Source: Oscillospiraceae bacterium
GTDB lineage: Bacteria; Bacillota; Clostridia; Oscillospirales; Ruminococcaceae
NCBI GenBank assembly: GCA_021199855.1
Contig: JAJQHD010000014.1
Coordinates: forward strand, 1-43,947
Direction: 5' to 3'
Length of the DNA stretch: 43,947 nucleotides
The notes beneath the pieces are model-generated. The model saw only the letters and a list, made by a program, of their open reading frames with translations. It was not told the DNA's origin and did not search any database. The translations under genes and the position numbers were made by a program. How positions within the stretch are numbered: position 1 is the stretch's first letter; each line of letters starts with the position of its first letter. Below, piece after piece: positions 1 through 43,947 of the stretch.

Positions 1-29
1 CAATCAAAGGCTTTCGAGAGAAGACAACT

Positions 30-78
30 GGCTCCCCTGAAAGGGGAGCTGTCAGCCCGAAGGGCTGACTGAGGGGTT
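30..78. repeat. REP-like dispersed palindromic repeat, copy 1
   Basis: The stretch holds two stacked hairpins (GGCTCCCCtgaaaGGGGAGC, then CAGCCCgaaGGGCTG) followed by TGAGGGGT. A diverged copy with the same plan, CTCCCC-gaaa-GGGGAG then a second hairpin then GAGGGGT, lies in the opposite orientation at 22171-22244. Presence of two copies with a conserved outer hairpin and a variable inner hairpin supports a dispersed intergenic repeat rather than a gene-specific terminator. Confidence 0.6.
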
Positions 79-92
79 TCCAAAAAAAGCAG

Positions 93-121
93 TTTACTTT
101 TTTTCGATAATATGCTACAAT
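93..121 (+). promoter_or_regulatory. Sigma-A promoter of the SGNH operon
   Basis: A -35 box TTTACT (93-98) and a -10 box TACAAT (116-121) are separated by exactly 17 bp, with an extended TG one base before the -10. The box lies about 37 bp upstream of the first SGNH start codon and is the only good promoter before the three co-directional SGNH genes. Confidence 0.65.
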
Positions 122-158
122 AGACTTACTTATTTTTTTATCGAAAGGAACAACTATT

Positions 159-1460
159 ATGACTATGAAATTCAGAAATCTTCGTCGGTTTCTGGCTCTT
201 GTGATGGCTTCGGCTATGGCGGTTACCATGCTGACAGCTTGCGGGAGCACCGAAAACGACGCTGATGTAACGGAGGAAGAGGAAGACATGATTGAAGTAA
301 CAGAAGAGGCAACTGAATCCTGGCTCGCGGCTTGGGGAACATCTATGCAGACTGTATGGTCTTCTGACACCATCCCGAGCGAAGCTACAAGTGGCAAGAC
401 GGTCACCATCCGCCAGCAGATTCGTCCTTCCGTGTCAGGAAACGAACTCAGATTCACCCTTTCCAACCAGTGCGGAAGCACAGACCTGGTTATCGACAGC
501 ATGGAGATTGCAATGCTTCTTGCCCCCACGAGCTATGAAATCGACACTGACAGCTCTGTCACAGTCACATATGAGGGAAGCACAACCATCACTGTTCCTG
601 CCGGCGAGACTATTGTCACCGATGCAGTCGAATTCCCCTACTCTGCTCTTGACGACATTGCGGTTTCAATGGAGATAAGCTCTATGCCGTCAACTATCAC
701 TCTTCACAGAGCCTCTCGTTGCACCAACTGGATTATCACCGGCTCGCACGTTTCTGACAATGACTGGTCGGGAGCTTCGACATACGCAATGTGGTACTTC
801 CTGGCTGTTATGGACGTCAAGGCTGATGAGAATTCCGGCGCCGCAATTGTATGCCTGGGAGATTCTCTGACAGACGGCGCAAGCATAGTTGAGAACTCGT
901 TCACCCGTTACACCGACGCACTAATGGAGCTCATGCAGGAAGACCTCTATTTGCAGTACTACTCTGTAATCAATATGGGTGTCGGCGGAACCAATTTCTT
1001 GGGTTCGTCTGACAACTCTACCGGTCTGGGAAGAGTCACCAGAGATATTGTGAACATTTCCGGAGTCAAGTACTGCGTTGTCCTTATGGGTGTAAACGAC
1101 ATCGGAGGTGCGACTACTGACATTTCAGCTGACATTATCGCAGGGTATGAGACTTTGGTTGAGGAGTGCCACGAAGCCGGAATCACCGTTATCGGTTGCA
1201 CAATCACCCCGTTCAACGGCAGTAGCTACTATTCTGAGCTCCACGAGGAGATTCGCCAGACTGTAAACGAATACATCATGTCTGAGGACTCTGCGTTCGA
1301 CGGCTATGTAGATTTGGCATCAGCAGTTGCTTCAGAAGCTGATTCATCGAAGATGGATTCGAGCTATGTCTCCACATGGAACGACTATCTCCACTTCAAC
1401 GCAACCGGATACGGGCTTCTTGGCTCGACCATTTATGACTATCTCACCATGTTTATCTGA
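159..1460 (+). CDS. SGNH/GDSL hydrolase lipoprotein 1
   Basis: This is a predicted secreted, lipid-anchored esterase of the SGNH (GDSL) superfamily, probably a carbohydrate or acyl esterase; the substrate is unknown. A signal peptide ends in the lipobox LTAC (about residues 25-28) and is followed by an acidic spacer. A beta-sandwich-like N-terminal domain starts at a WLAAWGTSMQ motif typical of this SGNH group. The nucleophile motif GDSLTDG places the catalytic Ser at 236, block III is GVNDI, and the D409-Y-L-H412 motif provides the catalytic Asp-His. The ribosome-binding site GAAAGGAAC precedes the ATG at 159. The next SGNH gene begins 20 bp downstream in the same direction, so the three form an operon. 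Family assignment is firm; the substrate is inferred from the nearby cellulase only. Confidence 0.9.
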   Translation: MTMKFRNLRRFLALVMASAMAVTMLTACGSTENDADVTEEEEDMIEVTEEATESWLAAWGTSMQTVWSSDTIPSEATSGKTVTIRQQIRPSVSGNELRFTLSNQCGSTDLVIDSMEIAMLLAPTSYEIDTDSSVTVTYEGSTTITVPAGETIVTDAVEFPYSALDDIAVSMEISSMPSTITLHRASRCTNWIITGSHVSDNDWSGASTYAMWYFLAVMDVKADENSGAAIVCLGDSLTDGASIVENSFTRYTDALMELMQEDLYLQYYSVINMGVGGTNFLGSSDNSTGLGRVTRDIVNISGVKYCVVLMGVNDIGGATTDISADIIAGYETLVEECHEAGITVIGCTITPFNGSSYYSELHEEIRQTVNEYIMSEDSAFDGYVDLASAVASEADSSKMDSSYVSTWNDYLHFNATGYGLLGSTIYDYLTMFI

Positions 1461-1480
1461 TATATTGAAAGGAACAAGCT

Positions 1481-3265
1481 ATGAAGAAACTGAAAAAAGG
1501 TCTGTCGCTGATAGTCGCTGTGATGATGGCGTTTTCCGTCTTCACCGGCTGTGCGAACAGTTCAACCGATGATGAGGTGACAAGCGTAACTGTTGCGTCA
1601 TCTGACGCCGAAGTCACAGAAGCGGTCACCGAAGCGACTACCACAGAAGAAGTAACAACCACTACAGAAGCAACTACAGAGGCTGTCACCACCACAACGG
1701 AAGCGACAACTGCCGTCACCACAGAAGCGACAACCGCAACCGTTGCGACTACTGAAGAGACCACCGCGGCATATACCGTCGAAGAGATGAGCGCTGTGAT
1801 GTATGCGAAGTCTTCCGTCAACGTCCGCTCTGGTCCTTCGACCGATTACGACAGAATAGGACACTTGGACGAAGGCGAGGAAGTAACCGTCACAGGACTC
1901 GCTTCAACCGGATGGTATAGAATCAGCTTTGAGGGCGGCGAGGGATATGTCAGTAACAACTATCTCGTCACCGAAAAGCCGGTAACTACCACCGCAACCA
2001 CCACTACAGCCGCAACTACTGCCGCCACCACCGCCGCCACAACTGCGGCGACAACCACGGCAACCACAGCGGCAACCACAGCGGCAACAACAGCTGCAAC
2101 TGCTGATGATACATCCAGCAGTGAAATCTGGATAGCATCCTGGGGAACAGCTATGCAGATGGCTTGGTCGTCCGATGCCATTCCAGCTGAAGCTACGAGC
2201 GGCTCGACCGTCACCATCCGCCAGCAGATAAGACCTTCTCTCGGCGGAGACGAATTGAGGCTGGTCATCTCGAACGAATACGGCAAGACCGACCTGGTTA
2301 TAGACAACATGGAGCTTGCAATGCTGAACAGCTCATCAAGCTACAGGATTGACACCTCCACAATAGTCACCGTCACCTACAACGGCAGTAAAAAGATAAC
2401 CGTCCCGGCTGGAAAGACGATAACCACCGACACCATCAGCTTCTCGTTTGAAGCTCTCGACGACATCGCAGTTACGATGAAGGTGAGCTCGATGCCCTCC
2501 GTTATCACTCTTCACCGCGCTTCGAGATGCACAAACTGGATTGTATCCGGAAGCCACACCTCCGATAACGCATGGTCATCCGCTTCAACATTTGAAATGT
2601 GGTACTTCATATCTGAGCTTGACGTTATGGCTGATTCGAGCGGCGGAGCAATCGTCTGCCTGGGAGATTCTCTCACGGACGGTGCAAGCATTTCAACCAA
2701 CTCATTCGCAAGATACACCGACAAGATGGCAGAGCTTCTGCAGGCTGACTCAAAACTCAGCGGCTACTCTGTAATCAATATGGGAGCCGGCGGAACTCCG
2801 TTCTTAGGAACCTCGGACAATTCAACAGGTCTTGGAAGAGTTACAAGAGATATTGTAGAAGTTGCCGGAGTCAAGTACTGTATTGTTTATATGGGCGTCA
2901 ACGACATCAACGGAGCGACGACTGATATTTCCCAGAAATTAATTGACGGCTATGAAAAGCTCATCAAAGAATGTCACGAGGCTGGAATCAAGGTTATCGG
3001 TTGTACTATAACCCCATGCGGCAACGATAACTATTCTGAGCTTCACGAACAGATTCGCCAGACTGTGAATGCATACATAATGTCGTCTGATTCTGCGTTC
3101 GATGGTTATGTCGACCTTGCTTCGGCGGTTGCATCTTCCTCTGATTCTACAAAACTGCAGTCTCAATATAGTTCATGGTGGGGAAATGGCTTGCATTTCA
3201 GCGAGAGTGGCTACAGATATGTCGGAACAACCATTTATAACTATCTTAAGAACTTTATTTCATAA
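1481..3265 (+). CDS. SGNH/GDSL hydrolase lipoprotein 2 with SH3b domain
   Basis: The protein is a modular secreted lipoprotein of 594 residues. It has a signal peptide with lipobox FTGC, a Thr/Glu-rich linker (about 40-100), a bacterial SH3 domain (about 107-165, with SSVNVRSGPSTDYDRIG) likely to bind the cell wall, a second Thr/Ala-rich linker (about 168-208) and an SGNH esterase domain. The nucleophile motif GDSLTDG gives Ser397 and block III is GVNDI. The C-terminal catalytic motif reads N569-G-L-H572, whereas the other three SGNH proteins in this window have D-Y-L-H, so the catalytic Asp is replaced by Asn. Activity may be reduced or the protein may act as a binder. The linkers are encoded by ACN/GCN triplet runs that could slip. 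The N-terminal module is nearly the same as that of the cellulase at 7368. Confidence 0.9.
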   Translation: MKKLKKGLSLIVAVMMAFSVFTGCANSSTDDEVTSVTVASSDAEVTEAVTEATTTEEVTTTTEATTEAVTTTTEATTAVTTEATTATVATTEETTAAYTVEEMSAVMYAKSSVNVRSGPSTDYDRIGHLDEGEEVTVTGLASTGWYRISFEGGEGYVSNNYLVTEKPVTTTATTTTAATTAATTAATTAATTTATTAATTAATTAATADDTSSSEIWIASWGTAMQMAWSSDAIPAEATSGSTVTIRQQIRPSLGGDELRLVISNEYGKTDLVIDNMELAMLNSSSSYRIDTSTIVTVTYNGSKKITVPAGKTITTDTISFSFEALDDIAVTMKVSSMPSVITLHRASRCTNWIVSGSHTSDNAWSSASTFEMWYFISELDVMADSSGGAIVCLGDSLTDGASISTNSFARYTDKMAELLQADSKLSGYSVINMGAGGTPFLGTSDNSTGLGRVTRDIVEVAGVKYCIVYMGVNDINGATTDISQKLIDGYEKLIKECHEAGIKVIGCTITPCGNDNYSELHEQIRQTVNAYIMSSDSAFDGYVDLASAVASSSDSTKLQSQYSSWWGNGLHFSESGYRYVGTTIYNYLKNFIS

Positions 3266-3277
3266 GGAGTGCTTATT

Positions 3278-4552
3278 ATGTTAAACAAAATCGCAAAAAG
3301 GCTTCTGAGCCTGGTACTTGCGGCAATGCTTCTTATCGGAGCAACCGGTTGCGGGAGCAGTACCGTCGGAGCCAGCATTGTTGAAGAGGACGGCTGGTTC
3401 ACAACCTGGGGAACTGCAATGCTCACCGCAAGTGTCGACGAAACACCGACAAGCCCGTCTCTCAAGCAAAACACCTGCCGCCAGCAGGTGAGAGTCTCCA
3501 TAGGCGGCGACAAGATAAGAATCACACTCTCGAATGAGTACGGCGACATTCCGCTGAATATCGAATCCGTTCACATCGCACATCTCGTCGACTCTTCTTC
3601 TTCGACGATTGACACCTCTACCGACACCGTGATTACATTTAACGGCGGTTCAGAAAGCGTCGACCTTTCAAGCGGAGAGAAGATTGTGTCGGATGAAGTC
3701 GATTTCAGCTTTGAAGCGCTCGATTGCCTTGCAATCACAATCAAGTTTGGAAACTACGTCGGAGGAACCATCACCTGCCACACTGCCGCACGTTGCTCGA
3801 CATGGATTGCTGAGGGCGACCATGTTTCTGACGAAACCCTCACCGGAGCCAGTGTAATGACTTCGACCTATTATATCGAAAGCGTCGAGACCTGGGCTGA
3901 AGCCGGAACAAAGACGGTAGTCTGCATCGGCGACTCCATCACCGACGGCGCAAGCTCAACAACAAACGGCTATGCAAGATACCCCGACACCCTTATGGAA
4001 CTCCTTGCCGCTGACGACAGCGTCGGAAATGTTGCGGTTGTCAACAAGGGAATCGGCGGAAACGCAGTCTTCGGAGGCTTGGGCGACGCACTTGTCGATA
4101 GATTCCAGAGAGACGTTATCGACGTTCTCGCCGACACCCCCGGTGAAAGATATTGCATCCTCCTAATTGGCATCAATGACATCGGCTATGAGTCGGAAGA
4201 TCTTTCCGAAAGCATCATCGACGCCTATGAAGAGCTGATAGAACTCTGCCACGAGAACGATATCCTGATTTATGCGGGAACCCTGACCCCGATTGAGGGA
4301 AGCTCCTACTATTCAGAACTCCACGACGAGACAAGAGTCGCCCTGAACGAATATATCCGTTCGAGCAAGTCGAAGTTTGACGGCTATATCGACTTCGACC
4401 TGGCTTTGCAGGATCCCGACAACACCTCGAAGCTCCTCGACGACTACGTCTCCATCTGGAACGACTATCTCCACCCGAACGACGCAGGATATGCCAAAAT
4501 GGGCGAGACGGCGTATGAATATCTGAAAGAGATTTTGGCGGATAGCGAATAA
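3278..4552 (+). CDS. SGNH/GDSL hydrolase lipoprotein 3
   Basis: This is a third secreted SGNH esterase of the cluster. The start is placed at the ATG at 3278 because AAGGAG (3264-3269) lies 8 bp before it; an upstream GTG at 3269 would overlap this site. The ribosome-binding site overlaps the stop codon of the previous gene, indicating an operon. The signal peptide has lipobox GATGC. The N-terminal domain starts at WFTTWGTAML, the nucleophile motif is GDSITDG, block III is GINDI, and D-Y-L-H-P-N near the C-terminus supplies the catalytic Asp and His. It lacks the SH3b and Thr-rich linkers of its neighbour. Compared with copies 1 and 2 it is closer to the fourth SGNH gene at 5758 (GDSITDG, DYLHP), so the cluster contains two subtypes. 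The substrate is unknown. Confidence 0.9.
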   Translation: MLNKIAKRLLSLVLAAMLLIGATGCGSSTVGASIVEEDGWFTTWGTAMLTASVDETPTSPSLKQNTCRQQVRVSIGGDKIRITLSNEYGDIPLNIESVHIAHLVDSSSSTIDTSTDTVITFNGGSESVDLSSGEKIVSDEVDFSFEALDCLAITIKFGNYVGGTITCHTAARCSTWIAEGDHVSDETLTGASVMTSTYYIESVETWAEAGTKTVVCIGDSITDGASSTTNGYARYPDTLMELLAADDSVGNVAVVNKGIGGNAVFGGLGDALVDRFQRDVIDVLADTPGERYCILLIGINDIGYESEDLSESIIDAYEELIELCHENDILIYAGTLTPIEGSSYYSELHDETRVALNEYIRSSKSKFDGYIDFDLALQDPDNTSKLLDDYVSIWNDYLHPNDAGYAKMGETAYEYLKEILADSE

Positions 4553-4554
4553 TC

Positions 4555-4625
4555 TGTAGGGGCGGATACCATCCGCCCGTTACATCACAGCCGAGTTTTT
4601 CGGGCGGATAATATCCGCCCCTACA
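4555..4625. repeat. Palindromic repeat with TGTAGGGGCGGATA termini
   Basis: The 71-bp unit begins TGTAGGGGCGGATA and ends with the exact reverse complement TATCCGCCCCTACA. Inside are two smaller hairpins, GGGCGGATaccATCCGCCC and GGGCGGATaatATCCGCCC. It lies between the SGNH operon stop and the fba terminator. The structure fits a small dispersed palindromic (MITE- or REP-like) element; no coding capacity is seen. Confidence 0.7.
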
Positions 4626-4632
4626 TCGAACA

Positions 4633-4672
4633 AAAAAATAACCGGTTTGGAAATTCCAAACCGGTATTTTTT
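4633..4672. terminator. Bidirectional rho-independent terminator between SGNH operon and fba
   Basis: A perfect 10-bp stem ACCGGTTTGG / CCAAACCGGT with loop AAATT is preceded by a run of A and followed by a run of T. It can therefore serve both the plus-strand SGNH operon and the minus-strand aldolase gene. Confidence 0.85.
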
Positions 4673-4687
4673 CTGTGAAACGGATTA

Positions 4688-5551
4688 TCAAGCCTTGCCG
4701 ATGCAGCCGAACATATCCATCTTTTCTCTGACGGTGTCCTTGATGGCTTCTACGCCGGGAGCGAGAACCTTTCTCGGGTCGAAGCCCTTGCCGGTGAGAT
4801 CCTTGCCTTCTTCGATGTACTCACGAACCTTAGCAGTGAATGCAATCTGGCACTCGGTGTTTACGTTGATCTTAGCAACGCCAAGGGAAATTGCCTTCTT
4901 GACCTGCTCAGCCGGGATTCCGGTGCCGCCGTGGAGAACCAAAGGCATATCGCCTACAGCCGCCTTGATTGCTTCGAGAGTGGAGAAGGAAAGTCCGGGC
5001 CAGTTCTCGGGATACTTGCCGTGAATATTGCCGATACCAGCGGCGAGCATGGTAACGCCGAGGTCTGCAATCTGCTTGCACTCAGCGGGGTCTGCACATT
5101 CGCCCATAGCAACGACGCCGTCTTCCTCACCGCCGATAGCTCCGACCTCAGCTTCGAGGGAAATTCCCAATATGTCGCAGGTGTTTACAAGAGCAGTGGT
5201 GAGCTTGATGTTCTCTTCGATAGGATAGTGCGAGCCGTCAAACATGATAGAGCTGAAACCGGCGTTGATGCACTTCTTTGCACCCTCAAAAGTACCGTGG
5301 TCGAGGTGAAGAGCGACCGGAACGGTGATTCCGAGTTCGTTGATCATTCCCTTAACCATTCCTACGATGGTGGTGTAGCCGCACATATACTTTCCGGCAC
5401 CCTCGGAAACACCGAGAATAACGGGAGCTTTGAGCTCCTCAGCGGTCTGAAGTACAGCCTTTGTCCATTCAAGATTGTTGATGTTGAACTGTCCGACGCC
5501 ATAATGACCGTCGCGAGCCTTGTTCAGCATGTCCTTTGCAGATACGAGCAT
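4688..5551 (-). CDS. fba: Class II fructose-1,6-bisphosphate aldolase
   Basis: The enzyme cleaves fructose-1,6-bisphosphate into dihydroxyacetone phosphate and glyceraldehyde-3-phosphate (and the reverse) in glycolysis and gluconeogenesis, using a catalytic zinc ion in the cytoplasm. At 287 residues it matches the usual length of the Gram-positive class II family. The motif LHLDHGTF places the catalytic Asp at 84 and a zinc His at 85. MFDGSHYPIEEN, NIHGKYPENWPGL and VLHGGTGIP are the conserved phosphate- and metal-binding motifs. GGAGGTAA lies just upstream of the ATG at 5551. It is a single-gene unit with its own promoter and terminator, and appears to be core metabolism lying between two SGNH units. 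A related tagatose-bisphosphate aldolase is the main alternative. Confidence 0.95.
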   Translation of the reverse strand: MLVSAKDMLNKARDGHYGVGQFNINNLEWTKAVLQTAEELKAPVILGVSEGAGKYMCGYTTIVGMVKGMINELGITVPVALHLDHGTFEGAKKCINAGFSSIMFDGSHYPIEENIKLTTALVNTCDILGISLEAEVGAIGGEEDGVVAMGECADPAECKQIADLGVTMLAAGIGNIHGKYPENWPGLSFSTLEAIKAAVGDMPLVLHGGTGIPAEQVKKAISLGVAKINVNTECQIAFTAKVREYIEEGKDLTGKGFDPRKVLAPGVEAIKDTVREKMDMFGCIGKA

Positions 5552-5618
5552 TTATATTACCTCCGTTTATAGTAGTAGGACCACAGCTAGCGTAGCCCCA
5601 AGTAAACTTACGAGTATC

Positions 5619-5647
5619 ATTATACACTATTTCGTGTCAGTTTGCAA
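5619..5647 (-). promoter_or_regulatory. Sigma-A promoter of fba
   Basis: On the minus strand a -35 box TTGCAA (5647-5642) and a consensus -10 TATAAT (5624-5619) are spaced by 17 bp. They lie about 65 bp upstream of the fba start codon. Confidence 0.7.
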
Positions 5648-5681
5648 TGGGTATTTTTTAATTAGTATGCTTTCTGACAGC

Positions 5682-5714
5682 AAAACGCCGCACTCTTCAA
5701 TCGTGCGGCGTTTT
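5682..5714. terminator. Terminator of the fourth SGNH gene
   Basis: The inverted repeat AAAACGCCGCAC / GTGCGGCGTTTT (12 bp, 9-base loop) lies directly downstream of the minus-strand SGNH gene, with T runs on either strand. It also insulates the fba promoter. Confidence 0.8.
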
Positions 5715-5757
5715 ACTCTTCAAATATCAGTTTCTGTCAGCACCCCTGCATAACAGT

Positions 5758-7005
5758 TCAGTTCTCCTGCCAGAAGTCAAGAAGGCTTTCATATGCTTCC
5801 TCCGCCATCCTCCTGTAGCCGGCATCTCCCGGGTGGAGGTAGTCGGCGGTGGAGCCGTTGTACTCGTCCGCCATCTGGGCGGAGTCCTCATCGCTGGCGA
5901 TTGCTCCTCCAAAATCTATCACTCCGTCAAAGCCGGAATCCTCAGACGTGAGGAACTCGTTGACAGCAGTTCTTATCTTTTCGTGAAGTTCTGAATAATA
6001 GAAATTGCCCTTGACGGGAGTCAGCGTTCCAGCGTAGACTTTTAAACCTGCGGCGTGGCACTGGGAAATAATCTCCTTATAGCACTCTATCATTTCGTCG
6101 GAAATGTCCGCCTGCGCGGTTCCGACATCGTTTATACCTATTAATAGTATGACATACCTGACACCGGAGACTTCAAGAACGTCCCTCGTAAGGCGGTTTA
6201 CTGCCGTGTCACTCGATTCGCCGGTAAGCATGTTTCCTGAAATGCCCATATTCACGACGGAGATATTTTCGGTGAGCGGATTTGAATTGAGCATATATGC
6301 AAGCTGGTCACACCATGATTGATACTGGTTATAGGTCGAGCAGGCACCGTCGGTGATGGAGTCCCCGAGGCAGACAACAGCCTTTGTCCCCGCTTCGCTC
6401 CAGACATCGAGCCGGGTTATATAGTACCAACTGCTCATAACCTTGACCGCCGAAAAGCTTTCGTCAGAGACGCAATTGCCCTCGGTGACCCATGTCGAAT
6501 AGTTCGAGAGCTTGTGGCAGGTTACCGTTCCGCCGGTGTAGTCCCCGAGACAGATTGAAACGGCGATTTCTTCGAGAGCTTCAACATCAAAGCTTACTGC
6601 GTCGCATGTGACGGTTGCTCCGGCTTCAACGGTTACGCTTTCGGAGCCATTGAACGTCAGAACCGTGTCGGTGGATGTATCAATAGCGTCGCTTCCGGAG
6701 GATTTGAGCTTGGCGATATGGACGCTTTCAAAGACAACAGGAATCGAGCCGTATTCATTCGAGAGAATTATCGTGATGGTGTCGCCGGAAATGCTCGGGC
6801 GGATGACCTCACGGAGGGTGTTGTTTTTCAGTCCCGGGTTTGAAGGAAGAGTATCGACATCGGAAGCTTCGGGAGCCGCCGCCCAGGCAGTTACCCAGCC
6901 GTCCTCATCCGGCAAAACGACCTCAGTCTCCCCACAGGCGGAAAATGCCGTTAAAACTATAGTGAGGCAAACAATTACCGACAAAATTCTTTTAACCCAA
7001 GACAC
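5758..7005 (-). CDS. SGNH/GDSL hydrolase lipoprotein 4
   Basis: This is a secreted SGNH esterase related to the plus-strand copy at 3278 but transcribed alone in the opposite direction. The start is a GTG at 7005, supported by AGGGAGG 8-14 bp upstream. The signal peptide has lipobox FSAC. The N-terminal domain begins WVTAWAAAPE, the nucleophile motif is GDSITDG, block III is GINDVG, and D-Y-L-H-P-G near the C-terminus gives the catalytic Asp and His, so all catalytic residues are present. It has its own promoter and terminator. The four SGNH genes in 7 kb probably arose by duplication and then diverged toward different acylated substrates; that part is inference. Confidence 0.9.
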   Translation of the reverse strand: MSWVKRILSVIVCLTIVLTAFSACGETEVVLPDEDGWVTAWAAAPEASDVDTLPSNPGLKNNTLREVIRPSISGDTITIILSNEYGSIPVVFESVHIAKLKSSGSDAIDTSTDTVLTFNGSESVTVEAGATVTCDAVSFDVEALEEIAVSICLGDYTGGTVTCHKLSNYSTWVTEGNCVSDESFSAVKVMSSWYYITRLDVWSEAGTKAVVCLGDSITDGACSTYNQYQSWCDQLAYMLNSNPLTENISVVNMGISGNMLTGESSDTAVNRLTRDVLEVSGVRYVILLIGINDVGTAQADISDEMIECYKEIISQCHAAGLKVYAGTLTPVKGNFYYSELHEKIRTAVNEFLTSEDSGFDGVIDFGGAIASDEDSAQMADEYNGSTADYLHPGDAGYRRMAEEAYESLLDFWQEN

Positions 7006-7037
7006 CAGAAAGTCCTCCCTTTGAGTTTTATACTGAA

Positions 7038-7066
7038 ATTATAGCATTATTTTCGCCAGTTGTAAA
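7038..7066 (-). promoter_or_regulatory. Promoter of the fourth SGNH gene
   Basis: On the minus strand a -35 TTTACA (7066-7061) and an extended -10 TGCTATAAT (TATAAT at 7043-7038) are 17 bp apart. The arrangement closely resembles the promoter at 93-121 in front of the other SGNH genes (TTTACT, 17 bp, TGCTACAAT). Confidence 0.7.
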
Positions 7067-7125
7067 GTACCACTTGATGAAAAAGTCGAAGTAAGGGATA
7101 AGAAAAATTTTTTTGAAATTTGGGG

Positions 7126-7154
7126 TTGACAAACCGGAGAGTCGGTGCTATAAT
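7126..7154 (+). promoter_or_regulatory. Consensus promoter of tRNA-Leu
   Basis: A perfect TTGACA (7126-7131) and a perfect TATAAT (7149-7154) are separated by 17 bp. The transcript would start about 35 bp before the tRNA. Confidence 0.85.
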
Positions 7155-7194
7155 GTAGGAGTTGTTTGAGAGATAACTTCTCCGACAGAAATAT

Positions 7195-7278
7195 GCGGCA
7201 GTGCTGGAATAGGCAGACAGGCACGTTTGAGGTGCGTGTGTCATAGACGTGTGGGTTCAAGTCCCACTTGCCGCACCA
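7195..7278 (+). tRNA. tRNA-Leu (anticodon GAG)
   Basis: The 84-nt gene folds as a class II tRNA. The acceptor stem GCGGCAG pairs with TTGCCGC, the discriminator is A, and CCA is encoded. The anticodon loop TTGAGGT carries GAG, reading CUU/CUC Leu codons. A long variable arm follows, as expected for tRNA-Leu, and the T arm contains GGTTCAAGTCC. It stands alone with its own promoter and terminator. Confidence 0.95.
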
Positions 7279-7284
7279 GTTTTG

Positions 7285-7315
7285 AAATCCCTGAGCAAAA
7301 GCTTGGGGATTTTTC
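7285..7315 (+). terminator. Terminator of tRNA-Leu
   Basis: The hairpin AATCCC-tg-AGC-aaaa-GCT-tg-GGGATT is followed by a T run, seven bases after the encoded CCA. Confidence 0.7.
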
Positions 7316-7344
7316 TTGCTATTCTCCCCGATATATGTTACAAT
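7316..7344 (+). promoter_or_regulatory. Promoter of the GH5 cellulase gene
   Basis: A -35 TTGCTA (7316-7321) and an extended -10 TGTTACAAT (TACAAT at 7339-7344) are 17 bp apart. They lie 24 bp before the start codon, directly after the tRNA terminator. Confidence 0.6.
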
Positions 7345-7367
7345 CTATGTATGGAGGTACTACATAT

Positions 7368-8987
7368 ATGAAGAATTTGAAGAGATTTATTTCAGCAATA
7401 CTTATTCTCACAATGGCATTGAGCTTCTGCGGGTGCGCAAGTAGCGGAACTGACGAGGTGTTCACTTCGGATGCCGCCATTACTACTGCTCCTGAAGTCA
7501 CAACTACCGTGGAAACCACCACCGAAGAGGTCACGACCACTACAGAAGCGACAACCGAAGCCACCACCGAGGCGACCACCGTTGCCACAACCGAGGCTAC
7601 AACCGCGATTGTCACAACAGAGGAAGTCACCACTGCGGCATTCACTGTTGAGAAAGCGAATCTTATGCTCTATGCCAGGTCGTCTGTCAATGTCCGCTCG
7701 GGTCCTTCGACAGACTACGACAGGATCGGGCATCTTGATCAGGGCGAAGAGGTTACCGTCACAGGAATTGCTTCAACCGGATGGTACCAGATTGACTACA
7801 GCGGAACTGTTGGTTACGTTTCAAACAACTACCTGCAGGAAGAGAAGCCGACTGTAACAACCACCATGACGACAACCGCCACAACAGCCGCCACCACTGC
7901 GGCTACCACCGCCGCAACCACCACTACCACATCAACCAAAGCTCACGTTGATGCTATCCTCGACATCGACCCGGACGACCTGATTGATGCCATGGGCGTC
8001 GGATGGAATTTAGGTAACTCGTTCGACTCACAGGGCTCATCCGAGACCTCTTGGGGCAATCCGAAAACGACAGAAGCTATGATCGACACTATCAATGATC
8101 TCGGCTTCATGACAATCAGGATTCCCGTTTCATGGAGCTACCACTGCGACAGCGATTACAATATCAACGAATCCTTCCTTGCAAGAGTTCAGGAGGTCGT
8201 CGACTGGGCTCTCGAGAACGATATGTATGTCATCATCAACTCCCACCACGACAACGACGCCTACTATCCATCCGCCGACAATCATGACGAAGCGGTTGAG
8301 TACATCACCAAAATCTGGACTCAGGTCGCCGAGTATTTCAAGGACTATGACGAGCACCTCATCTTTGAACCGATGAACGAGCCGAGACTTGCTGACACCA
8401 GCTATGAGTGGAGCTTTGACAGCTCATCCTCCACCTGCAAGGCGGCTTTGCAGACGGTTATGGACTGCAATCAGGCGTTTGTCAATGTCGTCAGAGCTTC
8501 AGGCGGAAACAACGCTTCAAGATATCTGATGGTTTCAACCTATGCTGCACAGACCAGCACTGCCTGCCTTTCTCTCTTCAGTATGCCGGAGGACACAGTT
8601 TCTGACAGACTCATTCTGACAGTTCACGTCTACGACCCATACAACCTCTGCCAGAACCCCGACATGTCCTACACAAGCTTCGACAGCTCTGCAAAGAGCG
8701 CCATCAACAGCGTCATCCGCGACCTCTACAACAACTTCGTCAGAAACGGCATCCCCGTCATCATCGGCGAATGTGGCTGTATCAACAAGAACAACAGTGA
8801 GGACAGATATGAATGGGCGAAATATCTCGTCTCGAAAGCCAAGAGCAACGGCATAATGTGCATTGCCTGGGACAACAACTACTGCGACGTCGGCAGTGAA
8901 ACCTTCGGCATCTTCAACCGCCGCACCCTCAAAGTCTACGACGACAGCCTTGAATACTATCAGGGTTGGATTGATGGATTGGGATAA
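7368..8987 (+). CDS. SH3b-GH5 endoglucanase lipoprotein
   Basis: This is a secreted cellulase (endo-beta-1,4-glucanase or related glucanase/xyloglucanase) of glycoside hydrolase family 5, anchored to the cell surface. The start is the ATG at 7368 with GGAGGT (7353-7358) upstream; the reading frame is open further back through the tRNA but without a start signal. Domains in order are a signal peptide with lipobox FCGC, a Thr/Glu-rich linker, an SH3b domain (about 101-157), a Thr/Ala-rich linker and a GH5 barrel (about 195-539). GVGWNLGNSFD and IRIPVSW mark the barrel start. The acid/base Glu is E338 in MNEP and the nucleophile is E468 in IIGECG. The N-terminal module matches that of the SGNH protein at 1481, suggesting both are displayed together to degrade acylated plant polysaccharide. 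Confidence 0.93.
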   Translation: MKNLKRFISAILILTMALSFCGCASSGTDEVFTSDAAITTAPEVTTTVETTTEEVTTTTEATTEATTEATTVATTEATTAIVTTEEVTTAAFTVEKANLMLYARSSVNVRSGPSTDYDRIGHLDQGEEVTVTGIASTGWYQIDYSGTVGYVSNNYLQEEKPTVTTTMTTTATTAATTAATTAATTTTTSTKAHVDAILDIDPDDLIDAMGVGWNLGNSFDSQGSSETSWGNPKTTEAMIDTINDLGFMTIRIPVSWSYHCDSDYNINESFLARVQEVVDWALENDMYVIINSHHDNDAYYPSADNHDEAVEYITKIWTQVAEYFKDYDEHLIFEPMNEPRLADTSYEWSFDSSSSTCKAALQTVMDCNQAFVNVVRASGGNNASRYLMVSTYAAQTSTACLSLFSMPEDTVSDRLILTVHVYDPYNLCQNPDMSYTSFDSSAKSAINSVIRDLYNNFVRNGIPVIIGECGCINKNNSEDRYEWAKYLVSKAKSNGIMCIAWDNNYCDVGSETFGIFNRRTLKVYDDSLEYYQGWIDGLG

Positions 8988-9011
8988 TCTACAACACGAA
9001 CACATAGCAAA

Positions 9012-9044
9012 ACCCACTCGGAGCAGTCCGGGTGGGTCTTTTTG
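9012..9044 (+). terminator. Terminator of the cellulase gene
   Basis: The stem ACCCACTCGG / CCGGGTGGGT (one mismatch) with loop AGCAGT is followed by CTTTTTG, 25 bp after the cellulase stop codon. Confidence 0.8.
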
Positions 9045-9071
9045 TGCTATGGGACGGCTTGGAAGCTTGGA

Positions 9072-9120
9072 TCAGTCTATCTCGACCTCAATGCTCACAT
9101 AGTTCTGCATACCGGCAGAA
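9072..9120 (-). pseudogene. Relic of an M56 peptidase gene 3' end
   Basis: The minus strand encodes AGMQNYVSIEVEID followed by TGA. This matches the last residues of the M56 peptidase at 11797 (AGMQNYESVTVEIK followed by TAA). At DNA level the shared core reads CATAGTTCTGCAT then CCGGCA on the plus strand in both places. The rest of that gene is absent. The relic abuts the stop codon of the lipoprotein gene at 9124, so the block 9124-11796 is flanked by two copies of the same gene tail in the same orientation. Confidence 0.75.
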
Positions 9121-9123
9121 AAA

Positions 9124-9972
9124 CTAATACATATTTGCAACATAACTATACCATTCGATATATCTCTCTTTGTCGGTGCAATCTCCTATTTGCAGGTCGT
9201 ATATAGATACTTCTGACTGAACATCAAAATATGTACTATCATCTGAAACCGCATATTTTCCATATTCCAAATCCACCGGGAAGTACATTCCTGCGTAAGA
9301 TGAGTCTACAGAATATGTCGAAAGAAACAGAACATATTCGCTTCCTATGCTCATGGGAATATATCCCTGACTTGTCCACAAGACAGAATTTGAATCGGTG
9401 AAATAGCATTCTTCTGTAACAACAAGCTCCTCGCTTAAATCAACCTCGCCTTTGTAAACCTCTGAAACCTGCACTGTCGTTTTCAGGTATCCGGTGATAA
9501 CACTCCCTGAGCTGTCTGTAATGAGAATATTTTCCTGCGCTATTGGAACTGCCTTGATTATGACATCACTGACGCTGTCAAGTTTGTCCGCAGATGTTGC
9601 CAATGCGTCCCTGTCCGTTCCAATCTGATATATAGCAAAAGAATACCCTTCTTCGACTTCATCCACAGTCTCATCAGTATCAATTACAGCATAAGATTCA
9701 GTTTCTTCAGAAACAGTCGGTTCAGCTGTCGACTCAGTAGTAGTCTCTGCCGCCGTTATGGCAGTTGAGGATACTTCGGAGATTTCTGCTTCTAAAATCT
9801 CTGTTGCCTTTGTAGCTACTGTTGTTATTTCCACACTATCTTCAGAAGCAGATATTGAAACAGAGCCATCCGAAATAACCGATTCATACACCTGCCGATC
9901 AGAACAGCCAACAATGCATACAACAGAAACCAATAAAACCAAGGTAACTACGCATTTTAATTTGGTAATCAT
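9124..9972 (-). CDS. Lipoprotein, paralogue of the neighbouring anchored protein
   Basis: The function is unknown. The start is placed at the ATG at 9972 (282 residues), because the longer frame runs into the preceding gene and the lipoprotein signal MITKLKCVVTLVLLV begins here; GGGGCGA upstream is a weak ribosome-binding site. The lipobox is VGC, followed by a Ser/Thr/Glu-rich spacer of about 90 residues. The C-terminal 160 residues match the product of the gene at 9992 (shared motifs ITGY, VYKG, VTEEC, SAYS/STYS, AGMYFPVDLE), so the two genes are a tandem duplication. It is the last gene of the operon starting at the BlaI-like repressor and ends with TAG, one of only two genes here to do so. 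The gene is visibly AT-rich compared with the flanking cellulase. A sensor or inhibitor role toward the secreted protease is only a guess. Confidence 0.7.
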   Translation of the reverse strand: MITKLKCVVTLVLLVSVVCIVGCSDRQVYESVISDGSVSISASEDSVEITTVATKATEILEAEISEVSSTAITAAETTTESTAEPTVSEETESYAVIDTDETVDEVEEGYSFAIYQIGTDRDALATSADKLDSVSDVIIKAVPIAQENILITDSSGSVITGYLKTTVQVSEVYKGEVDLSEELVVTEECYFTDSNSVLWTSQGYIPMSIGSEYVLFLSTYSVDSSYAGMYFPVDLEYGKYAVSDDSTYFDVQSEVSIYDLQIGDCTDKERYIEWYSYVANMY

Positions 9973-9991
9973 CTGAATCGCCCCATATAAG

Positions 9992-10663
9992 TTATTTGAC
10001 TGTTGTAGAGATGTTATCATCTACATCTACAATTTTTTCGGCCTGCTTTAGCCCATTGATCATATCTATTGCACACTGATACCATATCATATACTCATCC
10101 TTATTAGTCTCAGTACCAATTTGTAAATCCGACCTTTTCGATACAGTTGCCATTTCGCTGGAATCAGATTTCTTTACCACATATTTCCCATGCTCCAAAT
10201 CTACAGGAAAATACATTCCTGCATATAGAGATTCATCAGAATACGCTGATAAGAAAAGTATATATTCTGTATCCTTCTCCATCGGTAAGTACCCTTGCTG
10301 CGTCCATAACGTATCATCAACGTAAAAACACTCTTCTGTGATTACTATATCTTCTCCAGATATATCACCCTTGTAAACCTCTAATACTTCCAATTTCGAC
10401 TTTTGATATCCTGTAATAATATTTCCGTCCATTGGGTCTGTGATTAGTATATTTTCGGAATCTTTCAGCTTGGCTAAAACGATTACATCGCTCACATCCG
10501 CTAAATCATCCGGTGTTTCAGCAAGTATATTTCTATCTGCCTGTATCAAAGAAATCTCATTGTCCAAATTGTTACTATAAATGAATAATACAATAAGTAC
10601 CATGAGAACTATGGTTACTAAAGAAGCCACAATAGGAATGTAACTTTTTCTTTGTGCTTTCAT
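9992..10663 (-). CDS. Membrane-anchored protein of unknown function, paralogue of 9124 gene
   Basis: The start is placed at the ATG at 10663, two bases after the protease stop codon, with GGGGGT about 8 bp before it; a longer frame starting at 10678 overlaps the protease gene. A short Lys/Arg-rich N-terminus (MKAQRKSYIP) precedes one transmembrane segment of about 20 residues (IVASLVTIVLMVLIVLFIY), so the rest is likely outside the cell. The extracellular part shares ITGYQKS, VYKGDISG, VTEECF and AGMYFPVDLEHGKY with the lipoprotein encoded next. No known domain is recognised. Its position inside a BlaI/M56-headed operon together with a secreted zinc protease suggests a common response, but the role is unknown. 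Confidence 0.7.
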   Translation of the reverse strand: MKAQRKSYIPIVASLVTIVLMVLIVLFIYSNNLDNEISLIQADRNILAETPDDLADVSDVIVLAKLKDSENILITDPMDGNIITGYQKSKLEVLEVYKGDISGEDIVITEECFYVDDTLWTQQGYLPMEKDTEYILFLSAYSDESLYAGMYFPVDLEHGKYVVKKSDSSEMATVSKRSDLQIGTETNKDEYMIWYQCAIDMINGLKQAEKIVDVDDNISTTVK

Positions 10664-10665
10664 TT

Positions 10666-11292
10666 TCAATACCCCCATTTTGCAATCAGATTATTTATAT
10701 CATGTTGTTGAATCGTACTTGTTGCATATCCAGATGAATTTTGTTGCATAACACATTGACTTGTACAATCCACAAGTATTGGATGCTTGAGTGCCAAAGC
10801 ATGACCGATTTCGTGTGTCAAAGTTTTTGCTCTCCACTCATCTGTTGTATTCATCAAACTAGGATCCAAATATATGCGAACCTGGCTTACAATTGCCCCG
10901 GTAGAAGAAATACTAACTCGTGAATACCCACTAGATGTTTCAGTATAAAGTAATGTTTGACCGATAATTGTCCCCGTTAGATCTGCCTCGTACACATTAA
11001 TGTCACTTCGTGCGAAAGTTTCATCATCATCGTCGTCGTAGAAATTTATCGAAGTAATGATTACTGATGATATATAATTCCATGCAAACATTGCATTTAC
11101 CGTTGTTACATCACAGTAATTCGACGTATAGACTGACGCCGAAAGATTCGACATATCAATTCCATCCATCCACGTCCAACTGTAGTATGCATTTGTACAT
11201 GCATTAACCTGTATTAAAAATACATTGGTTACCGCTAGAAAAAAGCATACTAGTATCGAAACATACTGAAAAATTGCAGTTTTAATTTTCAT
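10666..11292 (-). CDS. Secreted matrixin-like zinc metalloprotease
   Basis: The 208-residue protein has a signal peptide (hydrophobic segment about residues 8-28) and a C-terminal zinc-protease motif HEIGHALALKH, which fits HExxHxxxxxH, the metzincin/matrixin (M10-like) signature. A Met-turn candidate, CVMQ, follows about 10 residues later. It is short for the family and carries no obvious propeptide Cys switch or C-terminal binding domain. The N-terminal half has a DDDDDETFARSDI segment of unknown role. AAAGGAAA precedes the ATG at 11292. It lies in the BlaI/M56 operon, between a small secreted protein and two anchored paralogues. The zinc motif is clear; the target is unknown. Confidence 0.8.
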   Translation of the reverse strand: MKIKTAIFQYVSILVCFFLAVTNVFLIQVNACTNAYYSWTWMDGIDMSNLSASVYTSNYCDVTTVNAMFAWNYISSVIITSINFYDDDDDETFARSDINVYEADLTGTIIGQTLLYTETSSGYSRVSISSTGAIVSQVRIYLDPSLMNTTDEWRAKTLTHEIGHALALKHPILVDCTSQCVMQQNSSGYATSTIQQHDINNLIAKWGY

Positions 11293-11334
11293 ATCAAGTT
11301 TCCTTTCTGCATATAAATTTTTTGCGATTGACTA

Positions 11335-11784
11335 TTAGTAAGAAATAGTAGTTGACGTAAACGTCAATGTTTTTGCGGTTTTATTGGAGATAAAGAACTT
11401 ATAATCTCCTTCTTCTGCAATGTTCATCGTACAGGTATATGTGTATTTTCCAAATATCGAACCTGATGAAGACCAATTACATACTGTATACACTCCGTTG
11501 CAATAATACCCCATTTCAATATTATTTTCGTTTGAAGATAATTTTGTCTTCAATACAATAGCGTTCCCAGAATTGATATGATAATATCCACTAGTTGAAG
11601 TATTTGATCCAAGAATCCAAGTATAACCACTTTCGAGACTATAACTACCATAGGTATAGTCAGTACTTCTCAAGGGATTATATGATTCCACTACTTTGGC
11701 CACTTCGCCACCTGCATAGACGCCTATTGCTATAATCAGACAAAGAACTAACGCAAACAGAACACTCGCTACTTTCTTTAACAT
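11335..11784 (-). CDS. Small secreted protein of unknown function
   Basis: The 149-residue product begins with a signal peptide or N-terminal anchor (MLKKVASVLFALVLCLIIAI, probable cleavage after VYA). The mature part is rich in Ser, Thr and Tyr and looks like a beta-strand-rich fold; two Cys pairs may exist (YYCNG, TVCNW, YTCTM). TAAAGGAG stands 8-9 bp before the ATG. The gene lies between the M56 peptidase (stop at 11797, 12 bp away) and the secreted zinc protease, so it is probably co-transcribed with both. No family is recognised. It could be a substrate, inhibitor or partner of the protease; none of these can be shown from sequence. Confidence 0.65.
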   Translation of the reverse strand: MLKKVASVLFALVLCLIIAIGVYAGGEVAKVVESYNPLRSTDYTYGSYSLESGYTWILGSNTSTSGYYHINSGNAIVLKTKLSSNENNIEMGYYCNGVYTVCNWSSSGSIFGKYTYTCTMNIAEEGDYKFFISNKTAKTLTFTSTTISY

Positions 11785-11796
11785 AATAATTCTCCT

Positions 11797-13380
11797 TTAC
11801 TTGATCTCCACAGTTACACTCTCATAGTTCTGCATTCCGGCACAGTAGTTGATGAGATATAATTGATACTCTCCATCTTTTTCTGTCGTAAATGGAACTT
11901 CAAGACCGTCTTCTGGGATATAACCGTGATAAACCTCAACAAGTTTTTCATCGAGGACATAACCAACTTCCACATGTTCACCTTTGCCATCTGTGTTTGA
12001 GTAGGCTGGCGAATAGTCAGGCATTATGGTGAGATTTACCTCATCTCCAGGCGAAAGACTTATTGCATTGCCATCAGTTCCACTAATAACTATTATCTCG
12101 CCATTTGAATAGGCTATTTTATTAATCTCAAGACTTCCATCCTTGCTATTAGTAAGGCTTAAAAGATAGACATATTTCGTCGGGGCATTGGTATAGTCGG
12201 ATTCGATGGTTTCCTCATCAATCTTTTCTCCGACATCCGAGAGCTTCGAGAAGCCCTTTACCGGGTCCTGCTCGATGCCATAGGTCTCGATAGTCTTGCT
12301 CTCGTCGATTTCTATAGTTCTGGTTACCGGCTCCGCCTTGACGAGCTCGATTTCTTCATTCGGAACTATGGTCATATAGCTTGCGGCTATATCTTTTGTC
12401 TCCTCCGGCATTGCGGCGGCACAGATGCCGATGCTGAGACCGACCACTGCAACTACAACCACCGCCAGAGTTGCCAGAGCAATCTTTTCCTTTCTTGTTG
12501 TTTTACTCCTGTTTTCGTTCATGATAACCTCCAATCTTGCGGCGAGATTGCTTGCGGCATGGCTCAATTCGGAGCAGAAAACACTTCCTGTTCCGGCTAA
12601 AGCAAACTTCAGAAGCAACCCGCCATATGCCTTTCTCTGTGTATGGTCTAAATCTGACGACAGAATCTCGTCAACCGTCAATTCCGACAACTCCGAGAGC
12701 TTTTTTGCAAACACGTAAAACGCCGGGTTGAACCAGTTTACGCACTTCAGGAGCTCCATCCAGAACTTCTTCTGGATGTCGTGGCGTTTATGGTGAATCA
12801 GCTCGTGCTTTATTGCCAATTCAAGCTCCGCTTCATCCATCGGCTTGTCGGGGAGAATTATCTTCGCACGGAAGAAGCCCATTAAGAATGGCGAAGTTGC
12901 CTTCGGGCTTGTGAACACCGTAACTGGCGCATCATAATCGCATTTCGCGAGGCTCTTTTTGAGATTATGTACAAAGCGGAGGTAAGACACTATCTTATAA
13001 AGAGCCGTCTCTGCGACTCCGACAAGCCATGTCAAGGTGAAAATGCCGAAGACAATTCCGAAATCGATTCCGTAACTGACCGTGACGCCGACTGTGTTGT
13101 CGACCGCCGTCGATACTTCGGCAACAGTTACCGGAACTGTGAAACCGTCAATGACTGTGCTGGTGGAGATTCCGGTTGCCACTTCATGGGTCGGAACCAT
13201 CGAAAACATGATTGCAAGCAAAAGCATTGCCGGTTGAAGGGCAAGAGTCAGGTCTGCGGCGGTTGTTCTCTTTTTGGGAGAAAGATTCTTCCCCAGGTGC
13301 AAGTCATAAGTGCAGAGAAGAAGCATTATAAATCCTGTGAACAGGGATGATATGAGAACAAGCGTAAATACTTCTCGCAT
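11797..13380 (-). CDS. M56 family membrane metallopeptidase (BlaR1/MecR1-like)
   Basis: This is an integral membrane zinc peptidase related to BlaR1/MecR1, which senses an external signal and leads to cleavage of its partner repressor. The start is set at the ATG at 13380, with GAGAGGTGA just upstream, five bases after the repressor stop codon. Membrane segments lie at about 4-23, 47-63, 105-128 and 305-327. The catalytic motif HELIHHKRHD has zinc His at 192 and 196 and Glu at 193. The C-terminal 200 residues lie outside the cell and show no penicillin-binding motifs (no SxxK plus KTG pattern), so the sensed ligand is probably not a beta-lactam. The last residues are duplicated as a relic at 9072-9120. 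Confidence 0.9.
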   Translation of the reverse strand: MREVFTLVLISSLFTGFIMLLLCTYDLHLGKNLSPKKRTTAADLTLALQPAMLLLAIMFSMVPTHEVATGISTSTVIDGFTVPVTVAEVSTAVDNTVGVTVSYGIDFGIVFGIFTLTWLVGVAETALYKIVSYLRFVHNLKKSLAKCDYDAPVTVFTSPKATSPFLMGFFRAKIILPDKPMDEAELELAIKHELIHHKRHDIQKKFWMELLKCVNWFNPAFYVFAKKLSELSELTVDEILSSDLDHTQRKAYGGLLLKFALAGTGSVFCSELSHAASNLAARLEVIMNENRSKTTRKEKIALATLAVVVVAVVGLSIGICAAAMPEETKDIAASYMTIVPNEEIELVKAEPVTRTIEIDESKTIETYGIEQDPVKGFSKLSDVGEKIDEETIESDYTNAPTKYVYLLSLTNSKDGSLEINKIAYSNGEIIVISGTDGNAISLSPGDEVNLTIMPDYSPAYSNTDGKGEHVEVGYVLDEKLVEVYHGYIPEDGLEVPFTTEKDGEYQLYLINYCAGMQNYESVTVEIK

Positions 13381-13385
13381 GTCCG

Positions 13386-13769
13386 TCACCTCTCGCTGAA
13401 CCACTGCTTGAGCTCGGCTAATTCCTCGTCACTGACTGTTCCGCTGTCGACTAGGGCGGCAATCAGGCGCTTTGCGGAGCCGCCGTAGTTCTTCTCGACA
13501 AACTCGCTTGCCTCCTGACTCTCGAATTCGGTTCTGGAAATCAGGGTTGAGTAGACATTTGCGTTGCCATGCTTGCGGGATTCGAGATAGCCCTTTGCGA
13601 CAAGTCTTGTAAGAAAGGTGTTGAGCGTCTGCGGCTTCCAACCTTTAGAGTCCTCGAACTCGGAAAGAAGCTGTGAAACCGTCACCGGCTCCCCCATCTC
13701 CCACATTACCTGCATTATTTCTCTTTCGGCTTCGGAAAGCCCGTGTGTGATTCTGTCGTCAGTTTTCAT
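13386..13769 (-). CDS. BlaI/MecI-family transcriptional repressor
   Basis: The product is a small winged-helix repressor (127 residues) of the BlaI/MecI/CopY family, which binds TACTACA-type palindromes as a dimer. The start is the ATG at 13769, 10 bp after GAGAGGT. LSEAEREIMQVMWEMG at the N-terminus and PQTLNTFLTRLVAKGYL as recognition region are typical, and RTEFESQEASEFVEKNYGGS is the usual dimerisation helix containing the cleavage region. It is followed after 5 bp by the M56 peptidase that probably inactivates it. Two perfect operator palindromes overlap its promoter, so the operon is autorepressed. Confidence 0.93.
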   Translation of the reverse strand: MKTDDRITHGLSEAEREIMQVMWEMGEPVTVSQLLSEFEDSKGWKPQTLNTFLTRLVAKGYLESRKHGNANVYSTLISRTEFESQEASEFVEKNYGGSAKRLIAALVDSGTVSDEELAELKQWFSER

Positions 13770-13792
13770 TTGAGTGTGCACCTCTCTGAAAT

Positions 13793-13845
13793 ATTACTAC
13801 AGTTTGTAGTAATTACAGTATACTACATCTTGTAGTAGATGTCAA
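13793..13845 (-). promoter_or_regulatory. BlaI-type operator pair and promoter
   Basis: On the minus strand the promoter is TTGACA (13845-13840), 17 bp, TATACT (13822-13817). Two perfect palindromes overlap it: ATTACTACAgttTGTAGTAAT (13793-13813) at the start site and TACTACAtctTGTAGTA (13821-13837) inside the spacer. Their centres are 26 bp apart. Both match the known BlaI/MecI half-site TACTACA. Binding there would block transcription of the whole operon. Confidence 0.92.
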
Positions 13846-13861
13846 GAGGAAATTTTCGGGT

Positions 13862-13902
13862 TTCTAAAAAAATAATTCCCCTGCTTTCGCAGAGGAATTA
13901 TA
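13862..13902 (-). terminator. Terminator for the antisense RNA of peptide unit 1
   Basis: On the minus strand the hairpin TAATTCC-TCTGC-gaaa-GCAG-GGGAATTA is followed by TTTTTTT. It faces transcripts coming from the antisense promoter at 14215-14243 and sits just before the sense promoter of the peptide gene. Confidence 0.7.
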
Positions 13903-13931
13903 TTGACAAAAATTAAGTTATAGTGTACAAT
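13903..13931 (+). promoter_or_regulatory. Sense promoter of peptide unit 1
   Basis: TTGACA (13903-13908) and TACAAT (13926-13931) are 17 bp apart. Transcription would start near 13938, just before GACAGAAGAG. Confidence 0.8.
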
Positions 13932-13991
13932 TATGTCGACAGAAGAGTGAAAAGCGGTTCAGCCTTTACTTCGGTGAAGGAGGTGACTGCC

Positions 13992-14096
13992 ATGACGACT
14001 TTTGAAGTGATTTCCATCGTGATTTCACTGATGAATCTGATTGCGGTCATTGTTCTTGGAGTTCTCGGTCTTACGACTGGGAGCAAAAAGAAATAA
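13992..14096 (+). CDS. Small hydrophobic peptide, holin-like toxin type (type I TA candidate)
   Basis: A 34-residue peptide starts at the ATG at 13992 with a strong ribosome-binding site GAAGGAGGTGA 5 bp upstream. It has an MTTFEVISI start, one hydrophobic segment (about residues 7-27) and a basic tail GSKKK. This plan (short polar start, one membrane helix, Lys-rich end) is that of the Firmicutes holin-like or TxpA/BsrG-type toxins, which damage the membrane when their antisense RNA fails. A converging consensus promoter downstream (14215-14243) and a second diverged copy of the whole unit at 14285-14686 support a type I toxin-antitoxin reading. The exact family cannot be proven from so short a peptide. 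Confidence 0.75.
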   Translation: MTTFEVISIVISLMNLIAVIVLGVLGLTTGSKKK

Positions 14097-14214
14097 CCGC
14101 CCGGTACTGAATACTTAAAGGGGACGGTCAATTTCCAAAATTAGTGTTACTCCTCAGTAACACATATGAGGTTGAACCTGAACTGAGTGGCTTCAGTTCC
14201 GCTCTTCTGTCACC

Positions 14215-14243
14215 ATTATAACTCATTCGAGCCGCTTTGTCAA
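14215..14243 (-). promoter_or_regulatory. Antisense promoter of peptide unit 1
   Basis: On the minus strand a perfect TTGACA (14243-14238) and a perfect TATAAT (14220-14215) are 17 bp apart. It is stronger by consensus than the sense promoter it faces, as expected for an antitoxin RNA. Confidence 0.85.
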
Positions 14244-14284
14244 CGACTTTTTCTTCTCTGAGCAGAAAAATATAGAGAGTTACA

Positions 14285-14313
14285 TTGACAAAAATGAAGT
14301 TTTCGTGTACAAT
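14285..14313 (+). promoter_or_regulatory. Sense promoter of peptide unit 2
   Basis: TTGACA (14285-14290), 17 bp, TACAAT (14308-14313). The following bases ATGTCGACAGAAGAGTGA are the same as in unit 1. The leader contains a perfect hairpin GTTTGTAAG / CTTACAAAC at 14333-14355. Confidence 0.8.
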
Positions 14314-14445
14314 TATGTCGACAGAAGAGTGAGTTTGTAAGCTCCGCTTACAAACAAAAAGGTCGATCTTCTCCTGTGGAGCAGGCAACTGCTCCGGCAG
14401 TTTCTGCTCCGCAGAGACTACATAAAAGAAGGGAGGTCGATAAAC

Positions 14446-14541
14446 ATAACAATCTCTGAAGTCTTGTTACTTCTCAATTTAGTGTTTACAGTTGTTTTCA
14501 AGTTGTTTGACCTCTGGTCGGATAACCATAAAAGAAAATAA
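14446..14541 (+). CDS. Second small hydrophobic peptide, ATA in place of the start codon
   Basis: The frame encodes 31 residues, ITISEVLLLLNLVFTVVFKL then a polar tail ending in HKRK. It aligns with the unit 1 peptide (xTxxEV, then a membrane helix, then a basic end), and GGGAGGT lies 8 bp before the expected start. The codon at the start position is ATA rather than ATG, and no other start codon lies in a sensible place. The peptide may be silenced by this change, or translated weakly from ATA. The shared tail AACCGCCC and the downstream ACGGTCAATTTCC are retained in both units. Confidence 0.55.
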   Translation: MTISEVLLLLNLVFTVVFKLFDLWSDNHKRK

Positions 14542-14657
14542 CCGCCCTGAATTAGCGTAAAAAGGAACGGTCAATTTCCAATCATTGTGCAGGATTCACA
14601 TCCGCACTTTTAAGATTGACTCGGAACTGTTTGCAGCGGTTCCGCTCTTCTGTCTCT

Positions 14658-14686
14658 ATTATAATCTAATTATATCGCTTTGTCAA
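14658..14686 (-). promoter_or_regulatory. Antisense promoter of peptide unit 2
   Basis: On the minus strand TTGACA (14686-14681), 17 bp, TATAAT (14663-14658), both perfect. The predicted RNA starts near 14651 with GACAGAAGAGCGGAAC, the same as in unit 1, and runs back over the second peptide frame. Confidence 0.85.
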
Positions 14687-14696
14687 CAACTTTTTT

Positions 14697-14732
14697 ATAA
14701 CCCCGCGCGATTTTTTGATCGTACGGGGTTAT
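14697..14732. terminator. Hairpin terminator between peptide unit 2 and the ABC exporter
   Basis: The stem ATAACCCCG-C-GCGAT / ATCGT-A-CGGGGTTAT with loop TTTTTTG separates the end of the minus-strand exporter genes from the peptide units. The flanking T runs are weak on both sides, so termination efficiency is uncertain. Confidence 0.55.
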
Positions 14733-14748
14733 TTCCTTGCTGGAAAGC

Positions 14749-16635
14749 TTATTCAAGCTCAAACGCTCCGGTATAGAGCTGGTAGTATTGTCCCTTGGCG
14801 GCGATGAGTTCGTCGTGGGAGCCACGCTCGATGATTCTGCCGTGGTCGAGGACGATTATGACGTCCGAATTCTTGACGGTTGAGAGTCGGTGTGCGATGA
14901 CGAAGACGGTTCTGCCTATCATCAGGGCATCCATACCCTTCTGGACTATCTGCTCGGTACGGGTGTCGATGGAGCTGGTCGCTTCGTCGAGAATCATTAC
15001 CGGCGGGTCGGCAACCGCAACCCTGGCAATCGAGAGAAGCTGTCTCTGACCCTGAGAAAGGTTAGAGCCATTCTCGGTGAGCATGGTGTTGTAGCCGTCG
15101 GGAAGACGCTCGATGAAGTCGCTTGCACCGGCAAGCTCTGCCGCCGCAATGCACTCTTCGTCCGAAGCATCAAGTCTTCCGTAACGGATATTGTCCATAA
15201 CAGTGCCGGTAAAGAGGTTCGTGTCCTGCAAAACCATGCCGAGAGAATGACGTAAATCCGCCTTTGAAATCTTGTTTATGTTGATATCGTCATAGCGAAT
15301 CTTGCCGTCGGCGATGTCATAGAAGCGGTTGAGAAGGTTTGTAATGGTCGTCTTGCCTGCTCCGGTTGCACCTACAAAGGCAACTTTCTGACCGGGCTTT
15401 GCATAAAGCAAGATGTTGTGGAGGACAGGCTTGCCTTCTTCATACTCGAAGTCGACATCATAGAGCCGGACATCACCTTTAAGAGGAGTATAGGTTACCG
15501 AGCCGTCAGCAGTATGAGGGTGCTTCCAAGCCCAAAGACCGGTTCTCTCTTCGCACTCGGTGATAGTGCCGTCGGCGTTCTCTTTTGCATTTACGAGAGT
15601 AACGTAGCCGTCGTCGACCTCGGGCTCTTCGTCCATCAAATCGAGGATTCTCTGAGTACCGGCCATACCCATGATAACTGAGTTCAGCTGATTTGAAACC
15701 TGGCTGATGTTGCCGGTGAACTGCTTTGTCATGTTGAGGAACGGAACTACAATACTGATTGAGATTACGGCGCCGGAAATACTCGGATTCGGAATCTTGT
15801 AGAGCAGAAATACTCCGCCGGCGAATGCTACCAAAGCATAGAGAATGTTGCCGATGTTGTTGAGTATCGGTCCCAAGGTGTTTGCGTACTTGTTAGCTCT
15901 TGCCGAGTCCTCATAGAGGGCGTTGTTGAGCTTGTCGAAGTCAGCCTGGGCTTCCTCCTCGTGACAGAAGACCTTGACGACCTTCTGACCGTTCATGAGC
16001 TCCTCGGCGTAGCCTTCTACCTTACCAAGAGCCTTCTGCTGACGGACAAAGTACTTTGAAGAGCCGCCGCCGATTTTCCTTGTGATTATCAGCATAATGA
16101 TTACACCACAGACGATTACAAGAGTCATCGGGATGCTGTAATAAAGCATGATGCAGGCAAGAGTAATTACACTTACCATAGACATCATCATCTGGGGAAT
16201 ACTCTGGGAAATCATCTGACGAAGAGTGTCGATATCGTTCGTGTAGTGGCTCATGATGTCGCCGTGGTCGTTTGTGTCGAAATACTTTATCGGGAGCTTC
16301 TGCATTCTGGCAAACATCTTTTCACGGAGCTTAGCGAGGGTTCCCTGAGTGATGATAGCCATCATCTGGGTATAGTATAATTGAAAGAATATAGAACGCT
16401 GCCAATACTGCAACGAGCGAGAGTACTTCCCCGCTTATGTCACTTTTCCTGCATCTTCAATCAAAGCGATAACCTGTTGCATGAATACCGAAGGAAGACT
16501 TCTTACTATTGCGTTGAACACGAGAAGAACAAGCATAACGGGAAGCATGACGGGATAGAAGCTCATGAGGAGCTTGAACAGACGGACCAGGACGTTCTTT
16601 CTTTTGACCTGAACATTCGAATAATCTTTAGCCAT
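14749..16635 (-). pseudogene. ABC exporter subunit (membrane domain + ATPase), two compensating frameshifts
   Basis: This is a half-transporter of the heterodimeric multidrug/lipid exporter type (LmrD/TM288-like). The first 66 residues (ATG at 16635) end at TAA (16435-16437), and the remaining 547 or more residues resume in frame from about 16373. Between them a different frame reads SDISGEVLSLVAVLAAFYIL, a normal membrane helix. One missing A in the run at 16444-16447 and one extra base near 16373-16380 explain this, so two small indels cancel out. The ATPase domain is complete: Walker A GATGAGKT, signature LSQGQRQ, Walker B MILDEATS with catalytic Glu. The start overlaps the partner's stop by 8 bp. 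The gene is either broken or affected by base-calling errors. Confidence 0.85.
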
Positions 16636-18388
16636 CTATACTCGCCATCCTTTCGTCGGAGCTCGCTTTGTTCTGGGAGACGTAAATTTCACGATAAATG
16701 TCGCTCGACTTGAGGAGCTCGTCGTGTGTGCCGATAGCGATAATCTTGCCGGCATCCATTACGATTATTCTGTCCGCATCTTCAACTGATGCGGTTCTCT
16801 GAGCGATGATAATCTTGGTGGTTGTCGGAATATACTGCTTGAATCCGTATCTGATTTTCGCATCGGTCTTGGTGTCGACAGCACTTGTCGAGTCATCAAG
16901 GATGAGAATTTTCGGCTTCTTCAAAAGTGCACGGGCAATGCAAAGTCTCTGCTTCTGTCCGCCGGAGACGTTGGTGCCTCCCTGCTCGATATGGGTGTCA
17001 TACTTGTCGGGGAAGGTCTCGACAAATTCGTCGGCACAGGCAAGCTTGCATGCCTCGATAATCTCTTCGTCAGTAGCCTCTTTATTGCCCCAACGGAGGT
17101 TTTCTTTGATAGTGCCGGAGAAGAGGAGATTCTTTTGCAATACTACTGCGACGTTATTTCTTAATACATCCAAATCGTAATCACGGACATCTACTCCTCC
17201 GACCTTGACAGAACCCTCGCTTACGTCGTATAATCTGGATATAAGCTGAATGAGCGACGACTTTGAGGAGCCGGTTCCGCCGATAATTCCTATAGTCTCG
17301 CCGGATTTGATATGGAGATTGATGTCCGAAAGGGCATACTTCTTAGCCGACTGAGCATACTTGAAGCTGACATTGTCGAAGTCGATTGAACCGTCCTTGA
17401 CCTCTGTGATAGCGTTCTCGGGGCTCGTGAGAGTTGATTCCTCGTTGAGAACCTCGTAGGCACGCTTCATGGATTCGTTCGCCATGGTTATCATAACCAG
17501 AACCATCGAAACCATCATGAGCGAATTGAGCATCATGAAGCTATAGGTAAGAAGCGAAGAAAGCTGTCCTATGTTGAGGTCGAGTCCTGCGGAAGTGATA
17601 ATCGTGTAGGAACCGAACGAAAGAACGAAGACCTGAACAACGTAAAGGCAGAACTGCATAAGAGGACTGTTCAGAGCAACGATTCTCTCAGCAATCGTAA
17701 AGTCCTTCTGGACGTCACGTGCGGCGTTATTGAACTTCTCCTGCTCAAAGTCTTCACGGACGAACGACTTTACAACACGGATGCCCTTGATATTCTCCTG
17801 AACGGAGCTGTTAAGGTTATCGTACTTTTTGAATACGCTCCTGAATCTGGGGTTAGCTCTGCTCGAGATGATATAGAGACCAACTCCCAAGATAGGCACT
17901 ACTACGACGAATATCCAAGCCATATTTCCGCCCATGATGAACGCCATTATGAATGCGAATATGAGCATCAAAGGACACCTTATCGCTGTACGGATAATCA
18001 TCATAAATGCCTGCTGGATGTTTGTAACGTCGGTTGTAAGCCTCGTTACGAGAGATGATGTTGAGAAGTGGTCGATATTCTCGAACGAATAGCCCTGAAT
18101 CTTTGCAAAAAGGTCATGGCGAAGATTCTTTGCAAATCCGCACGATGCCTCGGCACAAGTATAGCCCGCCAATGCACCGAACATCAGCGACAACAGTGCC
18201 ATTATTATCAGGATGATTCCGTTTGAAATCAGCTCTGGCATCTCGGCGCCAGCACTTATCGCATTGACGAGGTTTGCGATTCTGAACGGTATGTAGCATT
18301 CGAGAAGTACCTCACAGCTTACGAGTATCGGAGTAAGAATTGTCTGCTTCTTGAACTCACGGATACACTTGGCAAATGTTTTTAACAT
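16628..18388 (-). CDS. ABC exporter subunit with degenerate ATPase site
   Basis: This 586-residue half-transporter has an N-terminal six-helix membrane domain and a C-terminal ATPase. Walker A reads GGTGSSKS, the signature is VSGGQKQR and Walker B is ILILDDSTSAVD. Asp stands where the catalytic Glu is expected, as in the non-catalytic half of heterodimeric exporters such as LmrC or TM287. The partner at 14749 has the normal Glu, so the two would form one asymmetric exporter with a single fully active site. Substrate is unknown; drugs, lipids and peptides are all possible. It is the first gene of the pair. The ribosome-binding site AAAGGAGT lies unusually far (about 16 bp) from the ATG at 18388. 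Confidence 0.9.
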   Translation of the reverse strand: MLKTFAKCIREFKKQTILTPILVSCEVLLECYIPFRIANLVNAISAGAEMPELISNGIILIIMALLSLMFGALAGYTCAEASCGFAKNLRHDLFAKIQGYSFENIDHFSTSSLVTRLTTDVTNIQQAFMMIIRTAIRCPLMLIFAFIMAFIMGGNMAWIFVVVVPILGVGLYIISSRANPRFRSVFKKYDNLNSSVQENIKGIRVVKSFVREDFEQEKFNNAARDVQKDFTIAERIVALNSPLMQFCLYVVQVFVLSFGSYTIITSAGLDLNIGQLSSLLTYSFMMLNSLMMVSMVLVMITMANESMKRAYEVLNEESTLTSPENAITEVKDGSIDFDNVSFKYAQSAKKYALSDINLHIKSGETIGIIGGTGSSKSSLIQLISRLYDVSEGSVKVGGVDVRDYDLDVLRNNVAVVLQKNLLFSGTIKENLRWGNKEATDEEIIEACKLACADEFVETFPDKYDTHIEQGGTNVSGGQKQRLCIARALLKKPKILILDDSTSAVDTKTDAKIRYGFKQYIPTTTKIIIAQRTASVEDADRIIVMDAGKIIAIGTHDELLKSSDIYREIYVSQNKASSDERMASIDG

Positions 18389-18425
18389 ACTGTTTCTTAG
18401 TTTACTCCTTTCGGTATTATAAGTT

Positions 18426-18455
18426 CGACACGGTCTATTGCAATAAGCCGTGTCG
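18426..18455. promoter_or_regulatory. Inverted repeat in the exporter promoter/leader region
   Basis: CGACACGG (18426-18433) and CCGTGTCG (18448-18455) form a perfect 8-bp inverted repeat with a 14-bp gap. It encloses a second possible promoter, TTGCAA (18443-18438), 16 bp, TATAAT (18421-18416), on the minus strand. It could be an operator or a leader hairpin in the RNA from the upstream promoter. Confidence 0.5.
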
Positions 18456-18488
18456 CGGAAAGATTACTGTTTAATTCCAGCATACGTT

Positions 18489-18517
18489 ATTATAGCACAT
18501 TGTCGCGAATATTTCAA
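18489..18517 (-). promoter_or_regulatory. Main promoter candidate of the ABC exporter pair
   Basis: On the minus strand TTGAAA (18517-18512), 17 bp, TATAAT (18494-18489). The transcript would start near 18482 and carry the inverted repeat 18426-18455 in its leader. The stretch 18389-18702 holds no gene. Confidence 0.65.
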
Positions 18518-18642
18518 CATCATATCGCACGAAAATAACGAACTTTTCACACCGGCAATTTGTGAAAGATATGTTGGTGCCTTTCCACAAAAAATTTTTC
18601 GGCTGGATGCAATAATTCCCACACCCAAAGTGTATTGCTTAT

Positions 18643-18663
18643 AGAGACGTGTGAGGCGTCTCT
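18643..18663 (+). other. Leader hairpin before the anchored protein gene
   Basis: AGAGACG / CGTCTCT with a 7-base loop lies 40 bp before the start codon at 18703. There is no T run, so it is more likely an RNA leader structure or operator than a terminator. Confidence 0.35.
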
Positions 18664-18702
18664 CAAAATAAGAATAAAATCAAAATATTGGAGGATTCCT
18701 AA

Positions 18703-19518
18703 ATGAAAAGAAATCACAAACTATCAAAAACCCTCTTCGCAGTCGCACTCTGCGCTGTGATGACCACTTCCGGCTTTGCGGTTCCGGACACGGACGAAAC
18801 TGGCACTGACGTAAACACCACTCCGGCTACCACCGAAGAAGAAATCGCAAAAGAATCAATCGCAGTCGACGCCTATATTGCTCTCATTGAGGCTTGGTCG
18901 GACGAGAACGGTGATATCACCTACCCTGACTACTACGCAGGAGCCTACCTCAACTCTGACAGAGTTATCACTATTCTGGTAACCGAGCTTTCGGATGAGG
19001 TCAAAGCTGAGCTTTCCGCTATCATTGACCTTGACGAAGTGGTTCTCAAGGAAGCAACCTACAGCTACAACGAACTCTTAGCGGCTAAGGACGAAATTGT
19101 CGAGAAGATGGATCCCAACTCTGATGACCCGTTTATCGCTGCCATCTACGGCGTCGGCATCTATGATGACCTGAATTCGGTTCACGTTGACCTGAACATC
19201 GAAGATCCCGAGGTTGCGGCTATTGCCGAGGATGCTGAACTCTTGGCGGCTACCGTTAAGGAAAAGCTCACTGATTTTGAGGGCGTATATGTAGATGCCA
19301 CTTATGGCGGAATCATGGCACTTGTCGAAGATACCGATGCCAGTGAGGCAGTCGAAACTGAAACTCCTGATACCGATGCCAATGCCGGCATTATGCTGAT
19401 TGACGATGACCTTGATGACGCTGAAGAGGCTTCAAATCCTGCTACCGGCGTGGCTCTGGCACTTGTGCCTGCGGCTGTTGCGGCGGCAATGGCGGTGGTG
19501 ATTAAGAAGAGAAAGTAA
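18703..19518 (+). CDS. Secreted protein with sortase-type C-terminal anchor
   Basis: The 271-residue protein has a signal peptide (MKRNHKLSKTLFAVALCAVM, likely cleavage after GFA) and a C-terminal sorting signal: NPATG (about 245), a hydrophobic stretch ALALVPAAVAAAMAVVI and the basic tail KKRK. This pattern is used by Clostridia for sortase anchoring, although the motif differs from LPxTG and no sortase gene lies in the window. The mature part is acidic, with no recognised domain; residues 40-170 mix helices and strands (for example DRVITILVTELSDEVKAEL). GGAGG lies 8 bp before the ATG. The gene stands alone and ends at a strong terminator. Function is unknown. Confidence 0.8.
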   Translation: MKRNHKLSKTLFAVALCAVMTTSGFAVPDTDETGTDVNTTPATTEEEIAKESIAVDAYIALIEAWSDENGDITYPDYYAGAYLNSDRVITILVTELSDEVKAELSAIIDLDEVVLKEATYSYNELLAAKDEIVEKMDPNSDDPFIAAIYGVGIYDDLNSVHVDLNIEDPEVAAIAEDAELLAATVKEKLTDFEGVYVDATYGGIMALVEDTDASEAVETETPDTDANAGIMLIDDDLDDAEEASNPATGVALALVPAAVAAAMAVVIKKRK

Positions 19519-19532
19519 TTCTTGCAGAATTG

Positions 19533-19560
19533 AAAAGGCTCCCGAGCGTGGGAGCCTTTT
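19533..19560. terminator. Bidirectional terminator
   Basis: AAAAGGCTCCC / GGGAGCCTTTT is a perfect 11-bp stem with loop GAGCGT. It lies between the convergent anchored-protein and dehydrogenase genes and works for both. Confidence 0.88.
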
Positions 19561-19563
19561 GTT

Positions 19564-20349
19564 TTACTTATCAGCAACAACCGTTGCGGGTGAGTTGTGG
19601 ATGCCGCCGTCGACTATTACGGATACACCGTTGGTGAAGCCGGATTCATCGCTTGCGAGGTAGAGTGCAAGATAAGCGATTTCCATAGGTGTGCCTACCC
19701 TCTTCAGAAGCTGGGTCTCGCACATTGCGTTCCAGGATTCTTCGTCCGGGAAAGCGTCACGTAGCATCGGGGTCTCGATGGTTCCGGGAAGAATGCAGTT
19801 AGTTCTGATTCCCAGAGGTGCAAGGTGCACTGAAGCCGCACGGGAAAGAGCATCGCTTGCGCCCTTGCTTGCGCAGTAAGCAGTGAGTCCTCCGCCGGAG
19901 TTGACAGCCGCCATCGAAGAAACTACTACGATGTTTCCTCCGCCGATTTTCTGCATATAAGGAACGATGGTCTTATAGCCGAGGAGCTGTCCCCAGCCGT
20001 TGATGTCCATAACAGACTTCCAGTTCTCATAGGTGATATTCTGTAGTGGAACCGAGTCGAGAACACCTGCATTGTTGACAAGGATGTCAATCTTGCCGAA
20101 GCGCTTTTCGGTCTCAGCGGCAACTTCGAGCCAGTCCTCTTCCTTTGAAACGTCCTGACGCATGACGAGAATTGAATCGGCATACTTTCCCTCGGGGTCG
20201 AATTCTGCAACAACACTCTGCATTTTTTCAATACGACGACCGGTTGTTACAACCTTTGCGCCCTCTTTTACGAAAAGCTCGGTGCAAGCCGCACCCATTC
20301 CGCTTCCGCCGCCGGTGATAATTGCAACTTTTCCATCTAATCTGCCCAT
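19564..20349 (-). CDS. Short-chain dehydrogenase/reductase (SDR)
   Basis: This is an NAD(P)-dependent oxidoreductase of the classical SDR family, cytoplasmic. At 261 residues it has the normal length. The nucleotide-binding motif TGGGSGMG is near residue 12, NNAG near 91, and the catalytic Ser plus YCASK motif (Tyr and Lys) near 142-160. The end GVSVIVDGGIHNSPATV is the usual SDR tail. Arg in TTGRRIEK after the second strand hints at NADP preference. GAGAGG precedes the ATG at 20349. It is a single-gene unit. Candidates include a sugar dehydrogenase or a 3-oxoacyl reductase-like enzyme; the substrate cannot be told from sequence. Confidence 0.92.
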   Translation of the reverse strand: MGRLDGKVAIITGGGSGMGAACTELFVKEGAKVVTTGRRIEKMQSVVAEFDPEGKYADSILVMRQDVSKEEDWLEVAAETEKRFGKIDILVNNAGVLDSVPLQNITYENWKSVMDINGWGQLLGYKTIVPYMQKIGGGNIVVVSSMAAVNSGGGLTAYCASKGASDALSRAASVHLAPLGIRTNCILPGTIETPMLRDAFPDEESWNAMCETQLLKRVGTPMEIAYLALYLASDESGFTNGVSVIVDGGIHNSPATVVADK

Positions 20350-20591
20350 GTTAAAAACCTCTCTTGTAATATGATTTACCGCTCATAACTTCGAATAAAT
20401 ATCCTACGAGATGTTCAGTGCGAACATTATATCATAATTATACACGTATTGTCAAGGATTTTGGAAATATAGTTTCAAATAATTGCATATCTTATACAGC
20501 TTTACAGGAAGATTTCCTGTTCGAAAAAAGATGCGTAAAGATGGCAATCATTTCATCGACACTTGTATAATAATTTTATATGAAAAAATCG

Positions 20592-20620
20592 TTGCATTTT
20601 GTGCAAAATTCGTGTATAAT
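20592..20620 (+). promoter_or_regulatory. Promoter of the solute-binding lipoprotein gene
   Basis: TTGCAT (20592-20597), 17 bp, TATAAT (20615-20620), about 80 bp before the start codon. Confidence 0.7.
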
Positions 20621-20636
20621 GATTTCATCACTTTTT

Positions 20637-20684
20637 ATCCTGTCGCAGAAGATGCGACGGATAATACGGCGGGCACTACCGCCG
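20637..20684 (+). other. Two hairpins in the leader of the solute-binding protein mRNA
   Basis: The first hairpin is ATCC-T-GTCGCA / TGCGAC-GGAT (20637-20662) and the second CGGCGG / CCGCCG (20667-20684). They follow each other directly and end just before the ribosome-binding site AAAGGAA. A role in mRNA stability or translation control is possible but not shown. Confidence 0.45.
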
Positions 20685-20701
20685 GGAAAGGAACATCACA
20701 C

Positions 20702-22165
20702 ATGAAGAAAAGAATTTTGGCACTAAGTCTTGCTGTAATCATGATTCTGGCGCTGGTCGGATGCGGTAGCTCTTCAAGGCAGATAGTCTATCTGACTCTT
20801 TCTACCGAAGATGCAACAGCTATCCTTGCCGCCGCAGGAATCACTCTGCCGGACGTTGAGGAGACCTCAGCCGCTGGAACAAGCATCCAGTGGTTCTCGT
20901 GGTACGACGACTTCCACAACTACAGTGAAGATGAAATCATCAACACCGGTTACTTCACATTCACAGAAAAGTATGGTTGCACAATCGATTGGATTGAGAC
21001 TACATACGACAACTATTCTGACGACCTTGCGAACCTGATTCTGTCATCGAAGTCACCTGACTTCGCTCTCGCAGGAACCTCAAACACCGCTACCTTCCCC
21101 TACAGCTGTATGAAGGGAATGTATCAGCCGGTTGACGACTATATCGACTATTCAGAGCCTCTTTGGTCGGGAATGGCAGAAGCGGCTGAGTACTTCGCTC
21201 TCGGCGACCAGCACTTTGCATTCGTCACCGACGTAACCTTCAAGTCGATTGTCCCCTACAACCGCAGAGTCATTGAAGAGTATGGCTACGACGATCCTGC
21301 CGAGCTCTACTACAACGATGAGTGGACATGGGAAGTATTCTATGAAATGTGCATCGACTTTTCTGATCCTGATAAGGACAGATATGCTCTCGACGGATGG
21401 TACTATGTAAACAGTATTGTTGAGGAATCGACCGGCAGAACCATCATCCAGAAGGATGAGGACGGTCACTTCTATACCAACCTCGACGACCCGCTTATCG
21501 AAATTGCCGAGAATCTCATCTACGACCTCGTAAAGAACGACTGCGTCTACCACGAAGGCAACGACTATTGGGCAGGAAGAAATGACTTCGTTTACGGCTC
21601 AGGCGTCAAGGAAGGACTCTGCCTCTTCTGGATTTGCGACGTTCCCACAGGACTTAAGCTTACCGTTGAAGAAATGAACCAGATCTGGGGCGACATCGAA
21701 GAAGGCGAAATAATGTTTGTTCCTCTTCCTCGTTACGAAGACGGCGACGGCATTTACTACCTCAACTCGCTTCCTACCGGCTACATGCTCATCACCGGTG
21801 CATCCAACCCTGAGGGCGTAGCGCTTCTTGCGGCTTGTGAGAGATTCAAGACCATCGATCCGACAGTTGTCAACATCGACAAGAAGCAGTTGAAGGAGAC
21901 CTATCTCTGGACTGATGAGATGCTCGATATGTACGACATCTGCTATGACTTAGCAGTTGCAAATGTAGTCATGTACTACACCGGCGACCTCGGAACCAGC
22001 CTTGACTCAGCATACAACTCGTTCGACTGGGGCATTAACCGTAACGGCGGTAGCTACACCTGGGCACAGTTCAAGGAAACCTATGGCGACAGACTCAACT
22101 ACTATGTTGAAGAGCTGAATGTTATGATTGATGACTACCTCGCTACAGGAGAACTTATCGAATAA
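20702..22165 (+). CDS. Extracellular solute-binding lipoprotein (family 1-like)
   Basis: This is a substrate-binding component of an ABC importer, probably for sugars or oligosaccharides, anchored to the membrane outer face. The start is the ATG at 20702, with AAAGGAAC about 8 bp upstream; the frame is open 73 codons further back but without start signals. The signal peptide ends at lipobox LVGC. The 487 residues and motifs such as FTEKYGCTIDWIETTYDNY near the start and WTWEVFYEMCIDF in the middle fit family 1 solute-binding proteins. No permease or ATPase genes lie nearby, so it is an orphan that must use a transporter encoded elsewhere, or serve as a receptor. The exact ligand is unknown. 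Confidence 0.82.
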   Translation: MKKRILALSLAVIMILALVGCGSSSRQIVYLTLSTEDATAILAAAGITLPDVEETSAAGTSIQWFSWYDDFHNYSEDEIINTGYFTFTEKYGCTIDWIETTYDNYSDDLANLILSSKSPDFALAGTSNTATFPYSCMKGMYQPVDDYIDYSEPLWSGMAEAAEYFALGDQHFAFVTDVTFKSIVPYNRRVIEEYGYDDPAELYYNDEWTWEVFYEMCIDFSDPDKDRYALDGWYYVNSIVEESTGRTIIQKDEDGHFYTNLDDPLIEIAENLIYDLVKNDCVYHEGNDYWAGRNDFVYGSGVKEGLCLFWICDVPTGLKLTVEEMNQIWGDIEEGEIMFVPLPRYEDGDGIYYLNSLPTGYMLITGASNPEGVALLAACERFKTIDPTVVNIDKKQLKETYLWTDEMLDMYDICYDLAVANVVMYYTGDLGTSLDSAYNSFDWGINRNGGSYTWAQFKETYGDRLNYYVEELNVMIDDYLATGELIE

Positions 22166-22170
22166 CACAA

Positions 22171-22244
22171 CACCCCTCCACCATGCTTCGCATGGTCCCG
22201 GTTTGCGAAGCAAACTGTCTCCCCATTTCAGGGGAGGCTTTTTT
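22171..22244. repeat. REP-like repeat, copy 2 (inverted), acting as terminator
   Basis: Read on the minus strand it gives GCCTCCCCTGAAATGGGGAG, then hairpins GTTTGCTTCGCAAAC and CCATGCGAAGCATGG, then GGAGGGGTG. The plan equals that of the copy at 30-78, with a different inner hairpin. On the plus strand it ends in TTTTTT right after the solute-binding gene, so it probably also terminates that transcript. A fragment of the same motif, GGCTCCCCTGAGCC, lies at about 22277-22290. Confidence 0.6.
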
Positions 22245-22771
22245 TGCCCTTATGAAAGTTTGTACGAATACAAAAAGGCTCCCCTGAGCCAGCCACTCAT
22301 AAGACAGGTTTTAAAGAAATCAACATCAAGGGCGTCTGCCTAACGAGGGCGGTGTATGTACTGCGAGGTGCATACCTCTTGTTATATAAGCAAAAAAACA
22401 GTATGCCAACGAACTGGTCGAAATTTGCATCATGCTTTAGGATAGTAGAAGAAAGGAGCTTCAACTAAAAAACGCTTTACATCGCTAAGATGGAATTTAC
22501 AGTCGGAATAAAGGTCGAAGATGACGATTTTTTGCCCCTCAGAGCCACGGAACGAGATATTTTCCGTATAGCTTGTCACAAAGACACATCGTGCGAAATA
22601 TTACAATTTTCAAGCAGTTTTGAAAACAATAAGAGAGTCTCAGTCGATGCCTGGTTTGGGTATCGGCTGGGGCTCTTTTTTATCGAAATTCGACTTGTCG
22701 TGATTCTTTTAAAAATGAAGCCTGCCATAAAAATTATTTTTATAAAGTCGCAAACCTGTGACACTAAAGTC
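22245..22771. other. Gene-poor stretch
   Basis: I see no supportable gene. A frame of 100 codons on the plus strand (22490-22792) lacks a ribosome-binding site at its start and crosses a terminator. A terminator-like hairpin pairs GTCTCAGTCGAT with ATCGGCTGGGGC (about 22637-22673), is bordered by AAGAG / CTCTT, and is followed by TTTTTT (22631-22681). The upstream part of the conserved promoter element begins near 22730. Confidence 0.5.
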
Positions 22772-22800
22772 TTGCTTTTTATTTCCAAGTAGTATATAAT
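22730..22800 (+). promoter_or_regulatory. Promoter with conserved upstream element, copy A
   Basis: TTGCTT (22772-22777), 17 bp, TATAAT (22795-22800) heads the small-gene unit that follows. The 40 bp upstream (AAAAATTATTTTTA, then AAGTCG, then GTGACA, then AAAGTCTTG) match, in the same orientation to the promoter, the region before the gene at 34234. A central imperfect palindrome AAGTCGcaaacctGTGAC is shared. Confidence 0.6.
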
Positions 22801-22852
22801 ATGATTGTTGGAGTCTTCTGCAACAATTTTCACGAAAGGCATGGTGTCACAT

Positions 22853-23091
22853 ATGACCGATGAAGAGCGAAAAAATTTCTCTATAGAGAATGTGAGAGAT
22901 TCGACGAGTCGATGACCTACGAGGAATATGAGGCAGCAATAAAGAAGTATCTTATGATTTGCGATTGGCGGTATTCTGAAGAAGGTGCCGAGGAGCGGGT
23001 GATGAAGGACAGAGAGTACATCCAAGGCGAGTTCAAAAAGAAGATGACCATTGGGGATGTTGCGATAGATATTGGATATTGCTGCGGTTGA
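22853..23091 (+). pseudogene. Small acidic protein gene broken by a 1-bp frameshift
   Basis: Translation from the ATG at 22853 reads MTDEERKNFS and soon stops, but inserting one A into the run of six A at 22870-22875 gives MTDEERKKFLYRECERFDES followed by an open frame of about 79 codons up to TGA at 23089-23091. The restored protein is charged and helical (TYEEYEAAIKKYLM and DREYIQGEFKKKM) and ends in GYCCG. The downstream gene starts 15 bp later with its ribosome-binding site right after this stop, so they are a pair. Function is unknown. The second part may still be made from an internal ATG at 22911. Confidence 0.55.
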
Positions 23092-23106
23092 AAGGAGGCT
23101 CCCTAA

Positions 23107-23304
23107 ATGTCCACTGAAAAGCAAAAGCACCTCTGCCCGGTTTGTGGCAAAACGGAATTGGTTTATGACGGAGACGTATGCGAGGTTTGTGGGTGGTTTC
23201 ATGATGTGGTTCAGGAAAAGTATCCTGATGAAGAAAATTGCGAAAATTATATGAGCTTGAACCAAGCTCGAAAAGCTTGGGCAGAAGGCAGACCGATAAC
23301 GTGA
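23107..23304 (+). CDS. Small Cys-rich CPCC-type protein
   Basis: The 65-residue protein holds two CxxC pairs, CPVCG (about 10-14) and CEVCGW (about 25-30), followed by MSLNQARKAW. This is the layout of the Cys-rich CPCC family (short zinc-ribbon-like proteins with a final SLNEAR motif), common as scattered accessory genes in Firmicutes and often near toxin/immunity genes. A GGAGG lies 8 bp before the ATG. It follows the broken small gene by 15 bp and ends at a terminator. Zinc binding is likely; the cellular role is unknown. Confidence 0.72.
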   Translation: MSTEKQKHLCPVCGKTELVYDGDVCEVCGWFHDVVQEKYPDEENCENYMSLNQARKAWAEGRPIT

Positions 23305-23308
23305 GATT

Positions 23309-23338
23309 AAAGCAGCTGGAACCCCGGCTGCTTTTTTT
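23309..23338 (+). terminator. Terminator of the small-gene unit
   Basis: AAAGCAGC-tggaacccc-GGCTGCTTTTTTT directly follows the CPCC-type gene. Confidence 0.8.
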
Positions 23339-23723
23339 ACTCCATCCCATAAATAAACCTCGAGTTTCCACAGCCGGGGAAGTATTCCTCCATCTGTTTG
23401 CAGAGATTTATCTTCGCCATATAGTGACCGGCGTTGATGATGGTGTACCGCCAGTCTTCAATGTCAAAATAGGCGATGAGTTCATCCTTGCGCCGCTTCA
23501 GACCGCTGTTATCAACATCCGTTTCACAATCGAAGAAGTCAACGCTCCGAGCAAAGCCCAAGGCTATGTACTTCCCGCAAATGTCTGACGGAGCTTTTTC
23601 GTAGTGCTTTTTCCAATAAGGATTCTCGAAAAACTCCTGCAAGCCCCTCTCAACCCTCTTCAAGTCAACTTCGGATAAGCCTTCGTACTGAATCCATTCG
23701 GCTCGGTTTTTGCGGTCTTTCAT
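23337..23723 (-). CDS. Hypothetical protein, 128 residues
   Basis: No family is recognised. The protein is charged, without signal peptide or membrane segment, and starts MKDRKNRAEWIQYEGLSEVD. A conserved-looking pair NAGHYMAKINLCKQMEEYFP near the C-terminus is notable. It begins 4 bp after the stop of the YwqK-like gene, so the two are co-transcribed and may act together, as an effector and an immunity or accessory protein often do in such small units. That pairing is inference from position alone. Confidence 0.6.
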   Translation of the reverse strand: MKDRKNRAEWIQYEGLSEVDLKRVERGLQEFFENPYWKKHYEKAPSDICGKYIALGFARSVDFFDCETDVDNSGLKRRKDELIAYFDIEDWRYTIINAGHYMAKINLCKQMEEYFPGCGNSRFIYGME

Positions 23724-23727
23724 ATTG

Positions 23728-24219
23728 TCACCCCAACTTTCCGTACTCTTTAGGAGATATTACATTTGGATAGCCAACGCCACCTTGAAGTCTGACTCTG
23801 AAGTTCCCATCCAATAACAATTCGCCTTTTTCAGAATAGAATCTTCCACACAGAGGGAAAATGGGACCATAGTATGAGTTAGTATAGCGGATAGGATGGT
23901 ATTTATCCTTGAATTTCTGATAAGTTTCAATCAGTTCAACATCCTTTGTCACATCAAGGATACCGCCCTTATCATTAAAAATTCCATCGAACCTTAATAT
24001 GCCAGATTCATAGTATTCCCTTCCAACAAGCAGTCCACCTCGTTGGAAATACCCATCACGATATTTATTGCCGTTCTTAAAATATGCCGTTCCTTTGATT
24101 AGATCAACTGGTCGCCATCTCTCTTTTTGACACCAGTAATCGTTATAATATGTTCCTTCAAAAAAGAGTTCTCCCGTGTCATAGTAAACCTTGCCTGTTG
24201 TAATGCTTCCTTCTCTCAT
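23728..24219 (-). CDS. MORN-repeat / YwqK-like protein
   Basis: The start is the ATG at 24219, 8 bp after AAGGAG; a GTG nine bases earlier is also in frame. The 163-residue protein carries repeated GKVYYDTGELFFEGTY, YFKNGNKYRDGYF, YYESGILRFDGIF and FYSEKGELLLDGNF units. This Y-x-x-G-x-L-x-x-G pattern is that of MORN_2 repeats in YwqK-type proteins, sometimes annotated as antitoxin-like. No signal peptide is seen. It is the first gene downstream of a SAM-class riboswitch with its own promoter (24253-24418), which is unusual for this family. The next gene (23337) is translated directly after it. Confidence 0.7.
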   Translation of the reverse strand: MREGSITTGKVYYDTGELFFEGTYYNDYWCQKERWRPVDLIKGTAYFKNGNKYRDGYFQRGGLLVGREYYESGILRFDGIFNDKGGILDVTKDVELIETYQKFKDKYHPIRYTNSYYGPIFPLCGRFYSEKGELLLDGNFRVRLQGGVGYPNVISPKEYGKLG

Positions 24220-24252
24220 TTTTAACACTCCTTGTAAGATTATTTTCCCACA

Positions 24253-24382
24253 AAGAAAGCTCCCATCGTTTCGATGAGAGCTGAATTTTTATCCTTCGTC
24301 CCATCGAATCAAGCTTTAGCACCTTACCAATCGGCAGGTTGCTGTGTGGTCAACGGGCTTGTCCCTCGCACACTCTTTATGG
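24253..24382 (-). promoter_or_regulatory. SAM-I-class riboswitch with terminator
   Basis: On the minus strand the RNA begins ATAAAGAGTGTGCGAGGGAC, continues AAGCCCGTTGACCACACAGC and AACCTGCCGATTGGTAAGGT and then GCTAAA. The core matches the S-box consensus: AGAG, P2 GTGTG/CACAC, the GAGGGA..GCCC..TGA block, GCAACC and GGTGCTAA. A terminator follows, AGCTCTCATCG-aaa-CGATGGGAGCT then TTTCTTT (24253-24281). The sequence TCGATGGGA occurs both in the aptamer 3' part (24299-24307) and in the terminator 3' arm, so the aptamer copy can pair with the terminator 5' arm as an antiterminator. P1 pairing is not obvious, so a SAM-I/IV variant is possible. High SAM should switch the downstream gene off. Confidence 0.75.
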
Positions 24383-24389
24383 TGATTTT

Positions 24390-24418
24390 ATTATAGCACA
24401 TTGCGGTTGAAATTGCAA
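24390..24418 (-). promoter_or_regulatory. Promoter of the riboswitch-controlled unit
   Basis: On the minus strand TTGCAA (24418-24413), 17 bp, TATAAT (24395-24390). Transcription would start 7-8 bp further on, exactly where the aptamer begins. Confidence 0.7.
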
Positions 24419-24431
24419 TATTATTCGGAAT

Positions 24432-25001
24432 TTATTTGAACACCCTCTCCCAAATCCCCACAAGCTCTTCATAGCACTTCTTGGTTTCGGGATAGTTTGC
24501 CATGTCGCAGAGGGCGTCCTTGATGCCGGTGTAGTACCACTGCTGTTTCTCGAATGGCGCATTGAAGCGGTTCCAGAGCTCCTCGCCGATTTCGTTATAA
24601 TCCGACTCGATGCTCCGCATATTCGAGAGTTTATCCGCCATGACGAGCATCTTAAGACGCTTGTCGGCAGTCCTGAGTTCCTCGATTGCAAAGGTTTTGC
24701 GTTCAAGCCAAGTCTTAGACTTGTCCTCACTATGAGCGGCAACAAGGCTGGCAACGTCCTCGCCAAAACGCTCACGGATTTCGTCTACGGTCGCACCGGT
24801 GTCCTCAACCGTGTCGTGGAGAAGTCCGGCAATCATAAGATTTGTGTCCGCCTTCATCGAATGAAGAATCTGCAAGACCTCAATCGGGTGCAGAATGTAC
24901 GGGCGATTCGTTCCTTTGCGGAGCTGTCCTGCGTGCTGATTGACGGCAAAAATGATAGCTTCGTTAAGCTTCTGGTTTTCTTGGGTGATGGATTCGGTCA
25001 T
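24432..25001 (-). CDS. HD-domain (p)ppGpp hydrolase-like protein (small alarmone hydrolase)
   Basis: The 189-residue protein is a stand-alone RelA/SpoT-type HD domain (MESH1/SAH-like), expected to remove the 3'-pyrophosphate from ppGpp with a manganese ion. Visible motifs are H in FAVNQHAGQLRKG, the HP in YILHPIEV, HDTVEDT (the HD pair and catalytic ED) and MADKLSNMR (the last metal Asp). No synthetase, TGS or ACT domain is present. AAGGAT lies 8 bp before the ATG at 25001. It starts 24 bp after the McrB-N-domain protein, in the same direction, so it is the last gene of the Sel1 operon. A related nucleotide phosphohydrolase role is the alternative. Confidence 0.85.
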   Translation of the reverse strand: MTESITQENQKLNEAIIFAVNQHAGQLRKGTNRPYILHPIEVLQILHSMKADTNLMIAGLLHDTVEDTGATVDEIRERFGEDVASLVAAHSEDKSKTWLERKTFAIEELRTADKRLKMLVMADKLSNMRSIESDYNEIGEELWNRFNAPFEKQQWYYTGIKDALCDMANYPETKKCYEELVGIWERVFK

Positions 25002-25025
25002 GGGGATACATCCTTTCTATACGGA

Positions 25026-26198
25026 TTAAAGATACTCACGGTATGGTTCCAAGGCTTCTTCTGCGTTTTTAACTCTGCTATAAACTTTTTGAGGCTCGCA
25101 TAAATCCTGCCAATAGTCTTCATCGGTCTCAGCGAGACTTTCGAGAATGCCGTCATCAGTCTTGGCTAACTTACTTAAGAAGATATGCGGAGCATTTAAC
25201 TTAGATACATTGCCGGTATCATCGGTCACTTCAATCATGCACTCATTATCACACGACTTGACAGTTCTTCTCTGATACTTCGCCAGATACCCGATTCCTA
25301 CCTTGTAGTATAGCACAGTGCCTTCTGTAAGGTGCGACTTCACAAAACCAAGCTTTTCATCGAGCTTACGCTCTTTTTCAGCCGCTTTTTCATAGTCAGC
25401 CAGCAACTCTTTTGCCTTGTTCTGTCTCTCTATCCGAAGCTTTTTCTCAGCCGTATTAAGGCGGCTGTATTCTATGCCTTTGTCAAGGTCGTAGGTGTTA
25501 TAGCAGTAGATAATATCGAACAGAAGAAGGTGCTTGCTCTCATCGGGAGCAAAGGCGGCACCGTCGGGCAGTTCATATCTGCTCTGGTTAGTTGCAAGAA
25601 GTTCGGGACAATCGTTGATTTGCTCTATTGCCCAGTTGCACATTCTATAGTAAACATCAAGCTTCACGTTGAATCCAGAATCCCAGTCGTCGTAAAACTC
25701 TACGCAATCTGCAAATGCACGGGCTTCCGTACTCTTATACATATAGTGAACATCCGGCTCATACAAGAACAGATAACCCATTACTGCATGGAAATCCTGC
25801 CTATAGCGGAAGCTTCCCAGCTTATACTTTTCCAGAAGCTCGTTACTCTTGGCGGCAAATTCACTGATTTTTCTTTCAAGAACGTGGAGGTCTCCGCCAT
25901 AGTCGGAATACAGATCGATAAACATCTGACGGACGGTATCCGGCTCATGCTTGGCAAACTCAACTAGTCCGTTAAACGGCTGAATCATACCGTTGTCAAT
26001 CATTATCCATGTATTCGACTTGACTTCTTTAAGAGCCTCGACAAACTCTGCTCCGCTTTTCGATAAAGCCTCATCCATAAGCCTGTGGAATTTCCCGGTC
26101 ACTATCCACTTGACATATTCCTTATGCTCTTGGTTATTCGTGCGCTCGAAGTTTTCTATGTAGTTATGGAAAACTTGCTTGATGTGGTTGGAGTTCAT
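25026..26198 (-). CDS. Orphan protein with McrB-type N-terminal domain
   Basis: The 390-residue protein has no ATPase motifs. Residues about 60-175 align with residues about 65-180 of the McrB protein at 31475: VEFAKHEPDTVRQMFIDLY against IEGFAKSAPEEVRTMFRNLF, RKISEFAAKSNELLEKY against TRIEQFKESSVELLKKY, then YxD, a YLxL motif and PD-x-Y-YK. The middle (about 265-305) is a charged coiled coil, and the end holds a small KOW-like or beta region followed by NAPHIFLSKLAKTDDGI, also found in a relic at 29741-29995. The ATG overlaps the stop of the Sel1 gene before it (ATGA), so they are translationally coupled. In McrB this region recognises target DNA; here it may be an adaptor. Function is otherwise unknown. 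Confidence 0.72.
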   Translation of the reverse strand: MNSNHIKQVFHNYIENFERTNNQEHKEYVKWIVTGKFHRLMDEALSKSGAEFVEALKEVKSNTWIMIDNGMIQPFNGLVEFAKHEPDTVRQMFIDLYSDYGGDLHVLERKISEFAAKSNELLEKYKLGSFRYRQDFHAVMGYLFLYEPDVHYMYKSTEARAFADCVEFYDDWDSGFNVKLDVYYRMCNWAIEQINDCPELLATNQSRYELPDGAAFAPDESKHLLLFDIIYCYNTYDLDKGIEYSRLNTAEKKLRIERQNKAKELLADYEKAAEKERKLDEKLGFVKSHLTEGTVLYYKVGIGYLAKYQRRTVKSCDNECMIEVTDDTGNVSKLNAPHIFLSKLAKTDDGILESLAETDEDYWQDLCEPQKVYSRVKNAEEALEPYREYL

Positions 26199-27418
26199 GG
26201 GGCTTCCTCACTGTTCTGATTATTTTCTAATCTCTTGAGTGCCTCAATAGCACTTGGCTCATTCTTATCCGCTGCAAGCTGGTAAAGCCCGATGGCTTCT
26301 TCGATGTCCTTGTCTACAACACAGCCATTTTCAAAGAACCAACCGCATTTTGCAAGGGATACAGGGTCTCCAAGCTTCGCTCCCTGATGGTAATATTCAA
26401 ACGCTATGTGCATATCCTTCTTCACGCCGAGACCTTTTTCGTAAAGTTCACCGAGCTTGGTGAAGCAGAGACAATCATCGGCAGAGGCTCCGAGGCGGTA
26501 GTATCTTCTCGCCTTGGCATAGTCTTTTATGACACCTTGTCCGTTCTGGTAGCATAGACCTGCATGATAGCAACAGGTCGGCTCTCCTCTGTCTGCAAGA
26601 CCTTCAAACAGCGTGAACGCCTTCTTATAGTTCTTTTGGGCGCCTCGACCATAATAGTAGTTGAAGGCTGTTTTGATCATACCTGTCTGGTTTCCACAAT
26701 CAGCGGCTTTTTTATACCACTTGAAAGCTTCTTTGTAATCCGGCTCACCCAAATCATCCGATTCATAGATGGTGCCAAGGGCTATCATAGATTTTTCATC
26801 GCCCTCATCGGCGAGAACTTTGTAGAGTTCAACGGCGAACTGTGGGTCTTTCTTTACACCCAAACCGATAGCATGAACACGAGCTAAATTTCTTGTTCCG
26901 ATGAGGCTTCCGGCTCGTGACGAAGCCAGAAACAACTTATTCGCAATGTCGTAATTTTTCTTAAAGATAGTTCCGGACGCGAAAGCGACTCCAAGGTCGC
27001 TGATAAGCTCCGACTTTTCTCCCTCCCAGTTTGGGTTGAACTTAAGGCGAATCGTCGGGACATCGGCGGCTGTAAGGAAATCCTTTCTGATATGTGGAAT
27101 TACATCGAGGTCGTCCTCTGTCACATCAATCAGAACTTCGTTCCCTTCTTCGTCCTTGACATACTTAGCCACCGCCACCTTAGAGTATGGCTTGTATGTA
27201 TTGTAGTTGTAGAAGACCATGCAGGTGCGGTAATCTTTGGTATTGTATACTGTCTCATAACCAACCTCTTTACCTGTGCTTCCTTCCAGCCCCAGAAGCT
27301 TAGCGGTCGGGCTGAAATGCTCCTAGCTCATTTTATGAATGATAATGTGGCTCTCTCCCTCAGGCTCAGGTCCCAAGATAAACACATTGTTCCCGTTCGG
27401 ATCAGAATTTTTAATCAT
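26195..27418 (-). pseudogene. Sel1-repeat protein C, interrupted by an amber codon
   Basis: The full frame starts at the ATG at 27418, which overlaps the stop of Sel1 gene B and has GAGAGGAAGC upstream. It is open to 26195 except for TAG at codon 32 (27325-27323). In the alignment to Sel1 protein B that position is Trp (HTLHWNEP against HKMS*EHF), so TGG to TAG is likely. Translation could restart at an ATG at 27220, leaving 341 residues. The N-terminal domain (VAVAKYVKDEEGNEVLIDVT) is shared with protein B, and seven or so Sel1 repeats follow. Sel1 repeats are helical scaffolds for protein-protein binding. The stop overlaps the start of the McrB-N-domain gene. Confidence 0.75.
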
Positions 27419-28520
27419 CAGCTTCCTCTCCTTTCAGCCTCTTTACCGCTTCCACTGAATAAGGCTGCCCCTTTTGGGCTGCTTCTGAGTAGTAATCATA
27501 AGCAGCATTCAGATCTACCGGCACGCCCAGTCCGTATTCATAGATATATCCCATCTCCGCTGTGGAATCAACATCTCCGTAAATATAACCTCTGCGGAAA
27601 TATTTCCTCGAGAGATCGAGATTCTGCTTCACACCGCGTCCAAATCTATAGTGACAGCCCATAAAGTAGCAGGAATTGACGTCTCCATCGTCAGCAAGCT
27701 CCTTGAACAAAGGAAAGGCTTTTTTGTAATTCAAGCGAGTGCCCTTTCCAAAGTAATAACAGAGAGCTAGATGATATTTTCCGCCTTCGCATCCCTTCTC
27801 GGCAGCTCTTTTGAATAGCTTGAACACTTCATCGTAATTCGGTGTAATGTCTTCTCCAGACAAATATATCAGCCCAAGGTTCAGCATTGCATCAATGTCA
27901 CCCATGTCGGAAGCGGCTTTATAAGCTTCTATTGCCTTTGGAATATCCTTTTCGATACCTCTGCCGTGTTCATACATCCTCCCAAGATTATATAGGCTTG
28001 TCTCATCGCCCTTGTCGGCGGCTATTTTGAAGAGATTGTAGGCGGCGGTGTAATCCTGCTCGAAAATAGTGCCATTTTCGTATGCACAGCCGAGGTCGTT
28101 GAGGATATCTGAATCGTCCCCATCCCATTCAGGATTCAGAACCAGTGGAATGACTATTGTCTCATCAAGGGTGAGGTATCTGTCTCTGATGAATGGGATA
28201 ACATCGAGGTCGTCATCTTCAACATCAATAATCACTCTGTTGCCGAAATCGTCGGTTATGTACTTTGCAACGAAGACCTTCGGGTAGGGAACATCTATGT
28301 GTGGATTGTGGATGACCATGAAACTGCGGTCGTCCGTCTCGTTGATGACAAGCTCCACTCCGAGATCCATATCCTTGTCAGAATTCATTGCAAGAAGCCC
28401 TGCGATCTCAGAAGGCTCATTCCAGTGAAGCGTGTGCATGATAACGTGGCTCTCGCCCTTTTCCTCCGGCTCAAGGAAGAACACCTTGTTGCCGTCAGGA
28501 TTGGAATTTCTGATTTGCAT
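27411..28520 (-). CDS. Sel1-repeat protein B
   Basis: This 369-residue protein has no signal peptide and is likely cytoplasmic. A N-terminal domain of about 130 residues (HNPHIDVPYPKVFVAKYITD, DLDVIPFIRDRYL) is shared only with Sel1 protein C. About seven Sel1 repeats follow, each of the type AAY..F..AADKGDETSLYNLGRMYEHGRGIEKD, forming an alpha-solenoid. The end is KRLKGEEADD. GAGGAGGTAAC precedes the ATG at 28520. It lies 45 bp after Sel1 gene A and overlaps the next gene, indicating one transcript. The role is inferred to be a scaffold or adaptor within the neighbouring McrBC-linked set. Confidence 0.82.
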   Translation of the reverse strand: MQIRNSNPDGNKVFFLEPEEKGESHVIMHTLHWNEPSEIAGLLAMNSDKDMDLGVELVINETDDRSFMVIHNPHIDVPYPKVFVAKYITDDFGNRVIIDVEDDDLDVIPFIRDRYLTLDETIVIPLVLNPEWDGDDSDILNDLGCAYENGTIFEQDYTAAYNLFKIAADKGDETSLYNLGRMYEHGRGIEKDIPKAIEAYKAASDMGDIDAMLNLGLIYLSGEDITPNYDEVFKLFKRAAEKGCEGGKYHLALCYYFGKGTRLNYKKAFPLFKELADDGDVNSCYFMGCHYRFGRGVKQNLDLSRKYFRRGYIYGDVDSTAEMGYIYEYGLGVPVDLNAAYDYYSEAAQKGQPYSVEAVKRLKGEEADD

Positions 28521-28565
28521 AATTGTTACCTCCTCATATCAGTGTGAAATAGGCGCGCCATGTGA

Positions 28566-29747
28566 TCAAGTCGCATCGCTGTACTTCTTCTGAATGAATT
28601 CTTGAGCTTCTTCTGAGATTTCTCGAATTTCATTCATAATAGAAGAGTTTCCAAAACCATATGGCGAATCCGGCGGTTCAGAGGGATCATATCCACGAAG
28701 CCTGTCCATAATCTCACATTTATCATCAGCTTTCCATTCTCCATCCTGATAAAGGTAATATCTTCCGGACTCCATTTTCCCGACAAGAGAACCATTAATC
28801 AGGTAATATTTCTTCTCCGGCTGACTCTCCGTCCTAACATATTCATCTGTTCGTGAAGCATTATGGTCCTCGTCTGCACCAAGACGCTTTAATGCCTCCT
28901 GAGCATTTTCTTCTCCCTGCTCAGCTGCTGTCTTATAATATTTTTTTGCCATCTCTATATCGGCTTCTCCAATATCTCCATTCTCATAAAGCCAGCCTAT
29001 ATTTGTATAGGCAAGCCAATCTCCCAATCTGGCAGCTTCCTGATAATAATCCAGTGCAGCGTTGATATCTTTTTTCACGCCTTGTCCTTTCGCATACATT
29101 ACGCCCAGCTGATTAAAACAATATGCGTCATCCGCCAGTGCCCCACGCCTGTAATACCGTCTTGCCTGTTCATAATCCTTCGACCTTCCCAGACCGTCCT
29201 GATAATATAATCCGACATAGAAACACGCATCTTCATATCCTTCATCCGCAAGCTGTTTGAAAATCGGAAAGGCTTTTTTGTAACTTTTTCTGGTTCCATA
29301 TCCCCAGTGATAACAGTTTGCATAGTTAAAGAGTCCTTTTTTATTACCAGATTCAGCCGCTTTTTTATACCATTTAAAGCACTTTTTATAATCCGGCTCT
29401 CCTAACTCTCCATATTCGTATATGTTGCCCAGATTTATCATTGCTGTCGAATTGCCGGCATCAGCTGCTTTTTCATAGATTTCTATAGCCTTTTGGACAT
29501 CTTTCTCTATTCCCAATCCATTCTGATACATCCAGGCAAGATTTGAAAGTCCCTGATTGTCTCCTGCTTTTCCTGCCAATTGATAAAATTGAAGAGCAGC
29601 TTTGTAATCCTGTTCAACGAATGTTCCTTTTTCACAGGCATAGCCTAACCGTGTCAGAAGTTCTGCTTCTTCTTTGCTCCAACTCCAGTTCTCTTTTGCT
29701 TTTATTGAAATAGTCGGCACAATGCCTTCATTCGAGTTTTTTACCAT
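28566..29747 (-). CDS. Sel1-repeat protein A
   Basis: The start is placed at the ATG at 29747 (393 residues), with AAGGAG 11 bp upstream; the frame is open back to a TTG at 29819, but that region is the relic of another gene. The ATG overlaps the stop of the relic frame (ATGGTAA). About eight Sel1 repeats (for example LGNIYEYGELGEPDYKKCFK and NQLGVMYAKGQGVKKDINAA) fill residues 35-290. The C-terminal 80 residues (YYLINGSLVGKMESGRYYLY) form a different small domain absent from proteins B and C. It lacks their long N-terminal domain. No signal peptide or membrane segment is seen. Confidence 0.82.
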   Translation of the reverse strand: MVKNSNEGIVPTISIKAKENWSWSKEEAELLTRLGYACEKGTFVEQDYKAALQFYQLAGKAGDNQGLSNLAWMYQNGLGIEKDVQKAIEIYEKAADAGNSTAMINLGNIYEYGELGEPDYKKCFKWYKKAAESGNKKGLFNYANCYHWGYGTRKSYKKAFPIFKQLADEGYEDACFYVGLYYQDGLGRSKDYEQARRYYRRGALADDAYCFNQLGVMYAKGQGVKKDINAALDYYQEAARLGDWLAYTNIGWLYENGDIGEADIEMAKKYYKTAAEQGEENAQEALKRLGADEDHNASRTDEYVRTESQPEKKYYLINGSLVGKMESGRYYLYQDGEWKADDKCEIMDRLRGYDPSEPPDSPYGFGNSSIMNEIREISEEAQEFIQKKYSDAT

Positions 29748-29995
29748 GAAATTACAAACTCCTTCCTTTGATTCGGCATACAACTTCTTTGTTGTGCTTT
29801 CCAGTATGCTCCTTTGCAATTCTCTCGATAATACTCATAATAAACTTCTATTAGCATCTTAGATATACCCTCTTTTTTCAGCTTCCGCATCACGTCACGC
29901 AACATCTCATCCAGATAAGAAAGCGCCTTCTCCCTTATCTCGTTATCGGTCTTATCTAATTCACTTAAAAAGATTTGCAGAGCGTTCGGTATTAT
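29741..29995 (-). pseudogene. Relic: C-terminal end of a second McrB-N-domain-type protein
   Basis: In this frame the strand reads IIPNALQIFLSELDKTDNEI, close to the end of the protein at 25026 (NAPHIFLSKLAKTDDGI), then about 65 further charged residues ending ISW before TAA at 29743-29741. The front of the gene is missing. The stop overlaps the start of Sel1 gene A in the same way that the intact genes overlap. The last 10-12 codons of the DUF6508 gene run into this relic in another frame, showing a deletion or recombination joint near 29995. Confidence 0.65.
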
Positions 29996-30395
29996 CTATT
30001 TCTTCGAGTCGTTCCAACCACTTTTCGATACAGCCGTTTTTGAAAAAGTCGAGAAGTGCACCATCGCAGAATCTTTCAGCACGAACTGCACCGGTAAGAA
30101 GTGCTAATACACATTTGCTATCAAGCTTGCTGACGTCGGCGTTTTTCATCGAATTTAATTCCCATTCAATGCCGTTATCTTTCAGGATGTCTCCGTATAA
30201 TCGAAGTTCATATTCTGGGTGTTCATTTGTAAAGGTGTAGATAGAGCTTATCAGCTCGTCCACAATTTGAGTATAAAGCACAAAAGGCATCTGTATCGGG
30301 TGTTCTGGCATTCCGTTATTCTCTCTATCTGTAACCCATTCACCGATACTATCTTGCTTCAGTAACGGGAGAAATGAAGTCAAAGATTCGTACAT
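29961..30395 (-). CDS. DUF6508-family protein
   Basis: The 144-residue protein matches the DUF6508 pattern as I know it: SFLPLL...IGEWVTDRENNG, PEHPIQMPFVLYTQIVDELI, GIEW, MKNADVSKLDSKCVLALLTG and AVRAERFCDGALLDFF. It is cytoplasmic with no membrane segment. The function of this family is not known to me; it is frequent beside accessory and defence genes in Firmicutes. AGGAGGGCG precedes the ATG at 30395, 15 bp after mcrC. Its final residues (about NTERSANLFK) derive from the relic sequence at the recombination joint and are probably not native. Confidence 0.75.
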   Translation of the reverse strand: MYESLTSFLPLLKQDSIGEWVTDRENNGMPEHPIQMPFVLYTQIVDELISSIYTFTNEHPEYELRLYGDILKDNGIEWELNSMKNADVSKLDSKCVLALLTGAVRAERFCDGALLDFFKNGCIEKWLERLEEIDNTERSANLFK

Positions 30396-30410
30396 AGTTG
30401 ACGCCCTCCT

Positions 30411-31478
30411 TTATTTAATATCCAACTCCGGGAAGAATTCTTTTGCTATCCCGTTCAGCCTGCTCTTTATCTCTGAAAACTCACAATTCAGGTCGAGAGT
30501 CCTGACGTCAATCCTATTACCGCTCATTCGGTAGGACTGCTCTGGCTGGATGGCTTCGTCGGTATGGGCATACAAAAGCATTCCTGAAACAGTGTGTTGC
30601 CTGTCTCCAAATTCTGCGTCCTTGTTTTTGACATATGTAAAAATCTGATACAGGTTATGCGAGCGCAATGTACGGGTTCCAAACTGCACCTGCATGGTGC
30701 GGGAGTAATACTTTGCGTCTATAATCAGCACAGTGTCCCCGTGTGAAAGCATAATATCGCTCTGCATTTTCGGAAGCATCGTTTTCTCATCGTTATCAAG
30801 TGCCCAGTCAATCTGCGATGCAGAAGCGTGAAGCTCCGGGATCTCTTTTCTGTAATACTCAAGAATAAACTTCTCATACAGGTGATACATCTGTTGGCTG
30901 TCTATGAAGGATGCAAGCTTGTTTTCGCCACGCTCGGTAGTCAGGAGCATTCCCTGCAGAATGAATTGACACAAGCTCACGAGAATCCTATAGTTCTGAT
31001 TATTTCTGTGGAACCGAACCCGTTCCCACTGAATTGAAGACGGATCAATCAAGTCTATTCCTGAAAAGTAGAGCATCTCTTTCTTTAGAATATCTTTGTA
31101 CTCAATCTTTACTTCGTCGCTTTTCAACAGAAGCATGGCGGTAGTTTTAAGAATCTGGTTCAGGAGATTGTTTTCCGACAGCTCATCATACTCACAAGCC
31201 AATTTCTGCCTACGGTCAATCTTGTGCCTTATCGTTCCGGGCATATCAACCCTGCCACGCATGGTCGAGAGGTCCTCCGACTTGTTCTGATACTCCCGAT
31301 AGAGCCCCTGCTTCAGCTGAACGCCAATACCGTTGCCGAGGATAGCCGCAAACAGGTTTTGGACGTTGTCGAACTCTTCTGCTTCAACGCTCTCAAAGCT
31401 TGACTGCTTCAGAGCCTGAAAGGCATAAGCCAGCATATAGTAGATGTTCTTTACCAGAACATGTTCATTCTGTTTCAT
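30411..31478 (-). CDS. mcrC: McrC-family subunit of a McrBC restriction system
   Basis: McrC is the nuclease partner of the GTPase McrB in modification-dependent (type IV) restriction. At 355 residues it is of usual length. The N-terminal part (LVKNIYYMLAYAF, MRGRVDMP) is typical, and the PD-(D/E)xK nuclease core is visible: SDIML (Asp near 236) and LIIDAKYY (Asp and Lys near 251-253). Its ATG overlaps the mcrB stop by 4 bp (ATGA), so the two are translationally coupled. The gene appears intact. Confidence 0.92.
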   Translation of the reverse strand: MKQNEHVLVKNIYYMLAYAFQALKQSSFESVEAEEFDNVQNLFAAILGNGIGVQLKQGLYREYQNKSEDLSTMRGRVDMPGTIRHKIDRRQKLACEYDELSENNLLNQILKTTAMLLLKSDEVKIEYKDILKKEMLYFSGIDLIDPSSIQWERVRFHRNNQNYRILVSLCQFILQGMLLTTERGENKLASFIDSQQMYHLYEKFILEYYRKEIPELHASASQIDWALDNDEKTMLPKMQSDIMLSHGDTVLIIDAKYYSRTMQVQFGTRTLRSHNLYQIFTYVKNKDAEFGDRQHTVSGMLLYAHTDEAIQPEQSYRMSGNRIDVRTLDLNCEFSEIKSRLNGIAKEFFPELDIK

Positions 31479-33937
31479 TTAACTACTCCATGCAGTATAT
31501 CACTCCACTTTTGCACTTCGTCAGGCTCATCAAACCAGTATTCTTCCAAAGTCGGGATAATATCGAAGTCAACGACTTCCTGCATCTTTTCTTTCGTGCA
31601 TTCATCCCAATTGCAGAAGTAGCTGTGACCGATGCAGAAGCCTTTTCCAAGCGACTTATCTTCTGCAATCTTTTTATTCAACTCAACGACCTCTTCAATA
31701 AGCCGATTGAAGGTCTCGTTGTTCAGGCTTTCCTGATATTTCCTGAACCCTTCCGAATCAAATGCCGGTTCCATTTCAACAAAGCTGAATCTGCGGCGCA
31801 GGGCATAATCAATCATTGCAAGGCTTCTGTCTGCCGTGTTCATCATGCCGATTATGTAGAGATTTTTAGGGACATGGATCGACTTTCCTTCATAAGGCAA
31901 AGTCGCCTGGGTTCCACGGTAATCCTTTTCAATCAACATCAAAAGCTCACCGAAAATCTTGCTCATATTTCCACGGTTGATTTCGTCGATAATGAAGAAG
32001 AACGGCTTGTCAGGCTGATTTGAAGCCTTCTGGCAGAAGCGATAGAAAACGCCGCTTCTCAGCTCAAACCCGCCATTTTCTGTTGGTTTGTATCCCATGA
32101 TGAAATCCTCATAGGAATAATTCTGGTGAAACTGGACAAGCTGAACCCGCTCCTCATCCTCTTCACCCATAATAGAGTAAGCCAATCTTCTTGCGGCATA
32201 TGTCTTTCCGACACCCGGTGCACCCTGCAAGATGATATTTTTCTTGTTTCTGAGAACAGCTACGAGAGTATCGTATTTTTTCTCGTCCATGAAAACATCA
32301 TTCAGGAATTTTTCTTTACTATATTTTTCGACATCTTTTTCTTTGACAATAGGATTCTCAGCACGAATCAAGTCCATAATGAAGTCATACTCATCCTTGG
32401 TGAGTTTGAAAAGGCTGCCTTGTTGCATACTGAAATATTCCATATCCGATAGTTCAGGGCAGGATTTTAAGGTAACATAATCTATAGGCGAACTGAGTTG
32501 CTCAACTTTTTCAAAGTACAACACTTTTCCATCCTGCTCAGCACTGACTTTAGCGATTGCTACAATCTGCTTTGTAGGTGATGACTCGTACCCGATAATC
32601 ATATCCCCAGTTTTAGCATCCAAAAAGTTCTGGAATATCCGCCTTTTGTGCCCACTTTCGTTGTATAGCGTATAAGTCTGAACCTCACCAACTTCAATAT
32701 TTGAAAAGCTCCAAATCTTTGGACTGGCATTCAACATCCAATATCTACGGTCAAGATTCTCATCTTCAGCTTTGGTCTTAGCATACAGCTCAACATTATT
32801 CAAATCCATATTATCCAACGCCTCCGCAAGCTCGTCTCTCAGTTTCCAGACGAAGTTTCCATCTTCATTATCATTAGCATTCCTGCCGACATAGAGAACA
32901 GACCAATAATACGGCGTTCCATCGCTTCTGGTATCAGGCTTAACATGCTTCGTTTCACAAATCCTTTTTGCTATGCTTGTAGTATTGCTGATGTAGAAAT
33001 TCTTGTCCTCGCCGTATTTTTTCGACAGTTGCAAACAAGTTGCTTGTCCACCATAGTCTTTTATTCTTGCAACTACCTGCAAACCTTTTTCGGTGAATAC
33101 ATCAGGATTGTGAAGAAGCTCTGTCCAATCTGATACGGTCAGTTTGGGCGAATAGTTGGTGGGGAATATGAATTCATACTTATCTCTTGCTGTTTCGCCA
33201 TTAGCATAGCACCAAGAAATGTGGAAGCACACATCCATTGTCAATGTTCGATAGGATGGATCTGACCAACAATCATCAGAAAGATGTTCTTTGAGAAGAC
33301 TTGTCAACTCATCATCAGCACTTACATAATCACAAATCTCGTCATAAAGACTATTAAAATTTCTGAGAGTTTTCTCTGCGCTGGTATAATCATTTTTGCC
33401 GATAGTTTCAATCTGATAGCCACTATCAAGTACTTTAGAAACTTTACTAGCAATACCGTACTTGTAGATATAGTATTTATCCGGATAACGAAGCCAAAGA
33501 TATGTGCTAATTACGTTCTCATCCTGATAATGATTGCGCGCTTCTCCTCCATACTTCTTTAGGAGTTCAACAGAGCTTTCTTTAAACTGCTCAATTCTGG
33601 TGATTACATCAACTCCGCCACGTTCATTAAACAGATTTCGGAACATAGTTCGAACTTCCTCAGGCGCACTTTTTGCAAAGCCTTCAATCATTGCCCTTGG
33701 GAAATGTCCCGCTGTAGACAAAAGAGAACCCGTTTGCGACAGTGATCGCTTAAGCATGTCAGCAAAGTCTGCTGCTTCAATGTCCCAGTTGTCCTGAAAT
33801 GTTTTGACAGCAACCCATTTAAATCGCTCATCACCGCATTTAATTCCTGTCTTTTTGTCTTTCTTTTCCCATATGTATGGATAAAAGTCCTTTTTGTAGA
33901 GTTCTAAATATTCCTGTAACTTGGTCTTATCTATCAT
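31475..33937 (-). CDS. mcrB: McrB-family AAA+ GTPase with N-terminal McrB-N-like and EVE-like domains
   Basis: McrB binds modified DNA through its N-terminus and drives McrC cleavage through GTP hydrolysis. The 820-residue protein has three parts. Residues about 1-180 are a helical domain shared with the protein at 25026. Residues about 395-535 resemble an EVE/PUA-like base-flipping domain (YWMLNASPKIWSF at its start, then GDMIIGYESSPTKQIVAIAK). Residues about 555-810 are the AAA+ domain: Walker A GAPGVGKT, Walker B FFIIDEINRGNMSKIFGEL, and MMNTADRSLAMIDYALRRRF, where the McrB signature MNxxDRS is clear. GGAGGATTTGAA precedes the ATG at 33937. EVE domains in such proteins are thought to read modified cytosine. 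Confidence 0.93.
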   Translation of the reverse strand: MIDKTKLQEYLELYKKDFYPYIWEKKDKKTGIKCGDERFKWVAVKTFQDNWDIEAADFADMLKRSLSQTGSLLSTAGHFPRAMIEGFAKSAPEEVRTMFRNLFNERGGVDVITRIEQFKESSVELLKKYGGEARNHYQDENVISTYLWLRYPDKYYIYKYGIASKVSKVLDSGYQIETIGKNDYTSAEKTLRNFNSLYDEICDYVSADDELTSLLKEHLSDDCWSDPSYRTLTMDVCFHISWCYANGETARDKYEFIFPTNYSPKLTVSDWTELLHNPDVFTEKGLQVVARIKDYGGQATCLQLSKKYGEDKNFYISNTTSIAKRICETKHVKPDTRSDGTPYYWSVLYVGRNANDNEDGNFVWKLRDELAEALDNMDLNNVELYAKTKAEDENLDRRYWMLNASPKIWSFSNIEVGEVQTYTLYNESGHKRRIFQNFLDAKTGDMIIGYESSPTKQIVAIAKVSAEQDGKVLYFEKVEQLSSPIDYVTLKSCPELSDMEYFSMQQGSLFKLTKDEYDFIMDLIRAENPIVKEKDVEKYSKEKFLNDVFMDEKKYDTLVAVLRNKKNIILQGAPGVGKTYAARRLAYSIMGEEDEERVQLVQFHQNYSYEDFIMGYKPTENGGFELRSGVFYRFCQKASNQPDKPFFFIIDEINRGNMSKIFGELLMLIEKDYRGTQATLPYEGKSIHVPKNLYIIGMMNTADRSLAMIDYALRRRFSFVEMEPAFDSEGFRKYQESLNNETFNRLIEEVVELNKKIAEDKSLGKGFCIGHSYFCNWDECTKEKMQEVVDFDIIPTLEEYWFDEPDEVQKWSDILHGVVK

Positions 33938-34233
33938 TTCAAATCCTCCGACTTCATAAAATTCTAATTGTTACTACCCCCTCCCTAAAACCGAACCTCT
34001 GGAAGGGCGCGCTTGTTTCCGAAAAATCTTTCACAACCGCAGGTTTTCAACACAGCTTCAGCGTAAATTTAAATTATGGATGACTGGTGGGTGAACCTTT
34101 CCCAGAACCATAAACATTAACATCAACAAACAGTAATGATGTGACCCGGGCTACTTTTACGATAAACCGTAACCTTCCTGCCATACACACCGGTGATATC
34201 TCAAAAAGCTGTGGCTGTGTTCGGAAAGTTTAC
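33938..34233. other. Intergenic stretch upstream of mcrB
   Basis: This 296-bp stretch has no convincing gene, promoter or terminator beyond the ribosome-binding site of mcrB. It should contain the mcrBC promoter, but no 17-bp-spaced pair close to consensus stands out on the minus strand. Confidence 0.4.
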
Positions 34234-34752
34234 TCAGATGTCAATCTCAAACGTCTCGGTATTATTGACAAGGTCGAGGGCGGTCTGAATTGCTGTGATT
34301 TCAGCGACGGTGCGCTCGTAGTCGGACTTCGCCTCGGCAATGTCGTAGTTCGAGTACTTGAATTCGGAGACAGCTGCGGTGGTAGTGCGGGTGCTCATCA
34401 GTCGTTCTTTCTGTACTCTCATCGACATGGTGGCGAGCTTGCGCTTCCTCGCCGACAGCTGTGGGAGACAGACAAGAGCCTCGTCAATCGTCATCCCATC
34501 GGTATCAGGCAAAACCGTCGTCACATTGAAAATGTTTATCGCGTGCTTGACCGTGCGGATTTTCCTCTCGAGCTCTGAGAGCTGAGCCTGATAATCAGCA
34601 TAGTCGTAGTCAGGGCGAACGGTCTCGAGATCCTCATTGGCGAACGCTCCGAAGGTGTCGAGAGAACGCTCTCTGGCAGCCAGATTGTCGTGCTCCTCAG
34701 TAAGTGTTCTTAAGAGCTTCGATGCCTCTGCAGGTGTGTACTTCATGTTCAT
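34234..34752 (-). CDS. Conserved coiled-coil protein of unknown function
   Basis: The 172-residue protein is mostly helical: MKYTPAEASKLLRTLTEEHD, then LSELERKIRTVKHAINIFN, then LSARKRKLATMSMRVQKERL, and ends TALDLVNNTETFEIDI. I recall close relatives as hypothetical proteins scattered in gut Firmicutes but know no function. GAGGAGGAAA lies 7-8 bp before the ATG at 34752. It has its own promoter with the conserved upstream element shared with 22730-22800, and sits between the ATPase gene and mcrB in the same direction. Confidence 0.75.
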   Translation of the reverse strand: MNMKYTPAEASKLLRTLTEEHDNLAARERSLDTFGAFANEDLETVRPDYDYADYQAQLSELERKIRTVKHAINIFNVTTVLPDTDGMTIDEALVCLPQLSARKRKLATMSMRVQKERLMSTRTTTAAVSEFKYSNYDIAEAKSDYERTVAEITAIQTALDLVNNTETFEIDI

Positions 34753-34797
34753 ATTAATTTCCTCCTCGAAATTTGTTTAAATTTGTCTTACGGGATA

Positions 34798-34870
34798 AGT
34801 ATAACATACCATTTGATAAAAAACAAGATTTTGATGTCGCAAGTATACGACTTAGTAAAAATTATTTTTA
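34798..34870 (-). promoter_or_regulatory. Promoter with conserved upstream element, copy B
   Basis: On the minus strand TTGTTT (34826-34821), 17 bp, TATACT (34803-34798). Upstream it reads AAAAATAATTTTTA, then AAGTCG-tatactt-GCGACA, then AAAATCTTG, matching the element at 22730-22777 in order, spacing and orientation. The paired GTCG and CGAC halves form an inverted repeat of the kind bound by dimeric regulators. Confidence 0.6.
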
Positions 34871-34872
34871 GA

Positions 34873-35589
34873 CTATTCGTCCGATTCGTCCAAAATGTGC
34901 CGGAGAACCTGCTCCCGATGGTTGATGAACAACTCCATCACCTGATACTGGCTGGTGTCTTCATAGCGACACTTGTGTATTTCTCCGTCGTCAAAGCCAA
35001 GAAGCTCAGCGTTCGGAATGCCCAAGAGAATCGGCGAATGGGTTGCGATGAAGAACTGAGCACCGGCTTCTGCATTCTTATAAATCTCATACAGAAACGC
35101 CAACTGCGATTGCGGAGAGAGTGCAGACTCCGGTTCATCGAGAAAATACAAACCATATGGCACAAAGTCTTGCTCCGCAATGGTCAGAAATGCCTCACCG
35201 TGCGATTTGACGTGCAGAGTTGGTTCGTTGTAGTAGTATTCTTCATATGTCGCTATGTTATAGTAGGACTCCGACCTGAGAAAGAAACCGTGCTTCGGTC
35301 TTTTCATGCCTTTGGACAGCCTGACATCCTTGTATAGTTCAGAGTGAGAGTCGTGTGTTGAAAACAGGTAATTCTCAGTTCCGCCTTCAGGATTAAATCC
35401 GAATGAAATAGCCATAGCCTCAAGCAGGGTAGATTTCCCCGTCCCGTTTTCACCGACAAAGCAGGTTATGGGGCTTGAGAATTCAAGATAATTCAGCTTG
35501 CTGATGGCAGGAATTTTTCGAAGATAGCTTTCACGGCTTATTTTGAACCAGTCGATTGTGAGGCTGTTTATCAGAAGCTCACTATTCAT
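34873..35589 (-). CDS. AAA family ATPase (ABC/SMC-like, COG3910 type)
   Basis: This 238-residue stand-alone ATPase has Walker A GENGTGKST (about 46-54), a signature-like SHGEAFL (about 130), Walker B YGLYFLDEPESAL (about 148-160) and a switch His in THSPILL. The layout is that of short ABC-type ATPases without membrane partners, such as the COG3910 group. The end is LRHILDESDE followed by TAG. AAGGAGGG precedes the ATG at 35589. It lies between the WYL regulator and the coiled-coil gene on the same strand. Its role in the defence island is unknown; no nuclease partner is adjacent. Confidence 0.85.
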   Translation of the reverse strand: MNSELLINSLTIDWFKISRESYLRKIPAISKLNYLEFSSPITCFVGENGTGKSTLLEAMAISFGFNPEGGTENYLFSTHDSHSELYKDVRLSKGMKRPKHGFFLRSESYYNIATYEEYYYNEPTLHVKSHGEAFLTIAEQDFVPYGLYFLDEPESALSPQSQLAFLYEIYKNAEAGAQFFIATHSPILLGIPNAELLGFDDGEIHKCRYEDTSQYQVMELFINHREQVLRHILDESDE

Positions 35590-35669
35590 TTCACACCCTC
35601 CTTAACTCCAAGTGACAACTATACTATAGCAGACGTTTTTTCAAAAGTGGTCGCCCGGCAGACGACATT

Positions 35670-36722
35670 TTACGGTTCCTGCTCCAGAGTCTCTCTGACC
35701 TTCTCCCTGTATTCCTCCGCCACCTCTTTCGGCACGGTGACCTTCATCAGCTTGCCGAACTGGAACAGCCAGCCCCAGAATGGCGGGGAGAGCTGGACTT
35801 TGACCCTTGCAGTGACCTGCCCGTCCTTCCTCTGCTTCATGACGGTGTCCTCGCCGAAGCGGTCGTAGACGGCACCAACGAGACTTGGGTCGAACTGAAT
35901 GGTGATGGTTCTCGGCTTGCCGCCGTACATCTTGAAGACCTGCCCGGTGTAGGTCGACATGGAAGCCCGAAGCTCCGAAGCCTTCTCGCAGATCTTGTCC
36001 TCAAGAATCTCGACATCCTCCATGCGGTCGATGCGATAGTTGGCGGTCGAGTCGTGCTTCGGGCTGTAGGTGCTGAGGTAGTAATTGTCCTCGTTGAAGA
36101 CGAGCGCAATCGGCTCGACGACGTAATGATGTCCTTCCCGGCGATAAACTCTCTCGTGGTTCATGTCAAGGTCATAGTAGCGGAAAACGACTTTCTTCTT
36201 TTTGAGAAGAGCGGTCTCAAGGGCATCAATATTCGAGTAGACATTCTCGTTCGAGTGCTTTCTGGTGTTGAAAAGAACTTTGTTTTTCTTGAGAAGCTCC
36301 GCCCGACGACCGCCTCCGAGCATGGCAATCTTGTCGATAAGCTCGTCGGTCTTTTCTTCCGTGACAAAGCTCGCCGCCTGCACGGCATCAATGAGAAGCT
36401 TAAGCTCTGCAGTCGTGAAGCTGACTTCGTCGCGCGCATTGCGGCTCTTTTTCTTCTTCGGGACATTGTCGCCGACCATGTAATAGCCCTTGAACTTTCC
36501 GATGCGGACCTCGTGGACGACAATCCCGATTTCGTTGAGAGCCTGAACATCACGGGCGACGACACGTCTGTCGCACGGAATGCCCAGACTCTCCATATAG
36601 ACGCAGATTTCCGGCGTCAGGAGCGGTTTCTCAGGACTCGACTCCCGCCGCAGCAGTTCAACGAGCAAGACGAGCTTGCTCTTCTGCCAGTTTTTCATGT
36701 GAGTAGTTGGCGTAACAGACAT
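35670..36722 (-). CDS. WYL-domain transcriptional regulator
   Basis: The start is placed at the ATG at 36722, 5 bp after GGAGG, rather than at 36743. The 350-residue protein has an N-terminal winged helix (KLVLLVELLRRESSPEKPLL, DRRVVARDVQALNEIGI), a central WYL domain (VFRYYDLDMNHERVYRREGH, VEPIALVFNEDNYYL) and a C-terminal WCX extension. WYL proteins often sense nucleotides or DNA fragments and repress or activate defence genes. The gene begins 24 bp after hsdR and reads in the same direction, so it is probably part of the restriction operon and may control it. Confidence 0.9.
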   Translation of the reverse strand: MSVTPTTHMKNWQKSKLVLLVELLRRESSPEKPLLTPEICVYMESLGIPCDRRVVARDVQALNEIGIVVHEVRIGKFKGYYMVGDNVPKKKKSRNARDEVSFTTAELKLLIDAVQAASFVTEEKTDELIDKIAMLGGGRRAELLKKNKVLFNTRKHSNENVYSNIDALETALLKKKKVVFRYYDLDMNHERVYRREGHHYVVEPIALVFNEDNYYLSTYSPKHDSTANYRIDRMEDVEILEDKICEKASELRASMSTYTGQVFKMYGGKPRTITIQFDPSLVGAVYDRFGEDTVMKQRKDGQVTARVKVQLSPPFWGWLFQFGKLMKVTVPKEVAEEYREKVRETLEQEP

Positions 36723-36745
36723 GGCACCCTCCAAAAGATACAAAA

Positions 36746-39700
36746 TTATTCGTGGTCAGCATCGGCAGGAAGCTGAATATCGAAGCCGCCAGCGATGATG
36801 AAATCACGGAGGAGCTTGTCGATTTTTACGGGGACTTTGGGCGGGATTATCTTTGTATTCTCGACGCTTTCAAAGTAGTCCCGTGCTTTCTGCTTGTCTG
36901 CCGTGGCTTTCAGGGCATCAAAGCGACCATACTCATTGATATTAGCTTCTGTTATGTGAAGCGCCATCATATCCCTGAGCATACCTTCATCTATGCCGAG
37001 GACATCGGCGACACGATGAATCTGGTCGTCTTTGGCTTTCGAAAGATATTCCGTAATGTAGTCACGGAAGGTCTTTCCTTCCTCCGGGATAATCGCTCCG
37101 CGCTGAATATCGTGAAGGAAGATGTTTGCATATTTCTGCTCTTCCTGAGAAAGGGTTGCAAATGTCTTGTGCAGTTCCTCTTCGGCTTGTTCGAGCTCAT
37201 CGCTATTAACATCATCTGTATTGACAAGCTTGAGATATTTCACAAAGCGGCTGTTCATGTAGTCGGTGTCTATCTTCTCGGTGTCTATCGTCGTAAGATA
37301 TCCGTCAATGTCATAAGGCAGGTCGTCTTCTCCTTCGCCATCAGGTTTGAACAGCTCCTTATAACGCAAAGCGAGAACCTTATAGGTTGTCTCGTCGATA
37401 TCCACACAGACGGTGAACGCTTCGGAGGTCTCCTCATTCGTGAAATCATAACTGTCCTGCTTCCATGTGAAGCCCTGAATCTTTGCGGATTCGAAATATT
37501 CGTTGAACTCTTTGAAGAGATTTGAGAACTTTTTGCGTTCCGAAACGTCCTCGGGGAGCTTCGTGAAGTCTTTGACGCCGGCACTGCTGAAAAGATTCCG
37601 GATTTCGGTATAGACCGCATTCATTATCTCAAGATTCTTGTCGAGCTTCTGGGCGAACAGACCGAAAGGCTTGTCTCCGGAATAGAGCTTGACAGCCTTT
37701 TCTATATTCTTCTCCATCGTGTGGGGACGGCGATAATACTTGATTGTGCCGAAGGGCTTGTCCGGTCCGAAAAGCCTGTTTGTGCGGGAAAATGCCTGAA
37801 TGATGTTCTCGTACTGGAGCATCTTGTCAAGGTACAGTGTGTTTATCCACTTCGAGTCGTAGCCGGTCAGCATCTGGTCGACGACTATCAGAAGGTCTAT
37901 CTCGAGCTCCGGCGTATGCTCGATTCTCTCGTAGGGCTTCTTGTGCGCCAGGCGGGCGGCGATGTCCTTCTTCATCTTTGCGAAGGTCGGGATGGTGAAA
38001 TCCTGCTTATACTGCTTGTTATAATCGTCGATGATCTCGGCGAGCCCGTCCTCTTTCCACTTGGCGTTGCCGTTATTGTCGATATTGGGGTCAAAGAGAG
38101 CCGCCACCTTCAGACCGGTGTTTCTCTCCTTTATCATCCTGTAGTATTCCATCGCCTCGGGAATTGAGCTTGTGGCGAAGATGGCGTGGAACTTGCCGTT
38201 ATGGCTCAGGGTGCTCCAGTTCACCTCGTCCAGGATATCATCGAGCACCATGTTTCTGTGCTCTTTGGTCTCATACTGCGAATTGGGGACAAGGTCTTCT
38301 ATGCCGCTGTGGTGGTTACCCTCTTCGTCAAACCATTCCGCCATGGGCATATTCATATACTTATAGAAGATTTCGCTCTGCTTCGGGTTTGCAAGTGCCT
38401 CCTGAACGGTGTCGGCTTTCGCCTTCTCAAGTGCCACCGCCCTGCGCAAATCCTGATCCTTGAAGGTCATGACCTTATAGGGGTCGAAGCCGAGTACGTT
38501 CCCGTCGCGGATGCCGTCCGCTATGCTGTAGCGGTGCAATTCGTTGCCGAAAACGGTCGTGGTTGTGCTCAGCTTCTTCTGGTTTTCCTCGTGAATGGGC
38601 GTGCCGGTGAAGCCAAAGAAGAGCGCCCTCGGGAAGGTCTGCCTGATTGTCAAAAGCATATCCCCGAAAGTTGACCTGTGGCATTCGTCGACGATTATGA
38701 CTATCCGCTTCGACTGAATCAGTGCCAAATCCGACTCTTTCAGCTCATCTTCTCTTATATTACTCATCTTCTGTATGGAAGTGACAATCAGCGTGTCCGC
38801 CGGGTCGGTGCTTTTCAGCTTGGTGATGAGAACGCCGGTGTTCTCGGTTGCCTGCACGTCTTCATTATCATTGGCGAAATTGCGGTATTCCTTGAGGCTC
38901 TGGGTGCCGAGTTCGATTCTGTCCATCAGGAATATGACCTTATCGGCATCCTTGGAAGCGGCTATGAGCTGTGCCGACTTGAAGGAGGTCATCGTCTTGC
39001 CCGAGCCGGTTGTGTGCCAGACATATCCGCCACGCTGTTTATTATTCTCCCACTTCGCCTTGGCGACCACGTCCGAAATCGCGCTTGCGGCATAATACTG
39101 ATAGCTTCGCATTATCTTCAATGCGCCGTCCGAGTCATCGGCAACGGTATAGAAGCCGATGAGCATATGCGCCATCGGGATTGACAGGAAGTCGGATGCG
39201 ATTCTCTTCCAGTCATTAATCGGCTCGTTATCGAAGTTTGCCCAATGGAACTGATAATTCGGGTTGAAACTGCCGTCGGGACCGGGGTTTGCGAAATAGA
39301 CCGTCTCCTCCGGGTTCATTGCGACAAAAATCTGGACAAGCGAAAACAGCCCGGTGAAGATTCCTTCCTGGGCATACTTTTCTATCTGATTACAAGCCTG
39401 ACTTACGGGCACTCCGCTTTTCTTGAGTTCGATATGTATAACCGGCATGCCGTTTATAAGAAGCATCAGATCTCCCCGACGGTCATTAAGCATCTTCGAC
39501 TTTGTCGGGAACTTCGGTTGCTCGGCAATCTGGTATCTGCTCTGACCGGCGGCGATTTCACGGCGGTCATAAATCTTTAAGGATACCTCTTTGCCATAAT
39601 GCAGGTTATCCTCCGGGTTATCACGGGTTATGGTCACATGGTTGCCGTTGATGAAGCCATTAAGCCGGTTCGGGGTCCGAAGGTTCTTTATCTGCTCGAT

Positions 39701-39898
39701 AATCTACTGCATCTCTCCCGAAGTGAGCCTTTGCCCGTTCAGCCGGTCGATTCCCATATTATTATCATAAAGGATATCCGCCCAGTTCTGTATAAGCTGT
39801 TCCTCGGTATAGTTCTTAAGAACCTCTTTCTCCCAACCTCTTTCCGACAATAATTTTATAAGAGCCTCTTCAAACTCCGCCTCTTTCAAAAAAGCCAT
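36746..39898 (-). pseudogene. hsdR: Type I restriction subunit HsdR, interrupted by an amber codon
   Basis: HsdR is the DNA-translocating nuclease of type I restriction enzymes. The frame starts at the ATG at 39898 (GGAGGAG upstream) and is open to 36746 except for TAG at 39706-39704 (codon 65), in EMQ*IIEQIKNLRTPN; homologues as I know them have Gln here, so CAG to TAG is likely. The downstream 963-residue frame from 39637 keeps the nuclease motif (VIHIELKKSG), Walker A TTGSGKT, the DECH box (IIVDECHRS) and the C-terminal assembly region. Restart would remove about 87 residues. The gene follows hsdS by 18 bp. Restriction may be lost or reduced. Confidence 0.85.
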
Positions 39899-39916
39899 CA
39901 AAACTCCTCCTTAAAC

Positions 39917-41110
39917 TCAAACAAACATCTTCTCAAGACAACTCTTCTTAACCCTCACCAACTTCTCTACCTTACACTGCTGTTGAGCAATAAGGCTATC
40001 AAGTTCAAGAAAGAAGCGTCCAATTTGCTCTTGCTCTTGATAACTGGGACAGAACAATTTAAATTCCGCATACTCCTGTGCATTAACGCCAGGCTGTCCC
40101 GAACGCTGTGAAGTCAATCGGATAAACTGTGAATATTGCTCTGTTAGTGTGTTCTGAAATACAAACTCTGAACTATATTCTGGGCGAACTCTGCCCCGAA
40201 TAAGGAAGCCAGCGTAGTAAACTAATCCGTCAGTTTCCTTGTAAATAAACGTTTTTCCGACACTTGCTCCTGTTCTTGCAAAAACAATGTCACCTTCCTG
40301 TAAACGATAGTCATCAGCATAGGTAAGGTCAATATCTGGTGATGTTATATCGGAATCCATAAATGTTCGAGTCTCATCATCTATATCGGTGATACGAATA
40401 TATTTGTTTTTGCCATCAAATTCTTTTGCGGCGACATTTAACCCATATGAGAAAGAAGAACATATCTCCCCCAACTTCCTCCGTTCCCACTCACCCGTAA
40501 ATCCCTCAAAGCGAATTTCCGGAACATTTGCACCATTCTTCGGAAACATCTTCTCAAGCATGGATCTTTTAATGCTCACCAGCTTTGTGTACTTGCGCTG
40601 ATGAAGGGAGATAAGGTGGTCGAGGAAATCAAAGAAAGTAGCTATTTGCTTTTGTTCCTCTATGCAAGGAATTGAAATATCCATATCGGCAATCATTTCA
40701 TATCTGACACTATCAACCGAAGTTTTTGCGGTCATCATCATTACTCTGTTGTAGAATTTTTCAGAGAAGAGATAGTAAAAATACTTTGCTATAATCTCAT
40801 CCGAAAAGCCGTACATTCTGTAAACGCGCTGATGTAGGTCATATTTTCCATTGACATAGTGGAAAACTTTTCCCGTTCCAACTCCGTCACCGACGGTTAA
40901 AACAGCCTCTTCATCAAATAAGTATTTATTGCTTCTTTCTATAATCGGGGAACGCACATAGAAAGGATATATGCCGTCTTTCACATTATCCTGTGTATTA
41001 CTCTTACCAGTTGAAATACTGCAAACATCTTTAATCTTCCTCTGTTCCCACTCTTCCGTGAAACCAGCAAATCTTATGGCGGGGGTTTGGGGTTTGGGCA
41101 TTTTAGGCAC
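39917..41110 (-). CDS. hsdS: Type I restriction specificity subunit HsdS
   Basis: HsdS recognises the bipartite target for the type I enzyme and the methylase. The 397-residue protein has two target-recognition domains, each introduced by a near-identical motif (RFAGFTEEWEQRKIKDV near 13 and RFEGFTGEWERRKLGEI near 205). Two conserved helices close the halves (KYTKLVSIKRSMLEKMF near 185 and KVEKLVRVKKSCLEKMF at the end). The internal repeat at protein and DNA level allows half-gene exchange. Its ATG overlaps the hsdM stop by 8 bp. It appears intact, unlike hsdM and hsdR. Confidence 0.93.
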   Translation of the reverse strand: MPKMPKPQTPAIRFAGFTEEWEQRKIKDVCSISTGKSNTQDNVKDGIYPFYVRSPIIERSNKYLFDEEAVLTVGDGVGTGKVFHYVNGKYDLHQRVYRMYGFSDEIIAKYFYYLFSEKFYNRVMMMTAKTSVDSVRYEMIADMDISIPCIEEQKQIATFFDFLDHLISLHQRKYTKLVSIKRSMLEKMFPKNGANVPEIRFEGFTGEWERRKLGEICSSFSYGLNVAAKEFDGKNKYIRITDIDDETRTFMDSDITSPDIDLTYADDYRLQEGDIVFARTGASVGKTFIYKETDGLVYYAGFLIRGRVRPEYSSEFVFQNTLTEQYSQFIRLTSQRSGQPGVNAQEYAEFKLFCPSYQEQEQIGRFFLELDSLIAQQQCKVEKLVRVKKSCLEKMFV

Positions 41111-43650
41111 CTCCTAAGAGAGATTTGAGTTCGGCGAGACCTTTGAGGTCGAATTCGTTGCCTTGAAGGTCGTCAAGAAGACTGCCGAGGCTTTGCTCGG
41201 TGGCTTTGATTTCCTCTTCCACCTGCGAAAGAGTAGTGTCGTATTTTGTGCAGATGGCTTCTAACTTCGAGACGAAATCGCTTGTGACGCTTTGCGGCAG
41301 GGCGAGAATGCTACTTACAAGCGGATTTATCCACTTTGTCCGAAGAAGTGCCACTGCCTGCTCGTCGGAAAGAGCTTCGATAAGCTCTTTTGTCTTTATG
41401 TGAAGCTCGGCTTCGCCTGTCTTGAGCTTTTGTTTAAGGTCCTTTTCCTCAAGGATGAGCTTCTGCGCCTCCTTCAGAATTTCGATGACCTCCGGCTCGG
41501 CGTCCTTGTCTTTGATGGCTTTCTTGAGCTCTGCCGGCACAAAGCCGTCCTCCGAGGCAAAGGGCTTTTCCTTGTCCTCCTCCGAAAGCTCGTCAAATAA
41601 GCTTTCTTTTTCGCCGGCTATCTCGGAAAGGCGATTGTCGATGGCGTCGAGCTCGGCTCTCTCTTCGGCGAGGAGCTCCTTTTCGACAAGCTCGAACTGG
41701 AGCACATGCCCGACCCAGCCGTCCTGCACCTCTTCTTCGTCCTTGCCTTTCTTCTTGATGACCATGTGCGGGTCAACCTGCTTTATGGCGCCGACGCCCT
41801 CGGTCTGGATGATTTCAAGGTCGATGGAGATGGTCTGCCAAGCCTTGTCAAGAAGCTGATAGGCGTCGTAGCGGTTTACAAGCGGGATGTTCCTGAGCCG
41901 CTCAAAGATGTTGTCGCTCAGCACCGATTCAGCCCTTGCAGTGTTGACCACCTGCATTTTTGCAATCAGTTCATTGTCCAAGAACTCGCCGAAATCGTCG
42001 AAGGCTTCGGAATATTTCGAATAGAACGAAAGAATGTCGCTGTGGTTCTGAACTGTGGATTTAAGGTCGTCAACCTTCAGCTCGCAATAGTCGCTGTTAA
42101 TCGGGCGGAAGAGGTCGTTTTTAAGGTTTGGGAAAGCATCCCAGTATTCGGAGAGGTCCCGAAGTTCGCTTTCGGGAATCCCGCCGAACATGGAGGAATA
42201 AATATCCCAGCTTTCAGCCTTTTCGGAGGAATCGACATAACGGGGAATGTTGAGGTTATAGTCGTTTTGGCGGATTTCTTCGCGGGAAACAAGCTTCGAG
42301 AACTTGCTGACGTTCTCGCGGGAGACAATCACGTCGACAATTTTCTTTATGTCGCAGGCGCGGAGGACGTTGTTCTTGCCGACCTTTTCAAAGCCCTTGG
42401 AGGCGTCGACAATCAGGACGTCAGTGTTGTCGCGCTTCTGTTTCAGAACCATGATGATGGTGGGGATGCCGGTGCCGAAGAAGATGTTTGCCGGAAGCCC
42501 GATGATGGCGTCGATGTTGTTGTTCTCAATCAGATTTCTGCGGATGGTGCCTTCTTCTCCGCCACGGAACAGAACGCCATGCGGCAGAACGATGGTCATG
42601 ATGCCGTCGGGCTTCAGGTGATAGAGGTCGTGCAGAAAAGGCATAGTCTGCCTTGCCCTTGGGGGCGATTCCATAACGGGCATATCTCGGGTCGCTTTCC
42701 TTGTCCGTCGGGTTCCATGCCTGGGAATATGGAGGATTCGAGACAACGGCGTCGACATAGAGCGGGTCATAGGTGCCGACAGGGTCGTTGTCGTCGAAAT
42801 AGGGCCAGTCCTCTTCGAGCGTGTCGCCGTTTCTGGTGACGATGTTGTCGGGGAGAATGCCCCGCATGACAAGGTTCATACGGGTGAGATTATAGGTGTT
42901 CTCCTTGAGCTCCTGCGCATAGTACATGATGTGGTTGCTGTCGCCCATATATCTGGCGACGGATTTGCCTATGTTGATAAGGAGTGAGCCGGAGCCGCTT
43001 GTCGGGTCATAGATTTTAATCTCGGTGCGATCCTTAAGATGGTTCGCAACAATTTCGGACATCAGAAGCGAAACCTCGTGCGGAGTATAGAACTCTCCGG
43101 CTTTCTTGCCAGCATTAGCCGCAAAGTTGCTGATAAGATATTCATAGATGAAGCCGAGCACATCGTAATCCTGCTTGCCGTCCATGGGAATGTCTTTGAT
43201 AAGATATATCAGGTCGCGGATGGCTTTCGTCCTTGCACCAGAATTTTCGCCAAGCTTCGAAAGCCCGGTCTCAAGAGTCTTGAAGATTCCCTCGAAGACT
43301 TTTTTGTGGGTCGGGTTGATATTTCGGTTGAAGGCGGAAATGGCATCGGTAACATTGCTCGCCGAGAAATCGCTTCCCATCGCCAACCATGTGGAGAACA
43401 GATTCTCATACGAAATGAAGTAGCCGATATTCTTCCGGACAGATTCAACGGTTTCCTTGTCCTCCTCCGTGAGCTCCGGCAGATATTCGTCCGTCCAGTC
43501 GTTCTCCTTGAGATACTTCACTTCCTTGTCGGAAAGGAACTTGTAGAAGATGAAGCCGAGTATGTAGTCCTTGTACTCATTGGCTTCGATTTTGGATCGC
43601 ATTTTGTTCGCCGATTCCCAGATTTTCGATGCAAGCTGCTGTTTGTTCAT
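41103..43650 (-). pseudogene. hsdM: Type I DNA methyltransferase subunit HsdM, frameshifted
   Basis: HsdM is the adenine-N6 methyltransferase of the type I system. The start is the ATG at 43650 with GGAGGAAG 7-11 bp upstream. The first frame is normal through GKADYAF and then reads nonsense (SARPLSPEARRHHDH); the normal continuation LHDLYHLKPDGIMTIVLPHG is in the next frame. The joint lies at the run of four bases at 42636-42639 (T on the coding strand), with one base gained or two lost. Otherwise domains are complete: HsdM_N helices, SAM-binding DPTSGSGSLL, catalytic NPPY (VVSNPPYSQ) and a long coiled-coil C-terminus. The full protein would be about 850 residues. It heads the hsd operon. Confidence 0.88.
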
Positions 43651-43677
43651 GTTGACTTCCTCCACTCACTTGTAAAA

Positions 43678-43707
43678 GATTTTCAAGCCCGAAGGCTATG
43701 AAAAATC
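43678..43707 (-). other. Leader hairpin of the hsd operon
   Basis: On the minus strand GATTTTT-CATA-GCC-ttcg-GGC-TTG-AAAATC forms a stem closed by a UUCG tetraloop, between the promoter and the hsdM ribosome-binding site. No T run follows. Confidence 0.45.
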
Positions 43708-43725
43708 AAAATTGTCTATTTTAAT

Positions 43726-43754
43726 ATTATACAACACCGCCGAAAACAAATCAA
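43726..43754 (-). promoter_or_regulatory. Promoter of the hsd operon
   Basis: On the minus strand TTGATT (43754-43749), 17 bp, TATAAT (43731-43726). Confidence 0.65.
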
Positions 43755-43947
43755 GCCTTTGAGGTTTTATGTTCATGACCTCAAGGTCTCAAATTTCCTT
43801 CTGAGCAGGATTTTTTCGGTTTTTAAGAAAAAGCATCGATGAAATCTTAGAATAAAAATGATCTGCACCAGTCACATTCACAAAAATGCATAAGGGTTTG
43901 GGACACTCCCAACAATCAAAAATCGCCGAGTGTGGCAACACCGGCTG
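43755..43947. other. Window end with inverted repeats upstream of the hsd promoter
   Basis: TTGAGGT (43759-43765) and ACCTCAA (43778-43784) form an inverted repeat, and the palindrome GACCTcaAGGTC (43777-43788) overlaps it. Their place directly upstream of the -35 box suits a regulator site. No gene is seen in the remaining bases to 43947. Confidence 0.4.

Follow-up and report, generated by a model that had tools for sequence, protein, structure and literature searches.

The McrBC locus of the window

The window, that is, the whole analysed stretch of 43,947 nucleotides from a gut bacterium, contains a McrBC restriction locus followed by a set of companion genes (Table 1). All named genes from McrB through HD are located on the minus strand, in the order McrB, McrC, DUF6508, Sel1A, Sel1B, Sel1C, ORPH and HD, ORPH being a protein of 390 residues. 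McrB and McrC overlap by 4 nt, as do Sel1C and ORPH, and the remaining neighbours are separated by 15 nt (McrC-DUF6508), 141 nt (DUF6508-Sel1A), 45 nt (Sel1A-Sel1B), 190 nt (Sel1B-Sel1C) and 24 nt (ORPH-HD). The co-directional arrangement described in an earlier sequence-only reading is thus confirmed, with HD lying just beyond the range 25026..33937 given there. The terminator-like hairpin after HD is the sole minus-strand site of its kind between 24 and 35 kb; it is a weak signal, since 13 sites were found on both strands against 8.6 expected. A promoter scan was uninformative, giving 16 sites against 19.3 expected.

Table 1. Features of the locus in the window, listed along the minus strand
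Feature	Position	Strand	Evidence and domain content
WYL-domain transcription factor	35670..36743	-	PADLOC WYL, E 5e-27
ABC-type AAA ATPase, 238 aa, AriA/PtuA-like	34873..35589	-	PADLOC AriA, E 9e-18
172-aa protein, upstream edge of exchange slot	34234..34752	-	Genus comparison
McrB	31475..33937	-	N-domain about 1-240, EVE 398-522, GTPase AAA 567-717
McrC nuclease	30411..31478	-	PF10117, 6e-38; NF007277, 388.7 bits
DUF6508, last gene of McrBC cassette	29961..30395	-	PF20118, 1.5e-13
Sel1A	28566..29819	-	Seven Sel1 repeats; PF08238, 1.5e-51
Sel1B	27411..28520	-	Six Sel1 repeats and own N-terminal region; PF08238, 1.7e-41
Sel1C, start shortened in window	26195..27220	-	Six Sel1 repeats; PF08238, 5.7e-43
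ORPH	25026..26198	-	McrB-type N-domain 1-232, linker, UvrD-tudor-like C-terminal part about 285-345
HD_4 hydrolase (HD), RelA/SpoT-type without synthetase	24432..25001	-	PF13328, 2.8e-23, above its cut-off
Terminator-like hairpin after HD	24258..24282	-	11-pair stem, pattern match only

McrB matched AAA_5 (2.4e-24) and EVE (1.4e-8) in Pfam, with a Walker A motif, GAPGVGKT, at residue 572 and NTADR at residue 700; its score of 310.6 bits with the NCBIfam McrB model is below the cut-off of 637. McrC exceeds the NF007277 cut-off of 338 and has, by pattern, the nuclease motif D...DAK at residues 241-256. Judged from these motifs, which pair a GTPase of the McrB kind (Walker A, NxxD) with a nuclease-motif McrC, the window McrBC is a predicted type IV system that would cut modified DNA. 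A literature search for the term DUF6508 returned no papers.

The three Sel1 genes are recognized in Pfam at 1e-41 to 1e-51 and vary among relatives. Sel1A is interrupted in genomes G005 and G029, shorter in G024 and not found in G013, and Sel1B occurs as two mosaic alleles. In relatives the frame of Sel1C begins within the end of Sel1B; in the window an in-frame TAG lies upstream of Sel1C in the frame that relatives use, so the window copy is shortened or broken. Sel1 solenoids could bind peptides. A table in PMC3710099 places AbiU2 in an operon with Sel1 and lists restriction-modification operons too; section 3.8 of PMC9503650 does not include Sel1 among the chaperone families it names.

The flanks, consisting of the WYL, AAA and 172-aa genes upstream and HD, MORN and p128 downstream, are mostly constant, with one or another member missing in single genomes. 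The WYL gene is at the same place, with 94-96% identity, at loci L043, L044 and L045. The AAA gene is present at L043 and L044 and, as a C-terminal end lying at the edge of the contig, at L041; it was not found at L045. The 172-aa gene occurs in 7 of 31 genus genomes and adjoins McrBC, GmrSD or an ADP-ribosylglycohydrolase (ARH) in 6 of these 7, the copy of G023 (43% identical) adjoining none of them. HD follows ORPH by 24 nt in all six close copies and is intact at L041, L042 and L044; in G008 it lies away from the slot. Its match to TIGR00691 (1.3e-25) covers residues 15-133 only and is below the full-protein cut-off.

ORPH and the N-domain of McrB

ORPH aligned with the N-terminus of McrB by BLASTP (30% identity over 175 aa, E 3e-14), and a profile-profile comparison matched ORPH 2-232 with McrB 3-239 over 216 columns at E 3e-35, values that rule out a chance similarity. 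The sequence-only reading had proposed that ORPH carries the first domain of McrB and lacks the ATPase, which holds and is significant at the profile level; the domain extends over about 230 residues, not just the segment 60-175 given there. A Pfam search of ORPH gave no significant match, neither ORPH nor McrB 1-240 matched the E. coli McrB N-domain family (ADAM/DUF3578) in Pfam, and the profile of the McrB N-domain found nothing convincing in the PDB. The C-terminal part of ORPH weakly resembles the UvrD tudor domain, with one of ten rows at E 0.0073, and its tail has weak matches to UvrD-type chains in the PDB (E 0.049-0.5).

By its dN/dS of 0.07-0.14 (15 pairs among six close copies), ORPH is under purifying selection. 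All N-domain proteins with examined context are of the McrB or ORPH type. The domain is present in both proteins in the window, G005 and G013; at L069 McrB lacks it and the gene after McrC provides it, which argues for ORPH as a partner of the nuclease. Protein searches with ORPH gave two partial matches on plasmids, one partial match of about 104 residues in phages, and none on viral contigs.

Exchange of the type IV genes and neighbours of ORPH

Among the sister genomes and the window, the type IV engine between the flanks is swapped, McrBC occurring in two types and GmrSD in three. GmrSD is a type IV enzyme unrelated to McrBC. At the DNA level, the homology of G024 and G029 to the window ends at 29.77-29.94 kb and restarts at 34.21 kb, and that of G013 ends at 28.54 kb and restarts at 32.78 kb; the exchanged stretches of these three genomes contain GmrSD_N (1.6e-31 and 6e-29) and another McrBC. 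On the 3′ side of the engine, HD is preceded by two or three Sel1 genes with ORPH, by ARH, or by the two combined. Five genomes of the genus have Sel1-ORPH-HD as a conserved block next to their type IV restriction genes, and L043 and L045 keep the block with GmrSD in place of McrBC. Since some close relatives keep the companions with a different cutting enzyme, these are not specific to the McrBC of the window. The genome of the window has GmrSD on other contigs. One close copy, G025, retains ORPH-HD without Sel1 or type IV genes, which speaks against a partnership.

Outside the genus, ORPH is directly 3′ of GmrSD at L053, L057, L061 and L062, of McrC at L069 and of a C-terminal piece of McrC at L070; GmrSD is its commonest identified direct 5′ neighbour (four loci), ahead of McrC. 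At L053, L057, L061, L069 and L062 the nuclease gene precedes ORPH on the same strand, with a gap of 142 nt at L062 and gaps of 12-54 nt at the other four. In 10 of the 37 genomes ORPH has a type IV gene over cut-off nearby, compared with about 0.27 expected by a density calculation that ignores defence-island clustering; the positions in this count were confirmed by sequence outside the window and L044. The expectation that ORPH lies near type IV genes is only partly borne out, such genes being absent in 27 of 37 genomes, or in 26 if the McrC remnant of L070 is counted as present. The closer tie to mcrBC fails, as ORPH is mostly far from it (for 33 of the 37 genomes, no McrC above its cut-off lies nearby). 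That 26 of 37 loci have neither a type IV neighbour nor a remnant, with several beside housekeeping genes, argues against a partnership. On the ORPH tree the type IV label does not cluster; it takes 8 changes, a number that 69 of 500 shuffles did not exceed. Inheritance of the partnership is thus not stable. Sel1 adjoins ORPH in 5 of 38 loci, all in one genus, which rules out Sel1 as a general ORPH partner and leaves the general scaffold proposed in the sequence-only reading unsupported.

A neighbour family at L049, L050, L055, L065 and L068 has invariant E and D and an E-V-K pattern. A putative assignment as PD-(D/E)xK is based on this pattern; the L065 and L068 copies had no Pfam match, and a PDB profile search did not confirm it. 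A uracil-glycosylase-like assignment of the neighbour at L047 and L053 was made by eye only, the L047 copy having no Pfam match.

Within the genus, the place before the shared alarmone-type HD hydrolase is filled by the Sel1-ORPH block, by ARH or by the two together. ARH is fused with HD in one open reading frame (L128) and with GmrSD in another (L147); at L123, upstream of McrBC, it is fused to a stretch 48% identical to DUF6508 (22.0 bits in Pfam, below the cut-off of 23.6). Among distant ORPH loci, ARH is nearby at L064 and L074 and also at L071, there 2.9 kb away and on the opposite strand; NADAR adjoins L056. Altogether, 4 of the 37 genomes have ARH no more than about 6 kb from ORPH, with 0.17 expected (P 2e-5). 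The slot of the window contains no ARH, the only match of this genome being on contig C17. A literature search for GmrSD together with ADP-ribosylglycohydrolase returned no papers.

Interpretation and comparison with known systems

We propose, with a probability of roughly 45%, that the window displays a modular defence locus in one of its arrangements, in which ORPH would act in trans as a partner of type IV nucleases, with Sel1 and HD as accessories. The N-module of ORPH, which some McrB proteins carry in cis, might be used as a docking or recognition surface; as this module is acidic, it is more likely to contact protein than to bind DNA directly. The tudor domain of PcrA/UvrD makes contact with DNA or with the transcribing or repair machinery, and the tudor-like tail of ORPH might do the same. 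The Sel1 solenoids may hold on to partner proteins or to damaged ones, and a nucleotide product may be cleaned up by HD. With such roles, the set would be an accessory module serving whichever type IV engine fills the slot.

The same genes could be read otherwise. ORPH and HD might belong to an ADP-ribose/alarmone-handling conflict system on the template of Iyer 2022, with type IV enzymes as interchangeable effectors; ORPH would then bind targets that carry ADP-ribose or a nucleotide modification and would not serve restriction directly. The slot being flanked by WYL on its upstream and by HD on its downstream side, the recurrence of ARH near ORPH and its fusions with HD, GmrSD and the DUF6508-like stretch all agree with this, as does the published template (Iyer 2022, PMC9503650), which combines WYL, an HD alarmone-type phosphatase and REases. 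We nevertheless hold it to be unlikely, considering that the window slot lacks ARH, that 33 of 37 genomes have none near ORPH, that the GmrSD-ARH loci L145 and L147 of the genus have neither HD nor ORPH, and that ORPH matches no ADP-ribose-binding family. Somewhat less probable still is that ORPH, Sel1 and HD are independent passengers of a shared insertion hotspot, with no functional tie to type IV enzymes. The many loci devoid of type IV genes, the scattered label on the tree, ORPH-HD standing alone in G025, the interrupted Sel1A of G005 and G029 and the displaced HD of G008 would fit such passengers; the short same-strand spacing, the constant nuclease-then-ORPH order and the 230-residue domain common to ORPH and McrB would not.

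That ORPH competes with, redirects or regulates McrB on a Sel1 scaffold, as the sequence-only reading suggested, is the least probable of these explanations. This reading is partly supported: the domain is indeed carried by both proteins in the window, G005 and G013, and Sel1-ORPH-HD does form a conserved block. That the block is an extension of McrBC is not supported: ORPH is found beside GmrSD at loci without McrBC (L043, L045, L053, L057, L061, L062), McrB at L069 has no N-domain, McrC is rarely near and Sel1 is confined to one genus. A module restricted to McrBC is ruled out by GmrSD or another McrBC in the same slot, together with ORPH beside GmrSD elsewhere.

If, as preferred here, GmrSD and McrBC are both served by ORPH, type IV restriction would have a shared accessory subunit, overlooked because no model in the copies of Pfam, NCBIfam and PADLOC searched matches it, and the genus offers a natural swap experiment, with the same accessory genes and different engines in close relatives. 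A recurrent ARH link would tie the restriction of modified DNA to defence against ADP-ribosylation by phages. A broader and rather doubtful extrapolation is that stand-alone McrB-N/tudor proteins form an undescribed family of trans-acting subunits for unrelated type IV engines (GmrSD, McrBC), whose loci would couple the restriction of modified phage DNA to ADP-ribose-stripping and nucleotide-processing enzymes and so counter phages that combine modification of their own DNA with ADP-ribosylation of the host.

Compared with the EVE-McrB class (Bell 2020, PMC7641849), the locus has the same EVE, Walker A and NTAD in McrB and PD-(D/E)xK in McrC. It differs in the added 230-residue N-domain, DUF6508, Sel1 and ORPH, and in that sister genomes have GmrSD at its McrBC place. 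GmrSD systems occupy the same slot in sister genomes but not in the window. With the CoCoNuTs (PMC11090510), the locus shares McrBC-derived operons with accessory genes, whereas the window McrB has NxxD (NTAD) instead of the NxD of CoCoNuTs. PMC9503650, whose main text does not use the terms McrB and GmrS, ties ADP-ribosylation defence to nucleases in general, as a prediction, and predicts WYL/ARH/HD/nuclease conflict systems, termed ARG-centric. Of their components, the window has the regulator (WYL or Nudix) as WYL, the HD alarmone-type phosphatase and the nuclease, and lacks ARH, which is found in sister slots. The window locus thus resembles these conflict systems minus ARH, with Sel1-ORPH in the place of ARH.

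Anatomy and family of the orphan protein

All the genes named in the sequence-only reading are present in the window on the minus strand, co-directional and in the order it gave. They encode McrB, McrC, DUF6508, three Sel1-repeat proteins (Sel1A, B and C), a 390-residue protein with a McrB-type N-domain and no ATPase (ORPH) and an HD_4 hydrolase (HD). Every named family except ORPH is backed by Pfam; ORPH itself has no significant Pfam match, no PADLOC match and in NCBIfam only a weak tannase match (E 0.001, far below cut-off). The McrBC pair looks complete by its motifs, with EVE, Walker A, NTAD and the McrC nuclease motif; McrC passes its NCBIfam cut-off and McrB falls short (310.6 versus 637 bits). 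Upstream, a type I hsdM is split into two overlapping frames, through gene breakage or an error of assembly; hsdS and hsdR each form a long open frame.

In pairwise alignment ORPH matches McrB at 30% along 175 residues (E 3e-14). When a profile of 7 McrB N-termini is compared with 30 members of the ORPH family, 216 columns align (ORPH 2–232) at E 3e-35; the likeness is therefore genuine and longer than the span first proposed. The tudor match of the ORPH tail is weak (one of ten rows, E 0.0073; UvrD-type chains at E 0.049–0.5). The six close copies (window and genomes G005, G013, G024, G025, G029) share 90–95% identity with the window copy, with dN/dS of 0.07–0.14 over 15 pairs. Over six-frame translations of the window and loci L027–L076, L120–L132 and L142–L149, most of them chosen because domain-bearing, the N-domain profile matched nothing but ORPH-type proteins, McrB and pieces of either. 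Four of 391 genomes from the class have an ORPH-type match (the window genome G000, G153, G337 and G569, the last with its gene cut off at the contig end), and several others have McrB-type or fragmentary N-domain matches. Frames of 165–184 aa matching the ORPH C-terminal part only (profile 243–376) were seen in five genomes of one genus (G373, G413, G536, G223, G571).

Features and their positions (locus numbers L, contig numbers C)
Feature	Location	Remark
ORPH	window 25026–26198 (−)	390 residues
ORPH N-domain	residues 1–232	McrB-type; net charge −13.7
ORPH linker	between N-domain and tail
ORPH tail	residues about 285–345	resembles PcrA/UvrD tudor domain (weak assignment)
Sel1B	window 27411–28520
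hsdM	window 41103–43665	frames 42526–43665 and 41103–42872
GmrSD, then ARH + HD	C17 (L128) 10057–13249	second slot-like locus of G000
GmrSD + ARH	C10 (L147) 3287–5902	G005
ARH + DUF6508-like	L123 9875–11749
Repeat-array locus	L070 5323–11549
GmrSD directly 5′ of ORPH	L053	co-directional, gap 12 nt
GmrSD directly 5′ of ORPH	L057	co-directional, gap 54 nt
GmrSD directly 5′ of ORPH	L061	co-directional, gap 39 nt
GmrSD directly 5′ of ORPH	L062	co-directional, gap 142 nt
McrC directly 5′ of ORPH	L069	gap 28 nt
McrC C-terminal piece directly 5′ of ORPH	L070	60% over 71 residues
D-x8-E-V-K family	L049 11216–11836
D-x8-E-V-K family	L050 5227–5895
D-x8-E-V-K family	L055 3943–4617
D-x8-E-V-K family	L065 11152–11769
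D-x8-E-V-K family	L068 6875–7444

The slot in the window genus

Among 31 genomes of the genus, ORPH is found at 90% identity or above in six, with a 38% relative in G028. The order is McrB-McrC-DUF6508-Sel1A-B-C-ORPH-HD in the window and G005; a different McrB-McrC, then Sel1B-C-ORPH-HD, in G013; GmrSD-Sel1A-B-C-ORPH-HD in G024, where an ADP-ribosylglycohydrolase (ARH) relic with an internal deletion sits between GmrSD and Sel1A; and GmrSD-ARH-107 aa-Sel1A-B-C-ORPH-HD in G029. In G025, ORPH-HD stands without Sel1 and without type IV genes. The flanks of this slot (WYL, AAA and 172-aa genes upstream; HD, MORN and p128 downstream) are mostly constant, the 172-aa gene missing in G005, AAA in G029 and MORN in G024; in G023 the 172-aa gene has a 43% relative, which adjoins no McrBC, GmrSD or ARH. 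DNA homology with the window breaks at 29.77–29.94 kb and 34.21 kb where GmrSD occupies the slot; the breaks for G013 are at 28.54 and 32.78 kb, and the G013 McrB is window-type over its first 414 residues (89%) and different in the ATPase part. The exchangeable part of the locus is the type IV engine; HD is steady in the genus and, in this clade, so is Sel1-ORPH. The proposed single McrBC-linked module is real as a block and wrong in its partner, GmrSD standing in place of McrBC in sister slots.

HD (at least 87% identity) has 10 copies in 9 of the 31 genomes: ORPH precedes six of them by 24 nt, one forms a fusion with ARH, two come after ARH and intervening genes (GmrSD-ARH-228-109-HD in G019, ARH-192-HD in G001) and one stands apart (G008). 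GmrSD-ARH loci without HD occur in G024 (contig C26) and G005 (C10). In G000 the fusion is one 460-aa ORF, and on C10 a single 871-aa ORF carries GmrSD and ARH. Directly upstream of another McrB-McrC pair, a 624-aa protein joins ARH to a DUF6508-like stretch, a lead to DUF6508 function.

Sel1B with its own N-terminal region is present in 5 of the 31 genomes, adjoining ORPH in each; across the 391 class genomes, the matches in genomes other than G000 (nine genomes) start at residue 106 or later and so fall essentially within the repeats. Its two mosaic alleles in the genus are near-identical in residues 1–175 and strongly divergent beyond, which would fit a partner-binding surface under exchange. 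The alleles do not track which restriction engine occupies the locus. Reading frames for Sel1 are broken up in G005 and G029 and cut short in the window; barring assembly errors, this counts against the idea that the Sel1 genes are indispensable.

ORPH neighbours beyond the genus

Scanning 84,980 species genomes by pattern, a method that diverged members can escape, yielded 36 ORPH loci, six of them in the window genus; with the window and L035, 38 were examined. Sel1 adjoins ORPH in 5 of the 38, all of the window genus (BLAST clusters and a Sel1 profile over six frames), so a general scaffold role for Sel1 is unsupported. GmrSD or McrC stands directly 5′ of ORPH in further loci (table). The L069 McrB lacks the N-domain (1.7 bits in the profile search) and its ORPH is short, the tail missing; in L070 a small HD gene directly follows ORPH. 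The L070 genes also adjoin a repeat array with cas1/cas2/csn2-like genes upstream, read by eye as CRISPR.

In 37 genomes (the window's and 36 from the scan), 6 of 43 GmrSD_N, 4 of 9 McrC and 4 of 32 ARH matches over cut-off are no farther than about 6 kb from ORPH (ARH in L045, L064, L071, L074). Densities that ignore the clustering of defence genes predict 0.22 (binomial P 1e-7), 0.05 (P 2e-7) and 0.17 (P 2e-5), respectively; with the window genus counted once, GmrSD_N gives 5/32 (P 1e-6) and McrC 2/32 (P 8e-4). When 80 GmrSD/McrC/ARH match stretches (those of G000 and the L044 McrC apart) were placed by sequence on the 38 loci, 12 fell on a locus: the L071 ARH and 11 others that are part of the counts above. 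The type IV label requires 8 changes on the ORPH tree, of which well-supported branches force at least 6; a number as low came up in 69 of 500 shuffles. The link has therefore been gained or lost many times and is unclustered.

A survey of 60 hand-picked proteins, some not ORPH neighbours, placed Nmad3 5′ of ORPH in L054, and NADAR and PDDEXK_4 3′ in L056 and L066. In five loci ORPH adjoins a member of a small family whose D-x8-E-V-K pattern is invariant; by this pattern it is read as a candidate PD-(D/E)xK family, for which a PDB profile search gave no confirmation. ARH, type IV or another such neighbour accompanies ORPH in 22 of 38 loci and is absent from 16, a tally without a control set; LysR, PNPase, RACo, transporter or sugar genes are neighbours in some.

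Interpretation and comparison with known systems

Since ORPH recurs just behind two unrelated kinds of type IV system and shares a domain with McrB, these data suggest that it may serve type IV restriction as a partner in trans. The EVE-McrB class is already known from PMC7641849. The main text of the CoCoNuT census (PMC11090510), as far as consulted, holds no Sel1 or ADP-ribosyl term; literature searches for GmrSD together with ADP-ribosylglycohydrolase, and for DUF6508, found nothing, and the passages inspected for Sel1 repeat with McrBC concern other matters. We rate the locus as type IV restriction with a previously undescribed companion family in a modular arrangement.

In section 3.8 of PMC9503650, Iyer and colleagues predict host systems against phage ADP-ribosylation built on a template of WYL, ARH, an alarmone-type HD and a nuclease. 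The sister slots fit this template. The window could be a version of it in which Sel1-ORPH occupies the place held elsewhere by ARH, and by analogy the Sel1 solenoids might replace the template's peptide-binding chaperones.
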